A stretch of 64,000 nt of DNA. Source: Streptomyces sp. WZ.A104. GTDB taxonomy: Bacteria > Actinomycetota > Actinomycetes > Streptomycetales > Streptomycetaceae. Position numbers and translations under genes: made by a program. Every line of letters starts with the position of its first letter. Position 1 is the stretch's first letter. The DNA is taken from NCBI RefSeq assembly GCF_002382885.1, contig NZ_NWVL01000005.1:1-64000 (forward strand), given 5' to 3'. Below the pieces are notes generated by a model. That model did not search any database. It was not told the origin of the DNA and saw only the letters and a program-made list of their open reading frames with translations. Positions 1-64,000 of this stretch are shown one piece after another.

Positions 1-784
1 CCCCGGCCAGGGCGAGCGCGGCCGCGCCTCCGGCATTCGGCGGGCCGGACGGCCCGAGCGCCAGCACGGCCGTGGCCCCCAGCAGCGGCAGCGGCAGCAG
101 CAGCCGGGTTCCCGCGCCGCCCAGCCGGTGCGGCAGCCCCCGGATGCCGGCCGACCGGTCCGCCGCGATGTCCGGGAGCGTGTCGGCCAGATGCGCCGCG
201 AACCCGAGCAGCGCCCCGGCCGTGACCGTCCACCACCGGGGCGAAGGGCCGCCGGGCTGGGCCAGGGCGACCGCCGCGGGCAGGGCGGCGAACCCGGCCA
301 CGTACGGCAGCCAGGACAGGGCGGTCGCCTTGAGCCACAGGTTGTAGAGCCAGGCCACCGCGACCGCGGCGAGGTGCACCGTACCGGCGAGGACTCCGCA
401 GGCCAGCGAGAGCGGTACGCACAGGGCGAGCGCGAGCCCCGCCGCCCCCCACACCGCGCGCACCCCGACCGCACCGTCGGCCACCGGCTTCCCCCGGCGC
501 CCCGCGAGGGCGTCGCGCCGGGTGTCGTACGCGTCGTTGCACCACCCCACCGACAACTGACCCGCCAGCACCGCCGCCGCGACCAGCGCCGAACGCGGGC
601 CGCCCAGGCCCGAGCCGAGAGCCAGGGCGAAGGCGATCGCGGTCACGGCGGCCACCGGCCCCGGATGGCAGGCGAGCGCCAGAGCGGCGGCGAGGTCCGT
701 GACACGCCGGACCGGCCGGAGGGTGACCGCCGCCCCGCGCGGCGGCGCTGCGGCGGTGCGCGGGGTCCCGTCCATGGCGTCCAT
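1..784 (-). CDS. UbiA-family aromatic prenyltransferase (C-terminus beyond window)
   Basis: Integral-membrane prenyltransferase that would attach an isoprenoid chain to an aromatic acceptor. The start is at 784 (a second ATG in frame lies at 775), and the frame stays open to base 1, so the C-terminal end is missing. The first Asp-rich motif is seen as NDAYD (about nt 525-545) and a second as DTLPDIAAD (about nt 165-205); several Ala/Leu-rich membrane helices lie between. It is divergent from the type III PKS operon, with a 118-bp shared upstream region. The combination PKS, methyltransferase, flavin hydroxylase plus UbiA matches the agqABCD set of Actinoplanes missouriensis, which makes alkyl-O-dihydrogeranyl-methoxyhydroquinones, so an AgqD-like role is inferred. 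Confidence 0.85.
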   Translation of the reverse strand, partial: MDAMDGTPRTAAAPPRGAAVTLRPVRRVTDLAAALALACHPGPVAAVTAIAFALALGSGLGGPRSALVAAAVLAGQLSVGWCNDAYDTRRDALAGRRGKPVADGAVGVRAVWGAAGLALALCVPLSLACGVLAGTVHLAAVAVAWLYNLWLKATALSWLPYVAGFAALPAAVALAQPGGPSPRWWTVTAGALLGFAAHLADTLPDIAADRSAGIRGLPHRLGGAGTRLLLPLPLLGATAVLALGPSGPPNAGGAAALALAG

Positions 785-902
785 CGGGCGATCGTAGGGA
801 CCTGCCGACCCGTCAATGCGACAACCGGGCGGGTCCTTTGCCCCATTTCATCACTTCTTGTGGGCAGGATGGGGCCATGACGTCCCCGAAGCAGGAGCCA
901 GG

Positions 903-1955
903 ATGACCCGGATCGCCGCGGTCCACGGGGTCCTGCCGCCCCACCGCCACACCCAGTCCGAGGTCACCGACATGGTGGCCCGCACCTGTCTGCCGCCAGG
1001 CGCCGACCGCCGCGTCCTGGACCGGCTCCACAAGAACTCCCGTGTACGCAACCGGCACACCGTGCTCCCCCTGGACGGCTACCGCGAACTGGAGGGATTC
1101 GGCGACGCCAACGACGTGTTCATCCGCTCCGCGGTCGACCTCGGGGCGCAGGCAGTACGCGGCGCGCTGTGCTCGGCCGGGCTGCGCCCCACCGACGTCG
1201 ACCTGCTGATGTTCACCTCCGTCACCGGCATCGCGGCCCCCTCCGTCGACGCCCGGCTCGTGACGCGCCTGGGCATGCGGTCCGACGTCAAACGGCTGCC
1301 CGTCTTCGGCCTCGGCTGCGTCGCCGGAGCCGCCGGGGTGGCCCGGTTGCACGACTACCTCCTCGGCCGTCCCGACGACGTCGCCGTGCTGCTCTCGGTC
1401 GAGCTCTGCTCCCTCACCTTCCAGCGCCGGGACGCGACCCCCGCCAACCTGGTGGCGACCGCGCTGTTCGGCGACGGGGCGGCCGCCGTTGTCGCCCTCG
1501 GACAACGCCGGGCCGTCGCCGGACCCGAGATCGTGGACACCCGCAGCCGGATGTACCCGGACACCGAACACGTCATGGGCTGGGACATCGGCAGCACCGG
1601 CTTCACCGTGGTCCTGGACCCGGCGGTGCCCGACGTCGTCCGCCGCTACCTCGCCGACGACGTCAGGGAGTTCCTCGCCGGACACGGCCTCAAGCCCAAG
1701 GACATCGCCCACTGGGTCTGTCACCCCGGCGGCCCCAAGGTGCTGGAGACCGTCACGGAGGTCCTCGGCCTGCCCGACGGCGCGCTCGACGTCACCTGGC
1801 GCTCGCTCACCGACATCGGCAACCTGTCCTCCGCCTCGGTCCTGCACGTCCTGCGCGACACCATCGAACAGCGCCGGCCGGAGCCCGGCACCCCCGGCCT
1901 GCTGCTGGCCATGGGCCCGGGATTCTGCTGCGAACTGGTGCTGCTGCGCTGGTAG
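903..1955 (+). CDS. srsA: Type III polyketide synthase, alkylresorcinol-type (SrsA/AgqA-like)
   Basis: Homodimeric ketosynthase that extends a fatty acyl starter with malonyl- or methylmalonyl-CoA and cyclises it to an alkylresorcinol or pyrone. The 350-residue length is normal for the family. The catalytic triad is visible: Cys about 139 (GLGCVAGAAG), His about 274 (VCHPGG) and Asn about 307 (DIGNLSS), with the C-terminal MGPGF loop. The start at 903 is chosen because AGGAG at 893-897 precedes it; an ATG at 816 has no such site. The methyltransferase and flavoprotein genes follow at once, as in the srsABC operon of S. griseus, which makes methylated phenolic lipids and their quinones. Starter chain length cannot be read from sequence alone. 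Confidence 0.93.
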   Translation: MTRIAAVHGVLPPHRHTQSEVTDMVARTCLPPGADRRVLDRLHKNSRVRNRHTVLPLDGYRELEGFGDANDVFIRSAVDLGAQAVRGALCSAGLRPTDVDLLMFTSVTGIAAPSVDARLVTRLGMRSDVKRLPVFGLGCVAGAAGVARLHDYLLGRPDDVAVLLSVELCSLTFQRRDATPANLVATALFGDGAAAVVALGQRRAVAGPEIVDTRSRMYPDTEHVMGWDIGSTGFTVVLDPAVPDVVRRYLADDVREFLAGHGLKPKDIAHWVCHPGGPKVLETVTEVLGLPDGALDVTWRSLTDIGNLSSASVLHVLRDTIEQRRPEPGTPGLLLAMGPGFCCELVLLRW

Positions 1956-1970
1956 AAAGGGAGGGGCAGG

Positions 1971-2498
1971 ATGATCTGGTACACCGCCCTGGTGCTGGCC
2001 GTCGCCGCCGAGCGCCTGGCCGAACTCGTCGTGGCCCGCCGCAACACCCGCTGGAGCCTCGCCCGCGGCGGTACGGAATCGGGCCGGGGGCACTACCCGG
2101 CGATGGTCGCCCTGCACACCGCGCTCCTGGTCGGCTGCCTCGCGGAGGTCCGGCTGGCCGAACGCCCGTTCCTGCCCGCCATCGGCTGGGCCATGGCCGC
2201 CCTCGTCGTGGCCGCAGAGGCGCTGCGCTGGTGGTGCATCCGCACGCTCGGCCCCCGCTGGAACACCCGCGTCATCGTCGTACCCGGCCTGCCCCGCGTC
2301 ACCGGCGGCCCCTACCGGTGGCTGAGCCACCCCAACTACGTCGCCGTCGCCGCCGAGGGCGTGGCGCTGCCCCTGGTCCACGGTGCCTGGGTGACCGCCC
2401 TCGTCTTCACCGTGCTCAACGCCGCCCTGATGACCGTCCGGATCCGCTGCGAGGATGGGGCACTGGCCCGTCTCCCGGCAGCGGACGCCCGGGCATGA
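1971..2498 (+). CDS. srsB: Isoprenylcysteine carboxyl methyltransferase (ICMT)-family O-methyltransferase (SrsB/AgqB-like)
   Basis: Small membrane methyltransferase, 175 residues, which in the srs/agq pathways O-methylates the alkylresorcinol made by the type III PKS. The ICMT hallmark is visible near the C-terminus: GGPYRWLSHPNYVAV, in which the RxxxHPxY element binds S-adenosylmethionine. Hydrophobic stretches at about residues 3-12, 43-58, 66-84 and 130-150 suggest four membrane segments. The gene lies 15 bp after the PKS with a GGGAGGGG site, and its stop overlaps the next start (ATGA at 2495-2498), so translation of the two is probably coupled. Confidence 0.87.
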   Translation: MIWYTALVLAVAAERLAELVVARRNTRWSLARGGTESGRGHYPAMVALHTALLVGCLAEVRLAERPFLPAIGWAMAALVVAAEALRWWCIRTLGPRWNTRVIVVPGLPRVTGGPYRWLSHPNYVAVAAEGVALPLVHGAWVTALVFTVLNAALMTVRIRCEDGALARLPAADARA

Positions 2499-3511
2499 TC
2501 GACGTCCTGGTCGCGGGCGGCGGCCCGGCCGGGCTCGCGGCCGCGATCCGGGCCGCGTCGGCGGGCCTGGAGGCGGTGGTGGTCGAGCCGCGCGCCGCCC
2601 CCGTCGACAAGGCGTGCGGCGAGGGAATCATGCCCGGTGGCGTCGCGGCCCTGCGCGGCCTCGGCGTCCGGGTGAACGGCCACGACCTCCGGGGCATCCG
2701 GTACACCGACGGCCGGCGCAGCGCGGAGGCGGCGTTCCGGGGCGGCCCCGGCGCGGGCGTACGCCGCACCGAACTCCACGCCGCCCTGCACGAACGGGCC
2801 GCCGCCCTCGGCGTGCGCGTCGTCACGGGAAAGGCGGGGGAGATCCGCCAGGACGAGCACACCGTCCGGGCCGCCGGGCTCACCGCCCGCTGGCTCATCG
2901 CGGCCGACGGCCTGCACTCGCCGCTGCGCCGAGCCCTGGGCCTGGACCGGCCGGTCCCTGGGCCCGGCCGCTACGGGCTGCGACGCCACTACGCCATCGC
3001 CCCCTGGACCGACCACGTCGAGGTGCACTGGTCGCGGCACGGTGAGGCGTACGTGACCCCGGTCGGCGAACGCCTCGTCGGCGTGGCCGTCCTGAGCCGC
3101 GACCGCCGCCCCTACGAACGCCACCTGGCCGCCTTCCCGGCCCTCGCCGCCCGGCTGGGGGGCGGCCCCGACGCCACCCCCGTACGCGGGGCAGGTCCGC
3201 TGCGGCAACGGGCGCTGGGGCAGCGGGCCGGGCGGGTCCTGCTGGTCGGCGACGCCGCGGGCTACGTCGACGCCCTGACCGGGGAGGGCATCGCCCTCGC
3301 GGTGGCCACCGCGAGCGCCGCCGTCGACTGCCTGAGCGCCGGGCGGCCCGAGGACTACCCGCGCCGCTGGGCCGGGGTCACGCGACGGTACCGGCTGCTG
3401 ACCCTCGCCCTGCTGAGCGCCGCAGGGCATCCGTCCTCGGGCCGGCTGATCGTCGCGGCCGCCCACCGGGCCCCCGCCGTCTTCCGCGCGGCGGTCCGCG
3501 CGCTCCAGTGA
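2495..3511 (+). CDS. srsC: FAD-dependent aromatic hydroxylase (SrsC/AgqC-like)
   Basis: Flavoprotein of the geranylgeranyl-reductase/PHBH type, 338 residues, expected to hydroxylate the methylated alkylresorcinol to a hydroquinone. The N-terminal Rossmann motif GGGPAGLAAA lies at residues 8-17, a conserved CGEGIMP block near residue 42, and the second FAD motif VLLVGDAAGYVDALTGEG at about residues 248-265. It overlaps the methyltransferase stop by 4 bp and closes the operon. In the agq pathway the hydroxyl made by this enzyme is the one prenylated by the UbiA enzyme, whose gene stands divergently at the left edge here. The role is inferred from gene order and motifs. Confidence 0.88.
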   Translation: MIDVLVAGGGPAGLAAAIRAASAGLEAVVVEPRAAPVDKACGEGIMPGGVAALRGLGVRVNGHDLRGIRYTDGRRSAEAAFRGGPGAGVRRTELHAALHERAAALGVRVVTGKAGEIRQDEHTVRAAGLTARWLIAADGLHSPLRRALGLDRPVPGPGRYGLRRHYAIAPWTDHVEVHWSRHGEAYVTPVGERLVGVAVLSRDRRPYERHLAAFPALAARLGGGPDATPVRGAGPLRQRALGQRAGRVLLVGDAAGYVDALTGEGIALAVATASAAVDCLSAGRPEDYPRRWAGVTRRYRLLTLALLSAAGHPSSGRLIVAAAHRAPAVFRAAVRALQ

Positions 3512-3577
3512 AACGACCCCGCGGGAGCGCCCGGTGATCGATTGGCGGGGCCCGGGGTTCCGTCATAACGTCGGTCG

Positions 3578-3604
3578 GGTGAACGCCCGCGGTCACCGTT
3601 CACC
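3578..3604. promoter_or_regulatory. Inverted repeat upstream of DHA2 exporter gene
   Basis: GGTGAACG (3578-3585) and CGTTCACC (3597-3604) form perfect 8-bp arms separated by 11 bp, 64 bp before the exporter start. This looks like a dimeric repressor site. No regulator gene is adjacent, so the regulator would be encoded elsewhere. Confidence 0.45.
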
Positions 3605-3667
3605 GGACCGGCGGAGACCGGACGCCCCACGCGGCGCACTGCCTCGGCACGAGAGACGGACCCCACC

Positions 3668-5287
3668 ATGACGGGCTCCCACGCGACACCCGCGCACCCG
3701 GCCAAGAACTCCGAACGGCACCGGGGCGGCGCGATGGCGCTGCTGGTCATCGCCTCGTGCCAGCTGATGGTGGTGCTCGACATCACCATCGTCAACATCG
3801 CGCTTCCGCACATGCAGAAGTCCCTGGGGTTCTCCACCGAGAACCTCTCCTGGGTGATCAACGCCTACACGCTGACCTTCGGCGGGCTGCTGCTGCTCGG
3901 CGGACGCCTCGGCGACATCCTCGGCCGCCGCCGGGTCTTCGTCTTCGGCGTGCTCCTCTTCGTCTTCGCCTCGCTGCTCGGCGGACTGTCCCAGGAGTCC
4001 TGGCAGTTGCTGGCGGCCCGATCGCTCCAGGGCGTCGGCGGCGCGATCGCCTCGCCCACCGCCCTGTCGCTGATCACCACCACCTTCCGCGAGGGCCCCG
4101 AACGCAACCGGGCGTTCGGGGTGTTCGCCGCCGTGTCGGCGGGCGGCAGCGCGATCGGGCTGCTGGCGGGCGGGCTCCTCGTGGAGTGGCTCGACTGGCG
4201 CTGGGTCCTGTTCGTCAACGTCCCCATCGGCCTGCTGATCGCGCTGGCCACCCCCCGCTACATCGCCGAGTCCGAACGCCGTCCCGGCCACTTCGACGTC
4301 GCGGGCGCCCTCACCTCCACGGTGGGCATGGTGCTGCTCGTCTACGGCTTCATCCGCGCGTCCGAGGACGGCTGGAGCGACGCCCTGACCCTCGGGTCGT
4401 TCGCCGCCGCCGTGGTGCTCCTGACCGGGTTCATCGCCATCGAACGCGGCTCCAGACAGCCCATCACCCCCCTGTGGATGTTCCGCGACCGCAACCGTGC
4501 CGGGGTCTACGGCATGATGCTCAGCCTGGCCGCGGCCATGTTCGGGATGTTCTTCTTCCTGACCCTCTTCGTGCAGAACGTCCTCGACTTCAGCCCGCTG
4601 CGGGCCGGACTCGCGTTCCTGCCGGTGAGCGCCATCATCGCGGTCGGCGCGGGACTCGCCTCCCAGCTGCTGCCCAGGTGGGGGCCCAAACCCTTCATGG
4701 TGGCCGGTGCGCTGTTCGCCGCGACCGGCCTCGGCTGGCTCACCCTGACCGACGTCCACAGCTCCTACCTCGGCTCCATCCTCGGGCCGATGCTCGTCTT
4801 CGGATTCGGCATGGGCATGCAGTTCGTGTCGTTGACCCTGATGGCCGTCTCCGGTGTCGCCCCGAAGGAGGCGGGCGCCGCATCCGGCATCCTCAACGCC
4901 ACCCAGCAGGTCGGCGGATCCCTCGGCCTGTCGATCCTGGTGACGATGTTCGGCACGGCCAGCCGCAACGAAGCCACCGAGCAGGTGCCCGAATTCCTCC
5001 AGGAGGCCACCCCGGCCCAGCTGCTGGAGTTCCGCAGAACCGGTGAACTGCCACCGCCCTGGGCCGACCAGGTCCTGACCTCGGGGGTGTCCAGCGCCTT
5101 CGTCGTCGCGGCCTGCTTCGCCGTGTTCGCCGCCCTGATCGCTCTGCTGGTCATCCAGGTGCGGCCCGCGGACCTGGCCCGCCTGCAGGGCGGCGCGACC
5201 CCGCTCGCCGGTGAGGAGACCGTCGACAGCGGGCAGGATGAACCCCGGGCCGACCCGGACACCGACCGCCCCGCGAAAGGGAGCTGA
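3668..5287 (+). CDS. DHA2-family (EmrB/QacA-type) MFS drug exporter, 14 membrane helices
   Basis: Proton-driven exporter of 539 residues. The family motif A, here GGRLGDILGRRRVF, lies between helices 2 and 3 (about residue 80); motif C-like GGSAIGLLAGG follows near residue 158. The first helix carries the DHA2 signature LDITIVNIALP near residue 38. The C-terminal 40 residues are polar and cytoplasmic. The start at 3668 sits in a 156-bp upstream region with an inverted repeat at 3578-3604. A VOC-family gene follows 3 bp downstream, so the two are co-transcribed. The substrate is unknown; export of the phenolic lipid made by the neighbouring operon is possible but unproven. Confidence 0.9.
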   Translation: MTGSHATPAHPAKNSERHRGGAMALLVIASCQLMVVLDITIVNIALPHMQKSLGFSTENLSWVINAYTLTFGGLLLLGGRLGDILGRRRVFVFGVLLFVFASLLGGLSQESWQLLAARSLQGVGGAIASPTALSLITTTFREGPERNRAFGVFAAVSAGGSAIGLLAGGLLVEWLDWRWVLFVNVPIGLLIALATPRYIAESERRPGHFDVAGALTSTVGMVLLVYGFIRASEDGWSDALTLGSFAAAVVLLTGFIAIERGSRQPITPLWMFRDRNRAGVYGMMLSLAAAMFGMFFFLTLFVQNVLDFSPLRAGLAFLPVSAIIAVGAGLASQLLPRWGPKPFMVAGALFAATGLGWLTLTDVHSSYLGSILGPMLVFGFGMGMQFVSLTLMAVSGVAPKEAGAASGILNATQQVGGSLGLSILVTMFGTASRNEATEQVPEFLQEATPAQLLEFRRTGELPPPWADQVLTSGVSSAFVVAACFAVFAALIALLVIQVRPADLARLQGGATPLAGEETVDSGQDEPRADPDTDRPAKGS

Positions 5288-5290
5288 ACC

Positions 5291-5746
5291 ATGGACTGGA
5301 CCCTCGAAGTGATCGTCCTTCCCGTCACCGACATCGACCGGGCCCGGGACTTCTACCGGGACAAACTGGGCTTCCACCTCGACATCGACGCCGAAGTGAT
5401 GGCGGGCGCCCGGGTCGTGCAGCTGACCCCGCCCGGCTCCGGCTGCTCGATCGCCCTCACCGACGGCCTGCCCAACCCGACGGGAACCCCGAAGCCGGGC
5501 ACGTACCACGGCCTCCAGCTCTGCGTCACCGACATCGACGCCGCCCACGCCGAGCTCGTCGGCCGGGGTGTCGAGGTGTCCGAGCCCCAGCGGTACACCG
5601 ACGAGGACGGCGCGACCTTCATGTACTTCACCGACCCGGACGGCAACGGCTGGGCGGTGCAGGAATACCGCCGCCGCAAGACCGAGCCGCTGCACCGGCT
5701 CCTCACCGACCTGGCCGCGCGGAGCACGGGCGACACGGCGGGGTGA
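5291..5746 (+). CDS. VOC-family (glyoxalase/bleomycin-resistance fold) protein
   Basis: Protein of 151 residues with two beta-alpha-beta-beta-beta halves typical of vicinal-oxygen-chelate enzymes: LEVIVLPVTDIDRARDFY at the N-terminus and LQLCVTDIDAAHAEL in the second half, ending with FTDPDGNGWAVQEY, which supplies the usual metal-ligand glutamate. It could be a lyase, a dioxygenase or a drug-binding protein; the sequence does not decide. It lies 3 bp after the DHA2 exporter gene and is surely in the same operon, so a linked resistance or detoxification role is a fair guess. Confidence 0.85.
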   Translation: MDWTLEVIVLPVTDIDRARDFYRDKLGFHLDIDAEVMAGARVVQLTPPGSGCSIALTDGLPNPTGTPKPGTYHGLQLCVTDIDAAHAELVGRGVEVSEPQRYTDEDGATFMYFTDPDGNGWAVQEYRRRKTEPLHRLLTDLAARSTGDTAG

Positions 5747-5842
5747 ACCGGCCGGAGTCGGATCGTGCCCCGCCCGGCCCATCCATCAGAATGCTCCCCG
5801 TATCGAGTGCGGAGATCCAACAGCGCAAGGGAGCAGCATTCA

Positions 5843-6241
5843 ATGGGCGGCAACGCAGACATGGTGGCCTTCGTCCGGGCGCGGCTCGCCGACGAGGAAC
5901 AGGTCGCCCGGGCCGCCGGCGGGGACCGATGGCGGTGCCCGGCCGATGTGCCGGGCGAGGTCCACGACCGCACCGGCGGGGTGGCGTTCACCGTGCGGGG
6001 CCGCGGGTTCGACCAGCACATCGCCTTCCAGGACCCGGCGCGCTCCCTGGAGCGCATCGAGACCCACCGGGTCCTGCTGGGTGAGTACGTCGAGGTCGCC
6101 GACCTCGACACCGACCGCCCCGCGCAGGACTTCCCCTCCGGCCGCGCGGTGGGCCTCGGCTTCGCCGTACGCCAACTGGCCGCCGAGTACGCCGGACACC
6201 CCGACTACCAGGCGCGCTGGCTGCCCCGCTTCATCCAGTAG
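5843..6241 (+). CDS. DUF6221-family protein
   Basis: Soluble protein of 132 residues. The N-terminus MGGNADMVAFVRARLADEEQ and the central HIAFQDPARSLERIETHR are the recognisable features of DUF6221, a family seen widely in Streptomyces, often near mobile elements, with no known function. The start at 5843 is chosen because AAGGGAG at 5827-5833 lies 9 bp before it; an upstream GTG at 5765 would add 26 residues without a good ribosome site. It stands alone between the VOC gene and the GTPase operon. Confidence 0.7.
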   Translation: MGGNADMVAFVRARLADEEQVARAAGGDRWRCPADVPGEVHDRTGGVAFTVRGRGFDQHIAFQDPARSLERIETHRVLLGEYVEVADLDTDRPAQDFPSGRAVGLGFAVRQLAAEYAGHPDYQARWLPRFIQ

Positions 6242-6358
6242 CGGCCCCCGGGGGGCGGGAGACTCTCCGCCGGACCATGATTCCGGGAAGTCCGCCTGCA
6301 CGGAGTGCAGTTGATCGATAGCATCTCCCCATCGGCCGACACCGGGGGAGTTGCGCGC

Positions 6359-7228
6359 GTGCCCGACGTCTGGGAGAACACTCGATCGCGGTGGGAGAGC
6401 GTCCGGCACGCCGTCGAAGGCGGCGGTCCGGCCCCCGGGCCGGAAGCGGCGACCCTCCACGGCAGGATCGGACTCTCCGTCAATCCCGTCGCCATCACCG
6501 GCGAGGCGGGGGCGGGCAAGACCGTCCTGTACGACGCCCTGACACAGTCGATCCGCAGCGGCGACAGCGACAGCGCCCGCAGCCCCGACATCGAGAAGCA
6601 CGCCACCGTCCTGCGCTCCGGCAGCCGGCGCACCCGGGCAGCCGTCACCGTCATCCCGGGCCAGCTCTCCGCCCAGCGCGAACGCGCCCTGACCGACACG
6701 ATGCGCGGGGACGCCTCCCCGCACGGCATCGTCCACGTCGTCTGCTGGGGACACAACAGGATCTGGCAGCGGGGCGCCCAGCGCGACGTCCACGAGGCGA
6801 TCGCCGCCCAGGGCGGCCCCGTCGACCAGGAAGCCGTACGGAACTGGCACCGGCGCAAGGAGGCGGCGGACTTCCGGCTGCTCGTCGACGCGATCATCGA
6901 CGGGCAACTGGCCCAACGGCTGCGGTGGCTGATCGTCGCCGTGTCCAAGAGCGATCTGTACTGGGACCGCCTCGGCGAGGCACGCGACCACTACATCCCC
7001 GGCGGCTCCCGCCGGGAGTCCTCGTTCGCCGCCCTGATGCGGGACCTGCAGAACGAGACGTCGCTGCGCCTGTCCGTCCTCCCCATGGCCTCCCGCCTCA
7101 TCCGGCACCAGTTCCTGCCGGGACTGCCCGCGCAGACCTCACAGCTGGACGATGCGCAGATCGGCGCGCTGCGCACCCACTTCGGCCAGGAACTCCAGGC
7201 GTTCATCACGCAGCGGAACGGGGGCTGA
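6359..7228 (+). CDS. P-loop GTPase-like protein of unknown role
   Basis: Protein of 289 residues with a clear Walker A/G1 motif GEAGAGKT at about residues 48-55. A later VIPGQ resembles the DxxG switch region but lacks the aspartate, and VAVSKSD resembles the G4 (N/T)KxD motif that reads guanine; both fit a small-GTPase fold. There are no membrane helices. GTG at 6359 is preferred as start since GGGGGAG at 6344-6350 precedes it; an ATG at 6305 would add 18 residues. It is followed by two small membrane-protein genes (1-bp gap, then a 4-bp overlap), so a GTPase-controlled membrane complex is inferred. Its biological role is not recognised. Confidence 0.7.
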   Translation: MPDVWENTRSRWESVRHAVEGGGPAPGPEAATLHGRIGLSVNPVAITGEAGAGKTVLYDALTQSIRSGDSDSARSPDIEKHATVLRSGSRRTRAAVTVIPGQLSAQRERALTDTMRGDASPHGIVHVVCWGHNRIWQRGAQRDVHEAIAAQGGPVDQEAVRNWHRRKEAADFRLLVDAIIDGQLAQRLRWLIVAVSKSDLYWDRLGEARDHYIPGGSRRESSFAALMRDLQNETSLRLSVLPMASRLIRHQFLPGLPAQTSQLDDAQIGALRTHFGQELQAFITQRNGG

Positions 7229-7229
7229 C

Positions 7230-7670
7230 ATGGCCGCGATCGACAGCGGAGCGGCGTTCCTTCGGACACTGGCGGCCGCGGAACGACGGCTGGCCGCCGT
7301 CCAGGCGCTCAGCGCGCGGCGACGGCGGGTCCGTCGGCCCCGGATCGCCGCGGCCTCCCTCGCCGCGCTGATCCCGGCGGTGTTGCTGCTCGCCGCCGCG
7401 GCGGGCGACGGCCCCGGCGGTGCGGCAGTGGCGGTGGGTCTGGCCGTGGCGGCGCTCGCGCTCGCCGCGTACATCGCCCTCGGCCTCATGATCGAGCGGC
7501 CACTCGGCCGACGTATGGCGCAGGAGGAGCACACCATGATCGAGGAGGTGAACCGGATGCGGGAGCTGTTCACCCATATCGCCGAGCGGGAGCGGTGGGA
7601 GGCACGACTGACCCGGTCGGTCCGGGAGCGCCTCTCCTGCTTCCCCGTCGAAGGAGGGTCCCTGCGGTGA
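7230..7670 (+). CDS. Two-helix membrane protein with C-terminal coiled coil, GTPase operon
   Basis: Protein of 146 residues that I cannot assign to a known family. The N-terminal 38 residues are rich in arginine (RRRRVRRPR near residue 30) and likely cytoplasmic. Hydrophobic segments lie at about residues 39-58 and 65-88. Residues 93-135 are charged and heptad-like (EEHTMIEEVNRMRELF) and may form a coiled coil. The start is one base after the GTPase stop, and the stop overlaps the next start (GTGA at 7667-7670), so the three genes form one translation-coupled operon. A membrane partner or effector of the GTPase is inferred from this position only. Confidence 0.65.
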   Translation: MAAIDSGAAFLRTLAAAERRLAAVQALSARRRRVRRPRIAAASLAALIPAVLLLAAAAGDGPGGAAVAVGLAVAALALAAYIALGLMIERPLGRRMAQEEHTMIEEVNRMRELFTHIAERERWEARLTRSVRERLSCFPVEGGSLR

Positions 7671-7984
7671 TCCGACGCCTGGCGGTCGTCTTCGGACTGG
7701 TGGCCTTCCCCGCCGCCCTGTTCACCTCGGCCGGATACGTCCTGGCCACCCGGGACCAGGGCCCCTACCAGCGGGTGTTCGAGGACCAGTGGGACGCCAT
7801 CGCGGCCGGGTTCGCCGTCACGGCCTGCGGGGCACTCGTGGTGGCGTACGGCGCCCGGCTCTGCTTCAGCGTGCTCGGCGGCTTCCAGCCGGACAACGTA
7901 CGCCGGGGAGCGCTGGCCCTGCTGGGCGGTGCGCTCGTCTGCGGAGTGGGTCTCCTGCTGCTGTGGCGGCTGCTGGAGGTCTGA
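7667..7984 (+). CDS. Small three-helix membrane protein, GTPase operon
   Basis: Protein of 105 residues with hydrophobic segments at about residues 5-27, 47-69 and 80-102 and only short loops. No family is recognised. The GTG start at 7667 overlaps the stop of the preceding gene, and AAGGAGG at about 7651-7657 serves as ribosome site. Together with the preceding two-helix protein it would give a five-helix membrane assembly encoded with a GTPase. Nothing in the sequence shows a pore, transport or catalytic motif. Confidence 0.62.
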   Translation: MIRRLAVVFGLVAFPAALFTSAGYVLATRDQGPYQRVFEDQWDAIAAGFAVTACGALVVAYGARLCFSVLGGFQPDNVRRGALALLGGALVCGVGLLLLWRLLEV

Positions 7985-8478
<494 letters not shown>

Positions 8479-8494
8479 TCCGGGTTGACCGACT

Positions 8495-8535
8495 CTCGGG
8501 CCCCGAAGCGCACGCACCGCGCTCCGGGGCCCGAG
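8495..8535. terminator. Rho-independent-type hairpin after the cold-shock gene
   Basis: CTCGGGCCCCG (8495-8505) pairs perfectly with CGGGGCCCGAG (8525-8535), with extra GC pairs inside the loop. It lies between the stop of the cold-shock gene (8478) and the end of the opposing small gene (8586) and could serve both. There is no U-tract, as is common in Streptomyces. Confidence 0.75.
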
Positions 8536-8585
8536 GGCGTTCCCGGGCCCTGCGGCCCGCCCTGCCTCGGCTCCGGCCCGGACTC

Positions 8586-8831
8586 CTAGTCCGGTGACTC
8601 GTCCGGAGTCGGATCCTCGGGGTGCGCGCCGGCGTTGCGCGGGGTGTCCGGGCCGGAGCCCGCCTCGTCCGGATCGGGCTCGCCGCTCTCGCGGGCCACC
8701 CGCTCGGGCACCGGTATGTCGAGCGAGTCCTCGTCCTCCCCGGTCTGCTGGTCCGGCAGGTCCGCCGGTATGGGGGGCGGGCTGCCGGAAGCCCCGTTGT
8801 GGGCGGCGCCTTCGGGCCTGCGGTCGGTCAT
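8586..8831 (-). CDS. Small acidic, Pro-rich hypothetical protein
   Basis: Protein of 81 residues without cysteine, membrane helix or known domain. It is rich in Asp, Glu, Pro and Gly (for example DLPDQQTGEDEDSLD and HPEDPTPDESPD) and is probably disordered. The start at 8831 is preferred because GGAAG precedes it; the frame is open further upstream, but without a supporting site. It points toward the cold-shock gene and shares its upstream region with the PfpI-family gene. No function can be assigned. Confidence 0.5.
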   Translation of the reverse strand: MTDRRPEGAAHNGASGSPPPIPADLPDQQTGEDEDSLDIPVPERVARESGEPDPDEAGSGPDTPRNAGAHPEDPTPDESPD

Positions 8832-9257
8832 GAGAGCTTCCTTCCGTGCTGACCCCGGTGGGACCGGGGACGACTGGTCCGCCCTGCTGGGTACCCCTTG
8901 CCGCGCGGAGCACTCCTCCCGGATCCGGCCTCCGGCCGAAGGTGCGGGGTGCCGACGGCTCGGCCGTATCGGGAGCCCCGGCCCATCGGCCCGGACCGCA
9001 CGCGCGGTGCGACGGTGTGACCCGCCCGGGTGCGGGTACCCGGTGCGTGGCTCCACCTCCACAGTAGGGCCCGACCGCGGAAGGGGAGGCGCAGAGGATG
9101 GTCCACTTCGACGCGCGCCTCTCGTACCGCTGCGCCACAGTGGAGATCAGGATCGCGGACGTCTGACCGGGCCCGGCCGGCATGGTGCTGCCGGCCACGC
9201 TCGTACGGGGCGCAGAGGGAACAGAAGCGTCGGAAGACCGGAAGAGAGGAGCAGTCC
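8832..9257. other. Divergent intergenic region with two GGGTACCC sites
   Basis: A 426-bp region between the small acidic gene and the PfpI-family gene. It holds GGGTACCC at 8889-8896 and at 9034-9041; GGGTAC resembles the -10 element of Streptomyces stress sigma factor (SigB-type) promoters in either direction, but no clear GTTT -35 element is seen at the right distance. I see no convincing gene here. Confidence 0.3.
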
Positions 9258-9821
9258 ATGTCCACCACCGATCTCGGCGACCGCCGGATCCTGGTCATCG
9301 TCACCAACTACGGGGTCGAGCAGGACGAACTCGTCGTCCCCGTCCGGCACCTGCGCGACCGAGGCGCCCAGGTCGGCGTGGCGGCGGTCTCCGGCGACGA
9401 GATCCGCACCCTCGTCGGCGACCGCGATCCCGGCGAGAGTGTGCGGCCCGACCTCACGCTCGCCGACGTCGACCCCGCCGCGTACGACCTCCTGCTGGTA
9501 CCTGGCGGCACGCTGAACGCCGACTCGCTGCGCCTGGAGGACGCCACCACCCGGATCGTCAGCTCGTTCGCCGCATCCGGCAGGCCGGTGGCCGCGATCT
9601 GCCACGGCCCGTGGGCGCTCGTGGAGGGCGGCTATGTCAGAGGTAAGACGCTGACCTCGTACGCCTCCCTGCGCACCGACATCACCAACGCGGGCGGCAC
9701 CTGGGTCGACAAGTCGGTCGTCCGCGACGACGCCTCCGGCTGGCCGCTGATCACCTCGCGGAACCCCGGTGACCTGGAGGACTTCCTCGGCGAGATCGAC
9801 GCCGTGCTCACCGGGGCCTGA
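9258..9821 (+). CDS. DJ-1/PfpI-family glutamine-amidotransferase-like protein
   Basis: Protein of 187 residues with the class I amidotransferase-like fold. The nucleophile elbow AAICHGPWAL near residue 112 gives the catalytic cysteine followed by histidine, and LLLVPGG near residue 78 is the usual oxyanion region. Members act as deglycases, chaperones or intracellular proteases and are often stress-induced. The start at 9258 is preceded by AGAGGAG. It is a single gene, convergent with the beta-lactamase gene 8 bp downstream. Confidence 0.87.
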   Translation: MSTTDLGDRRILVIVTNYGVEQDELVVPVRHLRDRGAQVGVAAVSGDEIRTLVGDRDPGESVRPDLTLADVDPAAYDLLLVPGGTLNADSLRLEDATTRIVSSFAASGRPVAAICHGPWALVEGGYVRGKTLTSYASLRTDITNAGGTWVDKSVVRDDASGWPLITSRNPGDLEDFLGEIDAVLTGA

Positions 9822-9829
9822 CCCACCTG

Positions 9830-10777
9830 TCAGGGAGTGTCCTGCCCGGTCAGCGCGCCGACGGCGACGGACGCCGCCTTCGCGATCAGCGTGTTGTCGA
9901 AGGCGGCTTTCGCGTCCTTCCGGTTGGACAGCACCGCCAGCACGAGCGGGGCGGCGTCTGGCGGCCACACCACGGCGATGTCGTTGCGCGTCCCGTACGA
10001 ACCGCCCGCCCCGGTCTTGTCGCCGACGGTCCACCCCTTCGGGGCCCCGGCCCGGATCAGCTCGTCGCCGGTGGTGTTGGTCCGCAGCCACTGGGTGAGC
10101 CGGGCCCGCTCGGGCCTGCCGAGGACATCGCCCAGGACGAACGCGCGCAGATCCTCGGCCAGGGCCCGGGGCGTGCTGGTGTCGCGTGTCGCGCCCGGGC
10201 TCCACTCGTTGAGCTCCGTCTCGCGCCGCTCCATTCGCGTCACGTCGTCCCCGAGCCCCGCCAGCACCGTCTGGAGCCCCCGGGGCCCGCCGAGCGCGTC
10301 GAACAGCAGGTTCCCGGCCGTGTTGTCGCTGTAGCGGACGGCGGCGTCGCACAGGTCGCCCAGGCTCATTCCGGTGGCCACATGCTTCTCGGTGACAGGG
10401 GAGTAGTCGACGAGATCCTCGCGGCGGTACGTCACGACGTGCTCCAGCCCGCTCAGCCCGTGCTTGTGCAGCACCGCCCCCGCCGCCAGCGCCTTGAACG
10501 TTGAGGTGTAAGGGAACCGCTCCCCATCACGATGGGCGACCGTACGTCCGCTCCCGGTGTCCACGGCGTACACGCCGAGCCGGGCCGTGTACTCCTTCTC
10601 CAGCGCCGCGAACGCGCGGGTCGGGTCCTTTGCCGCCGACGGCGATCCCGCCGCCTTCCCGGGGGACGCCGAAGCGCTGTCCGGGCCCCCGCAGGCGACG
10701 AGCGGTACGGAAACCAGCGCGCCGCCCATCATGCGGAGTACGGAACGTCGGGTGTGGGGGTTGGGCAGTCGGCTCAT
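9830..10777 (-). CDS. bla: Class A beta-lactamase, predicted lipoprotein
   Basis: Serine beta-lactamase of 315 residues. All active-site motifs are visible: STFK (about 92-95), SDN (150-152), ExxLN-type ETELN (186-190) and KTG (254-256), matching Ambler Ser70, Ser130, Glu166 and Lys234. The N-terminus carries a twin-arginine [10 protein letters not shown] stretch, a hydrophobic core and a lipobox LVAC with Cys29, so export and lipid anchoring are likely. It hydrolyses beta-lactams outside the membrane. The 948-bp frame is intact. No linked regulator is seen; it converges with the PfpI gene. Confidence 0.95.
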
Positions 10778-10802
10778 CCCGCCATGCTAGGCAGCCCGGG
10801 GA

Positions 10803-11059
10803 CGGACCATCACGTACCTGATCGAATCAGGCCACGTACGGGTGCGCGGCGACTGCGAGGGCGAGCCCGTCGCCTGCGTGCCGCCGGACCCCGCCGACGC
10901 GGTCCTGGAAGCGGTGCGCGACCGCCCGTTGGGCAAGGAGGCGGTACGGATCGGCAGCTGTGTCGAGGACCATTCCGGCAGGGTCGTGGCCCCACCGGGC
11001 TCGGCGGGAAACGGGTGGCCGACGTGCCGTTGGGCGAGCGACTGCCGCGCGTCTGCTGA
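10803..11059 (+). pseudogene. hypE: 3' remnant of hypE (hydrogenase maturation protein)
   Basis: The translated region reads like the last 80-90 residues of HypE. In one frame EPVACVPPDPADAVLEAVR and RPLGKEAVRIG are seen; the frame then shifts by one base near 10990 and continues as GGKRVADVPLGERLPRVC with a stop at 11059. HypE proteins end in PRIC, whose cysteine carries the cyanide ligand for the NiFe site. No start, no upstream part of the gene and no other hyp or hydrogenase gene are present, so this is a relic. Confidence 0.55.
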
Positions 11060-11079
11060 CAGGGAGGGCTTCCCGCCGC

Positions 11080-12108
11080 TCAGTCCAGCGTCTGCGTGAT
11101 CTCACTGTGCGTCGCGGTGTGCACGACCCGGGCGCGCGCGCCGTTGACGAGCGGCATGTACGGGGGCACGTGCCCGCACTCGACGTCGGCGAGGATCGGC
11201 ACGTTCAGCGGACCGAGCGCGTCGAGCACCGCCTCGTGCTGACCGAGCGACGGTGTGCCCGGCGCCGAGGTCCGGCCGACCAGCACCGCCCGCGCCGTGT
11301 CGAAGAATCCGGCCATTCGCATCCCGTGCAGGTAGCGGCAGATGGCGAGCGCGTCCTCGCCCGCCGCTTCCACGTACACGAGGAGGCCGTCCGGGGCGTG
11401 CGCCCGGGCGAAGGAGGAGGAGTCGAGATACGGGGTCCCCGTGAGGTTGCACAGCATTTCGGTGCAGCCACCGATGAGCCGTCCTTCCGCGTCCACGTCC
11501 CCGTCGCCGTCCAGCCGGGTCCACCGCCCCGGGGTGTCGAGCGTGAGCGTACGGGCGTCGGGGTGCTCCGCCCAGTCGTCCCAGCCCGAGGCCCGGTGTC
11601 GTTCCGGCGGGATCTGGGTGAACCGGTGGCCCGGCGGGGCGGCGACGATGTCGAACCAGGACACCAGCCCCTCCGGCACCCGGTAGGGGGTGTCCATGAG
11701 GTTGTTCCCGTGCACGGTCGCCACCCCGGTGAGCAGGGTCAGCGGTGTCATCACGGTAGACATGTCCGAGTAGCCCACCAGCCAGGTCGGCTCAGCCGCC
11801 CGCACGGCGTCCCAGTCGATCAGCGGCAGCAGGTCGAGCGCGGTCTCCCCGCCCCACGGCGGCACCACGGCCCGGATCGCGGGATTCGTCAACATCTCCG
11901 TCAACTCGGCCGCCCGGTCGGCCGCGGGCGCGCTGACATGCCCCGAACCGTCCATGCAACGGCCGGTCACGACCTCGTACCCCCGTGCCTCCACATCGCG
12001 CACCGCCACGGCGAGCCGCTCGCGCAGCTCCTTGGGCACTCCGCTGGAAGGGGAGGTGATTCCGATGCGGTCACCGGGGTGCAGGGGGCGCGGGTATCGA
12101 ACTGACAT
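11080..12108 (-). CDS. LD-carboxypeptidase / MccF-like peptidase (S66 family)
   Basis: Protein of 342 residues. The S66 nucleophile is in VGYSDMS (Ser about 114), the glutamate in VYVEAAGED, and the histidine in [11 protein letters not shown] near the C-terminus. Family members either cut the LD bond of muropeptides during cell-wall recycling or, as MccF, destroy microcin C-like nucleotide peptides. Length and the absence of a signal peptide fit a cytoplasmic enzyme of either kind. ATG at 12108 gives the usual N-terminus ([17 protein letters not shown]). It faces the hypE relic and diverges from the mbtH gene. Confidence 0.88.
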
Positions 12109-12357
12109 GCGCTGGATTCTGGCACAACACCCCGCACGGGCGGCGGGACACCGGGTGCCGTCGGGCTCCGGGCCCGGACCGGTGTGGCGGATGGGGAAGC
12201 CGCCACGGGCGGCCGGAGCGTGGTCCAGGAGTCCCAGCGCGACAACCTGCTTCCGGTCGGTGTCACCACGGCCGTGCCGGCGGTGTGCGACGGAAGGGAG
12301 TTGTGAGATTCGGTGGGTCAACCGAGAAAGAGACGGGTAGGATCGCTGACATCCAAG

Positions 12358-12376
12358 TAAAGAGAGCCTTGCCTAA
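12358..12376 (+). promoter_or_regulatory. Candidate iron box (DmdR/IdeR-type) before mbtH
   Basis: TAAAGAGAGCCTTGCCTAA agrees with the iron-box consensus TTAGGTTAGGCTAACCTAA at 12 of 19 positions by hand alignment, with the CCTAA end conserved. It lies 16 bp before the mbtH start codon, the place where a ferrous-iron repressor would block transcription. The left half is weak. Confidence 0.4.
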
Positions 12377-12392
12377 GTTGACGGAGGATGCG

Positions 12393-12611
12393 GTGGCCAA
12401 CCCGTTCGAGGACGAGAACGGCACCTATCTGGTGCTCGTCAACGACGAGGGACAGCACTCCTTGTGGCCCGCCTTCGCCGAGGTGCCCGCCGGGTGGACC
12501 GTGGCTCACCCCGAGGACACCCGCCAGGCCTGCTTGGACTACGTGGAGCGGAACTGGACCGACCTGCGGCCCAAGAGCCTGATAGAGAGCACGGCGGCCG
12601 ATCCCGCGTGA
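12393..12611 (+). CDS. mbtH: MbtH-family protein (orphan)
   Basis: Protein of 72 residues that in other systems binds and activates NRPS adenylation domains. The family pattern is complete: [30 protein letters not shown] with the conserved tryptophans, and [10 protein letters not shown] at the end. GTG at 12393 is the start, with GGAGG at 12383-12387. No NRPS gene is in the window, so it would serve a distant siderophore or peptide synthetase; a candidate iron box directly upstream (12358-12376) supports a siderophore link. Its stop overlaps the start of a small downstream reading frame. Confidence 0.93.
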
Positions 12612-12751
12612 GCACATCCCCCAAGCTGCCCGACCTGGTCGCCAGATGGGGCTTCCTCGCCGGAGCCGGAGCCGGAGTGGCGGGCGCGGCAGCGGCTCTC
12701 TGTGTCGGCCTCGCCGATGGAGCCGGGCGTTCACCGCTGTCGCTGCCCTGA
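12608..12751 (+). CDS. Small hydrophobic peptide coupled to mbtH
   Basis: A 47-residue frame beginning with GTG that overlaps the mbtH stop (GTGA). Residues about 14-34 ([21 protein letters not shown]) form one probable membrane helix. I know no family for it. The coupling to mbtH argues that it is translated; the small size and simple composition leave it uncertain. Confidence 0.4.
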
Positions 12752-12869
12752 CCGTCGTCGGAGGGTGCAGATCTCCCCGCTCCGGCCTCGCCCGGCTGCT
12801 GGACCTCCTCTCAGGCCCGCACGACCGATGACACCGCCCCGCACCGACCGCCCCAGGAGCGCACACCCC

Positions 12870-13436
12870 ATGCACCACCCCCTCCGCCCCGCCCGCGAAG
12901 TCCCGTTCCCCGACGCCCTCGGCCCCCACGAGTCACCGGCCCCGCACCCCCTGCTCGCCCCGGTCGCCGGTTACCTCGGGACCTGGTCCGGTACCGGCCG
13001 CGGCGGATACCCGACGCTCGACGAGGGGTTCACGTACGCCCAGGAAGTGACGTTCAGCCATGACGGGCGGCCCTTCCTCGCGTACGAGGCGCGGGCCTGG
13101 CTGCTGGGCCCCGACGGGCAGCCCGTGCGGCCGTCCGCCAGGGAGACCGGATGGTGGCGGCTCCAGCCCGACGGGCGGGTGGAGGCGCTGATCACCCAGC
13201 CCACCGGCATCGCGGAGATCTCGGTCGGTCAGGTTCACGACGGTACGGTCGACCTCGCCACCCATCACGTGGGGCTCGCCCCCACCGCCAAGACGGTCGA
13301 GGCCACCCGGCGTCGCTACACCTTGACGGACGGGAACACCCTCGCCTTCGTCCACGAGCTCGCGGCCGTCGGACAGCCGCTCCAGCACCACCTGTCGGCA
13401 GAGCTTCGCCGGGCGGCGCCCGGACAAGGCCTTTAG
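12870..13436 (+). CDS. Nitrobindin-like heme-binding beta-barrel protein
   Basis: Protein of 188 residues of the FABP-like nitrobindin family, which bind ferric heme in a ten-stranded barrel and react with nitric oxide or peroxynitrite. The signature [14 protein letters not shown] near residue 38 is the usual first strand pair, followed by [16 protein letters not shown] and a C-terminal [18 protein letters not shown], which carries the region of the proximal histidine. ATG at 12870 is preferred, with AGGAG at 12855-12859. It is a single gene with no clear operon partner. Confidence 0.82.
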
Positions 13437-13522
13437 TTGCCCGAGCGTGACCAAGAGGGCGCATAGGGGACGGTTCTTCGGGCATATGCTCGGATGACCA
13501 GGAGAACAGGAGCCCTCACCCG

Positions 13523-13951
13523 ATGTCCCTTCCCTCTTACCCGGACCCCTCGTACACGGGCCCGCCCGCAGCCGGGCGGGAACCCTACGGCAGTCACGGG
13601 CCCGCCCCGACGAACGGCTTCGCGGTCGCCGCCCTCGTCCTCGGCCTCAGCGCCTGTGTGTTCTTCTGGACCGTGGTCGGCGGGGTTCTCCTCGGGCTGC
13701 TCGCCATCGTCTTCGGGATCATCGCAGCGCTCCGCACCCGTCAGGGCCGGGCCCCGCGCCGGGTGATGGCCATAGTCGGCGCCTCGTTCGGGGCACTCGG
13801 TCTCATCGGTTCCGCGGTCCTCCTCGTGTGGGTGGTCAACCTGGTCGACTCCGAGGAGTTCAGGAACTTCGAACGGTGCATGGACCGCGCGGTCGGCCAG
13901 ACGGCGCAGGACCGCTGCACCGAGGACTTCCTCGACGAGCTGACCAACTGA
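13523..13951 (+). CDS. DUF4190-type small membrane protein
   Basis: Protein of 142 residues. A Pro/Tyr/Gly-rich head (residues 1-30) is followed by two hydrophobic segments at about 33-68 and 80-106, with a short RQGRAPRR turn between; this is the DUF4190 pattern. The tail has two cysteines (FERCMDRAV and DRCTEDFL) that could form an external disulfide. The function is unknown. The start at 13523 is 87 bp after the nitrobindin gene. Confidence 0.72.
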   Translation: MSLPSYPDPSYTGPPAAGREPYGSHGPAPTNGFAVAALVLGLSACVFFWTVVGGVLLGLLAIVFGIIAALRTRQGRAPRRVMAIVGASFGALGLIGSAVLLVWVVNLVDSEEFRNFERCMDRAVGQTAQDRCTEDFLDELTN

Positions 13952-13979
13952 CGGACCGCGCACGGCGTACGCTCGGGGC

Positions 13980-14366
13980 ATGGTGCACGTACTGGGCAGC
14001 AGGATCCTGCTCCACCCCACCGACCCCGAGCGTTCGCGTGCCTTCTACGGCGAGGCTCTGGGCCTCGCCGTCTACCGCGAGTTCGGCACCGGCCCCGAGC
14101 GCGGCACGGTCTACTTCCTGGGCGGCGGATTCCTGGAGGTCTCCGGGCGCGGGGAGGATCCGCCCTCGTCCTCCGTGCAGATCTGGCTCCAGGTCGACGA
14201 CGCCGGGGCCGCCCACGAGGAGTTGCGGGCCAAGGGCGTCGACGTGCTGCGTCCGCCGCGGCGGGAGCCCTGGGGGCTGATCGAGATGTGGATCGCCGAC
14301 CCCGACGGGGTGCGGATCGCCGTGGTCGAGGTCCCGGAGGACCATCCGCTGCGCTACCGGGCCTGA
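13980..14366 (+). CDS. VOC-family protein
   Basis: Protein of 128 residues with the glyoxalase-like repeat: ILLHPTDPERSRAFYGEALGL at the N-terminus, a middle strand QIWLQVDDAGAAHEEL, and MWIADPDGVRIAVVEVP near the end, which carries the metal-ligand glutamate position. The substrate is unknown. It starts 29 bp after the DUF4190 gene, and its 3' end overlaps the end of the opposing NmrA-like gene by 13 bp. Confidence 0.82.
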   Translation: MVHVLGSRILLHPTDPERSRAFYGEALGLAVYREFGTGPERGTVYFLGGGFLEVSGRGEDPPSSSVQIWLQVDDAGAAHEELRAKGVDVLRPPRREPWGLIEMWIADPDGVRIAVVEVPEDHPLRYRA

Positions 14367-15240
14367 GCGCCCGGACGGCTGTCCGCCGCGCCCGCCGTCC
14401 TGCCCAACTCCCGTGCCGCGAAGCCGTCGAAGTCTCCCGGTGGCCGGCCCGTGAGCCGTAGCACGGTGTCCGTGACCCGGTCCTCGGCTCCACCGGCGAT
14501 GGCGCGGTCCATTCCGGCGAGCATCTCCGCGAACAGGACGGGTGTCCCGGAGGCGGCGAGCCGGTCGCGCATGTTCTCGTACGTCAGGTGCTCATGGCGG
14601 ACGTTCCGCCCGGTGGCCCGGCCGACCGCAGAGGCGACCTCGTCGTAACTCAGCGGCCGGGGACCGGTGAGGACCAGGTCGGTGTCGGGTGCCCGCTCGT
14701 CGGTCAGGGCGTGCACGGCGACCGCGGCGATGTCCTCCGCGGCCACGAAGCCGACCCGTCCCTCGCCCGCCGCGGTCCGGATGACGCCTGCCTCCCGGAT
14801 GCTCAGGGCATGCGTGTGGTCACCCGTGAAGTTCTGCATGAACCAGGACGGCCGCAGCACCGCCCACTCCTCGAAGAGGCTGGGCAGCGCCCGGTGGACA
14901 CGGCCGGTCGCGGGCCCGCCCACCGGGATCGCGGAGGAGCTGAGCAGCACCGCACGGCGAACCCCGGCATCGCGGGCCCGCTCCAGGAAGGGCGGCATCA
15001 CCTCGGCCGGGTCCGGTTGGCCGGTCGGCGGCACCAGATAGACCCGGTCCGCCCCGGTCAGCGTCTCGCCGTGGCTGGAGGGGTCCTCCCAGTCGAAGCG
15101 GACCGCCTCGGCGCCGGGTGCCGGACGGGGGGCGCGGGAGGCGGCCCGCGCACGGTGCCCGGCTGCGGCGAGGCCGGCGACGACACGGCTGCCGGTGGTG
15201 CGGTCGCGCCGATGACGAGGGTTGCGGCGGAGGTCTGCAT
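14354..15240 (-). pseudogene. NmrA-like NAD(P)-binding protein, frameshifted near the start
   Basis: Full-length reading gives an atypical SDR of the NmrA/azoreductase-like type, about 295 residues. The start at 15240 reads MQTSAATLVIGAT; one base is then missing near 15201, inside what should be the GATGTTGS nucleotide-binding loop. Shifting the frame there restores GSRVVAGLAAAGHRARA and runs without a break to the stop at 14354 (RRAVLLSSSAIP, RPSWFMQNF are typical). From GTG codons inside it a 226-residue product lacking the dinucleotide loop could be made. Either a recent mutation or a one-base sequence error. It is divergent from the TetR gene. Confidence 0.75.
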
Positions 15241-15296
15241 CGGCTGCTCCCGGTGAAGTCGTTCGACGGCCCCGCAGGTTCCGTCACCTAGAATGT

Positions 15297-15345
15297 GGAC
15301 CGTCGGTCCGTTTCAGTGGCGACGATACGGATCGTGGGTCCGTTT
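15297..15345. promoter_or_regulatory. Paired TetR-type operator sites between NmrA-like gene and TetR gene
   Basis: GGACCGTCGGTCC (15297-15309) is a perfect palindrome around a central base. A second, imperfect copy ACGGATCGTGGGTCCGT lies at 15327-15343. GGTCCGTTT occurs in both (15305-15313 and 15337-15345), 32 bp apart. The pair lies between the two divergent starts, where the adjacent TetR protein would control both genes. Confidence 0.6.
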
Positions 15346-15364
15346 TGTAATCGGAGGAGACCCC

Positions 15365-15958
15365 ATGACCGCCCGCACGCCTCGCAAGGACGCCGCCCGC
15401 AACCGTGCGGCCGTCCTCGCGGCGGCCGATGATCTCTTCGCCCGCTGCGAGAGCCCCGCCGCCGTCACCATGGCCGATATCGCGGCGGCGGCCGGTGTCG
15501 GCAAGGCGACCCTCTTCCGCGGTTTCGGTGACCGCACCGGGTTGATCCGTGCCCTGTTCGAAGCGCGCCTCGAACCGATCCGGGCCGCCGTCGAGTCCGG
15601 CCCGCCGCCACTGGGCCCCGCGGCCCCGCCGCTGCGTCGCGTACCCGCCCTGCTGGACGCCGTCCTGTGCTTCAAGCTCGACAACCGGCACCTCGCCCTC
15701 GCTCTGGAGGACACCGGCGGAGACAGCCCGTACCGCACAGAGCACTACGAGAGCTGGCACCGCACCCTCCAGGGCCTGCTGGACCGGATCGAGGGCTTCA
15801 CCGGCAGCGCCTACGCCGCACATGCCCTGCTGGCGGCCACACGCGCCGATCTCGTCGAGCACCTGGTCGTCCAGCAGGGCATGGGCCGTGAGGAACTGCG
15901 TGCGAACCTGGCCGACTACGCCGCCACGGTCCTCGCATCCCGCCATTCCCCGGGCTGA
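15365..15958 (+). CDS. TetR-family repressor
   Basis: Protein of 197 residues. The N-terminal helix-turn-helix is at about residues 36-60 (MADIAAAAGVGKATLFRGF); the rest is an alpha-helical ligand-binding part without recognised specificity. ATG at 15365 follows GGAGGAG. It is divergent from the NmrA-like oxidoreductase gene with two operator-like sites between, the common arrangement in which the repressor controls itself and the neighbouring enzyme. Confidence 0.9.
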   Translation: MTARTPRKDAARNRAAVLAAADDLFARCESPAAVTMADIAAAAGVGKATLFRGFGDRTGLIRALFEARLEPIRAAVESGPPPLGPAAPPLRRVPALLDAVLCFKLDNRHLALALEDTGGDSPYRTEHYESWHRTLQGLLDRIEGFTGSAYAAHALLAATRADLVEHLVVQQGMGREELRANLADYAATVLASRHSPG

Positions 15959-16135
15959 GCGGCTGCCCCCGTCGCCTCCCCCGGGTCACCGCCCGGACTT
16001 GTGTGCGCCGTGTCGCCGGTTGCACCCGCACCGGGTGTTTGCCACGGTGTCCCTCGGCAGGTGGCACAGTGATCGCCGGGGTTCATCGCCCCGCACACCG
16101 TCCGCACGGAACGCAGAGCAGAGAAGGAGGGTTCG

Positions 16136-16213
16136 ATGTCCTCGAAGCGACGTCGGAAGAAGAAGGCCCGCCGCAAGAACGGCGCCAACCACGGCAAGCG
16201 CCCTCAGTGCTGA
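16136..16213 (+). CDS. 25-residue basic peptide resembling ribosomal protein bL37
   Basis: A 26-codon gene with GGAGG at 16126-16130, 5 bp before the ATG, and a very strong terminator 24 bp after the stop. The product starts MSSKRRRKKKARRK and ends ANHGKRPQC. The run ANHGKRP and the basic head match bL37, the roughly 24-residue large-subunit protein found in mycobacterial ribosomes. A ribosomal peptide or a paralogue of it is the best reading. Its length makes it easy to miss. The identification rests on the remembered bL37 sequence, not on a search. Confidence 0.72.
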   Translation: MSSKRRRKKKARRKNGANHGKRPQC

Positions 16214-16237
16214 TCGGCCGTAACTGAGCCAAGCGCC

Positions 16238-16279
16238 CCGCCCGGGGTCCGGCACCGTTGGGTGCCGGACCCCGGGCGG
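16238..16279. terminator. Perfect 19-bp terminator hairpin
   Basis: The left arm at 16238-16256 (CCGCCCGGGG...GGCACC) and the right arm at 16261-16279 pair over 19 bp without mismatch around a GTTG loop. It closes the bL37-like gene. Confidence 0.85.
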
Positions 16280-16321
16280 TGTGCTGTCCGCTCGCCGAAC
16301 GCCGTAGCGGTCCGCCGGACA

Positions 16322-16365
16322 CACCGCGGCCCCACCCCGCGGGGGAGCCGGGTGGGGCCGCGGTG
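16322..16365. terminator. 16-bp terminator hairpin at the end of the polyol operon
   Basis: CACCGCGGCCCCACCC (16322-16337) pairs perfectly with GGGTGGGGCCGCGGTG (16350-16365) around a 12-base loop. It lies 70 bp beyond the stop of the PfkB kinase gene (minus strand) and likely ends that operon. Confidence 0.75.
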
Positions 16366-16434
16366 GTTTCCGTGGACCGGGGGAGGGCCTTCGGGAACTC
16401 GGGTCCCGATGTTGATGCCCGGTGTGCGGGTCCC

Positions 16435-17373
16435 TCACACCGCAAGCGGGGCCGTGGGTTCCGTGCCCGCCCGGGCGCAGACCGACGCGGCGGTTCCGGC
16501 CGAGTACTCCAGCATCGCCCGCATTTCCTCGGCGGACAGGTCGGTCCGCCACCCCGCCTCCGCCCCGAGCCAGGACAGCATCCCCGCCATGAACGCGTCG
16601 CCCGCGCCGATCGTGTTGACCACCCGCACCGGCAGGGCCGGGACGGAGACCGCCGGTGCGCCGTGAGCGTACGCGACGGCCCCGCGCGGGCCCCGGGTCA
16701 GCACGACCAGCCGCTCCTGTGCGGCCAGCCTGCGGCAGCTGGCCTCCGGCTCCGCGTCCGGCCACAGGCGTACCAGGTCCTCGTCGCTCGCCTTGACGAC
16801 GCGGGCGAGGCCGCACAGCTCGCGCAGCCGCAGGAGGCTCCGTACGGGGTCGAGGGTGCGGTCCTCGCGGACATTCGGGTCCACCGCCAGCAGTCCGTCG
16901 CCGGCGGCCGCCCGCGCGGTGGCGGCGACGGCCCGGGCCGCGGGCTCCACGACCGCGGCGAGCCCGCCCACGTACACCGCGCCGAAGCGGGACGCCTCCG
17001 TGCTGCGGTCCGGCAGCTGGAAGGTCGCCGTGTCCCGCAGGTGGAAGCGGTAGCTGTTCCCACCGCGGCCCGGGTCCGCGACCGCGAGCGCCGTGGGCAG
17101 CGCCGGGCGGGCGCTCAGCGAGAGATCCACGCCCGCCCCGCCCAGCCACGCCTCGATGGTGCCCGCGAAGGCGTCGTTGCCGATCCCGCCCACGAAGGAC
17201 GGCCGCCCGCCGAGCCGGGCGAGGCCCACCGCGACATTGGCGGGCGCGCCACCCGGCTGGGCTGCCCGGACCCCGGGATCTCCGTCCACCGGGACCAGAT
17301 CCACCAGCGCCTCACCGACCACGAGCACGGAGCCGGGGACCGGCGCGGTGGCGGGAGTCTGGGGGCCCGTCAC
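16435..17373 (-). CDS. PfkB-family sugar kinase (fructokinase-like)
   Basis: ATP-dependent ribokinase-fold kinase of 312 residues. The N-terminal family signature GGAPANVAVGLARLGG lies near residue 41 and the C-terminal one, NTIGAGDAFMAGML with the catalytic aspartate, near residue 253. GTG at 17373 overlaps the stop of the upstream dehydrogenase gene (GTGA). Last gene of a six-gene transport and catabolism operon; after a polyol is oxidised to a ketose by the dehydrogenase, this enzyme would phosphorylate it, so fructose or a similar ketose is the likely substrate. The exact sugar is inference. Confidence 0.88.
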   Translation of the reverse strand: MTGPQTPATAPVPGSVLVVGEALVDLVPVDGDPGVRAAQPGGAPANVAVGLARLGGRPSFVGGIGNDAFAGTIEAWLGGAGVDLSLSARPALPTALAVADPGRGGNSYRFHLRDTATFQLPDRSTEASRFGAVYVGGLAAVVEPAARAVAATARAAAGDGLLAVDPNVREDRTLDPVRSLLRLRELCGLARVVKASDEDLVRLWPDAEPEASCRRLAAQERLVVLTRGPRGAVAYAHGAPAVSVPALPVRVVNTIGAGDAFMAGMLSWLGAEAGWRTDLSAEEMRAMLEYSAGTAASVCARAGTEPTAPLAV

Positions 17374-18359
17374 GGCTCCACCACGGTCTTGCGGCCGATG
17401 CCCGCCCCGAAACGCTCGACCGCCTGCGGATACCGCTCCAGCGGCAGTCGGTCGCTGATGAACACCGACGCGTCCAGCACCCCGCTCGCGAACAGCGCGG
17501 CGGCCCGCTCGAAACTGTGCAGTACCGCCATCGAACCGGTGATGGTGATCTCCTGGTTGTAGATCCGGTACGGCTCGATCACCGCCGTCGTCGCGTAGTC
17601 GGCGACCCCGAACTGGAGGAACGTACCGCCCTTGGCGACCCGCCCGAGCCCGTCCTGGATGGCCCCCGCGTTGCCCGTGGCGTCGATCACCACGTCCCAG
17701 CCGCGCGGGCGGTCCAGCTCCTCGGCGCGGGCGGCCGAAGCGCTGCACCCCAGGAGCGACGCCGTGGCCAGCCGCTGGGCGTTGACGTCCAGCACGTCCA
17801 CCGACGCCGCGCCGGTGCGCTTGGCCAGCTCCAGCATCATCAGGCCCATGGTGCCCGAGCCGTAGATCAGCACCTCCGCACCCAGGTTGCCCCGGAGCAC
17901 GTCATAACCCCGCACCGCGCACGACAGCGGCTCGATCAGCGCCGCGTCCCGCACGTCGACATGCTCGGGCAGCCGTACGCAGTTGGCGACGGGCGCCACC
18001 GCGAACTCGGCCGCGCCGCCCGGCACGGTGACACCGATCGCCGCCCAGTCGTCGCAGAGATTCCCCCGCCCCGAACGGCAGTATCGGCACTCGTGGCAGT
18101 GCAGCGAGGGGTCCACGGCCACCCGGTCGCCGACGGACAACTCCGTGACGTCAGCGCCGAGGCCGACGACCTCCCCGGCGAACTCATGACCGGGCACGAT
18201 CGGCAGAGTCGGGGCGAACTCGCCCTGGAGAATGTGCAGATCGGTGCCGCACAGTCCGCACGACGCCACCTTGACGACCACGTCGCGGGGGCCCGGCGCG
18301 GGGTCCGGGACGGTGGTCACGGAGACCTTGCCGGGGGCTTCGACGATGGCTGCCCTCAT
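17370..18359 (-). CDS. Zinc-dependent medium-chain alcohol (polyol) dehydrogenase
   Basis: NAD(P)-dependent dehydrogenase of 329 residues. The catalytic-zinc region CGLCGTDLH (Cys about 38) and PGHEFAGEV (His/Glu about 60) and the four-cysteine structural-zinc lobe CHECRYCRSGRGNLC (about 89-103) are all visible; the Rossmann loop is GSGTMGLMML near residue 168. This is the sorbitol/xylitol/threonine dehydrogenase branch. Both ends overlap neighbours by 4 bp (ATGA at 18356-18359, GTGA at 17370-17373), so expression is coupled to the transporter and the kinase. A sugar-alcohol substrate is inferred. Confidence 0.9.
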   Translation of the reverse strand: MRAAIVEAPGKVSVTTVPDPAPGPRDVVVKVASCGLCGTDLHILQGEFAPTLPIVPGHEFAGEVVGLGADVTELSVGDRVAVDPSLHCHECRYCRSGRGNLCDDWAAIGVTVPGGAAEFAVAPVANCVRLPEHVDVRDAALIEPLSCAVRGYDVLRGNLGAEVLIYGSGTMGLMMLELAKRTGAASVDVLDVNAQRLATASLLGCSASAARAEELDRPRGWDVVIDATGNAGAIQDGLGRVAKGGTFLQFGVADYATTAVIEPYRIYNQEITITGSMAVLHSFERAAALFASGVLDASVFISDRLPLERYPQAVERFGAGIGRKTVVEP

Positions 18360-19228
18360 TTGACTGCTCCCAGGGAGAGGCCCTGGACGAGTTTGTCCTG
18401 GGCGGCGTAACCGGCGACCAGCACCGGCAGGGACACGACCACCGACGCCGCGCACAGCTGGGCGAGGAAGAGGCCCTGGCTGGTGACGAAGGTGGTCAGA
18501 TGGACGGGTGCGGTCCCGGCGACGACACCGGTCAGCACCCGCGCGAACAACAGCTCGTTCCAGCTGAAGATGAAACAGATCAGGGCGGTCGCCGCGATGC
18601 CCGGCCCGGCGACCGGGGCGACGACCCGGCGCAGCACCGTGGGCAGCCGGGCCCCGTCGACCTGCGCGGCCTCGATGATGGAGACGGGCACGTCCGCGAG
18701 GAAGGACTGCATCATCCACACCGCGATCGGCAGGTTCATCGAGGTGTAGAGCAGAACGAGCAGCCAGATGTTGTCCAGCAGCCCGGTGTTCTTCGCGAAC
18801 AGATACACCGGCAGCAGCCCGGCGACCACCGGCAGCATCTTCGTGGACAGGAAGAAGAACATCACGTCAGTCCACTTGCGCACCCGCCGGATGGACAGTG
18901 CGTACGCGGCGGGCAGTGCGAGGAGCAGCACCAGCACGGTCGAGAAGAACGAGGCCGCCAGCGAGTTGACCAGCGGGGGCCACGGCGTCGGACCGCCTCC
19001 GCCGCCGAAGAACGTACGGTAGCCGTCGAGCGTCAACGCGGCCGCCAGGGAAGGCGGGTTGGTCGCCGCGTCGGCCTCCGCGTGGAAGGACGTCAGCACC
19101 ATCCACAGGGCGGGCAGACAGAAGCCGACACCCACCACCCAGGCGGCCGCACCGAGCGCAGCGGAGCGCCGACGGGCCCTGCGGGACAGGGTGTTGGCGG
19201 AACGGGGACTCGCGGTCGAGGCGCTCAT
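18356..19228 (-). CDS. Carbohydrate ABC transporter permease (MalG type)
   Basis: Inner-membrane subunit of 290 residues with six predicted helices, starting at about residues 26-47. The EAA loop that contacts the ATPase is visible as EAAQVDGARLPTVLRRVVAP near residue 200. The C-terminus QGLSLGAVK is typical of the MalG side. It overlaps the upstream permease and the downstream dehydrogenase gene by 4 bp each. No ATP-binding subunit is in this operon; a shared MsiK-type ATPase, as known in Streptomyces, would power it. Confidence 0.92.
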   Translation of the reverse strand: MSASTASPRSANTLSRRARRRSAALGAAAWVVGVGFCLPALWMVLTSFHAEADAATNPPSLAAALTLDGYRTFFGGGGGPTPWPPLVNSLAASFFSTVLVLLLALPAAYALSIRRVRKWTDVMFFFLSTKMLPVVAGLLPVYLFAKNTGLLDNIWLLVLLYTSMNLPIAVWMMQSFLADVPVSIIEAAQVDGARLPTVLRRVVAPVAGPGIAATALICFIFSWNELLFARVLTGVVAGTAPVHLTTFVTSQGLFLAQLCAASVVVSLPVLVAGYAAQDKLVQGLSLGAVK

Positions 19229-20187
19229 GCGCGGCTCGCCTCCTCACGGAAGAGCGACGAGACCACCCGGAGCGCGAAGGTGGCGATGATGATCGTGCCG
19301 ACCACCACGACCACACCCGCCGCGGACGCCAGCCCGTACTCATGGGCCCGGTAGAAGGTCTCGTAGACGGTGTACGGCAGGTTTGCGGTGCCCAGACCGC
19401 CGGAGGTGATCGTGAACACCGCGTCGAAGTTCTGCACGATGTACACCGACCCCAGCAGGATGCCCAGTTCGAGGTAGCGGCGCAGATGCGGCAGGGTCAG
19501 ATACTGGAAGGTCTGCCAGGGTCCGGCCCCGTCCAGCCGTGCGGCCTCCATGATCTCGGCGGGCCGGCTCTGGAGTCCGGCGAGCAGGATCAGCATCATG
19601 AACGGCGTCCACTGCCACACGAGTGCCGCCTCGATCGCGATCAGCGGCATCTGGGACGTCCACTCCGGCTGCGCGACGCTCTCGATGCCGAACAGGTCGC
19701 CGAACCAGGTGAGCGCCCCGTTGAACAGCCCGTATTCGGGGTTGTAGAGCGCGTGTTTCCACAGCAGAGCGGCGGAGACCGGCACCAGCAGGAACGGGGT
19801 GATCAGCAGCGTACGGACGAACCCCCGGCCGAAGAAGGTGCGGTCCAGCAGCAGGGCGAACGCCAGCCCCAGAACGACGCTGACGAGCACCACGGACGCG
19901 GTGAGGACGACGGTCGTCACCACGGACTCGCGCAGGGACTCGTCGGTGAAGACGGAGGCGTAGTTGGACAACCCGGTGAAGTGGCGCTTCTCCGGCTTGA
20001 GGGAGTTCCAGTCGAACAGGGATATCACCAGCGTGGCCACGAAGGGCAGTTGGGTGACGGCGATGAGGAAGACGAGGGCGGGCAGCAGCGGGGCACGGGT
20101 GGCCCAGGCGCGCCTGCGGCCGCTGCCGCCGGGCTTCCTCGCCGGGGCGGGAGGCGCTGGTGTCTCTCTGGTGGCGGTGGCTGTCAT
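19225..20187 (-). CDS. Carbohydrate ABC transporter permease (MalF type)
   Basis: Membrane subunit of 320 residues; a polar head (residues 1-28) precedes six helices. The ATPase-contact loop EAARLDGAGPWQTFQYLTLP lies near residue 238. ATG at 20187 overlaps the stop of the binding-protein gene (ATGA at 20184-20187), and the stop overlaps the next permease start. It forms the heterodimeric channel with the MalG-type subunit for a sugar or polyol delivered by the lipoprotein. Confidence 0.92.
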   Translation of the reverse strand: MTATATRETPAPPAPARKPGGSGRRRAWATRAPLLPALVFLIAVTQLPFVATLVISLFDWNSLKPEKRHFTGLSNYASVFTDESLRESVVTTVVLTASVVLVSVVLGLAFALLLDRTFFGRGFVRTLLITPFLLVPVSAALLWKHALYNPEYGLFNGALTWFGDLFGIESVAQPEWTSQMPLIAIEAALVWQWTPFMMLILLAGLQSRPAEIMEAARLDGAGPWQTFQYLTLPHLRRYLELGILLGSVYIVQNFDAVFTITSGGLGTANLPYTVYETFYRAHEYGLASAAGVVVVVGTIIIATFALRVVSSLFREEASRA

Positions 20188-21551
20188 CGGTACTCCTCGG
20201 CGACCTTCTCGGCCAGCTTCTGGGAGGCGGCGAGCGCGGCGTCCACCGACTGGCGGCCCGCGATGGCCGCACTGATCTCCTGCGCCACCTTGGTGCCCAG
20301 ATCGGTGAACTCGGGTACGCCGACGAACTGGATGCCCGCCGTGGGGCGGGGTTGGGTCCCGGGGTTCCACGGGTCGGCCTCGGAGATGGCCCGCTCGGTG
20401 ACATCGGCGAACGCGCCCGCCTCCGCCCGGTAGTCGGGGTGGGCGTAGGTGGAAGCCCTTTTGCCGGCGGGCACGTTGGACCAGCCGCTGGTCGAGCCGA
20501 CCAGCTCCTCGTACTCCTTGCTCGACGCCCAGGACACGAACTTCCAGGCGTCGTCCGACTTCTTGGACGCCTTCTGCAGACCCCACGCCCAGGTGTAGAG
20601 CCACCCGGAGCTCTCGGTCCGCTCGACGGGGGCGGGGACGTAACCGATCTTCCCCTTCACCGGGGAGCCCTTGGCCTCCAGCGAACCGGCGCCCGCCGTG
20701 GCGTCGTACCACATGGCGGTCTTGCCCTGGGTCATGTTGTTGAGGCACTCGGCATACCCGGACTGCGGGGCGCCGAGCTCGCCGTGCTTGCGTACCAGGT
20801 CGACATAGAACTTCGTCGCCTTCCTGAACTCCGGTGCGGTGAGCCGCGGTTCCCAGTCCTTCGTGAACCAGGTGCCGCCCATCGTGTTGACCACCGTGGT
20901 GAGCGGGGCGATCACCTCGCCCCAGCCGGGCAGCCCGCGCAGACAGATGCCCTTCATCCCGCGCTCCGCACCGTCCGTCCGCGCGGCGAGGTCCGCCACC
21001 TGCTGCCAGGTGGGCTTCGGGGGCATGGTGAGCCCCAGCTTCTCGAAGACGTCCCTGCGGTACATCAGGAAGGACGACTCACCGTAGAACGGCTGCGCGT
21101 AGAGCTTGCCGTCCTCGGCGGTCAGCGATTCCCGCAGCGGTTCCAGGATGTCCTCCTGATCGAAGGCGGCGTCGGCGTCCGCGTAGTCGTCCAAGGGGTG
21201 CAGCCAGCCGTTCTTCGCGAAGAACGGCAGCTCGAAGTTGCTGATGGTGGCGATGTCGTACTGACCGGCCTGGTTGGAGAAGTCCTGACTGATCTTGTCC
21301 CGTACGTCGTTCTCGGGCAGGACCGTGAAGTGGACCTTGATTCCGGTCCTCCTCGTGAAGTGCTTCGCCGTGAGCTTCTGCAACTCGACCATCTGCGGGT
21401 TGTTCACCATCAGGACGTTCAGCGCGTCTCCGCCCCCGAAGGAGGTCCCGCCCGCCCCGGCACAGCCGGTGGCGAGCAGGGCGAGGGCGGCCGTCGCGGC
21501 GCAGGCCCGACCGCGCAGCGGTGGTCGACGGCGGCGGCGTGGGTGGGGCAT
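20184..21551 (-). CDS. Sugar/polyol ABC transporter substrate-binding lipoprotein
   Basis: Extracellular solute-binding protein family 1 member, 455 residues. The signal peptide ends in a lipobox LLATGC with Cys about 30, so it is lipid-anchored outside the membrane. The mature part begins with DALNVLMVNNPQMVELQKL, and an FYGESSFLMYRRD segment near residue 158 resembles polyol-binding (SmoE/MtlE-like) members. First structural gene after the DeoR regulator, with a 140-bp gap that can hold the operon promoter. Polyol specificity fits the downstream dehydrogenase but is inferred. Confidence 0.9.
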   Translation of the reverse strand: MPHPRRRRRPPLRGRACAATAALALLATGCAGAGGTSFGGGDALNVLMVNNPQMVELQKLTAKHFTRRTGIKVHFTVLPENDVRDKISQDFSNQAGQYDIATISNFELPFFAKNGWLHPLDDYADADAAFDQEDILEPLRESLTAEDGKLYAQPFYGESSFLMYRRDVFEKLGLTMPPKPTWQQVADLAARTDGAERGMKGICLRGLPGWGEVIAPLTTVVNTMGGTWFTKDWEPRLTAPEFRKATKFYVDLVRKHGELGAPQSGYAECLNNMTQGKTAMWYDATAGAGSLEAKGSPVKGKIGYVPAPVERTESSGWLYTWAWGLQKASKKSDDAWKFVSWASSKEYEELVGSTSGWSNVPAGKRASTYAHPDYRAEAGAFADVTERAISEADPWNPGTQPRPTAGIQFVGVPEFTDLGTKVAQEISAAIAGRQSVDAALAASQKLAEKVAEEYR

Positions 21552-21691
21552 GGGGGACTCCTGATCAGTCGTAGCGGCTCGGTGATCGGGTCAGTTGCGG
21601 GCATGGCGGACCAGGCCCCGGCGGACGGGGGGCGAGCGGTGCCCAACGGGCAGGGGTGCGGAGACGGGGGCGGTGCGCGCAGCCGTACCGG

Positions 21692-22453
21692 TCAGACGCG
21701 GATGACCTGGGGGCCGAGGAGGGAGTAGCGCTGCGCCTCGGCCGAGGGGAGTCCCGCGTCGGTGACGATCGCTTCAAAATCTCCGACACCGGCGAACCGG
21801 CAGAAGCTCACCGCCCCGAACTTGCTGTGGATCCCGGCGAAGACCCGCCGCCGGGAACTGCGCAGGGCCTGCGCCTTGACCTCGGCGACGGCGGGGTCCG
21901 GGGTGGTCAGGCCGTACTCGCGGGAGATGCCGTTGGCCCCGAGGAACGCCAGGTCGATGACGAAGTCCGCGAGCATCCGGCTGGCCCAGTGATCGACCGT
22001 CGCCATGGTCGAACCGCGTACCCGGCCGCCCAGCAGGAGCACCGCCGTCTTCTCCGCCCCGGCCAGCGCGGTCGCGACGGCCAGCGAGGCGGTGACCACG
22101 GTCAGCGGCCGGTCCTTCGGCAGTGCCTCGGCGACGAGCTGCGGGGTGAAGCCCTCGTCGACGAAGACCGTCTCGGCGTCGCCGAGCAGATCCGCGGCGG
22201 CCGCCGCGATCCGTGACTTCTGCGGAACATTACGGGTGGTGCGGACAGCGAGCGTGGTCTCGAAGCCCGCCGACTCCACGGGATAGGCGCCCCCGTGGGT
22301 ACGGCGGACGAGGCCGTGCTCCTCCAACACGTGCAGATCCCGGCGGACGGTCTCCTTGGCCACCTTGAACAGGTCCGCGAGGGCGTTCACTCCGACCGAC
22401 CCGTCCCGTCGCGCCGTGTCCAGAATTCCCCGACGGCGTTCTTCGGTGTCCAC
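21692..22453 (-). CDS. DeoR-family transcriptional regulator
   Basis: Regulator of 253 residues. The N-terminal winged helix (about residues 5-60) contains the DeoR recognition stretch VAKETVRRDLHVLEEHGLV followed by RTHGGAYP; the C-terminal sugar-phosphate isomerase-like sensor has VFVDEGFT and LGANGIS. GTG at 22453 is preferred (AGGGAAG about 7 bp before); the frame is open up to 22516. It most likely represses the downstream ABC-dehydrogenase-kinase operon until a phosphorylated sugar is present. Transcribed in the same direction as the operon. Confidence 0.9.
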   Translation of the reverse strand: MDTEERRRGILDTARRDGSVGVNALADLFKVAKETVRRDLHVLEEHGLVRRTHGGAYPVESAGFETTLAVRTTRNVPQKSRIAAAAADLLGDAETVFVDEGFTPQLVAEALPKDRPLTVVTASLAVATALAGAEKTAVLLLGGRVRGSTMATVDHWASRMLADFVIDLAFLGANGISREYGLTTPDPAVAEVKAQALRSSRRRVFAGIHSKFGAVSFCRFAGVGDFEAIVTDAGLPSAEAQRYSLLGPQVIRV

Positions 22454-22524
22454 GGCGCACTTCCCTGATCGCTGCTGGGCCCGGTCGGGCGGAGCCCGCT
22501 GTCCGTTCGGGCTCATGTGTCGTT

Positions 22525-22561
22525 TCTACAAGCACTTCCCCTGCTTCTACCAGCCGCTTCA
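22525..22561. promoter_or_regulatory. Direct repeat before the DeoR gene
   Basis: TTCTACAAGCACTTC (22525-22539) and TTCTACCAGCCGCTTC (22546-22561) are near-copies 21 bp apart, about two helical turns, in an AT-richer stretch some 70-110 bp before the DeoR start. DeoR-type regulators often bind direct repeats, so this is a candidate autoregulatory site. Confidence 0.35.
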
Positions 22562-22693
22562 CTGAATCCCCTGGGCCCGTTCGTGTCCGTTTCCCCGGGT
22601 GCACCGGTGCTGGTCACGCCCACGGCGAGGGCAGGTCCGGCAGCCCGGCGTGCCCGCTTCCCGCCGACCGGCGCCCGAATCCTGACCGAAGGC

Positions 22694-23858
22694 TCAGCGG
22701 CAGGGCACGGGCGCTCCACGGCCGAGCGTGGTGAGCGCGGCGAACGAGGTGGAAACGGCGATGAGCTCGTGGGCCTCGGCGTCCATGTCGTTGCCCGACG
22801 GGGAGGCGACGCGCACGGCCGGATGCGTCGTGTCCGGGTCCTCGACGAGCGGTTTCCGGGCCAGCGCCGCACGGATGTGCAGGGCGAGCTGATCGGGCCC
22901 GCAGCGGGCGAGGTCGGTGCCGGGCGCCACGCGGACAAGGTGGGGACTCAACCGGACCAGCCCGTCGCGGCATTCGATGAGGCGGCGGTAGAAGCGTGCG
23001 TGGGTGTGGCGCAGCCGCAGTCGGCCCCACCGGGACGTGGGTGGCTCCCGGTTGAGGACGACGTCCGGGTACGCCGTGACCAGCGCCGTCCACAGGGGAG
23101 TGAGCTGGTGGTGCATCCGCCGGTGGCGCGCGACCGAACGCAGGTGGGTCACCAGCTGCACTCCGGCGGAGAGGGTGATGCCGATGAGCACGGCCCCCAG
23201 GGCCACATCGGTGAGGGCTCGGTTGACCGTGTCGAGCACCGGGTGAGACGGCCCGCACGATCACCCAGAGAACCCGCACGGCCGAGGTGACCGCCAAGCC
23301 GAAGAGCCCGATCGACATGGTCCGCAGGCTGGGGGCCAGGGAACGGGACGCCAGGCGCGTGTAGCGCAGCGCCCAGCGGCCCGAGGTGAGGTGCGCGTAG
23401 AAGAAGTAGGCGTTGCCGATGAGGTAGAAGGAGGCGATGGCCGGCTCGGCCATGTGCGGGGTGGAGAGCGTATGGCCCCGCAGGGCGGGCGGGGTGGCGA
23501 GCATGGTGACGACCAGAGCCCCCAGGACCGCGGCCAGCAGGCCGGTGTGCAGACGGACGTGGCGTCGGTGAAGGGAGGGGGCGTCACTGGTCGAGGCGGT
23601 GAAGAAGAGTACGAGAACGCCCAGGCCGCACATGTAGACCCAGTTGAAGGCGATCTTGCCGACGCCGACGGCCGTCAACTCGTCCACCCGGCCGCTGACT
23701 TCCTCGAATCCCAGGAGGTCGCCCACCGTGAGCAGGAACAGCGAGGCGACGAGCAGACGCAGGACTCGGTCGTGCGGGGCGCGGACGAGATCGATGGTTT
23801 TCCACGCGAAGCCGATGACCAGCATGACGGTCACCGGCACATGGAGGATCACCTCCAC
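22694..23858 (-). pseudogene. MAB_1171c-family membrane protein, frameshifted
   Basis: The first part (start 23858) has about seven hydrophobic segments, ending in TSAVRVLWVIVRAVSP near 23245. There the frame breaks: one extra C in TCACCCGGTG shifts it, and the second half resumes as VLDTVNRALTDVALG, running to the stop at 22694 with a helix and a soluble tail (RHTHARFYRRLIECRDGL is typical). Removing one C gives a single protein of about 387 residues, the normal length of this putative transporter family (DUF6545). Its start overlaps the ImmA/IrrE gene by 10 bp. Mutation or sequence error; two separate proteins are less likely. Confidence 0.72.
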
Positions 23859-24373
23859 CCCCAGCGCGAACCCAGCGCGGAACGCAGCGGATCGAGGGAC
23901 GGGTCCTCGCAGCCGCGCGCCGTGGTGTGGTCAATGACGACGGCCCACTCCTGGATGATGGTCGCGACCAGCTCCGCCTCGCGTTCGTAGTCCTCGGAGT
24001 AGGAGGTGCGGTGGAGCCTCCGGGTGATCAGACCGCGGGGGTGATCGGTGCCGCTCATCCCCAGAACCTCCTCCTCCGCGCGCGCGTCGGCCTCGTGATC
24101 GGCGAGGATGTGGCCGACCTCATGGAGGATGATGTGGTCCTGGTGTACCCGGGTCGTCTCCTTCTGGTAAAAAATGTGTTCCTCGTCCGTGCGGGATATC
24201 CACACGCCGAAGGGGCCGGGAGCGGGCAGCTCCCAGGGGATCAGCCGGATGGGCTTTCCGCGGTTCAGGCCGAGCCGGTGGCACAGTTCGTCCACGCGGA
24301 GCGGTGGCCGGATGTCGAGTTGGCGCAACAGACGTTTGCAGTAGCGGCGGAGCTCGCGCTCGCGTATGGCCAC
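23849..24373 (-). CDS. ImmA/IrrE-family metallopeptidase-like protein
   Basis: Protein of 174 residues with the zinc-peptidase motif HEVGH at about residues 84-88 and a downstream glutamate in EREAELVATII that completes the gluzincin ligands. The family cleaves or binds cognate XRE-type regulators. The XRE gene lies 11 bp upstream in the same operon and the MAB_1171c-like gene overlaps downstream; this three-gene set recurs in Streptomyces. A role in signal-dependent removal of the regulator is inferred from family knowledge; it is often annotated as a toxin component. Confidence 0.85.
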   Translation of the reverse strand: MAIRERELRRYCKRLLRQLDIRPPLRVDELCHRLGLNRGKPIRLIPWELPAPGPFGVWISRTDEEHIFYQKETTRVHQDHIILHEVGHILADHEADARAEEEVLGMSGTDHPRGLITRRLHRTSYSEDYEREAELVATIIQEWAVVIDHTTARGCEDPSLDPLRSALGSRWGWR

Positions 24374-24384
24374 GACGTCCTTCC

Positions 24385-24855
24385 TCAGTGCTGGGCGCCG
24401 GGGTCGGCGGGGGCGTCCTGATCGAAGGTCTCGATCATCTTGAGCAGCTGTTCCCGCATCGTAGGCGTCATCGCGCCCGCCCTCATGGCGATCATCCGGA
24501 CCTGCCGGCTGGCCAACTGCTCGCGGAGCAGTTCGTCTTCGGGATCTCTGCCCGCCACCAGCGACTGGATCGTGATCGGAGCGGCCCCCGGCTCACGGTG
24601 GTCGTCGAAGAACTTCACCAGGCCGTCGAGGACGCCCAGCGTCGGGTTCGTGTGTGAGCCGTTGCGCAGCATCGCGAGGTAGCTCCTCGACAACGTCGCT
24701 GGGTGGGACGGATCGGCGGTCACCGCCTTGGCCACCTCGGCCGTCGAATACTCCCGTTGCCTCCCATGGGCGTCGCGCCATCGCACCATGGCGAACAACG
24801 CGTTCAACCGCTCGGCCAACGACTGGCCGCGACACTGCTCCCTACCTGCTGACAA
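24385..24855 (-). CDS. XRE/EspR-like helix-turn-helix regulator
   Basis: Protein of 156 residues. The HTH region is STAEVAKAV followed by SRSYLAMLRNGSHTNPT (about residues 37-70), the pattern of EspR-type regulators, with LDGLVKFFDD after it. The C-terminal part (REQLASRQVRMIAMRAGAM) is helical and probably dimerises. TTG at 24855 is taken as start because GGGGAG lies 8 bp upstream in the message. First gene of the XRE / ImmA-IrrE / MAB_1171c operon, divergent from the ParB-like regulator across 183 bp that contain an AT-rich GATAATATC. Confidence 0.8.
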   Translation of the reverse strand: MSAGREQCRGQSLAERLNALFAMVRWRDAHGRQREYSTAEVAKAVTADPSHPATLSRSYLAMLRNGSHTNPTLGVLDGLVKFFDDHREPGAAPITIQSLVAGRDPEDELLREQLASRQVRMIAMRAGAMTPTMREQLLKMIETFDQDAPADPGAQH

Positions 24856-25038
24856 GGTTCACGCTCCCCGGTCGGATCGCCCGACGTTCCTGCTCGTCCT
24901 GCTCGTCCCGCTGTCCGTGCGTTGTACGGAGAGTAGCCAACACCGCTGGCTGGGTGGAGACTTGGGTGATAATATCTTGGACACTTCGCTTACTTCATTG
25001 ACATCCGCCCGGGCAGGAGCGCGCTAAGAGGAGCAACG

Positions 25039-26157
25039 ATGTCCGATGGGTTGGCCGACGTCGTCGAAGACAGTGAGTACGGGCGCGGCACGGAGCTGGT
25101 ATCCGTCGACGCCCTGCATGTCTCGGGTCGTCCACGTGTCGCGGCGGAGGACACTCGGCACACCCGGGCCCTCGCCGATTCGGACGTCCCGCTGCCGCCC
25201 ATCGTCGTCCACCGGCCCACGATGCGTGTCGTGGACGGCTTCCACCGTCTGCGGGCCACGGTGCTGCGGGGAGAAGAACGTATCCGCGTCAGCTTCGTCG
25301 AGGGCACGCTCGACGAGGCCTTCGTCCTGGCCGTAAGGGTCAACACACGGCAGGGGATGCCTCTTTCGCACGCCGACCGGACGGCGGCAGCCGCCCGCCT
25401 CGTCGAGAGCCACCCCCAGTGGTCCGACCGCCGCATCGCCGAGATCGCCTGCCTGTCGCCCACCACCGTGGCCGCGCTGCGGAGCCGTTCAACCGGCCGT
25501 CGTGGGCAGTTGAACGCACGGGCGGGCCGCGATGGACGGGTCCGCCCGCTCGACGCCGACGCCGCGCGGGGGCGTCGGCGCGCGGCGCTATTCATCGGTG
25601 CCAGGCCCGAGGCATCCCTGCGCGAGGTGGCGGCCGTGGCCGGTGTCGCGGTCGCCACGGCCAGAGACGTACGGGCCAGGCTGCGGGCCGGTGAGAGTCC
25701 GCTGCCCCCGAAGCTGCGGGCCGCCGAACGGGAGGGCGTCCCCGATGACGGTGCGGCGGCCCCGGCGTCCGCTCGCGGTGCGGAGGAGGCGCCCGCTCGC
25801 GGTACGGAGGAAGCGTTCGCTTGCGGTACGGAGGAGCGGTCGCCGACCGCCGCCGGTCCGTCGCCGACGGGGGGCGGCAGATGTGTGGTGCAGATGCCGC
25901 AGCGCTTCGCGCACCCGGCCGTCCCCAATCTGCGCAAGGACCCCTCGCTGCGCTTCACCGAGGCCGGTCGCACGCTGCTGAGGCTGTGGAGTGCGCACTC
26001 GATGGACGCCCAACGATGGCGGTGGCTGGCCGGAGGTGTGCCCGCCCACCGGCTTGGCGATGCCGTCTGGGCCGCACAACAGTGCGCCGACCAGTGGCGT
26101 CGCTTCGCCAGAGACCTCGAAATCCGAGCGGCGGAAGGCCGTGACCGGACCGGCTGA
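25039..26157 (+). CDS. ParB-domain (StrR/NovG-like) transcriptional regulator
   Basis: Protein of 372 residues. The ParB N-domain (about 15-100) carries the box VDGFHRLRATVLRGEE, followed by an HTH of the type DRRIAEIACLSPTTVAALR (about 130-150). A second helical region with ASLREVAAVAGVAVATARDVR lies near 195. Residues 245-268 are three 8-residue repeats. The tail MDAQRWRWLAGGVP is shared by regulators of antibiotic clusters. AGAGGAG precedes the ATG. It lies first in the block of three regulators before the angucycline genes; a pathway-activator role like StrR is inferred, rather than plasmid partition, as no parA gene is near. Confidence 0.75.
   Translation: MSDGLADVVEDSEYGRGTELVSVDALHVSGRPRVAAEDTRHTRALADSDVPLPPIVVHRPTMRVVDGFHRLRATVLRGEERIRVSFVEGTLDEAFVLAVRVNTRQGMPLSHADRTAAAARLVESHPQWSDRRIAEIACLSPTTVAALRSRSTGRRGQLNARAGRDGRVRPLDADAARGRRRAALFIGARPEASLREVAAVAGVAVATARDVRARLRAGESPLPPKLRAAEREGVPDDGAAAPASARGAEEAPARGTEEAFACGTEERSPTAAGPSPTGGGRCVVQMPQRFAHPAVPNLRKDPSLRFTEAGRTLLRLWSAHSMDAQRWRWLAGGVPAHRLGDAVWAAQQCADQWRRFARDLEIRAAEGRDRTG
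25771..25842 (+). repeat. Three 24-bp in-frame tandem repeats in the ParB-like gene
   Basis: Units at 25771-25794, 25795-25818 and 25819-25842 begin GCTCGCGGTGCGGAGGA, GCTCGCGGTACGGAGGA and GCTTGCGGTACGGAGGA. Each codes for eight residues of the form A(R/C)G(A/T)EExx, giving an acidic flexible linker between the DNA-binding part and the C-terminal part. Copy number may vary between strains. Confidence 0.8.
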
Positions 26158-26630
26158 CACCTGAAATTAATGTCGCCCGTGCATAGGGGGCGTCGTAAAC
26201 ACGCAGTGGATGAGACGGACTTCACGGCGAGCGGTCTTGAAGAGTGCCGAAGTGACTCGTGTACGTTGAAGTAATTGTCGGCGTGCTGCTTCCCGGCTTT
26301 GTGGTGGTAATGGAGCCCGGTGTGCGTCGTGGGATTGCTGAAGGGATGCTGGGATGCCTCATTGCATGGCGTGCACAGTTCCGGTAGTTCCTCGGGTCTG
26401 CGAGGCTGGGTACACGCGAGGCGGTCCGTCCTCGCGATGTTTGCCGGTTTTCGGCGGCCGGTGAGCCGCACACCAGAAGAAGGGTGCCGGCCAGGCCCGC
26501 TGTCGTGCCCGCCGGTCCTGTACTTTGCCCGAAGTGCTTCCCTTCCGCGGTGGGCATCGGGAATTCTCGATGCTGTTGCCCGCGCCCGTGTGCCGACACC
26601 TTGGTACGTATCGCCAGTTATGGGGGAAAG
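26158..26630. other. Gene-poor, AT-richer regulatory region before the LuxR-type gene
   Basis: 473 bp with visibly lower GC than the surroundings. Frames exist here but lack ribosome sites and biased codon use; one minus-strand frame reads HTGLHYHHKAGKQHADNYF and might be a relic, without a family I recognise. The region must hold the promoter of the LuxR-type regulator; a GGGGGAAAG ribosome site lies right before its ATG. Confidence 0.4.
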
Positions 26631-28034
26631 ATGAATGCGACGGAGTGCGAAAACAATCGGAAAGCGGATGTTTTCGCCGGGCGGCACGCGTGGCGCACAG
26701 ATCCGGTTGCGCCAGGGTGGCGCAACGCAGCCGTTCACACGGCATGGGAGGGAAGGGGACAGGAGAGCGCCCCTGCCTTAGCCAGGCCGTCGGCGCCGTC
26801 CCGGTCCGCGGTCACCTACACGCCGGGGATCGTGCTCCGTGGTGAGGTCGATGGTATGCGGCCCGAATTGCGCGCCGCCGTGCAGAGCATCGGACTGGCC
26901 AATCTCGGGGTGGGCCGTGCGGTGGTCACCGAACAGACCGAGTGGGTGCTGGAATCGGACGCGGCCAGGTCCGAGGCGCACTGCGCCTGGCTGGCGATCC
27001 TGGCGCTGCACTACACCGGTGACCTCGTCTCGGCGGACGCGCAGTGCGAGCGGCTCGCCCGTGATCCCGTGTGGGCCGGGTCGGACCGGCACCAGGAACT
27101 GCTGACGCTCCTGAGGGCCCGCAGCAGTCTGATGTCGGGCGATGTGGCGCGGGCCGCGGAGCTGCTGAAGGCGCTTCTCGCCCGCCGCGCGCCGACGTTG
27201 CCCATCTGCCTCACGGTCGCCTGGCTGATCGAGGCGCTGGTCCACCTGGGCGAGTTCGACCAGGCCCACCAAGTGCTCCTCGACCACGGGCTGGTCGGCC
27301 GGCTCGGCTCCCACCTGCCCGACCGGGTGCACGTGCTGGCGGCCAGGGGTGCCCTGCACATGGCCGCCGGTCAGTTCCGGCACGCCATCGATGACTACAC
27401 CGCCTGCGGCCGGATTCTGGCCACGCTCAACGTGGTCAACTCCGCTGTCGTTCCCTGGCGGTCCAGGGCGGCCCTCGGGGCGCTGGCCGTACAGCGGTAC
27501 GACCTGGCACTCGCGCTGGCCGAGGACGAACTGATCGCGGCCCGGAAGTGGGGATCGGCCAGGGGTGTGGGCACGGCGCTGCACGCGGTGGCCATGGCGC
27601 GCCGGGACGGGACGTCCCCGGCCCTGCTGGAGGAGGCCGTCCAGCTCCTCGAACTCGGGCACGCCAGGTCCGAGCTGATGCAGGCGCTCTACGACCTCGG
27701 GATGATGCAGGCCGAACGCAAGGACGTGGTGGGCGGGCGCAGCCGGCTGGAGGAGGTCGACGAGGTGGCCCACGCGTGCGGCAACGCCTTCTGGGCGCGG
27801 CGCGTGAAGCCGGCTCTGGCCCGCCTGAACGACCCCGACGGCAGTCGTGTGCTCACCCGGCAGGAGAACAAGATCGCCCAGCTGGCCCGGGCCGGATACA
27901 GCAACCGGAGGATAGCGGAGACGCTCTTCCTGGCGGTTCGGACGGTCGAATTCCACTTGTCCAGTGTGTACCGGAAGCTGGATATCTCGGGCCGGCAGGA
28001 GCTGGTCACCGCCCTGGGGGTCGTGGCCCCTTAG
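26631..28034 (+). CDS. LuxR-type (LAL-like C-terminus) regulator with a TTA codon
   Basis: Protein of 467 residues. A C-terminal LuxR HTH (about 405-460) reads LTRQENKIAQLARAGYSNRR and TVEFHLSSVYRKL. Residues about 75-390 are helical and TPR-like (repeated A/L-rich helices such as HYTGDLVSADAQCERLA), as in the C-terminal half of large LAL regulators, but the NTPase domain with Walker motifs is absent. Leucine 50 is coded by TTA (26778-26780), so translation should depend on the bldA tRNA. Position just before the angucycline genes suggests a pathway activator. A clear terminator follows (28053-28084). Confidence 0.88.
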   Translation: MNATECENNRKADVFAGRHAWRTDPVAPGWRNAAVHTAWEGRGQESAPALARPSAPSRSAVTYTPGIVLRGEVDGMRPELRAAVQSIGLANLGVGRAVVTEQTEWVLESDAARSEAHCAWLAILALHYTGDLVSADAQCERLARDPVWAGSDRHQELLTLLRARSSLMSGDVARAAELLKALLARRAPTLPICLTVAWLIEALVHLGEFDQAHQVLLDHGLVGRLGSHLPDRVHVLAARGALHMAAGQFRHAIDDYTACGRILATLNVVNSAVVPWRSRAALGALAVQRYDLALALAEDELIAARKWGSARGVGTALHAVAMARRDGTSPALLEEAVQLLELGHARSELMQALYDLGMMQAERKDVVGGRSRLEEVDEVAHACGNAFWARRVKPALARLNDPDGSRVLTRQENKIAQLARAGYSNRRIAETLFLAVRTVEFHLSSVYRKLDISGRQELVTALGVVAP

Positions 28035-28052
28035 AGAACACCGCGTCGCGGC

Positions 28053-28084
28053 GCCGCCCATCTCTCCGAGATGGGCGGCATTTT
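28053..28084 (+). terminator. Intrinsic terminator after the LuxR-type gene
   Basis: GCCGCCCATCTC (28053-28064) and GAGATGGGCGGC (28068-28079) form a perfect 12-bp stem with a 3-base loop, followed by ATTTTC. The T-tract makes this one of the clearest intrinsic terminators in the window, 19 bp after the stop codon. Confidence 0.9.
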
Positions 28085-28185
28085 CGTGTTCTGTTCGGCG
28101 GAGTTTCCCCGGTTGAAATAAAGGTGTGCTGCTGCGAGGGGGAATCTGCGGGTGGGCCGCAGCGACCCTGTGGGTGCCCCGTAAT

Positions 28186-28212
28186 GGAACCTGCGGGTGC
28201 CCCGCAGGTTCC
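28186..28212. promoter_or_regulatory. 12-bp hairpin in the region before the MarR gene
   Basis: GGAACCTGCGGG (28186-28197) and CCCGCAGGTTCC (28201-28212) pair perfectly over 12 bp around TGC, with no T-tract. Degenerate copies (GGAATCTGCGGGTGG at 28141 on) lie just before. It could be an operator, a second terminator or an RNA element ahead of the MarR-oxygenase-PKS transcript. Confidence 0.4.
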
Positions 28213-28324
28213 CCGCGGTTCCCTTGTGTGCCAGTCGGTGCGGATGACAGGCTCGAAATCAATTCAGCGGGATTCGCTCACCGGGCTGCGGCCGCAACCG
28301 ACGTACACCGAGGCAGGAATTCGC

Positions 28325-28750
28325 ATGCTTCAGCAGAACACGACCAAGCGCATCGGATATTGGCTGCTGCACCTGCATCAACTTTTCGACGAAGCCACTC
28401 GGCGGGCACTGTCGGAACAGAACCTGAATCGGCGTCAGTGGCAGGTGCTGCACGCGATCAGTATCCAGGTGAATACCGTCGCCGGAATCGATGAGGCGTT
28501 CTCCCCCTTCCTGGCGGTGGACCGGGCGGGGACGTACGGCCCCATCGTGAAGGAGTTCGAGGCCCGTGGCTGGGTGACAACGGACGGCACGGCCATTTCC
28601 CTCACCGAGGACGGGGAGGCGGCGCATGCACGGGCCGAGGCCGCGGTGAACGCGCATGCGGACCAGTCGCTCGCGGGGATATCCGAGGCCGAGTTCCTCG
28701 CCGCCAACGACGTACTGGCGCGCATCGCCCACAACCTTGAGACCAAATAG
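28325..28750 (+). CDS. MarR-family regulator
   Basis: Protein of 141 residues. The winged helix is at about 40-100: NRRQWQVLHAISI, then AGTYGPIVKEFEARGWVTTD and SLTEDGEAAHARAEA, the usual recognition helix and wing. ATG at 28325 follows AGGCAGGA. It lies 25 bp before the first angucycline gene in the same direction, so it is likely co-transcribed with the pathway and may sense a pathway intermediate or product. Whether it represses or activates is not visible. Confidence 0.85.
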   Translation: MLQQNTTKRIGYWLLHLHQLFDEATRRALSEQNLNRRQWQVLHAISIQVNTVAGIDEAFSPFLAVDRAGTYGPIVKEFEARGWVTTDGTAISLTEDGEAAHARAEAAVNAHADQSLAGISEAEFLAANDVLARIAHNLETK

Positions 28751-28775
28751 CGCCGGTTCTCCTCGGGAGGTACGT

Positions 28776-30260
28776 ATGGATGCTTCAGTCATTGTCGTGG
28801 GAGCCGGGCCCGCAGGGCTCGCGCTGGCCGGGGAACTGCGTCTCGCCGGTGTCGACGTCATCGTGCTGGACCGGCTGGCCGCACCGTCCGGAGAATCGCG
28901 CGGCATCGGGTTCACGATCCGGACCATGGAAGTCTTCGACCAGCGGGGACTTCTCTCCCGCTTCGGCGAGATCGAGACCAGCGAGGCCGGGCACTTCGGC
29001 GGCCTGCCCCTCGACCTGGGGGCGCTGGGCGCCGCCCACGCATCCGCGAGGACCGTTCCCCAGTCCGTGACCGAGGGAGTCCTGGAGCGCTGGGCCCGCG
29101 ACCTGGGCGCCGACATCAGGCGCGGACACGAGGTCACAGGCCATGTCGAGGACGGCGACGGGGTGACCGTCACCGTCTCGGGCGACGGGGCCAATCTGCG
29201 CGCCCGCTACCTGGTGGGCTGTGACGGAGGGCGCAGCGGCGTTCGCCGGGCCGCCGGCTTCGACTTCCCCGGAACTCCCGCCACCACCGAACTCTTCCTC
29301 GCCGACATCAAAGGCGCGGATCTGTCGCCCCGCATGGTGATCGACCGGACCGACGACGGCCTGGTGATGGTCGCGCAACTGCCGGGCGGCATCCACCGCG
29401 TCATCGTGGGCGAGCGAGGCACGACGCCCCCCGAGCGGCGCACCGCACCGCCCGCCTTCAGCGAGGTCGCCGATGTCTGGAAGCGCCTGACGGGCGGTGA
29501 CATCTCCGGGGCGGAGCCAGTCTGGGTCAGCGCGTTCACCGACGCCGCCCGGCAGGTCACCGCGTACCGGCGCGGCCGGGTGCTGCTGGCCGGGGACGCC
29601 GCGCACGTCCATCTGCCCGCCGGTGGGCAGGGGATGAACACCAGCATCCAGGACTCGGTGAACCTCGGCTGGAAGCTCGCGGCGGTGGTGCGCGGCACCG
29701 CCCCCGACACGCTTCTCGACTCCTACCACGACGAACGCCACGAGGTCGGCCGCAGGCTCCTCACGAACACCCGGGCACAGAGCTCCCTCATCCTCGGCGG
29801 CGCCGATGCCGGGCCGGTTCGCGAGATCCTGGGCGAACTCCTCACCCTGCCCGAGGTGGAACGCCATCTGGCGGCCCGGGTCAGCGGCCTGGACATCCGC
29901 TACGACGTGGGCGGCGGCGCGCATCCCCTGCTCGGGGCCCGCATGCCGCGGCTCCGGCTCACTCACGAGGGCAAGGAGACCAGCAGCGGCGAACTCCTGC
30001 GGACGGGGCGCGGGGTACTGCTGGACCTGGCGGACAACGCCACGCTGCGCGGCCGTGCCCGGGAATGGACCGACCGGATCGACGTGGTGACAGCCGTCCC
30101 GCACGACCCCACGGCCGACCACCTGCCGGCCGGCACCACCGCACTCCTGCTGCGTCCCGACGGCCATGTGGCCTGGGCCGCTCCGGGCTCCCACTCCGAC
30201 CTGCCGATGGCGCTGGCCCGCTGGTTCGGGCCGGCCCGACGAACACGAGAAGGGGAATGA
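28776..30260 (+). CDS. Angucycline FAD monooxygenase (PgaE/UrdE-type)
   Basis: Aromatic polyketide hydroxylase of 494 residues. FAD motifs: [13 protein letters not shown] near residue 9, the middle DG motif [20 protein letters not shown] near residue 148, and [23 protein letters not shown] near residue 265. In gaudimycin and urdamycin biosynthesis this enzyme hydroxylates the prejadomycin/UWM6 core, usually at C-12 and C-12b. GGGAGG precedes the ATG. The stop overlaps the cyclase start. It heads the conserved E-F-A-B-C-D-L-M gene order of angucycline clusters, which is the main ground for the specific name. Confidence 0.92.
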
Positions 30261-30583
30261 TGCACAGCACGCTGATCGTGGCCAGGATGGCATCCGGCTC
30301 GGCCGAGGAAGTCGCCGAACTCTTCGGAGCCTTCGACCGTACGGATGTTCCCGGCCGCATGGGCACCCGCCGCCGCCGGCTCTTCGAGTTCCGCGGCCTC
30401 TACTTCCACCTCCAGGACTTCGACGAGGACAACGGCGAGGACCTGATCGAGGAGGCCAAGACCGACCCCCGCTTCGTCCGCATCAGCCAGGACCTGAAGC
30501 CGCACATCCAGGCATACGACCCCGCCACCTGGCGGTCGCCCAAGGACGCCATGGCCCGACGCTTCTACGACTGGAGGGCCTGA
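30257..30583 (+). CDS. TcmI-family polyketide cyclase (UrdF/PgaF-type)
   Basis: Small cyclase of 108 residues with the ferredoxin-like fold of TcmI. The family pattern is seen in [19 protein letters not shown] at the N-terminus, [17 protein letters not shown] in the middle and [12 protein letters not shown] at the end. In angucycline pathways it closes the later rings of the decaketide. It is enclosed by overlaps: ATG within the oxygenase stop and a TGATG overlap with KS-alpha, so all three are translated together. Confidence 0.92.
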
Positions 30584-31863
30584 TGAGCGGGGTGTACGGA
30601 CGCCGGGTCGTGATCACCGGGGTCGGAGTCACCGCCCCCGGCGGAAAGGGCCCCAAGGAGTTCTGGAAGCTTCTCACCGACGGACGTACGGCCACCCGCC
30701 GTATCTCCTTCTTCGACCCCTCGCCGTTCCGCTCGCAGATCGCCGCCGAGGTCGACTTCGACGCCGAACTCTCCGGACTCGGCCCGCAGGAGATCCGCAG
30801 GATGGACCGGGCCGCCCAGTTCGCGGTGGTCACCGCCCGCGACGCGGTCGCCGACAGCGGACTGGAGTTCGCCGCCCTCGTCCCGCAGCGGACCGGGGTG
30901 ACGATCGGCAGCGCGGTCGGCGCGACCACCGGCCTGGACCAGGAGTACCGCACGGTCAGCGACGGCGGCCGACTGGAACTGGTGGACCACGCCTACGCGG
31001 TCCCGCATCTGTACAACCACATGGTCCCCAGCTCCTTCGCGACCGAGGTCGCGTGGGCGGTGGGCGCGGAGGGGCCGAGCACGGTGGTGTCCACCGGCTG
31101 CACCTCCGGTCTGGACGCGGTGGGGTACGCCGCGGACGTCATCAGGGAAGGCTCGGCCGATGTGATGATCGCGGGCGCGACCGACGCGCCCATCTCGCCG
31201 ATCACCGTGGCCTGCTTCGACGCGATCAAGGCCACCACGCCCCGCAACGACGACCCCGAGCACGCCTCGCGGCCCTTCGACGCCAGCCGCAACGGCTTCG
31301 TCATGGGTGAGGGATCGGCCGTGTTCGTCCTGGAGGAACTGGACAGCGCCCGTGCCCGCGGGGCGCGGATCTACGCCGAGGTCGCCGGATTCGCGACACG
31401 CTCGAACGCGTTCCACATGACCGGACTCCGCCCCGACGGCGCCGAGATGGCCGAGGCCATCAGGGTCGCCCTGGACGAGGCCCGGCTCAACCCCGAGGAC
31501 ATCGACTACATCAACGCCCACGGTTCCGGGACCAAGCAGAACGACCGGCACGAGACGGCGGCGTTCAAGCGCAGCCTGGGGGAGCACGCTCACCGGACCC
31601 CGGTCAGCTCCATCAAGTCGATGGTCGGCCACTCGCTCGGCGCCATCGGCTCGATCGAGATCGCAGCGTCCGTCCTCGCCATGACCCACGACGTGGTGCC
31701 GCCGACGGCGAATCTCCACAACCCCGACCCGGAGTGCGACCTGGACTACGTGCCGCTGACCGCACGCGACTGGAAGACCGACAGCGTGCTCTCCGTGGGC
31801 AGCGGCTTCGGCGGATTCCAGAGCGCGATGGTGCTGGCCAAGCCCGAGCGGGGCGCCCGATGA
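30583..31863 (+). CDS. Type II PKS ketosynthase alpha (KS-alpha)
   Basis: Condensing subunit of 426 residues of the minimal PKS. Active site: Cys about 173 in [13 protein letters not shown], His in [12 protein letters not shown] (about 305) and His in [10 protein letters not shown] (about 345). It forms the heterodimer with KS-beta and builds the poly-beta-ketone chain from malonyl-ACP. Overlaps the cyclase stop (TGATG) and the KS-beta start (ATGA). By neighbours the product is the C20 decaketide of angucyclines. Confidence 0.97.
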
Positions 31864-33122
31864 GCGCGCGTGCACTGGTCACCGGGCTCGGGATCGTCGC
31901 GCCGACCGGACTCGGCATCGAGGACTACTGGTCGGCCACCCTCGCGGGCCGCAGCGCGATCGGACGGGTGACGCACTTCGACCCCACGCCCTACCCGTCC
32001 CGGCTGGCGGGCCAGGTCAGCGGGTTCGACGCCGCGGAGCACCTGCCCAGCCGGCTCCTGCCGCAGACCGACCGGATGACCCGGCTCGCCCTGGTCGGCG
32101 CCGACTGGGCGTTCGAGGACGCCGGTGTGGTCCCCGCCGACCTGCCCACGTACGACATCGGAGTGATCACCGCGAGCCACTCCGGCGGCTTCGAGTTCGG
32201 CCAGAACGAGCTGCGGGCGCTGTGGAGCAAGGGCGGCCAGTACGTCAGCGCGTACCAGTCCTTCGCCTGGTTCTACGCGGTCAACAGCGGGCAGATCTCC
32301 ATCCGCAGCGGCCTCCGCGGCCCCAGCAGCGTCGTGGTCAGTGACCAGGCGGGAGGGCTCGACGCGGTCGCCCAGGCCCGCCGGCAGATCCGCAAGGGGA
32401 CCAGCATGGTCATCTCGGGCGCGGTCGACGCGTCGATCTGCCCCTGGGGGTGGGTCGCCCAGATGGCCGGAGGCCGCCTCAGCACCTCCGACGACCCGGA
32501 GCGGGCCTACCTCCCCTTCGACGACCGGGCCGCCGGGCACGTACCGGGTGAGGGCGGCGCGCTGCTGGTCGTCGAGGACGCCGGACACGCGAAGCGGCGT
32601 GCGGCGCCCCGGGTGTACGGCGAGATCGCCGGGCACGCGTCGACGGTGGACCCCAGGCCAGGCAGCGACCGTGCGCCCACCCTGCAGAACGCCATCCAAC
32701 TCGCCCTGGCAGACGCGGACATGGTCGCCGACGACATCGGCGTCGTGTTCGCCGACGCCGCGGGCCTGCCGGACCTGGACCGGGCCGAGGCCGAGGCGAT
32801 CACCAAGGTCTTCGGGCCCCGCGGGGTGCCGGTGACCGCGCCCAAGACCACGACAGGACGGCTGTACTCCGGTGCCGCTCCTCTGGACCTCGCCGCCGCG
32901 TTCCTCTCGATGCGCGACCAGGTCGTGCCGCCGACGGCCGCCTCCACCCCGGCCAGGTCCTACGAGATCGACCTCGTGACCGGCGCCCCCCGTCCCGCCG
33001 AACTGCGCAGCGCGCTCGTGCTCGCCCGCGGTCACGGCGGCTTCAACTCGGCGATGGTCGTGCGCGGAGCCGACCACGCCGCTCTGCGACCCGTAGGGAA
33101 GGACACCCATGACCACCAGTGA
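31860..33122 (+). CDS. Type II PKS ketosynthase beta / chain length factor
   Basis: KS-like subunit of 420 residues in which the active-site cysteine is replaced by glutamine (Gln about 163 in [13 protein letters not shown]), the hallmark of chain length factors; this residue decarboxylates malonyl-ACP for priming. The N-terminus [17 protein letters not shown] and [15 protein letters not shown] are standard. It sets the chain length together with KS-alpha. Overlaps KS-alpha by 4 bp; its 3' end overlaps the ACP start by 14 bp. Confidence 0.97.
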
Positions 33123-33378
33123 ATTCACCCTCCAGGCCCTCAGGACCACGCTCCTGGAAGGCGCCGGAACCGACGAGAACGTGGATCTGAACGGCGACAT
33201 CGCCGACACCACCTTCGAGGACCTCGGCTACGAGTCGCTGGCGATGCTGGAGACCGTCGGCCGCATCGAGCGCGAGTACGGCATCGACCTGGACGAGGAG
33301 GAGGTCGCCCTGGCGAACACCCCCCGCGCACTCATCCGCCTCGTCAACGACCGGCTGTCCGCCGCCCAGTCCGCCTGA
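33109..33378 (+). CDS. Type II PKS acyl carrier protein
   Basis: Carrier protein of 89 residues. The phosphopantetheine attachment serine is Ser about 43 in DLGYESLAMLE, the consensus of aromatic PKS carrier proteins. It starts 14 bp inside the KS-beta gene and ends 12 bp before the ketoreductase gene. It carries malonyl units and the growing chain. No phosphopantetheinyl transferase is in the window. Confidence 0.96.
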   Translation: MTTSEFTLQALRTTLLEGAGTDENVDLNGDIADTTFEDLGYESLAMLETVGRIEREYGIDLDEEEVALANTPRALIRLVNDRLSAAQSA

Positions 33379-33390
33379 TCGGAGACCCTG

Positions 33391-34176
33391 ATGACCGACA
33401 ACACGGCCAAAGTCGCGCTGGTCACCGGCGCCACCAGCGGAATCGGCCTGGCTTCCGCCCGGCTCCTCGCCGAGCAGGGACACCGGGTGTTCCTCTGCGC
33501 CCGGGACGCGAGCGCGGTCGCCGAGACCGTCAAAGCCCTGCGGAACGAGAACCTCGACGTGGACGGCGAGGCCGCCGACGTCCGCTCCAAGGACGACATC
33601 GAGGCCGTCGTGCGAGCGGCGGTGGCCCGGTTCGGGCCGATCGACGTCCTGGTCAACAACGCGGGCCGCAGCGGGGGAGGGGTCACCGCGGACATCGCCG
33701 ACGACCTGTGGGACGACGTCATCGCCACCAACCTCACCAGTGTGTTCCAGGTGACCCGGGAAGTCCTCAACACCGGTGGCATGCGCGAGAAGAAGCGCGG
33801 CCGCATCATCAGCATCGCCTCCACGGCGGGCAAGCAGGGCGTGGTGCTCGGCGCCCCGTACTCCGCCTCGAAGCACGGTGTGGTCGGATTCACCAAGGCG
33901 CTGGGCAACGAGCTGGCGCCGACCGGGATCACCGTCAACGCGGTGTGCCCCGGCTACGTCGAGACGCCGATGGCGCAGCGTGTGCGGCAGGGGTACGCGG
34001 CCGCCTACGAGACGTCCGAGGACGCGATCCTGGAGAAGTTCCGCGCGAAGATCCCCCTGGGCCGGTACTCCACCCCGCAGGAGGTCGCCGGACTCGTCGG
34101 CTACCTCGCCTCCGACCCGGCGGCCTCCATCACCGCGCAGGCGCTGAACGTCTGCGGAGGTCTGGGCAACTTCTGA
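33391..34176 (+). CDS. Polyketide C-9 ketoreductase (SDR)
   Basis: NADPH-dependent reductase of 261 residues. Cofactor loop TGATSGIG at about 12-19; catalytic Ser about 144 (SIASTAGKQG), Tyr about 157 and Lys about 161 (YSASK); NNAG at about 89-92. It reduces the first ketone of the nascent chain, normally C-9, and so guides the first ring closure. GGAG lies before the ATG. The position between ACP and aromatase is standard for angucycline clusters. Confidence 0.95.
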   Translation: MTDNTAKVALVTGATSGIGLASARLLAEQGHRVFLCARDASAVAETVKALRNENLDVDGEAADVRSKDDIEAVVRAAVARFGPIDVLVNNAGRSGGGVTADIADDLWDDVIATNLTSVFQVTREVLNTGGMREKKRGRIISIASTAGKQGVVLGAPYSASKHGVVGFTKALGNELAPTGITVNAVCPGYVETPMAQRVRQGYAAAYETSEDAILEKFRAKIPLGRYSTPQEVAGLVGYLASDPAASITAQALNVCGGLGNF

Positions 34177-34243
34177 CGGCGCCATCCCCCATACCCCGTA
34201 GCGACTTCCCTGCCCATTGAGCACGTTGAGTGAGGAGACAGCT

Positions 34244-35191
34244 GTGTCCGTACAAGCCGGCCGCGAGGTCGAGCACGAGATTACCGTCCTGGCCGCCGCC
34301 GAGGACGTCTACCGACTGCTTGCCGAGGTGGAGAACTGGCCGAGGCTCTTCCCGCCGTCGGTGTACGTCGACGTCCTGGAGCGTGAGGGAAGCCTGGAGC
34401 GGATACGTATCTGGGCCACCGCGAACGGCGAGGCCAAGAACTGGACCTCGATCCGGGACCTCGATCCGGACGGGCTGCGCATCACGTTCCGGCAGGAGAT
34501 CTCCGCCCCACCCGTGGCGTCGATGAGCGGCACCTGGATCGTGGAGCCGCTGGGGGAGGAGGAATCCCGGCTCTGGCTGCTCCACGAGTACCGCGCGATC
34601 GACGACGACCCCGAAGGCCTCGCCTGGATCGACGAGGCCGTCGACCGCAACAGCCGCGCCGAACTCCCCTCGGTCAAGGCCGGACTCGAAGAAGCCACCC
34701 GGACCGACGAGCTGACGCTGTCCTTCGTGGACAGCGTCACGGTCGAAGGCTCCGCGAAGGACCTCTTCGACTTCGTCAACGAGGCCGACCGCTGGACCGA
34801 GCGGCTGCCGCACGTCAATGACGTCAAACTCACCGAGGAGACCCCCGGCCTCCAGGTCCTGCGGATGGAGACCCTCACCAAGGACGGCTCGGCACACACG
34901 ACCGAGTCGGTACGGGTCTGCTTCCCGCACCACCGCATCGCCTACAAGCAGACCACGCTGCCCGCCCTGATGAACCTCCACACCGGGTACTGGCTCTTCG
35001 AGGAGGCCCCCGACGGCACCACCACCGCGAGCTCGCAGCACACGGTGGTCCTCAACGCCGCGAACATCACCAAGATCCTCGGAGCGGACGCGGGCGTCCC
35101 CGAAGCCAGGGAGTTCCTTCGCAACGCCCTCGGCAACAACAGCCGCGCCACGCTGGAGCACGCCAGGAAGTACGCGGAAGCGCGGCGCTGA
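34244..35191 (+). CDS. Didomain aromatase/cyclase (UrdL/PgaL-type, SRPBCC fold)
   Basis: Protein of 315 residues made of two START/Bet v1-like domains (about 1-155 and 160-310). Domain 1 begins EVEHEITVLAAAEDVYRLLA with WPRLFPPSV; domain 2 begins LTLSFVDSVTVEGSAKDLF with WTERLPHVNDV. Didomain enzymes aromatise the first ring of C-9-reduced polyketides. GTG at 34244 is preferred since GAGGAG lies about 6 bp before; a TTG at 34217 would add nine residues. The fused oxygenase-reductase gene follows 3 bp after the stop. Confidence 0.93.
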   Translation: MSVQAGREVEHEITVLAAAEDVYRLLAEVENWPRLFPPSVYVDVLEREGSLERIRIWATANGEAKNWTSIRDLDPDGLRITFRQEISAPPVASMSGTWIVEPLGEEESRLWLLHEYRAIDDDPEGLAWIDEAVDRNSRAELPSVKAGLEEATRTDELTLSFVDSVTVEGSAKDLFDFVNEADRWTERLPHVNDVKLTEETPGLQVLRMETLTKDGSAHTTESVRVCFPHHRIAYKQTTLPALMNLHTGYWLFEEAPDGTTTASSQHTVVLNAANITKILGADAGVPEAREFLRNALGNNSRATLEHARKYAEARR

Positions 35192-35194
35192 CCG

Positions 35195-37225
35195 ATGCCC
35201 GTGCACACCCCCCGGAGCGCGGTGGACACCGACGTGGTCGTGGTCGGCGCCGGTCCGGTCGGGCTGCTCCTCGCCGGAGACCTGCGCACCCATGGGGTGC
35301 GGGTCACCGTGGTGGAGCGGCTGACCACGCCGATGACCGAATCACGCGCGTCCACCCTGCACGCCCGCACGATGGAGGCGCTCGCCGAACGCGGCGTCCT
35401 CGACCGGCTCGGCCCGCTCCCGGACGGCGGTCCGGGGCACTTCGGCGGCATCCGGCTCGACCTGGCCGAGGCCGAGCCGGGCCATCCGCACGCGGGACAG
35501 TGGAAGTGTCCCCAGACCAGGATGGAGGCGGTGCTCCAGGAGCGGGCCGTCGAGCTGGGGGCGCGGATACTGCGAGGGCGACAGCTCGTCGCCCTGGCGG
35601 ACCGCGGCGACCGCGTGCTGGTCGCGACCGCCGCGACGGAACCGGCCGGCGGCCCGGCCGAGGAGCTGACCGGATCGTATGTCGTCGGCTGCGACGGCTG
35701 GCGGTCCGCCGTACGGGACCTGGCGGGCTTCACGTTCCCCGGCCGGCCGGCGGGCCGCGAGATGCTGCGGGCCGACGTCACCGGAATCCATGTCCCCGAC
35801 CGTCGGTTCGAGCGCCTGCCCGACGGACTGGCCACCGCCCACCGCTGGCCGGACGGCAGCACCCGGGTCATGGTGCACGTCTTCGGCACGGAGCCCCGGC
35901 GCCACGCCGGGGAGCCGGAGTTCGACGAGATCGTGCGGGCCTGGGCACACGTCACCGGTGAGGACATCGGCCACGGGACCCCCCGGTGGCTGAACGCCTT
36001 CGACGACGCCCGACGCCAGGCCGCCCGCTACCGCCGGGGCCGGGTCCTGCTCGCCGGAGACGCCGCCCACGTACAGATGCCGGTCGGCGGGCAGGCCCTC
36101 AACCTCGGCCTCCAGGACGCCGCCGCGCTCGGCGCACGGCTCGCCGAGCAGCTCAGGGCCCCGACGGGCGGCGGTCCCGGGGCCGACGGGGACGCCCTGG
36201 ACGCGTACCACCGTGAGCGCCACCCCGTGGGGGCCGCCACGCTCACCAACATCCAGGCGCAGTCGACGCTACTGCTCGGCGGGCACGAGGTGGAGCCGCT
36301 GCGCGAGCTCTTCGCCGAGCTCATGCGCCTCGGGCCGGTACGCCGACGGCTCGCCCGCATGATCAGCGGCCTCGGCGCGCCGCCTACGGCCGGCGCGGGG
36401 GCCGACGGGCTCCCCGCTCTCCCTTCCCCGACGACTTCACAGGACAGGACTCCCACGATGGCCAAGCTCACGAACAAGACCGCGCTGGTGACCGGCTCCA
36501 GCCGGGGAATCGGCCGCGCCACCGCCCAGCGGCTGGCCGCCGAGGGCGCACTCGTCGCGGTGCACTACGCGTCCAACGAGGACGCGGCGCGCGAAACCGT
36601 CGAACTGATCGAGAAGGACGGGGGACGGGCCTTCAAGGTCCGGGCCGAACTCGGTGTCCCCGGAGACGTGCACGAACTCTTCCTGGGACTGGAGCGCGGT
36701 CTCAAGGAGCGCACCGGCGCCACGACCCTCGACATCGTGGTCAACAACGCGGCGGTGACCACCCCCGCCGGGGTGCGGCCGGAGGATGTCACGCCCGAGG
36801 AGTTCGAGCGGCTCTTCGCGGTGAACGCCAAGGCCCCGTTCTTCATCGTGCAGCGCGCTCTCGCCCTGCTCCGCGACGGCGGCCGCATCATCAACATCTC
36901 CTCCGGCCTCACCCGCTGCGCCAACCCCGACCAGGTCGCGTACTCCATGACCAAGGGCGCGGTCGAGCAGATCACCCTGCACTTCGCGCGCCACCTGGCG
37001 CCGCGCGGCATCACCGTCAACAGCGTGGCGCCCGGCATCACCAACAACGGCGGCCCGGTCTTCGACATCCCCGAGGCCGTGGAGCAGATGGCTCAGCTGT
37101 CGGCGTTCAAACGCGTCGGCGAGGCGGTGGACGTCGCGGACGTGGTGACCTTCCTCGCCACCCACGAGGCCCGGTGGATCACCGGAGCCTTCATCGACGC
37201 AAGCGGTGGCACCCTGCTGGGCTGA
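35195..37225 (+). CDS. Fused FAD monooxygenase - short-chain reductase (PgaM/UrdM-type)
   Basis: Bifunctional protein of 676 residues. Residues 1-410 are an aromatic hydroxylase: GAGPVGLLLAGDL at about 18, GCDGWRSAVRDLAGFTFPG near 165, and [20 protein letters not shown] near 280. Residues 422-676 are an SDR: TGSSRGIG near 432, NISSG near 567 and YSMTK near 582, so its catalytic Tyr and Lys are intact. In gaudimycin C biosynthesis PgaM works in the same layout and a free reductase is also made from an internal start. Here an ATG at 36458 with AGGACAGGA upstream stands exactly at the domain junction. This ends the E-to-M core block. Confidence 0.92.
   Translation: MPVHTPRSAVDTDVVVVGAGPVGLLLAGDLRTHGVRVTVVERLTTPMTESRASTLHARTMEALAERGVLDRLGPLPDGGPGHFGGIRLDLAEAEPGHPHAGQWKCPQTRMEAVLQERAVELGARILRGRQLVALADRGDRVLVATAATEPAGGPAEELTGSYVVGCDGWRSAVRDLAGFTFPGRPAGREMLRADVTGIHVPDRRFERLPDGLATAHRWPDGSTRVMVHVFGTEPRRHAGEPEFDEIVRAWAHVTGEDIGHGTPRWLNAFDDARRQAARYRRGRVLLAGDAAHVQMPVGGQALNLGLQDAAALGARLAEQLRAPTGGGPGADGDALDAYHRERHPVGAATLTNIQAQSTLLLGGHEVEPLRELFAELMRLGPVRRRLARMISGLGAPPTAGAGADGLPALPSPTTSQDRTPTMAKLTNKTALVTGSSRGIGRATAQRLAAEGALVAVHYASNEDAARETVELIEKDGGRAFKVRAELGVPGDVHELFLGLERGLKERTGATTLDIVVNNAAVTTPAGVRPEDVTPEEFERLFAVNAKAPFFIVQRALALLRDGGRIINISSGLTRCANPDQVAYSMTKGAVEQITLHFARHLAPRGITVNSVAPGITNNGGPVFDIPEAVEQMAQLSAFKRVGEAVDVADVVTFLATHEARWITGAFIDASGGTLLG
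36441..36460 (+). promoter_or_regulatory. Internal ribosome site and start for the free reductase domain
   Basis: AGGACAGGA (36441-36449) lies 8 bp before ATG 36458, in frame, at codon 422 of the fused gene. A product from here would run to 37225 (255 residues) and begin AKLTNKTALVTG after the Met, a normal SDR N-terminus. The known PgaM protein is made in two such forms. Confidence 0.6.
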
Positions 37226-37258
37226 CCGCCGCGGCATCCGAGACGAGCAGGAGGACCG

Positions 37259-38830
37259 GTGACGACCGTACAAGCAACGCCGAGCATTGCCGAACACCTC
37301 GGTGAACTCATCGAGTTGAAGAAGTCCGCCCGGGTCGGACCCGATCCCGCGGCAACGGAGCGCCAGCACGCCAAGGGCAAGCTCACCGCGTACGAACGCA
37401 TCGATCTCCTGCTGGATCCGGGCAGCTTCACCGAGGTCGAGCCACTGCGGCGGCACCGGGCCACGGGATTCGGTCTTGAGGCCAAACGGCCGCACTCCGA
37501 CGGTGTGGTCACCGGCTGGGGAACCGTCGAGGGACGCACCGTATTCGTGTACGCGCACGACTTCCGGATCTTCGGGGGCGCGCTGGGAGAGGCGCACGCG
37601 CAGAAGATCCAGAAGATCATGGACATGGCCATCGCTTCGGGCGGTCCGCTGGTGTCCCTGAACGACGGCGCGGGCGCCCGTATCCAGGAAGGCGTCTCGG
37701 CACTGGCCGGATACGGCGGCATCTTCCAGCGCAACACCCGGGCATCCGGGGTCATCCCGCAGATCAGCGTGATGCTCGGCCCCTGCGCGGGGGGAGCCGC
37801 CTACTCCCCGGCGCTGACCGACTTCGTCTTCGCGGTCCGCGGGATAGCGCAGATGTTCATCACCGGCCCCGACGTGGTCCGCACGGTCACCGGGGAGGAG
37901 GTCTCACAGGACGGGCTGGGCGGGGCCGATGTGCACGGCTCCACGTCGGGCGTCGCGCACTTCGTCCACGACGACGAGGAGACCTGCCTGGCCGAGGTGC
38001 GCTGGCTCCTGTCGCTGCTGCCCGCCAACAACCGTGAACTGCCGCCCGCCGTCGTCACCGGCGATCCGGCGGACCGCAGGGTGGACCGCCTCCTCGAACT
38101 GGTCCCGGCCGACGGCAACCGCTCCTACGACATCCGCGACGTCATCGCCGAACTCGTCGACGACGAGGACTACATGGAGGTCCACGCCCAGTGGGGTACC
38201 AACCTGGTCTGCGCACTGGCCCGGCTCGACGGCCGGGTCGTCGGCGTGGTCGGGAGCCAGCCCGCCGCCCTGGCCGGTGTCCTGGACATCACCGCGAGCG
38301 AGAAGGGCGCCAGATTCGTCCAGTTCTGCGACGCCTTCAACATCCCCCTCCTGACGCTCGTGGACGTGCCGGGCTTCCTGCCCGGCGTGGACCAGGAGCA
38401 CGGTGGCATCATCCGGCGTGGCGCCAAGCTGCTGTACGCCTACTGCAACGCCACCGTGCCGCGGATCTCCGTGGTGCTCCGCAAGGCGTACGGCGGTGCG
38501 TACATCGTGATGGACTCGCGCTCCATCGGCACGGACCTCGCCCTGGCCTGGCCCACCAACGAGATCGCGGTGATGGGTGCGGAAGCAGCCGCGGACGTGG
38601 TCTTCCGGCGCGAGATCGCCGCCTCCGACGACCCGGCGACCACCCGCGAGCAGAAGATCAAGGAATACCGGCGGGAGCTCGTACACCCCTACTACGCGGC
38701 CGAACGCGGCCTGGTCGACGATGTGATCGACCCGGGCGACACGCGGGCCGTCCTCATCCGCTCCTTCGCGATGCTCCAGCGCAAGGACGCCGACCTGCCG
38801 CGCCGCAAGCACGGCAACCCGCCCCAGTGA
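37259..38830 (+). CDS. Acyl-CoA carboxylase carboxyltransferase beta subunit
   Basis: Biotin-dependent carboxyltransferase of 523 residues, of the acetyl/propionyl-CoA carboxylase type. Typical blocks: RIDLLLDPGSFTEVEPL, SLNDGAGARIQEGV, MLGPCAGGAAYSPALTDF, VDVPGFLPGVDQEHGG and RKAYGGAYIVMDSRS, covering both crotonase-like halves. GTG at 37259 follows AGGAGG. Placed in the PKS transcript with an epsilon subunit overlapping its stop, it would raise the malonyl-CoA supply for the angucycline PKS. The biotin-carrying alpha subunit is not in the window and must come from elsewhere. Confidence 0.94.
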   Translation: MTTVQATPSIAEHLGELIELKKSARVGPDPAATERQHAKGKLTAYERIDLLLDPGSFTEVEPLRRHRATGFGLEAKRPHSDGVVTGWGTVEGRTVFVYAHDFRIFGGALGEAHAQKIQKIMDMAIASGGPLVSLNDGAGARIQEGVSALAGYGGIFQRNTRASGVIPQISVMLGPCAGGAAYSPALTDFVFAVRGIAQMFITGPDVVRTVTGEEVSQDGLGGADVHGSTSGVAHFVHDDEETCLAEVRWLLSLLPANNRELPPAVVTGDPADRRVDRLLELVPADGNRSYDIRDVIAELVDDEDYMEVHAQWGTNLVCALARLDGRVVGVVGSQPAALAGVLDITASEKGARFVQFCDAFNIPLLTLVDVPGFLPGVDQEHGGIIRRGAKLLYAYCNATVPRISVVLRKAYGGAYIVMDSRSIGTDLALAWPTNEIAVMGAEAAADVVFRREIAASDDPATTREQKIKEYRRELVHPYYAAERGLVDDVIDPGDTRAVLIRSFAMLQRKDADLPRRKHGNPPQ

Positions 38831-39048
38831 ACGCCGCCCCCGGCCGGGAGGAGCCGCTGCTCCTGCGGATCGAGAAGGGCTCACCCGACGCGGCGGAGCT
38901 CGCCGCCGTCACCACCGCCCTGTTCACCCGCCTCACCGCCCCACCACCGGAGTCCGGCCACCCCGGGCGCACTGCCGCCCCGTGGCGCCGCCCCGAACGG
39001 TCCTCCGGCTTCGAGGGCCCCAGAAGCTGGCAGGACACCCTCACTTGA
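38827..39048 (+). CDS. Acyl-CoA carboxylase epsilon subunit
   Basis: Small protein of 73 residues, starting GTG inside the beta-subunit stop (GTGA). The pattern LRIEKGSPDAAELAAVTTAL at the head and a tail ending RSSGFEGPRSWQDTL with a conserved tryptophan match AccE/PccE epsilon subunits of actinomycetes, which tighten the alpha-beta complex. The middle is Pro-rich linker. Such genes are often missed because of size and low similarity. Confidence 0.8.
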   Translation: MNAAPGREEPLLLRIEKGSPDAAELAAVTTALFTRLTAPPPESGHPGRTAAPWRRPERSSGFEGPRSWQDTLT

Positions 39049-39077
39049 GCACGCCGATCATGAACGGAGAACAGAGC

Positions 39078-40061
39078 ATGGACACGGGACTCCTCTTCGA
39101 CCTGCGCAACCCGGACGCCTGGCACCGGCCGTGGGCCGACCACTACGCGCACGCGCTGGAGCTCTGCGAGGAAGCGGACCGGCGAGGCGTCGGCGGTCTC
39201 TGGTTCACCGAGCACCACCTCTTCGAGGACGGCTATCTGCCGCAGCCGCTGGTGTTCGCCGCGGCCGCCGCCGCCCGTACCCGCGACTGCCGCATCGGAA
39301 CCGCGGTCGTGCTCCCCAACCTGCGCAGGCCCGCACAACTCGCCGAGGACGCCGCGGTCGTCGACCTGATCAGCGGCGGCCGGCTGGAGCTGGGCGTCGG
39401 GGCCGGATACCGGGTGCCCGAATACCAGCTGTTCGAATCCGAGTTCGAGGGCCGCATCGGGCGGGTCGAGAAGAACATCGCCGAGGTCCGGCGCCTGTGG
39501 GCCGAGGGCGGCATCACCCCCGGGCCGATCCAGCGCCCGGTACCCGTGTGGGGCGGCTTCTACGGGCCGCGCGGCGCACGGATCGCGGGACGCCTCGGCA
39601 TCGGTCTGCTCCATATCAACCACGCCATGTACGAGCACTACCGTACGGGCCTGGAGGAGGGCGGCCACGACCCGTCCGTCGCCCGGGTCTCCGACCTGCT
39701 GCCGGTGATCCTGGCCGACGACCCCGAGGCCGCCTGGCCCCGGATCGCCCCGCACCTGGTCCATCAGATGAACTCCTACCGCACCGGGTCCGTGGAAGGC
39801 ACCGATCACCCCGCTCCGCCACTGCTGAAGGCGGAGGACTTCCCCGAGAAGCGCGCCGACGACGGGTCCTGGTCGACCCTGGAGGTCCTCACCCCCGAAG
39901 AAGCAGCGGTACGCATCCACGAGCGCACCGAGGGACTCCCGGTCAAGCACCTCATCTTCTGGGCGAGCATCGCGGGGATGCCCGACGACCTGGTGACCCG
40001 GCACATCGAACTGGTCAGTGAACGACTGCCGAAGCTGCTCGCCGAGGTGCGGGGCCGGTGA
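39078..40061 (+). CDS. Luciferase-like (LLM class) flavin-dependent oxidoreductase
   Basis: TIM-barrel protein of 327 residues of the bacterial luciferase superfamily, using FMNH2 or F420. Features: GGLWFTEHHLFEDGYLPQP near residue 38, LAEDAAVVDLISGGRLELGVGAGY near 95, and a C-terminal EAAVRIHERTEGLPVKHLIFW. ATG at 39078 follows CGGAGA 8 bp upstream. Its stop overlaps the exporter start by 4 bp. In the cluster it probably performs an oxidative tailoring step; the cofactor and position on the substrate cannot be read. Confidence 0.88.
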   Translation: MDTGLLFDLRNPDAWHRPWADHYAHALELCEEADRRGVGGLWFTEHHLFEDGYLPQPLVFAAAAAARTRDCRIGTAVVLPNLRRPAQLAEDAAVVDLISGGRLELGVGAGYRVPEYQLFESEFEGRIGRVEKNIAEVRRLWAEGGITPGPIQRPVPVWGGFYGPRGARIAGRLGIGLLHINHAMYEHYRTGLEEGGHDPSVARVSDLLPVILADDPEAAWPRIAPHLVHQMNSYRTGSVEGTDHPAPPLLKAEDFPEKRADDGSWSTLEVLTPEEAAVRIHERTEGLPVKHLIFWASIAGMPDDLVTRHIELVSERLPKLLAEVRGR

Positions 40062-41257
40062 GCGGTAGGACCTCCACCGAGGCGGCCGCGGGACGGGCGG
40101 GCATAGGGCAGCACCGGCCGCTGCTCGTCGTCCTGTCGGGGAACATGCTCCTCGATGCGGTCGAGGTCTCCGTGGTCCTGGTGGCCCTGCCGACGATCGC
40201 CGCCGACCTGGGACTGACCCTGTGGTCGGTGCAGTGGCTGATGAGCGGCTTCGCCCTCGGCTTCGCCGCGATGTTGCTCCTGGGGCCCGTGCTCTCGGGC
40301 CGGTGGGGGCTGCGCCGCGTCTACCTCGCCGCGATGCTGGTCTTCGCGCTCGCCTCCCTCGTCGGCGGTCTCGGCGACAGTACGGAGCTGCTGATCGCCT
40401 CACGTGTCGTCAAGGGGGCGTGCGCGGCGCTGACCGCCCCGGCCGGGCTCGCGCTCATCGGCACGACCTTCCCGAGCGGACCGGCGCAGCGCCGGGCGGT
40501 GTCGGTCTACTCGTTGTTCGGCGCGGCCGGGTTCACCGCGGGTCTGCTGTTCTCCGGGGCTCTGGTCGCCGCCGACTGGCGCTGGACGTTCCTGCTGCCT
40601 GCCCCGGTGGCCCTGGTGCTCCTGGTGTGGGGGCTGAAGGTGATCCCCGGCTCCGCCCGGCAGGCCTCACTCCGACCGGTCGCGGCGGTCCTGCGGAACG
40701 GGCCTTTGGCGAGGGCGACCCTGGGCGCCTCCGCCCTCAACGGCTCCTACATCGGACTGCTTCTGCTCGTTACGTTCCGGGCCGGGGACGGCTGGGGCTG
40801 GGAGCCCTGGCAGATCGCGCTGGCCCTGCTGCCCGCGAGCGTTCCCCTGGCTCTTTCGGTGCCGTACGCGGGGCTTGTGATCCGCCGATTCGGCACGGCA
40901 CGACTGATCGCCTCAGGCGCGCTCTGCGCCCTTGCCGGACAGCTCTACGCTCTGCTGAGCCCGGAGCCCCACACGTACGCGGCCGGGCTGCTGCCCGCGC
41001 TGATCCTGGTGGAGGCCGCGTTCGTGCTCTCCTTCGCGGCCCTGAACCTCCAGGCGACGCAGAGCGTGGAACCCGCGCTGCGGTCCACGGCCGTGCCGGT
41101 CTACCAGACCGGGGTACAGATCGGCAGCGTCCTCATGCTGCCGCTGGTCGCCGGGCTCGCCACCGTCACCGACGGCTACCGGGCACCGCTGCTGGCGACG
41201 GCGCTGGCCGCCGCCCTGGGGGTGGGGACGGCGGCCGGGGGGCTGCGCGGGAGGTGA
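40058..41257 (+). CDS. MFS exporter, DHA-type
   Basis: Membrane protein of 399 residues with about 12 helices. Helix 1 carries LDAVEVSVVLVALPTIAADLG, and motif A is seen in modified form as GPVLSGRWGLRRVYLAAM near residue 75. GTGA overlap with the luciferase-like gene places it in the biosynthetic operon, so export of the angucyclinone is the likely job. It is the last gene of the forward block that begins with the MarR gene. A second exporter of a different length lies on the opposite strand at 42731. Confidence 0.88.
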   Translation: MSGRTSTEAAAGRAGIGQHRPLLVVLSGNMLLDAVEVSVVLVALPTIAADLGLTLWSVQWLMSGFALGFAAMLLLGPVLSGRWGLRRVYLAAMLVFALASLVGGLGDSTELLIASRVVKGACAALTAPAGLALIGTTFPSGPAQRRAVSVYSLFGAAGFTAGLLFSGALVAADWRWTFLLPAPVALVLLVWGLKVIPGSARQASLRPVAAVLRNGPLARATLGASALNGSYIGLLLLVTFRAGDGWGWEPWQIALALLPASVPLALSVPYAGLVIRRFGTARLIASGALCALAGQLYALLSPEPHTYAAGLLPALILVEAAFVLSFAALNLQATQSVEPALRSTAVPVYQTGVQIGSVLMLPLVAGLATVTDGYRAPLLATALAAALGVGTAAGGLRGR

Positions 41258-41277
41258 GCGGGTCCGGGGCGGTGGTC

Positions 41278-42102
41278 TCAGCGTGCGAGCACTTCCCGGG
41301 TGAGGGCGTCGAGCCGCAGTGCCTCCTGCTGGTCGAAGGAAGGGAGTTGTGTGCTGAGCCGTCGGCCCTCGAAGAAGGCGCTCAGGGGCTCGGCCGGCGG
41401 GGCGTCGATGGCCGCGACGATCGGCGCGATGCCCACCTCCACCGGATTCGCGTACCGCAGCATCTCCTGGATGCGGGCAGCGGTGGCCGGATCGAACTCG
41501 CCGGCGAACCCGGTCGCCGTACCACCGGGGAAGTTGAGGACGTACCGGGTGCGGTAGCCGCGGTGTTCGGCGGCGAACGAGGCGCCGAGGAGGTCATTGA
41601 GCTTTCCGCCCTGGAACATCGCCGCCCAGCCGTCGTAGCCGTGCTCGAAACCGAGGTCGTTCCAGTGGATCCCGCCCGCGTCGACGCCCGGGCCCGCCAC
41701 GTTCATGATGACCGGCGAGGGTGCCTTCTCCAGGAGGCCGACCAGTCCGTACCCGAGCAGGAAGCGGCTCAGGTAGTACAGCGCGAAGTTGTGTTCGAAC
41801 CCTTCGGATGTCACACGCCGGTACGAACGGAAGAACCGCGCACACAGCACCAGCGCGTCCACGACAGGAAAGCGCTCCTCGATCTCCTTGACGACCCGCT
41901 CGTTCTCGCTGACGAGACTCAGGTCCGCCCGGATGAAGGAGGCCCGCTCCTCGGCGCCCAGGCCGGCCGCGGCGGCGAGGAAACTCTTCCCCTTGTCCGG
42001 GTTGGGGCCGATGACGGCGACGCGGTCCCCGCGCTTCAGATAGGTGTGGGCGAGGGCCTCCCCGATTCCGGAGGTGCCGCCTGAAACAACCATGGTTTTC
42101 AT
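41278..42102 (-). CDS. SDR-family protein lacking the catalytic tyrosine
   Basis: Rossmann protein of 274 residues. The cofactor loop SGGTSGIG (about 7-14) is intact. At the catalytic site, however, the YxxxK position reads FQGGK (Phe about 163, Lys about 167), and the usual serine strand reads MNVAG. Order of the remaining elements (FRADLS-like IRADLSL, NFALYYLSRFLLGYGL) resembles retinol-dehydrogenase-like SDRs. GGGAG lies before the ATG. Divergent from the SnoaL-like gene, inside the angucycline region. It may bind NAD(P) without classical reductase chemistry, or use another acid. Confidence 0.82.
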   Translation of the reverse strand: MKTMVVSGGTSGIGEALAHTYLKRGDRVAVIGPNPDKGKSFLAAAAGLGAEERASFIRADLSLVSENERVVKEIEERFPVVDALVLCARFFRSYRRVTSEGFEHNFALYYLSRFLLGYGLVGLLEKAPSPVIMNVAGPGVDAGGIHWNDLGFEHGYDGWAAMFQGGKLNDLLGASFAAEHRGYRTRYVLNFPGGTATGFAGEFDPATAARIQEMLRYANPVEVGIAPIVAAIDAPPAEPLSAFFEGRRLSTQLPSFDQQEALRLDALTREVLAR

Positions 42103-42147
42103 CGTCGTTCTCCCTGAACGGTGGTGTTCTGAGTGAAAGGAAACGTC

Positions 42148-42657
42148 ATGGGCAACGAATCGGATCTCGTCCGTACGGTGGCACAGCTCTCCGAGCGCGT
42201 GCGGGAGCTGGAGAGCATTCATGAACTGCAGAGGCTGCGGGCGGAGTTCCACCGCTGTCTGAACAACGCCGAATGGGATGCCCTGGGCGGCCTGTTCGCG
42301 GATGACGCACATCTCGACTACGGGGATTTCGGGCAGGCGCACGGTGGTGCGGGCGTCCGTGACTTCTACAGCGCGCTGCCGAAGAAGATCCTGGAATTCC
42401 AGCGCGGTGCTTCCGAGATATCGTTCAAGAACTTCATACAGGGGCACCAGGTGGAGATTCTCGGCCCGGACGAGGCGAAGGGCGTGTCGTTCTTCGCGGA
42501 GAAGATCCGTTTCGACCGGGCGAGCGAGATCCACCAGAGCATCGGCCAGTTCACCGACACCTACGTCCGGCAGGGCGGCCGCTGGTACTTCGCCGGGGTC
42601 GAGCTCGACCACTACTGGGTGGTGCCCGACAACCAGGACTGGCGCTGGCCCTGGTGA
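42148..42657 (+). CDS. SnoaL-like (NTF2-fold) polyketide-modifying protein
   Basis: Protein of 169 residues with the cone-shaped SnoaL/NTF2 fold. After an N-terminal helix comes QRLRAEFHRCLNNAEWDALG, then LFADDAHLDYGDFG, and near the end QFTDTYVRQGGRWYFAGVELDHYW. Members act as ring cyclases, hydroxylases or dehydratases in aromatic polyketide pathways. ATG at 42148 follows AAAGGAA; GTG at 42133 would add five residues. It shares a short upstream region with the divergent SDR gene and ends at a convergent terminator. Confidence 0.82.
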   Translation: MGNESDLVRTVAQLSERVRELESIHELQRLRAEFHRCLNNAEWDALGGLFADDAHLDYGDFGQAHGGAGVRDFYSALPKKILEFQRGASEISFKNFIQGHQVEILGPDEAKGVSFFAEKIRFDRASEIHQSIGQFTDTYVRQGGRWYFAGVELDHYWVVPDNQDWRWPW

Positions 42658-42693
42658 TCCGCCGGAGTGCGCCGCCCCCGCCCTGATCCCGTA

Positions 42694-42719
42694 GGCCCCC
42701 GAGGCGTGTCCCGGGGGCC
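42694..42719. terminator. Hairpin between convergent SnoaL-like and exporter genes
   Basis: GGCCCCCG (42694-42701) pairs with CGGGGGCC (42712-42719) around a 10-base loop. It lies between the stop at 42657 and the opposing stop at 42731 and can serve both directions. Confidence 0.65.
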
Positions 42720-42730
42720 GTGCCGTGCGC

Positions 42731-44188
42731 TCACCCGTGTGCGGTCTCCTGCTGCGGTACGGGAGCCGCCGCGGGAGACGGCTTGCGCCGGCGCAGCGCG
42801 GGCAGCATGGTGACCACTCCGATCAGGGCGAAGACCAGCGGCACCACCAGTGAGAGACGCAGGCCGTGCAGGAACGCGTCCGGGGTGTCTCCGGTATTCG
42901 CGGCGTTGACCGCGGTCACCACGCTCAGACCGAGCGCCGGCCCGATCTGGAACGAGGTGTTCACCAGGCCGCCGGCCACGCCCTGGTCCTGCACCGAGAC
43001 GCTGTCGGCCGCTGCCATGGTCAGTGGCCCGTACGCCAGCGAGAATCCGAGGCCGATCAGGAGGAAGGAGGGCAGCAGCAGGGCGGTGTAGCCGGAGTCG
43101 GCGGAGAGGAACTGGAGCAGGGCGTACGCCAGGGCGGCCGACGTCAGCCCCGCGAGGATCACCCGGTCCACCCCGAAGCGGCCGACCAGCGGCGCGGCGA
43201 TCCGGGTCGAGAGCACGGCGGCGACCAGTCCGACGGGGCTCACCGCGAAGCCGGCCTCCATCGCCGACCAGCCGCGGAAGTCCTGGAGGTACAGCGTCAT
43301 GGTGAACAGGACACCGATCCAGGCGCCGATCAGCGCCATGGCGCCGATGTTGGCGCGAATCAGCGCGGGGGAGCGCAGAATGTCCAGCCGCACGAGCGGC
43401 GAGGGGACCCTTCGCTGGATGGTGGTGAAGAGGACGAGCAACGCCAGCGCGACCAGCAGCGACAACAGGGTGCGAGCCGACGTCCAGCCTGCCTCCGGCG
43501 CTTGGACCAGGGTGAACACCACGAGCAGCATGGTCGCGGTGATGGTGACGGCTCCGGCGATGTCGAAGTCCTTCGCGCCGCCCCGGGGGTGGGGCGAGCG
43601 CGGGATGAAGGAGAGACCGGCGAGGAACGCGATGAGGCCGACCGCGGCCGGGGCGAAGAACACCCAGCGCCAGTGCAGATCGGTGAGGAGGCCGCCGATG
43701 ACCATGCCGAGGGCCATGCCCGTGGCGCCGGTCGCGGTGAAGATCGACAGGGCCTTGTTGCGCATGTGGCCCTCGGCGAAGCTCGTGGTGATGATCGAGA
43801 AGCCCGCCGGGGCGCTGAACGCGGCGCCGACACCGGTGACGAAACGCGCCGCGATCAGCACATCCCCGTTCGGGGCGGCGCCGCCGACGGCGGAGCCGAC
43901 GACGAACACCATGAGAGAGACGAGCAGCATCCGGCGGCGCCCGAAGAGGTCGGCGGCGCGCCCGCCGAGCAGGAGGAAGCCACCGAATCCGACCACGTAT
44001 CCGGTGATCACCCACTGCAGGGCACTGGTCGACATGTCGAGCGCGGAACCGATGGCAGGGAGGGCCACGCCCTTCATCGAGACGTCGAGGGCGTCGAGGA
44101 ATAACGCGCCGCACAGGACGCTCAGCATCGCGTAGGCCTTGGGGGTCATCGAGGTGAACAAGGCGTTCGAGGGGGGCGGGGCGGACAT
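42731..44188 (-). CDS. DHA2-family MFS exporter, TetR-controlled
   Basis: Exporter of 485 residues with 14 predicted helices. Helix 1 has LDALDVSMKGVALPAIGSAL, motif A is GGRAADLFGRRRMLL near residue 76, and motif C-like GATGMALGMVIGG near residue 155. It is divergent from a TetR gene, and three copies of a 16-bp palindrome fill the 177 bp between. That arrangement is standard for self-resistance pumps of angucyclines (as for lanJ/lanK), where the product or an intermediate lifts repression. Product export is inferred. Confidence 0.9.
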   Translation of the reverse strand: MSAPPPSNALFTSMTPKAYAMLSVLCGALFLDALDVSMKGVALPAIGSALDMSTSALQWVITGYVVGFGGFLLLGGRAADLFGRRRMLLVSLMVFVVGSAVGGAAPNGDVLIAARFVTGVGAAFSAPAGFSIITTSFAEGHMRNKALSIFTATGATGMALGMVIGGLLTDLHWRWVFFAPAAVGLIAFLAGLSFIPRSPHPRGGAKDFDIAGAVTITATMLLVVFTLVQAPEAGWTSARTLLSLLVALALLVLFTTIQRRVPSPLVRLDILRSPALIRANIGAMALIGAWIGVLFTMTLYLQDFRGWSAMEAGFAVSPVGLVAAVLSTRIAAPLVGRFGVDRVILAGLTSAALAYALLQFLSADSGYTALLLPSFLLIGLGFSLAYGPLTMAAADSVSVQDQGVAGGLVNTSFQIGPALGLSVVTAVNAANTGDTPDAFLHGLRLSLVVPLVFALIGVVTMLPALRRRKPSPAAAPVPQQETAHG

Positions 44189-44222
44189 GGAACCTCCAGG
44201 GGAGCCGAGCGGTCACCACGAG

Positions 44223-44350
44223 CGGACCGATCGGTCTGAAACGCGGACGGCCACAGCATGGCCATGCCCGGAGTGGGATGTCAACGGGCTTCGCCCGCAA
44301 GGCGGACCGATCGGTCCGTCGGGGAACTCCCGTTCGGACCGATCGGTCTG
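44223..44350. promoter_or_regulatory. Three TetR operator palindromes between exporter and TetR gene
   Basis: CGGACCGATCGGTCTG occurs at 44223-44238 and 44335-44350, and the perfect 16-bp palindrome CGGACCGATCGGTCCG at 44303-44318. Spacings between centres are 80 and 32 bp. The last copy sits 16 bp before the TetR start codon, the first 35 bp before the exporter start, so the repressor likely controls both genes. Confidence 0.85.
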
Positions 44351-44365
44351 ATAGGCTGTGAACTC

Positions 44366-44944
44366 ATGGCGCGCAAACCCACGTCCGACGCACACGACCG
44401 CATCCTGGATGTCGCGGCCGACCTGTTCGACCGCTACGGCGTGCACGCCGTCGGAATGCAGCAGATCATCGACGAGCTCGGCTACGGCAAGCAGCTCCTC
44501 TACCGGGAATTCGCCAGCAAGGACAAGCTGGTCGTGGCATATCTCCAGCGCTGTACGCAGGACTGGGACAGGACGCTGGAAAGCGCGGCGGAGAAGTCGG
44601 GCACGCCTGAGGAGCAGCTCGTCGAAGTGGTCCGTGCGGTGCAGGCGATGGCTCCCGGAACCCGTGGTTGTTCACTGCGCAACACCCACGCTGAATTTCC
44701 CCACCCGGACCATCCCGCCCACCGGGTCTCCGTCGAACACTTCAAGACCGTACGGGAGCAGCTCCGCGCCCTGGCCCGGCAGACCTCGGCCGCCAACCCC
44801 GACCGTCTGGGTGACCGGATCATGCTGATCATCGACGGTCTCTATGCGAGCGGTTCCGTTCTCGGCGCGTCGGGCGCGGCGGCCGAAGCGGTGGATTTCG
44901 CCCGTGACGTGATTCGCTTCGAGACGTCCGTGACGGTGGACTGA
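44366..44944 (+). CDS. TetR-family repressor of the exporter
   Basis: Protein of 192 residues. HTH at about 28-52: GMQQIIDELGYGKQLLYREFASKDKL. The C-terminal domain (EEQLVEVVRAVQAMAPGTRGC, then HPAHRVSVEHFKTVREQL) is of the TetR_C type seen in regulators of MFS pumps. ATG at 44366 gives MARKPTSDAHDRIL. Divergent from the DHA2 exporter with three near-identical operators between. Release by the angucycline product or a shunt is the usual mode in such pairs. Confidence 0.92.
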   Translation: MARKPTSDAHDRILDVAADLFDRYGVHAVGMQQIIDELGYGKQLLYREFASKDKLVVAYLQRCTQDWDRTLESAAEKSGTPEEQLVEVVRAVQAMAPGTRGCSLRNTHAEFPHPDHPAHRVSVEHFKTVREQLRALARQTSAANPDRLGDRIMLIIDGLYASGSVLGASGAAAEAVDFARDVIRFETSVTVD

Positions 44945-45038
44945 AATCCCGGAACCTGTGGTCGTCCCGCAGTGACACGGTGTATATCCCCGGCGATACG
45001 GTGAGAACCGTTTCAGTCGAATCCCTGAGGAGAGCATC

Positions 45039-45827
45039 GTGAAACAGCACGAGCGTGTCGCGTTGATCAGCGGAGCCGGCCGTGGAATCGGTGCGGCGAC
45101 CGCACGGGAATTCGGTCGGCGCGGATATCACGTGGTGGTCAACTACCGCAGCAACGCGGACGCCGCGGCATCCGTCGTCGAGGCGATCGAGAAGCAGGGC
45201 GGCTCGGCCCGGGCGGTGCGGGCCGACGTCTGCGACGCGGACGAGGTCGCCGCTCTCATCGAGGAAGTGCGCGGCGAGCACGGACACATCGACGTGCTCG
45301 TCTGCAACGCCAACACCGTCAACCCCTCATTCGCGCCGCTGACCGAGCTCTCCTGGGAAGCCTTCGCGGACAAGGTCAACGGCGAGCTGTCCGGGGTCTT
45401 CTTCCTCAGCCAGCGCGCCCTGGCCGTGATGCGCGAGCAGCGGGCGGGCCGCATCATCTTCATATCGAGCACCGCCGCCGACTACATCGGCATGGCCGTG
45501 GCCCATTCCACGGCGAAGGCGGCCCTCAACACCTTCAGCCGCCATGTCGCGGGGGTCGGCGCGCAGTACGGCGTCACGGTGAACACCATCGCGTTCGGCG
45601 CGGTCCGCACCGAGTCCTCCGGCCAGGGATTCAGCGAGGGCCTCCAGAAGTATCTGACGGACCGTTCCGTTCTCACCCGGCTCGTCGAGCCCGAGGACGC
45701 GGCACGGACCGTCGCACTGGTCGCCGACGACGACTTCGGTGCTGTGGCCGGTCAACTCATCCGCGTGGAGGGCGGGTACGACGTCCTCGATCAGCAACTG
45801 CACCCGCTGACCGGCCACTTCAACTGA
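45039..45827 (+). CDS. SDR-family protein with His in place of the catalytic Tyr
   Basis: FabG-like protein of 262 residues. The cofactor loop SGAGRGIG (about 11-18) and the serine (FISSTA, about 143) are kept, but the YxxxK motif reads HSTAK (His about 156, Lys about 160), and NNAG is changed to CNAN (about 89-92). Otherwise length and order match ketoreductases that act on polyketide rings. GTG at 45039 follows GAGGAG. It stands alone after the TetR gene and converges with the luciferase-like gene one base away. Activity may be altered or lost; the gene itself is intact. Confidence 0.85.
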   Translation: MKQHERVALISGAGRGIGAATAREFGRRGYHVVVNYRSNADAAASVVEAIEKQGGSARAVRADVCDADEVAALIEEVRGEHGHIDVLVCNANTVNPSFAPLTELSWEAFADKVNGELSGVFFLSQRALAVMREQRAGRIIFISSTAADYIGMAVAHSTAKAALNTFSRHVAGVGAQYGVTVNTIAFGAVRTESSGQGFSEGLQKYLTDRSVLTRLVEPEDAARTVALVADDDFGAVAGQLIRVEGGYDVLDQQLHPLTGHFN

Positions 45828-45828
45828 A

Positions 45829-46719
45829 CTACAGGTCGTCGCCGAACGCCGCCGCCAGCTCACGCCATGCGGCCCGGGGCAGACCCGGGCCGTCCTCGTC
45901 GGCGGTGAGCACCTGAAGGGCGACATGGTCGGCGCCCGCGTCGAAGTACTCCTGGGTCCGGGCCTTGACACGGTCGGCGTCGCCGATGGCGAACAGGGCG
46001 TCCAGAAGCCGGAGGCTGCCGCCGCCCTCGAAGTCGTTCTCCGAGAACCCCAGGCGCAGCAGGTTGGCGGTGTAGTTGGGCAGTTGCAGGTACATCCCCA
46101 GCATGTTCCGGGCGGTCGTGCGGGCCCGGTCGAGGTCGGTGTCGAGCACCACCGACAGCTCCGGAGCGAGCAGCGCCTGAGGCCCGAGGGCCTCGCGGGC
46201 CTCCGCCGTGTGCTCGCTGGTGACGAGATAGGGGTGGGCGCCCAGAGCCCGCCCGGCCGCGAGCTTCAGCATCTTCGGGCCGAGCGCCGCCAGCACCCTG
46301 CGGCCGGGCTCCACGGGTGGAGCGCCGGCGTCCAGCGCGTCGAGATAGGCCACCATCGCGCTGTACGGCTTCGCGTACTGCGGCACCAACGGTCCGTGGC
46401 TGACGCCCAGACCGAGGACGAACCGCCCGCGCGCGCTCGCGTCGATCGCCGCGATCCGCGCGGCCACGTCCTCGGCGGCGTGGCCCCAGATGCTCAGGAT
46501 GCCGGTGGCCACGGTGAGCGTACGGGTGGCGGCGACGAGGTCCGCCGCGTCGTCGGGCGAGGGGCTGCCCCCGATCCACACCGTGCCGTAGCCCAACTCC
46601 TCCAGCTCGGCCACCGCTTCGGCGATCGCCTTCCTGCCCGGGTCGTCCACCCGCGAACCATGCAGGGCGCTGCTCCAGATACCGACCCGTCCGAATGCCT
46701 CATGCGTCACAGTAGCCAT
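45829..46719 (-). CDS. LLM-class F420-dependent oxidoreductase
   Basis: TIM-barrel protein of 296 residues. TVWIGGSPSPDDAADLVAAT near residue 45, VATGILSIWGHAAEDVAARI near 70 and RGRFVLGLGVSHGPLV near 97 match the F420-dependent TIGR03620-like branch. ATG at 46719. It follows the esterase gene in the same direction (48 bp gap) and converges with the SDR gene. It may be the last gene of the angucycline region or belong with the esterase; the sequence does not settle this. Confidence 0.87.
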   Translation of the reverse strand: MATVTHEAFGRVGIWSSALHGSRVDDPGRKAIAEAVAELEELGYGTVWIGGSPSPDDAADLVAATRTLTVATGILSIWGHAAEDVAARIAAIDASARGRFVLGLGVSHGPLVPQYAKPYSAMVAYLDALDAGAPPVEPGRRVLAALGPKMLKLAAGRALGAHPYLVTSEHTAEAREALGPQALLAPELSVVLDTDLDRARTTARNMLGMYLQLPNYTANLLRLGFSENDFEGGGSLRLLDALFAIGDADRVKARTQEYFDAGADHVALQVLTADEDGPGLPRAAWRELAAAFGDDL

Positions 46720-46767
46720 GGTGTGATCAACAGCGGTCCGCCTCCGATATTCCCGGCCGGGGGAGGG

Positions 46768-47998
46768 TCATCCCCGCGACGTTCCGGGCGCCTCTTCGTC
46801 CTCCGGAATGTCCTTGATGAAGACGAGACCGTCGATCCCGGACAAGTGCCCGGGGTCCAGGGGGGAGTAGCCGAAGTAGGGGGACACGCGCCGGGCGCGG
46901 CGCGCGTCGGCGAGGGCGCCGGCCAGCCGGGGGGGCGTCGAGGAGGAAGCGTTCCTCGGGGAGCTCGTAGAGCAGTCCTTCGACGGTGTCCGGCGGCGGG
47001 GTGTCCACGCCCTGGTGGCGCAGGGTGCCGAGCGCGGTGGCGAGGAACCCGTAGCGCTCACCCGGACGGGTGCTGACCAGGGCGCCGGCGCTCCACCACT
47101 CCAGCGGCAGCCCGCCCATCAGGGTGCTGCTCCGCTCGCGCTGGAGATGCCCGTTGTGGCCATGGGCCAGGGCCGGGCCCCGCTCGACGACGGCGAGAAG
47201 GTTCTCGGCCATCATCCGGTCCCGCAGGCCCATCATGCGCGCCATGCGGCTCGGCGAGGCGTCGGCCATCCAGTAGTGGTACCGCAGCAGGCCCAGCGCG
47301 GTGCGACCGTACAGCGACGCCCGGTCCCTCTCCTCCCGGGACGTCGCCGTGATCAGGTGCGGTGTCTGCGCGTCGAGCAACGCCACGAGGTCATCGGCGA
47401 GGAGGCGCAGGTGAAGGGCCCCGTCCGACCGCCCCACGGAGGACGCCGGGTCCGTCATCGCGGCGGCGTCCGTCCACCGGTCATCGGGACCGAGCAGACC
47501 GTCGAGCGTCTCGGCGGAGCAGGGCAGCATGTCCGCTTCCACCTGGGCCGCGAGGTACCCGTGGAGCGCGGTGAGGGCCTGCCGGGGGCTCGCGGCGTGA
47601 GTGATCTCCACCGGACCGTCGAAACCGGCGAAGCGGACCCGGTCGACGAGGGGGCGTCCGTCGTTGAACGTGCGCATCCAGCCGACGAGTTCGCGGTTGG
47701 CCGCGGACGCACCCCACCCGTGGCTGAAGCCGTGCTCCATGGCCGCGTCGAGTGTGCCCGTGCCGAACGCGACGTACTCGTCCACGAGCAGTGCCATCAG
47801 GCAGTCGCTCTCGATCGCGATCGTCCGGTAGCCCTCCTGCTCCACCAGCTGCCGGAAGAGCTCGTTACGCAGACGGAGCGGGGTCTCCACGCCGTGGGTG
47901 GGCTCCCCCAGGGCGAGCAGCCGCGGCCGGGCCGGGAACAGCCTCATGACGGAGGTCGCGTCGAGAGCATGGACGGTGTCTTTGATGTCCGAAGTCAT
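46768..47998 (-). pseudogene. Erythromycin-esterase-family protein, frameshifted near the C-terminus
   Basis: The start at 47998 gives MTSDIKDTVHALD. Family motifs are visible: LLALGEPTHGVETPLRLRN, TIAIESDCLMALLVDEY, and MEHGFSHGWGASAANRELVGWM, which hold the histidine and glutamate residues used for catalysis, plus ALAHGHNGHLQR later. The frame breaks at a run of seven G (46929-46935). With six, the protein reads on as RLAGALADARRARRVSPYFGYSP to a stop at 46768, about 410 residues, the normal length. As given, an aberrant arginine-rich tail is read instead. Divergent from a MerR gene. Macrolide hydrolysis is known for Ere enzymes; the substrate here is unknown. Confidence 0.78.
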
Positions 47999-48029
47999 AC
48001 ACTGAACGGTATCGTTGAAGCTTCGGTGT
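47999..48029. promoter_or_regulatory. MerR-type inverted repeat between esterase and MerR genes
   Basis: ACACTGAA (47999-48006) and TTCGGTGT (48022-48029) form an inverted repeat with one mismatch and a 15-bp spacer, between the two divergent starts. MerR proteins bind such repeats in a stretched promoter spacer. Confidence 0.5.
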
Positions 48030-48073
48030 AAACTTTTCCGCAATTCCGGCAGGCAGATGAGAGAAAGTCTCAA

Positions 48074-48817
48074 ATGAGTAGGCAGCTGAGGCCGATCGAT
48101 CTGGCGCGCGGGCACGGCCTGTCCACGCAGGCTGTCCGGAACTACGAAGCGGCGGGCATCCTTCCGCCCGCCGCCCGCACCCCTCACGGCTACCGCGCCT
48201 ACACTCCGCGCCACGCAGCGGCCCTGCGGGCCTTCCTCGCCCTGGCTCCCGGCCACGGTCACCGCACCGCCGCGTCGGTCATGCAGGCGGTGAACCGGGG
48301 CGAGGAGGACGAGGCGTTCCGGCTCATCGACGAGAGCCACGTCCAACTCCGCGAGGACCGTGGGACCCTGCGGGCCGTCGAGAGCGCCCTGCGCGCCCTG
48401 GAACCGGACACGTCCCCCGCGCACCACGACGTGTCCGCCCCCGGCACGACGTACATCGGGCCGCTGGCCGCACAGCTCGGGCTCCGGCCCGCCACGCTCC
48501 GCACGTGGGAGCGCGCGGGCCTGGTGCGCCCGCGCCGAGATCCGGGGACCGGATACCGGGTGTACGACGAGGCCGACGTCCGGGACGCCCGGCTCACCCA
48601 CCAACTCCGGCGGGGCGGCTACCTCCTGGAGCAGATCGCCCCCCTGATCGCCCACGTTCGGGCGGCCGGCGGGCTGGACCCGCTGGAGTCCGCCCTGCAC
48701 GACTGGCACGGCAGGCTGTCCGCCCGGGGGCGCGCGATGCTGGCGGGGGCGGCCGAACTGGACGCGTACCTCAGGCGGTGGCCGGAGAGGACGACGTTCG
48801 CGGACGCAGAACCATGA
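48074..48817 (+). CDS. MerR-type regulator with two DNA-binding domains
   Basis: Protein of 247 residues with two MerR-like winged helices: one at the N-terminus ([19 protein letters not shown], then [17 protein letters not shown]) and a second at about residues 140-195 ([19 protein letters not shown], then [15 protein letters not shown]). This two-headed form is seen in TioE-like regulators. ATG at 48074. Divergent from the esterase gene with an inverted repeat between, so it probably controls that gene. Its last 47 bp overlap the end of the opposing ComB-like gene. Confidence 0.87.
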
Positions 48818-49463
48818 GCGGACCCTCCAGGGCCGCCACCATGGCGAAGGGAAACCGGTCGACCTCAAGACAGAGGGCGACGTCATCGGGATGGACTCCT
48901 TGACGCACCCGCTCGGTCAGTTCGGCGGCGGCACGTGACGCGGCGGCCCGGCGGAGGAACGGGGCCGCGTCCGTCCTGCCGTCGGTCACCCTTCGGGCGA
49001 TGTACTGGGCACACGCCAGATCCTCATCGGCCCGCCCGTCCTCGCCGGTGACCACGAACGTGACACCCTCACGTCCGTGCGTGCCCAGCAGCCGAGCCGT
49101 CGACTCCGCCACCACGAAGGCGGAACACAGCACCAGGGGCGCGTCTTTGACCGCGAGAGCGCCGACCGTCCCCGCCGTGGTCTTCTGCACCACGGTCCGC
49201 CCGCCGAGGTCCATGGACCGCAGCATGCCCGGGGAGTTGACCGTGTCGAACCCGGGCGCCGGCGGGCCGTCCTTGATCGCCACCCAGCCGGAGTGGCGGG
49301 ACTTGAGTGCCAGGGCTTCGTCCAGCGATCCGGCGAGGACGATTCTCTCCGCCCCCTGGCCGAAGGCCCAGGCGGCCACCGTGAAAGCGCGCATGACGTC
49401 GACCACGACCGCCACGGACGGGGTTTCGGTCAGCTCGGGGATTCCGAGGAAATGAGCGTCCAT
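48771..49463 (-). CDS. 2-phosphosulfolactate phosphatase (ComB)-like protein
   Basis: Protein of 230 residues of the ComB fold. Family features: [22 protein letters not shown] near residue 20 with the magnesium-binding aspartate, [12 protein letters not shown] near 71, [12 protein letters not shown] near 91 and [17 protein letters not shown] near 138. ComB removes phosphate from 2-phosphosulfolactate in coenzyme M and sulfolactate synthesis; in actinomycetes the true substrate is uncertain. It overlaps the MerR gene tail to tail by 47 bp. Confidence 0.83.
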
Positions 49464-49542
49464 CCGGTCATGATCGTGGACGCCCGGCCCGGGGCGCCGG
49501 AGCAGTGATGCGTATCACCGTCCCGCGCCCCGGGAGTGCGGC

Positions 49543-50230
49543 TCACGACTCGGTGATGCACGCCGGGTCGATGCGCGGGATCGCGCCGCCGATGTCGAGT
49601 ACGTACAGCTCGCCGTCGCCGTCCTGCACGAACGGGATGACCTCGCCGCCCCCTACTCCGAGGTCGCCCTCGTCGGTGACCTGCCCGTTCTCCGACTTCA
49701 GAGTGCGTAGCGTCCCGTCGCAGTAGTCACTGAACACGTAGCCCCCCCCGGAGCTGCGGCAGAGCGTCGCCGCGGTGGGCGAATCCGCCGGTGACCGAGC
49801 AGCCCGGGCCGCTGCGGTCGTACTCGTGGACCCGCGTCGAAGGAGAACCACCAGGGATTGGCAGCCCGTACGCCCAGATCTCGCCCCTCGCGTCGGCGTC
49901 GGCCACGAACGGGTTGTCCGGGGGGATCGCGTAGAGGCCGCCACCGCTCGGGTCGATCCGCAGCACCTTGCCGGGCAGCGTGTCCAGCTTCTGTCCGTTG
50001 CCGTGCGGGTCACCGCCCGAACCGCCGTCGCCCAACGCGATGTAGAGGTAGCCGTCGGGGCCGAACGCGACGCCCAGCAGGCCTCGTTCGCCGTCCGTCG
50101 TGGTCTCGTCGGAGATGTCGAGCACCGGGTCGCCCAGCCCCTGATCGTCCAGGACCCGTACGGTGCCCGCGCGTTCGGCTATCCATACGGTGTCTCCGGG
50201 CCCGGCGGCCGCCGGAGGTCGGACTCTGCG
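49543..50230 (-). pseudogene. Decayed PQQ-type (glucose/sorbosone) sugar dehydrogenase
   Basis: A beta-propeller sugar dehydrogenase relic. One frame gives TVWIAERAGTVRVLDDQG, then RGLLGVAFGPDGYLYIALGD and PGKVLRIDPSGGG; VHEYDRSGPGCSVTGGF follows too soon, so roughly 90 residues of the normal protein are deleted. A run of eight C at 49742-49749 then shifts the frame, and the C-terminus continues as YVFSDYCDGTLRTLKSENGQ and GELYVLDIGGAIPRIDP. The N-terminal signal and first blade are also missing. No intact product is possible. Confidence 0.8.
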
Positions 50231-50634
50231 CCCTGCTCACTTCCGTGAGTGCGGCCCGCCTCTCCGGGGCCGGTGCGCCGGTCTCGTCGGCCGACGCCGT
50301 GGCCGGGGCCGGGGACGCGACGCGGCAAAGGGTGCCGATGGTGGTGGAGTATCTGGTGCGAACGTTCACCGTGGCCTTCTGGAGGCGGCGAAATGGGGGG
50401 AGTTCACCCGGCTGCTCGGGACGGAGCTCAGGGGGAGTGGGGGCACCCGATCCAGCACGCAACCTGGGCGGGGGTGGTCGGTCACTGACCACGGATGAGG
50501 ATAGTGGGACCGAAGCGGCTTGGCCTGGACCAGCGTTCCGGCCATCTGCTTGCGGCAGCCGTTCGTTCCGTGGCGGGCCGCCGAGCAGTCGCCGCACCGG
50601 ACCGGGACCGGCCCCGGAGCCAGGCCCGGGCCGG
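50231..50634. other. Intergenic region without recognisable gene
   Basis: 404 bp between the sugar-dehydrogenase relic and the end of the TetR gene. Frames are open on both strands, as expected at this GC content, but none has a ribosome site, a family motif or convincing codon bias. It may hold worn-down upstream parts of the relic. Confidence 0.35.
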
Positions 50635-51234
50635 TCACCGCCCGGACGCCCGCGCGCGCAGTCCGTCCATCACGAAGTCCAGCAGCCGGGTGGCCCGCGG
50701 CTGCCAGTCCTCCCTCGGGTCGATCTGCCACAGACCGGCGATGGCGAGAAAGAAGTCGTCCGGGGTCACCCCGGAACGGATGGTGCCCGCCTCCTCGTTG
50801 GCGCGGAGCAGCATGCCCGCGGCGTCCAGCACCGGGGTGGGGCCGGGCCTGGCGGGGCCGCCCGGCGCGCTGGTGACCAGCCGGATGGCGTCCGCCAGGC
50901 CGGCCTTGGTCATGGCGAACCGGGCGAGGCGGTCCATCCACTCGCGCAGGGCCGCTTCCGGCGCGCGGGTGTCGAGCAACGCGGTCGCCGCGTCCGCCAC
51001 CTGTTGCATCTCGTAGCGGTAGACCTCCAGGACGAGCGCCTCCCGATGGGGGAAGTTGCGGTAGAACGTGCCCTGTCCCACGCCCGCCTTCTTGGCGATC
51101 GCGCTGAGCGGGGCGTCCGCGCACCGCGTCAGTTCCACCGTGGCCACTTGCAGGATGCGTTCGCGGTTGCGCTGGGCGTCCGAACGCAGGGGGGCGTCCT
51201 TGCGCAGGGGAGTGTCCTTCTTCGACTGGGGCAC
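50635..51234 (-). CDS. TetR-family repressor of the aldehyde oxidoreductase operon
   Basis: Protein of 199 residues. HTH at about 40-65: PLSAIAKKAGVGQGTFYRNF. The C-terminal part includes WQIDPREDWQPRATRLLDFVMDGLR, typical of a widespread actinomycete group. GTG at 51234 is preferred because AGGAGG lies 6 bp upstream in the message; ATG at 51255 would add seven residues. Divergent from the molybdenum-enzyme operon with palindromic sites between (51274-51326), so it likely represses itself and that operon. Confidence 0.88.
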   Translation of the reverse strand: MPQSKKDTPLRKDAPLRSDAQRNRERILQVATVELTRCADAPLSAIAKKAGVGQGTFYRNFPHREALVLEVYRYEMQQVADAATALLDTRAPEAALREWMDRLARFAMTKAGLADAIRLVTSAPGGPARPGPTPVLDAAGMLLRANEEAGTIRSGVTPDDFFLAIAGLWQIDPREDWQPRATRLLDFVMDGLRARASGR

Positions 51235-51273
51235 ACGTCCTCCTCGCGGGTTCATGGCCGAAACCCGTCCTTG

Positions 51274-51326
51274 TTAACCGGACAGCTGTCCGTTAAGTTT
51301 TCCGGGAGTGGACAACAGTCCGGTTA
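51274..51326. promoter_or_regulatory. TetR operator-like palindromes before the aldehyde oxidoreductase operon
   Basis: CGGACAGCTGTCCG (51279-51292) is a perfect 14-bp palindrome flanked by TTAAC and TTAA. A looser copy GGACAACAGTCC follows at 51310-51321, with CGGTTA after it. Both lie between the divergent TetR and iron-sulfur subunit genes. Confidence 0.65.
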
Positions 51327-51422
51327 GGTCTACCTTAGCGCCGACCGCGGTCGGCAGTCACCGCCCCGGCCCGCTGCCGGCAGCCCGGTTTTCTTGTCAC
51401 CAGACACCAGAGAAGGCTGATC

Positions 51423-52001
51423 ATGGCCCCAGCTCCCTCGTCGACATCCAGTGCGATCACCCTGAACGTCAATGGTGAGAAGCACCACCTGTCCGTCGAC
51501 CACCGCACCACCCTTCTCGACGCCCTGCGCGAGCGCCTCGATCTCACCGGCACCAAGAAGGGCTGCGACCAAGGACAGTGCGGCGCGTGCACCGTCCTGG
51601 TCGACCAGCGGCGCGTCGTCTCCTGCCTCAACCTGGCGGTCGCCGCCGAGGGGCGTGAGATCACCACCATCGAAGGTGTGGCCGACGGCGACGAACTGCA
51701 CCCCGTCCAGCAGGCGTTCCTCGATCTCGACGGCTACCAGTGCGGCTACTGCACGCCCGGACAGATCTGCTCGGCCGTCGCCCTCATCGAGGAGCACGCG
51801 GCGGGCTGGCCGAGCGCCGTCACGGACGACGTGGGTCCCGAGGCGGGCCCGCCACCGCTGACGCCGGAGGAGATCCGTGAGCGGATGAGCGGCAATCTGT
51901 GTCGCTGCGGCGCCTACGTCTCGATCGTCCAGGCCGTCGCCCGGGCCGCCGAGGCCCACGCGGACAGCCGTACGGCAGCCGCGAAGGAGACCGCCGCATG
52001 A
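51423..52001 (+). CDS. paoA: Molybdenum aldehyde oxidoreductase, 2Fe-2S subunit (PaoA/YagT-like)
   Basis: Small subunit of 192 residues holding two [2Fe-2S] clusters. Plant-ferredoxin-type cysteines lie in KGCDQGQCGACTVLVD (about 49-64) and a further one in VSCLN; the second cluster is in GYQCGYCTPGQICSA and NLCRCGAYVSI. E. coli PaoA has a Tat signal; here the N-terminus MAPAPSSTSSAITLNVNGEK has none, so this enzyme is probably cytoplasmic. The stop overlaps the next start (ATGA). It passes electrons from the molybdenum site to the FAD subunit. Confidence 0.93.
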   Translation: MAPAPSSTSSAITLNVNGEKHHLSVDHRTTLLDALRERLDLTGTKKGCDQGQCGACTVLVDQRRVVSCLNLAVAAEGREITTIEGVADGDELHPVQQAFLDLDGYQCGYCTPGQICSAVALIEEHAAGWPSAVTDDVGPEAGPPPLTPEEIRERMSGNLCRCGAYVSIVQAVARAAEAHADSRTAAAKETAA

Positions 52002-52990
52002 GGCAGTTCGGCTACCGGCGCGCCCACGACGTCACCGGCGCGGTCGCCCTCCTCGCCGCCGACCCCGACGCGCGGTTCCTCGGCGGCGGCACCAACCTCG
52101 TCGACCTGATGAAGACCGGCGTCGAACGCCCAGCCCGCCTCGTCGACGTCCGCGAACTCCCGCTGGACCGCATCGAGCACACCACGGACGGCGGCCTGCA
52201 CATCGGCGCGACCGTCACCAACAGCGACCTCGCCGCCGACCCTGAAATCCGCCGCCGCTACCCGGCGTTGACCCAGGCCGTGCTGGCCGGGGCGTCCGGG
52301 CAGCTGCGCAACATGGCGACCGTCGGCGGCAACCTGCTCCAGCGCACCCGCTGCGGCTACTTCTCCGACGTCAGCAAGCCCTGCAACAAGCGCGTCCCGG
52401 GCAGTGGTTGCCCGGCCGTCGGAGGCGAGCACCACAACCACGCGGTGCTCGGCGCCTCCGATCACTGCGTGGCCGTGCACCCCTCCGACATGGGCGTCGC
52501 CCTGACGGCCTTCGACGCCGTCGTCGCCTACGAGACCCTCGACGGACCGGGCGAGGTGCCGATCACCGATCTCTACCTCCCCGTCGGCGACACCCCGCAC
52601 CGCGAAACGGCCCTGCCGCCCGGTGCGCTGATCACCCACGTCACCCTTCCGGTCGGGCCCGTCGCCACCCGCTCCCGCTACCGCAAAGTGCGCGAACGCG
52701 CCTCGTACGCCTTCGCCATCGGCTCCGTCGCCGCCGCGCTCACCATCGAGGAAGGCCGCGTACGCGAAGCGCGCCTGGCCCTCGGGGCTGTCGCCTCCCG
52801 CCCCTGGCGTGCCCGCGCCGCCGAAGCCGTCCTGACCGGCGCACCGGCCGACGGTGCGACCTTCGCCGCCGCCGCCGACGCCGAGCTCGCGGCCGCACGG
52901 CCGCTGCCCCGCAACGGATACAAGGTGACCCTCATGCGTAACCTCGTGGTCTCCGTCCTGACCGAACTCGCCGAGGGGGACGCCCGATGA
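51998..52990 (+). CDS. paoB: Molybdenum aldehyde oxidoreductase, FAD subunit (PaoB/YagS-like)
   Basis: FAD-binding subunit of 330 residues. FAD motifs: FLGGGTNLVDLMKTG near residue 27 and MATVGGNLLQRTRCGYF near 105. The stretch CNKRVPGSGCPAVGG with a preceding Cys in RCGYF and a later HCVAVHPSDM resembles the extra [4Fe-4S] site known in PaoB. It starts in the iron-sulfur stop and ends in the start of the large subunit (ATGA at 52987-52990), so the three subunits are translated in balance. Confidence 0.93.
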   Translation: MRQFGYRRAHDVTGAVALLAADPDARFLGGGTNLVDLMKTGVERPARLVDVRELPLDRIEHTTDGGLHIGATVTNSDLAADPEIRRRYPALTQAVLAGASGQLRNMATVGGNLLQRTRCGYFSDVSKPCNKRVPGSGCPAVGGEHHNHAVLGASDHCVAVHPSDMGVALTAFDAVVAYETLDGPGEVPITDLYLPVGDTPHRETALPPGALITHVTLPVGPVATRSRYRKVRERASYAFAIGSVAAALTIEEGRVREARLALGAVASRPWRARAAEAVLTGAPADGATFAAAADAELAAARPLPRNGYKVTLMRNLVVSVLTELAEGDAR

Positions 52991-55143
52991 CGACCACCAC
53001 AGCCGCCTCGGCGGCGGTCCGCGGGGCCGTCGGTGTCGCCCACACCCGGGTGGAGGGCCGCGCCAAGGTCACCGGCGCGGCGCGCTACGCGGGCGAGATC
53101 CCCTTCGCCGGGCTGGCCCACGGCTGGCTGGTGCTGTCCACGATCACCCGCGGCCGGATCAGTGACGTCGAGACCGCCCCGGTGCTCGACATGCCGGGCG
53201 TGCTCACGGTCCTGCACCACGGCAACGCCCCACGGCTGAAAACCGACTACGTCGGCCTGCTCGGCGTTCCACCGGACCCGACCGCCGCCGTCTTCCAGGA
53301 CGACAGGGTGCCCCACGCGGGCTGGCCGGTGGCGCTCGTCGTCGCCGAGACGCCCGAGGAGGCCAGGGAGGCCGCCGAAGCGCTCGTCGTGACATACGAG
53401 GAGGAGCCGCACGACACCGCACTCGTCGCCGACCACCCCGACGCCTACGCCGCGAGCGGCCACATGTCCGCGGAGACCGACAAGGGGGACCTGGAGACAC
53501 AACTCGCCGCGTCCGCCGTCGTCGTGGAAGCGGAGTACACCACCCCCGAAGAGCAGCACAGCATGATGGAGCCGCACGCGGCGACAGCCCTGTGGGACGG
53601 TGGCACGCTGGAGGTCGTCGACTCCAACCAGGGCGTCAGCTGGGTCCGGAGCGAGCTGGCCACGATGTTCTCGCTCGACCCCGCCTCCGTACGGGTACGT
53701 TCCGAGCACATCGGCGGCGGCTTCGGCAGCAAGGGCCTGCGCGCCCACCAGGTGTCCGCCGTGATGGCCGCCACCGCACTGCGCCGCCCGGTACGCGTGG
53801 TGATGACCCGCCGTCAGTTGTTCTCGCTGGCCGGATACCGCAGCCCCACCACCCAGCGGATCAGGCTCGGCGCCGACCCCGACGGCCGGCTGCGCGCTCT
53901 GGAACACCGTTCGCTGAACCAGACGTCGACCGTGTACGAGTTCGTCGAACCCGGCGCGGCCGTCGCCCGCGTGCTGTACGACGCCGACGCGCACCGCACC
54001 GCCAACCACGTCGTACGGCTCGACGTACCGACCCCGACCTGGATGCGCGCGCCGGGGGAGGCCCCGGGGTCGTTCGCGATCGAGACGGCCCTCGACGAGC
54101 TCGCCGAACGCTGCGGCGTCGACCCGGTCGAACTGCGACTGCGCAACGAGCCGGAGGTCGGCCCCGTCTCCGGGCTCCCGTTCAGCAGCCGCAACCTGAC
54201 GGCCTGTTTCCGAGAGGGCGCACGCAGGTTCGGCTGGGCGGACCGCGACCCCCGTCCCGGCACGCGGCGCGACGGGCGCTGGCTGCTGGGCACCGGCACG
54301 GCGGCGGGTTCGTACGGAGCCGGGGCCGCCCCTTCCACGGCCCTGCTGACGGCGGAGGCGGACGGTTCCTTCACCGTCCGGATCGCCGCCGCCGACATCG
54401 GCACCGGCGCCCGCACCGCCCTCACCCTGGTCGCCGCCGACGCCCTGGAGACCGCACCCGAACGCGTCCGGGTCCGGATCGGTGACAGCGACTTCGGCCA
54501 TGCCATGATCGCCGGCGGTTCCATGGGCACCCGCTCCTGGGCCTGGGCGGTCACGGCCGCGGCAGCCGAACTGCGGACACGGCTCGCGCCGGGGACGAGC
54601 ATCCCCCCGGAGGGGATCACCGTGCAGTCCGACACCACGGAGGCCATCGGCGCCCTCGCCCAGAAGGAACGGCACTCCTACGGAGCCCAGTTCGCCGAGG
54701 TCGCCGTGGACGTCAGCACCGGCGAGGTCCGGGTGCGCCGGATGCTGGGCATCTTCGCGGCGGGCCGGATCGTGAACCCGCTCACCGCCCGTAACCAGCT
54801 TGTCGGCGGCATGACCTGGGGCATCTCCATGGCCCTGCACGAAGAGGCGGTCCGCGACCGGAACACCGGCGGCCACTACGCACCCGACCTCGCCGGATAC
54901 CACGTGGCAACCCACGCCGACGTCCCGGACATCGAGGCGGACTGGGTGGACGACCACGACCCGGACGACCCGGTCGGCATCAAGGGCATCGGCGAGGTCG
55001 GCATCGTGGGCGCGGCGGCGGCCGTCGCCAACGCGGTCTGGCACGCGACCGGTGTACGCCACCGGCACCTGCCGATCCGTCCCGACCGGGTCCTGGAGGC
55101 GTCGATGCGGACCCCGGCGGACAGAGGAGCGGCGGATGCTTGA
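52987..55143 (+). CDS. paoC: Molybdenum aldehyde oxidoreductase, molybdopterin-binding subunit (PaoC/YagR-like)
   Basis: Catalytic subunit of 718 residues. Moco-binding blocks: IGGGFGSKGLRAHQ near residue 240, MRAPGEAPGSFAIE near 355, and the active-site glutamate in GIKGIGEVGIVG near 665. The N-terminal domain begins HTRVEGRAKVTGAARYAGE. It oxidises aldehydes or N-heterocycles; the substrate is not readable. The start of the XdhC-type maturation gene overlaps its end by 8 bp. Confidence 0.94.
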   Translation: MTTTTAASAAVRGAVGVAHTRVEGRAKVTGAARYAGEIPFAGLAHGWLVLSTITRGRISDVETAPVLDMPGVLTVLHHGNAPRLKTDYVGLLGVPPDPTAAVFQDDRVPHAGWPVALVVAETPEEAREAAEALVVTYEEEPHDTALVADHPDAYAASGHMSAETDKGDLETQLAASAVVVEAEYTTPEEQHSMMEPHAATALWDGGTLEVVDSNQGVSWVRSELATMFSLDPASVRVRSEHIGGGFGSKGLRAHQVSAVMAATALRRPVRVVMTRRQLFSLAGYRSPTTQRIRLGADPDGRLRALEHRSLNQTSTVYEFVEPGAAVARVLYDADAHRTANHVVRLDVPTPTWMRAPGEAPGSFAIETALDELAERCGVDPVELRLRNEPEVGPVSGLPFSSRNLTACFREGARRFGWADRDPRPGTRRDGRWLLGTGTAAGSYGAGAAPSTALLTAEADGSFTVRIAAADIGTGARTALTLVAADALETAPERVRVRIGDSDFGHAMIAGGSMGTRSWAWAVTAAAAELRTRLAPGTSIPPEGITVQSDTTEAIGALAQKERHSYGAQFAEVAVDVSTGEVRVRRMLGIFAAGRIVNPLTARNQLVGGMTWGISMALHEEAVRDRNTGGHYAPDLAGYHVATHADVPDIEADWVDDHDPDDPVGIKGIGEVGIVGAAAAVANAVWHATGVRHRHLPIRPDRVLEASMRTPADRGAADA

Positions 55144-56266
55144 CATCGCCGGCGAGCTGCACCGGTGGATGGCGGAGGGCCGGGAGTTCGCCGTCGGCAC
55201 CGTCGTCACCACCGGCGGCAGCGCGCCGCGCGGACCCGGTGCCGCCCTCGCCGTGGACAGCGCGGGCACAGTGATCGGATCGGTCTCCGGAGGCTGTGTG
55301 GAGGGCGCGGTGTACGAACTGTGCGCGGGGGCCCTCCAGGACGGCGAAGCCGTGCGCGAACGGTTCGGCTACAGCGGCGAGGATGCCTTCGCGGTGGGGC
55401 TGACCTGCGGCGGGGTCATCGACGTGATGGTCACTCCGGTCCGCGCCGACTCGCCGGACCGGGCGGTGCTGCGGGCCGCCCTCGCCGTGGCGGCCTCCGG
55501 CGCGGCCGGGGCACTCGCCCGGGTGGTCAGCGGCCCCGACGGGCTTCTGGGGCGCTCCCTGCTCGTCCGCGCCGACGGCACCCACGAGGGCGGACTCGGC
55601 GGCCACCCGGCGCTGGACCGTACGGCGGCGGCCGAGGCCCGGGCCCTGTTGGACGCCGGTCGCACCGGCACCGTCGAACTCTCCGAGGACGGGTCGCACT
55701 GCCCCGGCGGGCTCACCCTGCTCGTCGAGACCAGGGTTCCACCGCCCCGCATGATCGTCTTCGGTGCGGTCGACTTCGCCGCGGCGCTGGTGCGGGTGGG
55801 CAAGTTCCTCGGCCACCACGTGACGGTGTGCGACGCCCGGCCCGTCTTCGCCACCCCGGCCCGGTTCCCCGAGGCCGACGAAGTCGTCGTCGACTGGCCG
55901 CACCGCTATCTGCGGCGCACCCCCACCGACGCGCGCACGGTGCTGTGCGTGCTGACGCACGAGGCCCGGTTCGACGTACCGCTCCTCACGGAGGCACTGC
56001 GGATGCCCATCGCGTTCGTCGGCGCGATGGGCTCACGCCGCACCCACGAGGAACGGACACGGCGGCTGCGCGAGGCGGGCCTGAACGAGCGCGAACTGAA
56101 CCGGCTGCGTTCGCCCATCGGCCTCGATCTCGGAGCCCGTACGCCGGAGGAGACCGCCCTGTCCATCGCGGCGGAGATCGTGGCGGCCCGGCACGGCGGC
56201 ACGGGCCTGCCGCTCACCGGCGGTGCGGTGCCCATCCACCGGCACCTGTCCGGGGCGAGCGCCTGA
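55136..56266 (+). CDS. xdhC: XdhC/CoxF-family molybdenum-cofactor maturation protein (PaoD-like)
   Basis: Protein of 376 residues that binds and sulfurates molybdopterin cytosine dinucleotide before insertion into the large subunit. The XdhC N-domain [20 protein letters not shown] and SVSGGCVEGAVYE (with the conserved cysteine) and GLTCGGVIDVMV are visible; the C-terminal Rossmann domain has FGAVDFAAALVRVGKFLGHH and FVGAMGSRRTHEERTRRL. It ends the four-gene operon. Overlap with the catalytic subunit gene indicates coupled expression. Confidence 0.93.
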   Translation: MLDIAGELHRWMAEGREFAVGTVVTTGGSAPRGPGAALAVDSAGTVIGSVSGGCVEGAVYELCAGALQDGEAVRERFGYSGEDAFAVGLTCGGVIDVMVTPVRADSPDRAVLRAALAVAASGAAGALARVVSGPDGLLGRSLLVRADGTHEGGLGGHPALDRTAAAEARALLDAGRTGTVELSEDGSHCPGGLTLLVETRVPPPRMIVFGAVDFAAALVRVGKFLGHHVTVCDARPVFATPARFPEADEVVVDWPHRYLRRTPTDARTVLCVLTHEARFDVPLLTEALRMPIAFVGAMGSRRTHEERTRRLREAGLNERELNRLRSPIGLDLGARTPEETALSIAAEIVAARHGGTGLPLTGGAVPIHRHLSGASA

Positions 56267-56633
56267 CGAGGGGGACTTCCGCGCGGGCCCCCGCGAGCCG
56301 GACGGTCGGCCCGGCGGCGTGGTGTCCGACTCGGTGGCGTCCTGCGCGGACGTAGATCCGCTCCTCGGTGAGAACCCGCTCGAACTCCGAGGCGTCCCCG
56401 ATCCGCGTGGTGATCGTGCCCAGCGCCCGGCCGAAGTCGTGGGAGCCCTTGCCTCCGACGCCCTCGGGGTGCACCCGGTACTCAGTGCAGCGGCGCATAC
56501 GACGGTCGGCGCCGGCACACGGCGTGTCACAACAGGACTCCGCATCATCCGCACAGGCCATGCGCCCGATGCGGCATGCTCCCCCCTGCGGGGTGCAGTC
56601 CATGCCGTTTCAGATGCCGTTCGAGTCGCGGTT
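56267..56633. other. Intergenic region with a possible gene fragment on the minus strand
   Basis: 367 bp between the XdhC gene and the amidase gene. On the minus strand, about 56510-56270, a frame reads YRVHPEGVGGKGSHDFGRAL and FERVLTEERIYVRAGRHR, which looks more protein-like than its surroundings, but it has no clear start and no family I recognise. It may be a small unassigned gene or a fragment. Confidence 0.25.
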
Positions 56634-57215
56634 TCAGACGCGGTTGACGAGCCGGAGGTAGCGGTCCCAGTCCCAGTGGACACCGGGGTCGGTGTGGTCG
56701 CTGCCCGGTACTTCGTGGTGGCCCACGATGTGTTGGCGGTCCTTGGGGATGCCGTGGCGTTCGCAGATGTCGGCCGTGAGCTCCGCCGAGCGCAGGTACA
56801 TGACGTCCGTGAAGAACTCCGGCCGGTCCACCCACCCCTCGTGCTCGATGCCGACGCTCCGGGTGTTCCAGTTCCAGTTGCCCGCATGCCAGGCGATGTC
56901 CCGCTCGCGCACGCACTGGGCCACGAAACCGTCGCCCGAGCGAACCACGTAATGGGCCGACACCTGCTTGGCCGGATCGCGGAAGATGCCCGCGGTCGGG
57001 GTGAACAACTGCTGTGCGACATGGATGACGACGCGGTCGACCCGGCGCTCCGAAGGGCGGGCGGGGACGGTGTAGTTGGCGGGAGAGGCCGGAGCCCACA
57101 GGGCGGTCGCGTAGTCCGTGACGCCATCCGGCGCCGCCACGGCCCGGACCGATGACGGCAGGGCGGCCGCCGCCGTCGTCACGGCGGCGCACTGAAGGAT
57201 CCTTCTGCGGTACAA
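56634..57215 (-). CDS. Secreted N-acetylmuramoyl-L-alanine amidase (PGRP / Amidase_2)
   Basis: Zinc amidase of 193 residues that cleaves the link between peptidoglycan glycan and stem peptide. Zinc and active-site region: VVIHVAQQLFTP, then AHYVVRSGDGFVAQCV, IAWHAGNWNWNTRSVGIEHEG, and HHEVPGSDHTDPGVHWDW near the end. The head LYRRRILQCAAVTTAAAAL is a twin-arginine-like signal. TTG at 57215 is chosen, with GGAG 5 bp upstream; a GTG two codons earlier and an ATG at 57398 are alternatives. A single gene. Confidence 0.88.
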   Translation of the reverse strand: MYRRRILQCAAVTTAAAALPSSVRAVAAPDGVTDYATALWAPASPANYTVPARPSERRVDRVVIHVAQQLFTPTAGIFRDPAKQVSAHYVVRSGDGFVAQCVRERDIAWHAGNWNWNTRSVGIEHEGWVDRPEFFTDVMYLRSAELTADICERHGIPKDRQHIVGHHEVPGSDHTDPGVHWDWDRYLRLVNRV

Positions 57216-57569
57216 CGGCACTCCAGGTGCTGGGGGCGGGGCGAGGGCGGGGCCTGCGGGGCCGTCGCGGCGAGGGGGCACCACCGCCCGCCGGTCGCTC
57301 CCCGCAGATGCAGATGACGAGCCCACCGGGCCTACGGTTCCCGAACGCCTACCCGCAACAGCAACCGCAACCGCAACGCAGGCGGCGCTGTCCCGCACTT
57401 GCCCGGCCCTGCCCGGAGCCGGCCGCGCCAGGCCTCGGGGCCCGTGCCTTCGGGCCCGTCTTTCCCTGCCCGCGCTTGGGGCACCCGCCTCCCACCCCCG
57501 TGCTCCGGCCCTCGCGCCCCGCGCACCCGCCCGGGACCGTCCCGCCCCCGCAGCCGTACGCCCGACCCC
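57216..57569. other. Intergenic region with CAACCG-type short repeats
   Basis: 354 bp of very C-rich sequence before the amidase gene and after the SWIM-protein gene. A short run of CAGCAACCGCAACCGCAACG lies near 57359-57378. I see no gene and no clear promoter; the amidase promoter should be here. Confidence 0.4.
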
Positions 57570-58946
57570 TCAGCCCATGCCGTCCGGCACCGCGCCACCG
57601 GCCCCCGCCAGCGCACTCGCCGGGTCGTCGTCCGACGGTCCGGCGGGTACCCAGCGGCCGCGCTCCTTGCGGTAGGGCCACCACCGCCCGTCGCGGTCGA
57701 ACCGGAGCTGGACGTCGGCGCCCACCACCGTCCAGCGCGACCGGCCGCCTGCCCGCAGCGTCGGCCGCTCGCCCGTCTCCCAGGCCGAGGCGAGTTGGGC
57801 GCGGGCCCGCGCCAGTGCGTCCGCGTCCGGCTCCCACTCCTCCTCCAGCACGGTGAGCGCGGCGACCCCGCCGTACCGCCAGGCGTCGACCGCCGCAGCC
57901 AGCTCGGCGCGCTGCCGGCCCGAGCCCGCGGCCAGCCGGGAGGCGATCCACGGTTCCGGCCGGGCGTCAGCGGCCAGCCGTACCGCATCCTGCCGCGGCG
58001 TCAGTTCCACCGGCAGCGGCTGGCCCCCGTGCCCCGGAACCAGTGCGTCCAGGAGCATCCGGTGGGCCCGTACCGCACTGTCGGCGGCCAGCACCTCCAG
58101 CGCCGGCGGGTCGATCCCGGGCACCGGACCGGCCTCCGTGTCCAGTGACGGCCCGGGCCCCGGTTCGGCGGGCACCGGCGGGGGAGCGGGGAGCGGTGGC
58201 AGGATCCCGTCGGCGGCGAACGCCTCACCGGCCGGGACCCCACGGACCTCCCGGCCCGCGTCCCGAGCGGTCTCCGGAGCCCAGCCGTCCGCATCCCGGG
58301 CGGCGCAGGCGGTGCTGCGCACCTGGAGTTCGTCCAGCAGCCGCCGCTCGTCGCGTCCCCGCAACAGCAGCAGTACGAACGGGTCCTCGTCCAGCAACCG
58401 TGCCACCTGGTAGCACAGCGCACCCGAATGCGGGCAGTGGTCCCAGGCCCCGCAGGTGCACTCGGGCTCCAAGTCACCGATGCCGGGCAGCAGATCGACC
58501 CCGGCGCCCGCCGCGTCCTCCACCAGGTGCGGCGGCATCTCCCGGTCCAGCAGGGCCGCGATGTGCCCGGCCCGGTCCACGGCCATGTCCAGGAACCGGT
58601 CCCACGCACCCGGGCCGAGTCGCTGCAACAGCACGTCGCCGCGGTGGGCCGTGCCGTCCCGGTCCCGTACCACCGCCGTGATCCGGCCCGGACGTACCGA
58701 GACCGCCCCGACCCGGCCCTCCCGGGCCAGTCGCCGCCCCTTCTTGAGCTGCTCACCGTCGAGAGCCGTGTCCTCCAGGGCCTTGAGCCACGCCAGGCCC
58801 CACCAGGACGTGGCGAACCCGCGCCCCCGCGCCGGAGGCAGCGCCGCGAACGTACGCTCCGGCCCACCGCGCCCCTCCCGCGATGCCCCGTCGTCGTCCC
58901 GGTCCGATGCGTCGTAGTCGTGGTACTCGTATGCGTCGTCGCTCAT
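57570..58946 (-). CDS. SWIM zinc-finger protein paired with SNF2 helicase
   Basis: Protein of 458 residues. The SWIM finger (CxCx(n)CxH) is visible as ECTCGAWDHCPHSGALCYQV near residue 163. Before it, FATSWWGLAWLKALEDTALD and GRRLAREGRVGAVSVRPG are the usual N-terminal blocks of these helicase partners; after residue 260 a Pro-rich linker leads to a helical C-terminus. ATG at 58946 overlaps the helicase stop (ATGA at 58943-58946), so both are translated together. A DNA-repair or nucleic-acid-remodelling complex with the helicase is inferred; no catalytic motif is present. Confidence 0.85.
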   Translation of the reverse strand: MSDDAYEYHDYDASDRDDDGASREGRGGPERTFAALPPARGRGFATSWWGLAWLKALEDTALDGEQLKKGRRLAREGRVGAVSVRPGRITAVVRDRDGTAHRGDVLLQRLGPGAWDRFLDMAVDRAGHIAALLDREMPPHLVEDAAGAGVDLLPGIGDLEPECTCGAWDHCPHSGALCYQVARLLDEDPFVLLLLRGRDERRLLDELQVRSTACAARDADGWAPETARDAGREVRGVPAGEAFAADGILPPLPAPPPVPAEPGPGPSLDTEAGPVPGIDPPALEVLAADSAVRAHRMLLDALVPGHGGQPLPVELTPRQDAVRLAADARPEPWIASRLAAGSGRQRAELAAAVDAWRYGGVAALTVLEEEWEPDADALARARAQLASAWETGERPTLRAGGRSRWTVVGADVQLRFDRDGRWWPYRKERGRWVPAGPSDDDPASALAGAGGAVPDGMG

Positions 58947-61900
58947 CGTGCGCCCCCTCGCAGCTCGACCAGGTCGGCCAGTTCCGCATCGGTCAGTTCC
59001 GTCAGCGCCGCCTCGCCGGAGCCGAGCACCGCCTCCGCGAGGCCCTGCTTGCGGGCGAGCATCTCGGCGATCCGGTCCTCGATCGTGCCCTCGGCGATCA
59101 GCCGGTGGACCTGCACCGGCTGGGTCTGCCCGATCCGGTACGCCCGGTCCGTCGCCTGTGCCTCGACCGCCGGGTTCCACCAGCGGTCGAAGTGCACGAC
59201 ATGACCGGCCCGGGTCAGATTGAGCCCCGTACCCGCCGCCTTGAGCGACAACAGGAACACCGGCGCCTCGCCCGCCTGGAAGAGGTTCACCATCTCCTCG
59301 CGCCGCGCCACCGGCGTACCGCCGTGCAGGAACTGCGTACGCACCCCGCGTGCTGCCAGGTGCTCCTCCAGCAGCCGGGCCATCCGCACGTACTGCGTGA
59401 ACACGAGCACCGAACCCTGCTCGGCCAGGATCGTGTCCAGGAGCTCGTCCAGCAGCTCGACCTTCCCCGACCGGTCCGCGATCCTCGGCCGCTCCTCGTT
59501 GAGGTACTGCGCCGGGTGGTTGCAGATCTGCTTCAACGCCGTGAGCAGCTTCATCACGAGGCCCCGCCGTTCGAACCCGTCCGCGCCGGAGATCTCCGCC
59601 AGCGTCTCGCGCACCACCGCCTCGTACAGGCCGGTCTGCTCCGCCGTCAGCGACACCGTCCGGTCGGTCTCCGTCTTCGGCGGCAGCTCGGGCGCGATAC
59701 CCGGATCGGACTTACGGCGCCGCAGCAGGAAGGGCCGCACCAGCGCGGACAGCCGTTCCGCCGCGCCCGGGTCGGTGCCGCCCTCGACGGCGGCGGCGTA
59801 CCGGCTGCGGAACGTGCCCAGCCGCCCGAGCAGCCCGGGGGTCGTCCAGTCGAGGATCGCCCACAGCTCCGACAGGTTGTTCTCCACCGGGGTGCCGGTG
59901 AGGGCCACGCGCGCCTGTGCGCCGATGGTCCGCAGCTGCTTGGCCGTCGCCGAGTGCGGGTTCTTGACGTGCTGGGCCTCGTCGATGACGAGCATGCCCC
60001 AGGCCACCTCGGCCAGCCGGGGCGCGTCGAGCCGCATCGTGCCGTACGTCGTCAGGACGAACCCGCCGTCCACCACCCCCTCCAGGGAGCGCGACGCGCC
60101 GTGGAAGCGGCGGACGGGGGTGCCCGGGGCGAACTTCTCGATCTCCCGCTGCCAGTTGCCCATCAGGGAGGTCGGGCACACCACCAGCGTCGGCCCGGCC
60201 GTGTCCTGGTCACCCCGGCGATGCAGATGCAGCGCGATGAGCGTGATGGTCTTGCCCAGTCCCATGTCGTCGGCGAGGCAGGCCCCCAGACCCAGCGAGG
60301 TCATGGTGTTCAGCCAGTTCAGACCGCGCAGCTGATAGTCGCGCAGCGTCGCGGTGAGCGCCTCGGGCTGTCCGACCTGCCGGTGGGCCGCGGACTCCGG
60401 GTCGGCCAGCCGGTCCCGCAGCTGCCGCAGCCAGCCGGTCGCCTCCACCTCCACACGACGGCCGTCCACCTCCGCGGAACCCGTCAGCACCGCGCTCAGC
60501 GCGTCGATCGGAGTGACCTTGCGGTCCTGGGTCTCCCGGGCCCGGCGTGCCTCCTCGGGGTCGATCAGTACCCACTGGTCACGCAGCCGGACGATGGGAC
60601 GGTTCGACTCGGCGAGCCGGTCGAGCTCCTCGCGGGTCAGTCTCCGGTCGCCCAGCGCGAAGCGCCAGTCGAAGGCCAGGAGCGCGTCGGCCGACAGGAA
60701 CGAGGGCGTGTCCGCCGTGGTACGCCCCTGCCGCCCGGCCCCCGTGCCGTCGGTATCCCGGTCCGAGGATGCCGCGTCGTCCGGATTCCGGTCCGGGGAC
60801 GCCGCGGTCTCCGGCCCGACCACCGCTCGCGCGGTCAGCTTTCTGGCGAGCTCCTTGGGCCAGTGCACCTGTACGCCCGCGGCGGCCAGGGCGCGCGAGG
60901 CGGAGCCCAGCAGTTCGGCGATCTCCTCATCGGCCGGTTCCACCGAGTCGGGCACCGCAGCGGAGAGCAGCGGCGCCAGCGGGGGCCAGGCGCGGGCGGC
61001 GCGCCGCAGGGTGAGGAGGGCGTCCATCCGGGCCCGAGGCCCGAACACTGCGGCCGTCCGCGCGCCCCCGGCCCATACCTCGGCCGCATCGGCGACCAGG
61101 GAGGGGTCGCTGACGCTGTGGATCTGAAGCACGGCCCGGAACGCGGGAGCCTTCCCGTCCGGCGCGTTGCTGTCCGCAGGGCCGGGCGCGTCCCCCGGTG
61201 CGCCTGCGGCCGGGGCCACGCCCGAGATCTCGATACGCAACGAGAGCCGTGCGCCCGCGTCGTGACCGGCCGCCACATCGGCCGCCCAGGCCCGCCCCTC
61301 GGGCAGCCGCTGCGGCTCCGGGGCGGCGTACGCGGGGCCTGCGGCGACGAAACCGGCGGCAGGGGTACGGGGCATCGTGTCGGCCACGGCATCGAGGAAC
61401 GCCCGCAGCAGCCCCTCCGGTTCGGGCAGCAGCGGTTGGTCGGTGGCCCCTTCCGGTGTCCGCGTGCCGCCTGCGTACGGGAGCGGGGTCGCGTGCGCGC
61501 TCGGGGGCATCGACGCGGCCATTTCCCGGAGCCGTTCGAGGTCCTCGGTGCTGAGCGGGCCGATTCGCCAGGCGTCGTGGTCGGTGGGGCTCAGCCCCGG
61601 CAGCAGCAAGCCGCGCGCGACGAACTGGAGCGCCAGAAGCCCGGCGGCGCCCCAGAAGGCGACGGACGGGGATGCCTGGGCGTCGGCGCGCGCCCGGGTC
61701 AGCACCGGCAGAGCGTTCCGTACGGGAAGGTGCAGGGCCGCGACAGTGCGGCGGCGCAGGTCGGCTCCGACAACGGTCAGATCAGAAACGGCCGTCTCCG
61801 ACGAGATCCCGGGAGCGGCGGGAAGGGTGCTAATGTCCGGGTTCCAGAACGCGATCCGGCCGGTACGGGCCGGGTCCGCCGGGACGAAGACCGCAGAGCA

Positions 61901-61951
61901 GCGGGACAGTTCGGTGACCTCGGAGGGCGTTGCCGCAGGGTGCCTGTGCAC
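58943..61951 (-). CDS. SNF2/RapA-family DEAD/DEAH-like helicase
   Basis: ATP-driven translocase of about 1002 residues. Motif I is DDMGLGKTITLIAL, motif II DEAQHVKNP (DEAQ), motif III ALTGTPVENNLSELW, motif V AGTGLNLTRAGHVVHFD and motif VI QATDRAYRIGQTQPVQVHRL. The N-terminal 550 residues hold the SNF2-associated domain of this bacterial group. GTG at 61951 is a guess supported by typical length; GAGGA lies 13 bp upstream, rather far, and the frame stays open to 62140. The SWIM-protein gene overlaps its stop. Likely in DNA repair or replication-fork processing. Confidence 0.9.
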   Translation of the reverse strand: MHRHPAATPSEVTELSRCSAVFVPADPARTGRIAFWNPDISTLPAAPGISSETAVSDLTVVGADLRRRTVAALHLPVRNALPVLTRARADAQASPSVAFWGAAGLLALQFVARGLLLPGLSPTDHDAWRIGPLSTEDLERLREMAASMPPSAHATPLPYAGGTRTPEGATDQPLLPEPEGLLRAFLDAVADTMPRTPAAGFVAAGPAYAAPEPQRLPEGRAWAADVAAGHDAGARLSLRIEISGVAPAAGAPGDAPGPADSNAPDGKAPAFRAVLQIHSVSDPSLVADAAEVWAGGARTAAVFGPRARMDALLTLRRAARAWPPLAPLLSAAVPDSVEPADEEIAELLGSASRALAAAGVQVHWPKELARKLTARAVVGPETAASPDRNPDDAASSDRDTDGTGAGRQGRTTADTPSFLSADALLAFDWRFALGDRRLTREELDRLAESNRPIVRLRDQWVLIDPEEARRARETQDRKVTPIDALSAVLTGSAEVDGRRVEVEATGWLRQLRDRLADPESAAHRQVGQPEALTATLRDYQLRGLNWLNTMTSLGLGACLADDMGLGKTITLIALHLHRRGDQDTAGPTLVVCPTSLMGNWQREIEKFAPGTPVRRFHGASRSLEGVVDGGFVLTTYGTMRLDAPRLAEVAWGMLVIDEAQHVKNPHSATAKQLRTIGAQARVALTGTPVENNLSELWAILDWTTPGLLGRLGTFRSRYAAAVEGGTDPGAAERLSALVRPFLLRRRKSDPGIAPELPPKTETDRTVSLTAEQTGLYEAVVRETLAEISGADGFERRGLVMKLLTALKQICNHPAQYLNEERPRIADRSGKVELLDELLDTILAEQGSVLVFTQYVRMARLLEEHLAARGVRTQFLHGGTPVARREEMVNLFQAGEAPVFLLSLKAAGTGLNLTRAGHVVHFDRWWNPAVEAQATDRAYRIGQTQPVQVHRLIAEGTIEDRIAEMLARKQGLAEAVLGSGEAALTELTDAELADLVELRGGAR

Positions 61952-62157
61952 AGCGATGTCGAATTCCTCAAATTTGACTAGTGGGTCAGGGTCGCCGAGG
62001 GTACTCCATCTCGTGCGACAACGGGCCGTTGTGTTATGTGATCTATGCCACTTCTGTGGGGTGGTCGCGATCGAGGGTGCAGCCAGCACCACCCTGTGGC
62101 ACGGGGGTATGCCCCAGGCGAACCAGGGGGATGGCGCCATGGCTGCCGCGCACCTCT

Positions 62158-62195
62158 GATCCGTACGTTCGGGAGGTCAGCTGATCCGTACGTTC
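62158..62195 (+). promoter_or_regulatory. Direct repeat before the desaturase gene
   Basis: TGATCCGTACGTTC occurs at 62158-62171 and again at 62182-62195, 24 bp apart, 40 bp before the desaturase start. Each copy contains the palindrome CGTACG. This is a likely binding site for a lipid-responsive regulator that is not in the window. Confidence 0.5.
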
Positions 62196-62234
62196 TACGA
62201 GGTCGGCGCAGAGGTTCCAGAGACCGGAGACTCC

Positions 62235-63317
62235 ATGCCCCAGGCGACAGCCACCGCTACAGACACCGCCGCGGCCACCGCCGCGACACCCAGCGTCGCC
62301 CCCACGCCCTCCTCCCGCCGACCGGCCGCCGGGAGCGACTTCGCGCCCCTGCTGCGTGCGGTGAAGGGCCAGGGTCTGCTGGAGCACCGCCCCGGCCGGT
62401 ACGCGCTGGGGATCGCCGCCAATCTGACCGCCCTGGGGTCGGTGGTCACCGCCCTCTTCCTGGTGGGCGACAGCTGGTGGAGCCTGTTCCTCGCCCTGCC
62501 GCTGGCCGTCCTGTGGGCCCGTACGGCGTTCATCGCCCATGACGCGGGACATGCGCAGATAACCGGTGACCGCAGGACGAGCAGGCTGATCAGCCTCGTG
62601 CACGCCAATCTGCTCCTCGGCATGAACGAAGCGTGGTGGAACGACAAGCATGTACGCCACCACGCCCACCCCAATCACATCGACAAGGACCCCGATGTCG
62701 GTGTTGGCGCACTGGTCTGGACCCAGAAGCAGGCGGCGCAGCGAGAGGGATTCGCCCGCTGGCTCACCCGCAACCAGGCCCGGCTGTTCTTCCCGATGCT
62801 GCTGCTCGAAGGCATCGCCCTGAAGATCTACGGGTTCCAGTTCCTGCGCCGCCAGCCCGCCCGGGAGCGGGTGCTCGCGGCCCTGCTGCTGATCGCGCAC
62901 GTCACCCTGTACGCGACGCTGTTGCTGAGCACGTTGTCCCCGGGCAAGGCGGTCGTCTTCGCCCTGCTGCTGCACGCGGTGTTCGGCCTCCACCTGGGCC
63001 TGGCGTTCGCCCCCAACCACAAGGGCATGGAGATGCCCGACGCCGACGGGGAGCGCTGGGGCCACCTCCAGCGGCAGGTCCTGACCTCGCGCAACGTCCG
63101 CGGCGCGGCCCTGACCGACTGGTTCCTGGGCGGGCTGAACTACCAGATCGAGCACCACCTCTTCCCGAGCATGCCCCGGCCCCACCTCAGGCTGGCCCAG
63201 CCACTGGTCAAGGCGTACTGCGGGAGCATAGGTATGCCGTATGCGGAGACCGGTCTGATCGAGTCCTACCGCCAGGCCCTGGCGCACATGCATGACGTCG
63301 GTGATCCGCTGCGATGA
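62235..63317 (+). CDS. Membrane fatty acid (acyl-CoA) desaturase
   Basis: Di-iron desaturase of 360 residues. The three histidine boxes are complete: HDAGH near residue 98, HVRHH near 136 and QIEHHLFPSMPR near 306. Hydrophobic helices lie around residues 55-95, 175-190 and 215-255. It places a double bond in a membrane fatty acid, using electrons from a ferredoxin or rubredoxin reductase not in the window. A direct repeat lies upstream. Could tune membrane fluidity or supply unsaturated chains; the position of the double bond cannot be told. Confidence 0.92.
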   Translation: MPQATATATDTAAATAATPSVAPTPSSRRPAAGSDFAPLLRAVKGQGLLEHRPGRYALGIAANLTALGSVVTALFLVGDSWWSLFLALPLAVLWARTAFIAHDAGHAQITGDRRTSRLISLVHANLLLGMNEAWWNDKHVRHHAHPNHIDKDPDVGVGALVWTQKQAAQREGFARWLTRNQARLFFPMLLLEGIALKIYGFQFLRRQPARERVLAALLLIAHVTLYATLLLSTLSPGKAVVFALLLHAVFGLHLGLAFAPNHKGMEMPDADGERWGHLQRQVLTSRNVRGAALTDWFLGGLNYQIEHHLFPSMPRPHLRLAQPLVKAYCGSIGMPYAETGLIESYRQALAHMHDVGDPLR

Positions 63318-63397
63318 CGGGCCCGGCGGGGAACGGAAGGGCGCGCGGACGCGTTCACACAACAGGAGCGGCGCCGGCCGCGAAGGAGGCGTGGACC

Positions 63398-63580
63398 ATG
63401 ACGAATGGTGCGAAGGTCGCTATCGGGGGAGTTCTCGCGGCGGCCATCCTGTGGCCCCTGATCGGATTCTGGTGGGCCCTGCTGATCGTGATCGGGGTCC
63501 CCGTGGCGGGCTATCTGCTGCTGGACCCGTCGCAGCGGCGCAGGCTCCGCAGGATCAACCGCAAGGAAATCGGCCGCTGA
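63398..63580 (+). CDS. Small two-helix membrane protein
   Basis: Protein of 60 residues with two hydrophobic stretches (about 5-19 and 23-43) and a basic tail RRRLRRINRKEIGR. No family is recognised. GAAGGAGG at 63382-63389 precedes the ATG at a good distance. It lies 80 bp after the desaturase gene in the same direction and ends at a palindromic hairpin, so it may be co-transcribed with the desaturase. Confidence 0.6.
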   Translation: MTNGAKVAIGGVLAAAILWPLIGFWWALLIVIGVPVAGYLLLDPSQRRRLRRINRKEIGR

Positions 63581-63583
63581 GGT

Positions 63584-63601
63584 CCGGCCCGGCCGGGCCG
63601 G
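63584..63601. terminator. Short GC palindrome after the small membrane gene
   Basis: CCGGCCCGGCCGGGCCGG (63584-63601) is a perfect 18-bp palindrome starting 4 bp after the stop codon. A hairpin with a 7-bp stem is possible; there is no U-tract. Confidence 0.5.
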
Positions 63602-63648
63602 TTGTGGAGCGTCTCAGGATCGGCCCAGGCCGGGTCCGGGGCGCGGGC

Positions 63649-63737
63649 GGTCCTCATCGTGGCGCTCGGGTGCCACGATGAGGACCGCAGCATCACGCCG
63701 GGTGCCACGATGAGGACCAGAGCGTCACGCCGGGTGC
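63649..63737. repeat. Inverted arm plus 32-bp tandem repeat at the end of the edge gene
   Basis: GGTCCTCATCGTGGC (63649-63663) pairs perfectly with GCCACGATGAGGACC (63672-63686). The second arm is part of a 32-bp unit starting at 63668 and repeated at 63700; a third copy begins GGGTGC at 63732 and breaks off. The unit spans the stop codon region of the minus-strand gene, so the 3' end of that gene was duplicated. The hairpin can also act as a terminator. Confidence 0.7.
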
Positions 63738-64000
63738 AGGGCCAGTTCCTCCAGAGCCTTGAGCAGACCGGGCAGCGCGGGCCCACGCCGGACGGTGAGG
63801 ACCGTGCCGGGCTCCTCGTCCAGCAGGATCAACGCGATGTCGTCGGTCCTCGCCACCATCGACCACCCCGGGCCGTCGACGCGCAGGGTGCGTACGTCCG
63901 CCGAGGCGAACGACGAGCGGATACGTCCGGGCGGCGGCGGAGTCTTCGTATAGGCGAGGGCCTCTGACAGCGCCCTGCGTACCCCCGGGTGCTGAACGGA
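63725..64000 (-). CDS. Conserved hypothetical protein (N-terminus beyond window)
   Basis: The last 91 codons plus stop of a gene running off the right edge. Visible stretches are VQHPGVRRALSEALAYTKTP, ASADVRTLRVDGPGWSMVAR and TVLTVRRGPALPGLLKALEE. It looks like a small soluble actinomycete protein without a known domain. The stop at 63725-63727 lies within a 32-bp tandem duplication. No function can be given. Confidence 0.6.
   Translation of the reverse strand, partial: SVQHPGVRRALSEALAYTKTPPPPGRIRSSFASADVRTLRVDGPGWSMVARTDDIALILLDEEPGTVLTVRRGPALPGLLKALEELALHPA

Follow-up and report, generated by a model that had tools for sequence, protein, structure and literature searches.

The window, a stretch of 64,000 nucleotides from Streptomyces sp. 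WZ.A104, carries an angucycline-type operon (28785–41257, + strand) that we identified by homology and synteny. Its genes encode a PgaE-like oxygenase, cyclase, KS-alpha, KS-beta, ACP, KR, aromatase and oxygenase-reductase, together with an acyl-CoA carboxylase, a luciferase-like oxidoreductase and an MFS protein. We assigned the cluster to the angucycline type from matches of its oxygenases to PgaE and CabE (E <1e-180) and to angucycline oxygenase-reductases; it contains the KS-alpha, KS-beta, ACP, cyclases and PgaE/PgaM-type oxygenases by which such clusters are defined. Upstream is a MarR-like gene (28325–28750, +) that has weak HTH matches only and is the operon's first gene in most relatives. 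Ahead of it lies a gene at 26631–28034 (+), starting with ATG, that encodes a TPR-LuxR regulator of 467 aa, LAL-like and with no NTPase, as judged from its domains, a structural model and orthologues beside other angucycline-type clusters.

The regulator has a C-terminal GerE/LuxR HTH (PF00196, residues 407–460, E 3.7e-14). Matches to TPR families were weak and below the curated cut-off, and the TPR repeats are backed by an AlphaFold model built from five orthologues (mean pLDDT 71.7, pTM 0.64). The model predicts a TPR superhelix spanning roughly residues 67–400 and disorder over residues 1–59 (pLDDT <50), with the HTH part at low confidence. No NTPase/AAA domain with Walker A/B motifs was found among the regulator's Pfam matches, and the frame upstream of 26631, checked for a longer protein, is open only to 26388. 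These results bear out the first-pass annotation, which had described a protein that lacks the NTPase half of LAL regulators while keeping the TPR-like and HTH parts. TPR repeats followed by a LuxR HTH place it among the TPR+LuxR regulators; of the features that define LALs it has the C-terminal HTH and lacks both the N-terminal NTPase and the large size. In structure comparison, MalT domain III aligned with the model (Z 14.3, rmsd 7.0, 290 residues), as did the peptide sensors Rap, NprR and AimR. Helical repeats match widely in such comparisons, so we did not adopt a Rap/NprR/AimR-like function.

Orthologues with 56–72% identity occur in G096, which holds the closest relative (72%), in G079 (Streptomyces sp. 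GQFP), G149, G176 and, as a frameshifted copy, G224, as well as in two other genera of the family (G559 and G500) and on S. chartreusis linear plasmids. Each of them has angucycline-type genes as neighbors. For this set (n = 9), an extra scan of genome contigs gave one locus, and a second sample of the genus consisted of the same genomes; an order-wide genome sample contained no orthologue except the window gene. The next nearest homologues are the C-terminal halves of LALs. The gene order regulator, MarR-like, PgaE-like, cyclase, KS-alpha, KS-beta, ACP, KR, aromatase is shared by the window, G096, GQFP, G149, G176, G224 and S. chartreusis, with further genes or gaps interrupting it in GQFP, G176 and G224. 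In G559 and G500 the genes before the regulator are luciferase-like and MFS; there the stretch compared does not reach the PKS genes. The regulator and several cluster genes of G224 (locus L047) are split by frame changes, which are probably sequencing errors of that assembly. Conservation beside the G096 cluster extends to genes on the far side of the regulator. Just upstream of it, 25039–26157 encodes a 372-aa protein that is ParB-like by eye, is 61% conserved and had no Pfam match above the cut-off. Three genes at 22614–24855 (−; one unknown, one weakly IrrE/M78-like, one with a weak HTH) are 61–81% conserved, and the middle gene of the G096 copy of this set has a TTA at codon 16.

Leu50 of the regulator is encoded by an in-frame TTA (26778–26780, +), a claim of the first-pass annotation that the ORF and codon read-out confirmed. 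The codon lies in a poorly conserved leader that is predicted to be disordered, and its relevance depends on where translation begins. The ATG at 26631 is preceded by a Shine-Dalgarno-like GGGGGA (26622–26627, +) that is conserved in G096. A second in-frame ATG, at codon 76 (26856–26858, +), has GAGGT (26844–26848) 7 nt upstream, and GC3 is 0.67 over codons 1–49 and about 0.9 from codon 80. The weak GC3 of the leader and the presence of GAGGT made a start behind the TTA a real possibility, one that had been named at the outset as a way for the proposal to fail. Translation from 26856, which would leave the TTA in the mRNA 5' leader, agrees with GC3 climbing only from about codon 75–80 and with the good Shine-Dalgarno spacing of GAGGT, but it would exclude a conserved YxPG motif at residues 63–66. 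Y63 and P65, upstream of that ATG, do not vary among the full-length orthologues in the alignment, with G500 and G559 looser in this region of the alignment. Going upstream from Y63 in the window, the next start codons are at 26631 or earlier, so a protein that contains YxPG must also be read through the TTA. The G096 GTG start aligns with ATG 26631, and both are preceded by the same ATGGGGGAA (GGGGGAA leader). Between start and core, where leader identity to G096 is 35% over residues 1–49, the two genes differ by indels of 9 and 15 nt, which are whole codons, whereas indels farther upstream of the start are mostly not multiples of three. Given the conserved residues and the aligned G096 start, we rejected 26856 and regard initiation there as very improbable. 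The TTA thus appears to lie inside the translated region, with translation of the leader indicated by conservation.

The regulator's TTA had also been described as the only one in the window, which was incorrect. A codon scan found a second TTA at codon 29 of an MFS efflux gene (42731–44188, −) that is divergent from a TetR gene (44366–44944). This DHA2-type gene has a GGAGG Shine-Dalgarno at its start and a GC3 of 0.93. TTA codons in the frames 8203–8478 and 46727–48886 were dismissed, as they would be translated only from improbable upstream starts. Having a TTA of its own, the exporter gene may be gated alongside the regulator, which would fit coordinated export. Between this gene and the TetR gene we observed three copies of GACCGATCGGTC (at 44225, 44305 and 44337), which are probably TetR operators.

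Among the nine orthologues, five have exactly one TTA and the other four have none. The five codons occupy five different alignment columns: codon 50 in the window, 149 in G096, 67 in GQFP, 23 in S. chartreusis, and a position in the TPR core in G224. A TTA in G500 (index 150 of the open frame) was left uncounted because it precedes the probable start. Window and G096 are sister branches in the tree, yet their TTA columns differ, and G096 has CTA, one step away, aligned to the window's TTA. Other genes of the same clusters contain TTA in 3/78 cases, compared with 5/9 for the regulator (Fisher p = 1.7e-4, or p = 0.001 with the window left out). The difference was smaller from 24 distant LAL homologues compared over their aligned halves, of which 3 have TTA (p = 0.02, and 0.047 when the window was excluded), and all these tests treat species as independent. 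From these sequences, the excess over ordinary LAL homologues appears modest. Since TTA is absent in 4/9 orthologues, the system does not require bldA gating.

These codons could be neutral, rare triplets that drifted into a fast-evolving and weakly constrained leader with little regulatory effect. Such drift would be in keeping with the poor conservation of the window's leader, its low GC3 and predicted disorder, the near-miss CTA of G096 and the TTAs of distant LAL homologues. It fits poorly with the placement of two of the five codons (G096 and G224) within the conserved TPR core, with the restriction to a single TTA at non-homologous positions in each TTA-bearing gene, and with the low frequency in neighboring genes, and reading any UUA would still require the bldA tRNA. 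We therefore consider neutrality unlikely.

An intrinsic terminator-like hairpin with 12-nt arms lies right behind the regulator gene (28053–28079, +), suggesting that the regulator forms its own transcript. Downstream of it, a motif scan found three tandem copies of an operator-like palindrome, none assigned to a strand: CTGCGGGTGGGCCGCAG at 28146–28162, the degenerate CTGTGGGTGCCCCGTAA at 28168–28184, and the perfect CTGCGGGTGCCCCGCAG at 28191–28207. The copies are spaced by 22 and 23 bp, about two helical turns, and G096 likewise has three. The palindrome, CTGCGGG-N3-CCCGCAG, stands 15 bp ahead of a −35-like CTTGT (28223–28227, +) in front of the angucycline operon. Across all clusters but that of G500, CTTG begins exactly 32 bp past the start of the promoter-proximal palindrome. 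The same scan found no operator copy in front of the regulator gene, so there is no sign of autoregulation. A weaker copy, CTGTGGTCGTCCCGCAG (44956–44972), was observed between the TetR gene and an SDR gene (45039–45827), with no CTTG at +32.

The pattern CTRYGGNNNNNCCGYAG-N15-CTTGT occurs in 8 of 393 Streptomyces genomes, namely 6/6 with the regulator and 2/387 without it (p = 5.7e-12); we note that the pattern was derived from the same six genomes, so that 6/6 is partly circular and the independent part is how rarely it occurs elsewhere. It is also informative that the strain's own 8.1 Mb genome has a single match, the site at 28191. Orthologous clusters have the same palindrome downstream of the regulator, before the MarR-like gene in five, before a SnoaL-like gene in G176 and before an acyl-CoA-dehydrogenase-like gene in G559 (the latter two named by eye). 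In S. chartreusis it is also found before a SnoaL-like gene that is divergent, and in GQFP and G149 before LuxR paralogues. At these last two loci (L044 and L045), the angucycline cluster is flanked by two further LuxR-type paralogues; the palindrome and CTTGT stand ahead of one of these as well, which suggests a regulator cascade.

On this evidence the palindromes before the angucycline operon are probable, though still candidate, targets of the LuxR-type regulator. The site could instead belong to the MarR-like protein or to another cluster regulator such as the 25039–26157 protein, possibly as a repressor site, with the LuxR protein acting elsewhere. Its position directly before the MarR-like gene in five clusters would suit a MarR-like owner. 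That assignment is hard to reconcile with G559 and G500, where the palindrome lies between the LuxR gene and an unrelated gene and the stretch compared contained no MarR homologue, or with its occurrence before the LuxR paralogues and the SnoaL-like gene of G176. Repression, in turn, agrees less well with the fixed distance upstream of a −35-like element, which suits an activator. Ownership by a protein other than the LuxR regulator thus seems improbable.

Taken together, our preferred reading, to which we assign a probability of roughly 0.7, is that the LuxR-type protein is a cluster-situated activator, limited by bldA through TTA50, that binds the palindrome and starts the MarR–PgaE-like–PKS operon. 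Under this model, UUA50 would restrict translation of the regulator until the bldA tRNA becomes abundant in late growth, at which point the protein would accumulate. Through its C-terminal GerE HTH it would bind the three tandem palindromes (28146, 28168 and 28191) and recruit RNA polymerase to the promoter with the −35-like CTTGT 15 bp downstream, so that the operon is transcribed. If this is true, the antibiotic should be made only once the developmental tRNA bldA is available. The genome itself has at least one gene for a UUA-reading tRNA, the bldA tRNA-Leu(taa) gene at G000:C102:19857–19939, which is 93% identical to a bldA query sequence. In the window, ARAGORN also called a 101-nt tRNA-Arg (ccg) at 54549–54649 (−) within a coding region, probably a false positive. 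The proposal that one regulator ties the angucycline genes to bldA has held up in its main part, as the in-frame TTA, the bldA tRNA, the recurrent TTA of the orthologues and the probable operator make the link well supported by sequence; its premise of a single TTA gene did not hold.

A broader reading is that selection has maintained bldA dependence even as the TTA turns over in position, and that a dedicated operator-promoter (palindrome, 15 bp, CTTGT) controls angucycline operons and, in some species, further LuxR paralogues. We hold this tentatively, at slightly less than even odds. TTA would then be conserved as a property of the gene, not as a site. Retention of bldA control in antibiotic regulators is usually argued from single examples, and selected turnover would provide a clean case for why it is kept. 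The principle of bldA/TTA control is well known, and the regulator-operator pair is the more interesting, newly recognized part. To our knowledge, neither this pair nor the repeated gain of TTA among relatives has been described, and a literature search covering papers available without subscription found no account of such a LuxR protein in an angucycline cluster. The proposal gives a group of angucycline-type clusters a switch that can be tested, with one codon to change and one promoter motif to read out, and the operator allows clusters under the present regulator to be recognized from sequence.

Comparison with known systems places the regulator among several types. It shares with LALs of the MalT/PikD type the C-terminal GerE HTH and a TPR-like helical repeat, and differs in having no NTPase domain and 467 aa rather than about 900–1100. 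TPR+LuxR proteins without an NTPase are a rare recorded actinobacterial architecture, with one in S. griseus (PMC3466318); they have the same domain arrangement, and the passages on them there give no function or operator. Streptomycete orthologue sets, including the amf/ram clusters, also show TTA recurring in some orthologues, which has been read as adaptive (PMC4255298, Table 2), and TTA is biased towards gene starts in streptomycetes (PMC4255298). Since both patterns are already described, the regulator is a further case and not a new principle; those sets, however, are widespread streptomycete genes, whereas the present gene, an angucycline cluster regulator, occurs in few genomes. S. coelicolor has 147 TTA genes (PMC2000904, PMC4255298), and bldA is known to act on regulators, among them actII-ORF4 and redZ, by way of their TTA codons (PMC2000904). 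As in those systems, a rare TTA in a regulator gene would put a whole antibiotic operon under bldA (PMC2000904), but here the protein is of the TPR-LuxR kind, not a SARP or atypical response regulator, and its TTA shifts place among orthologues.
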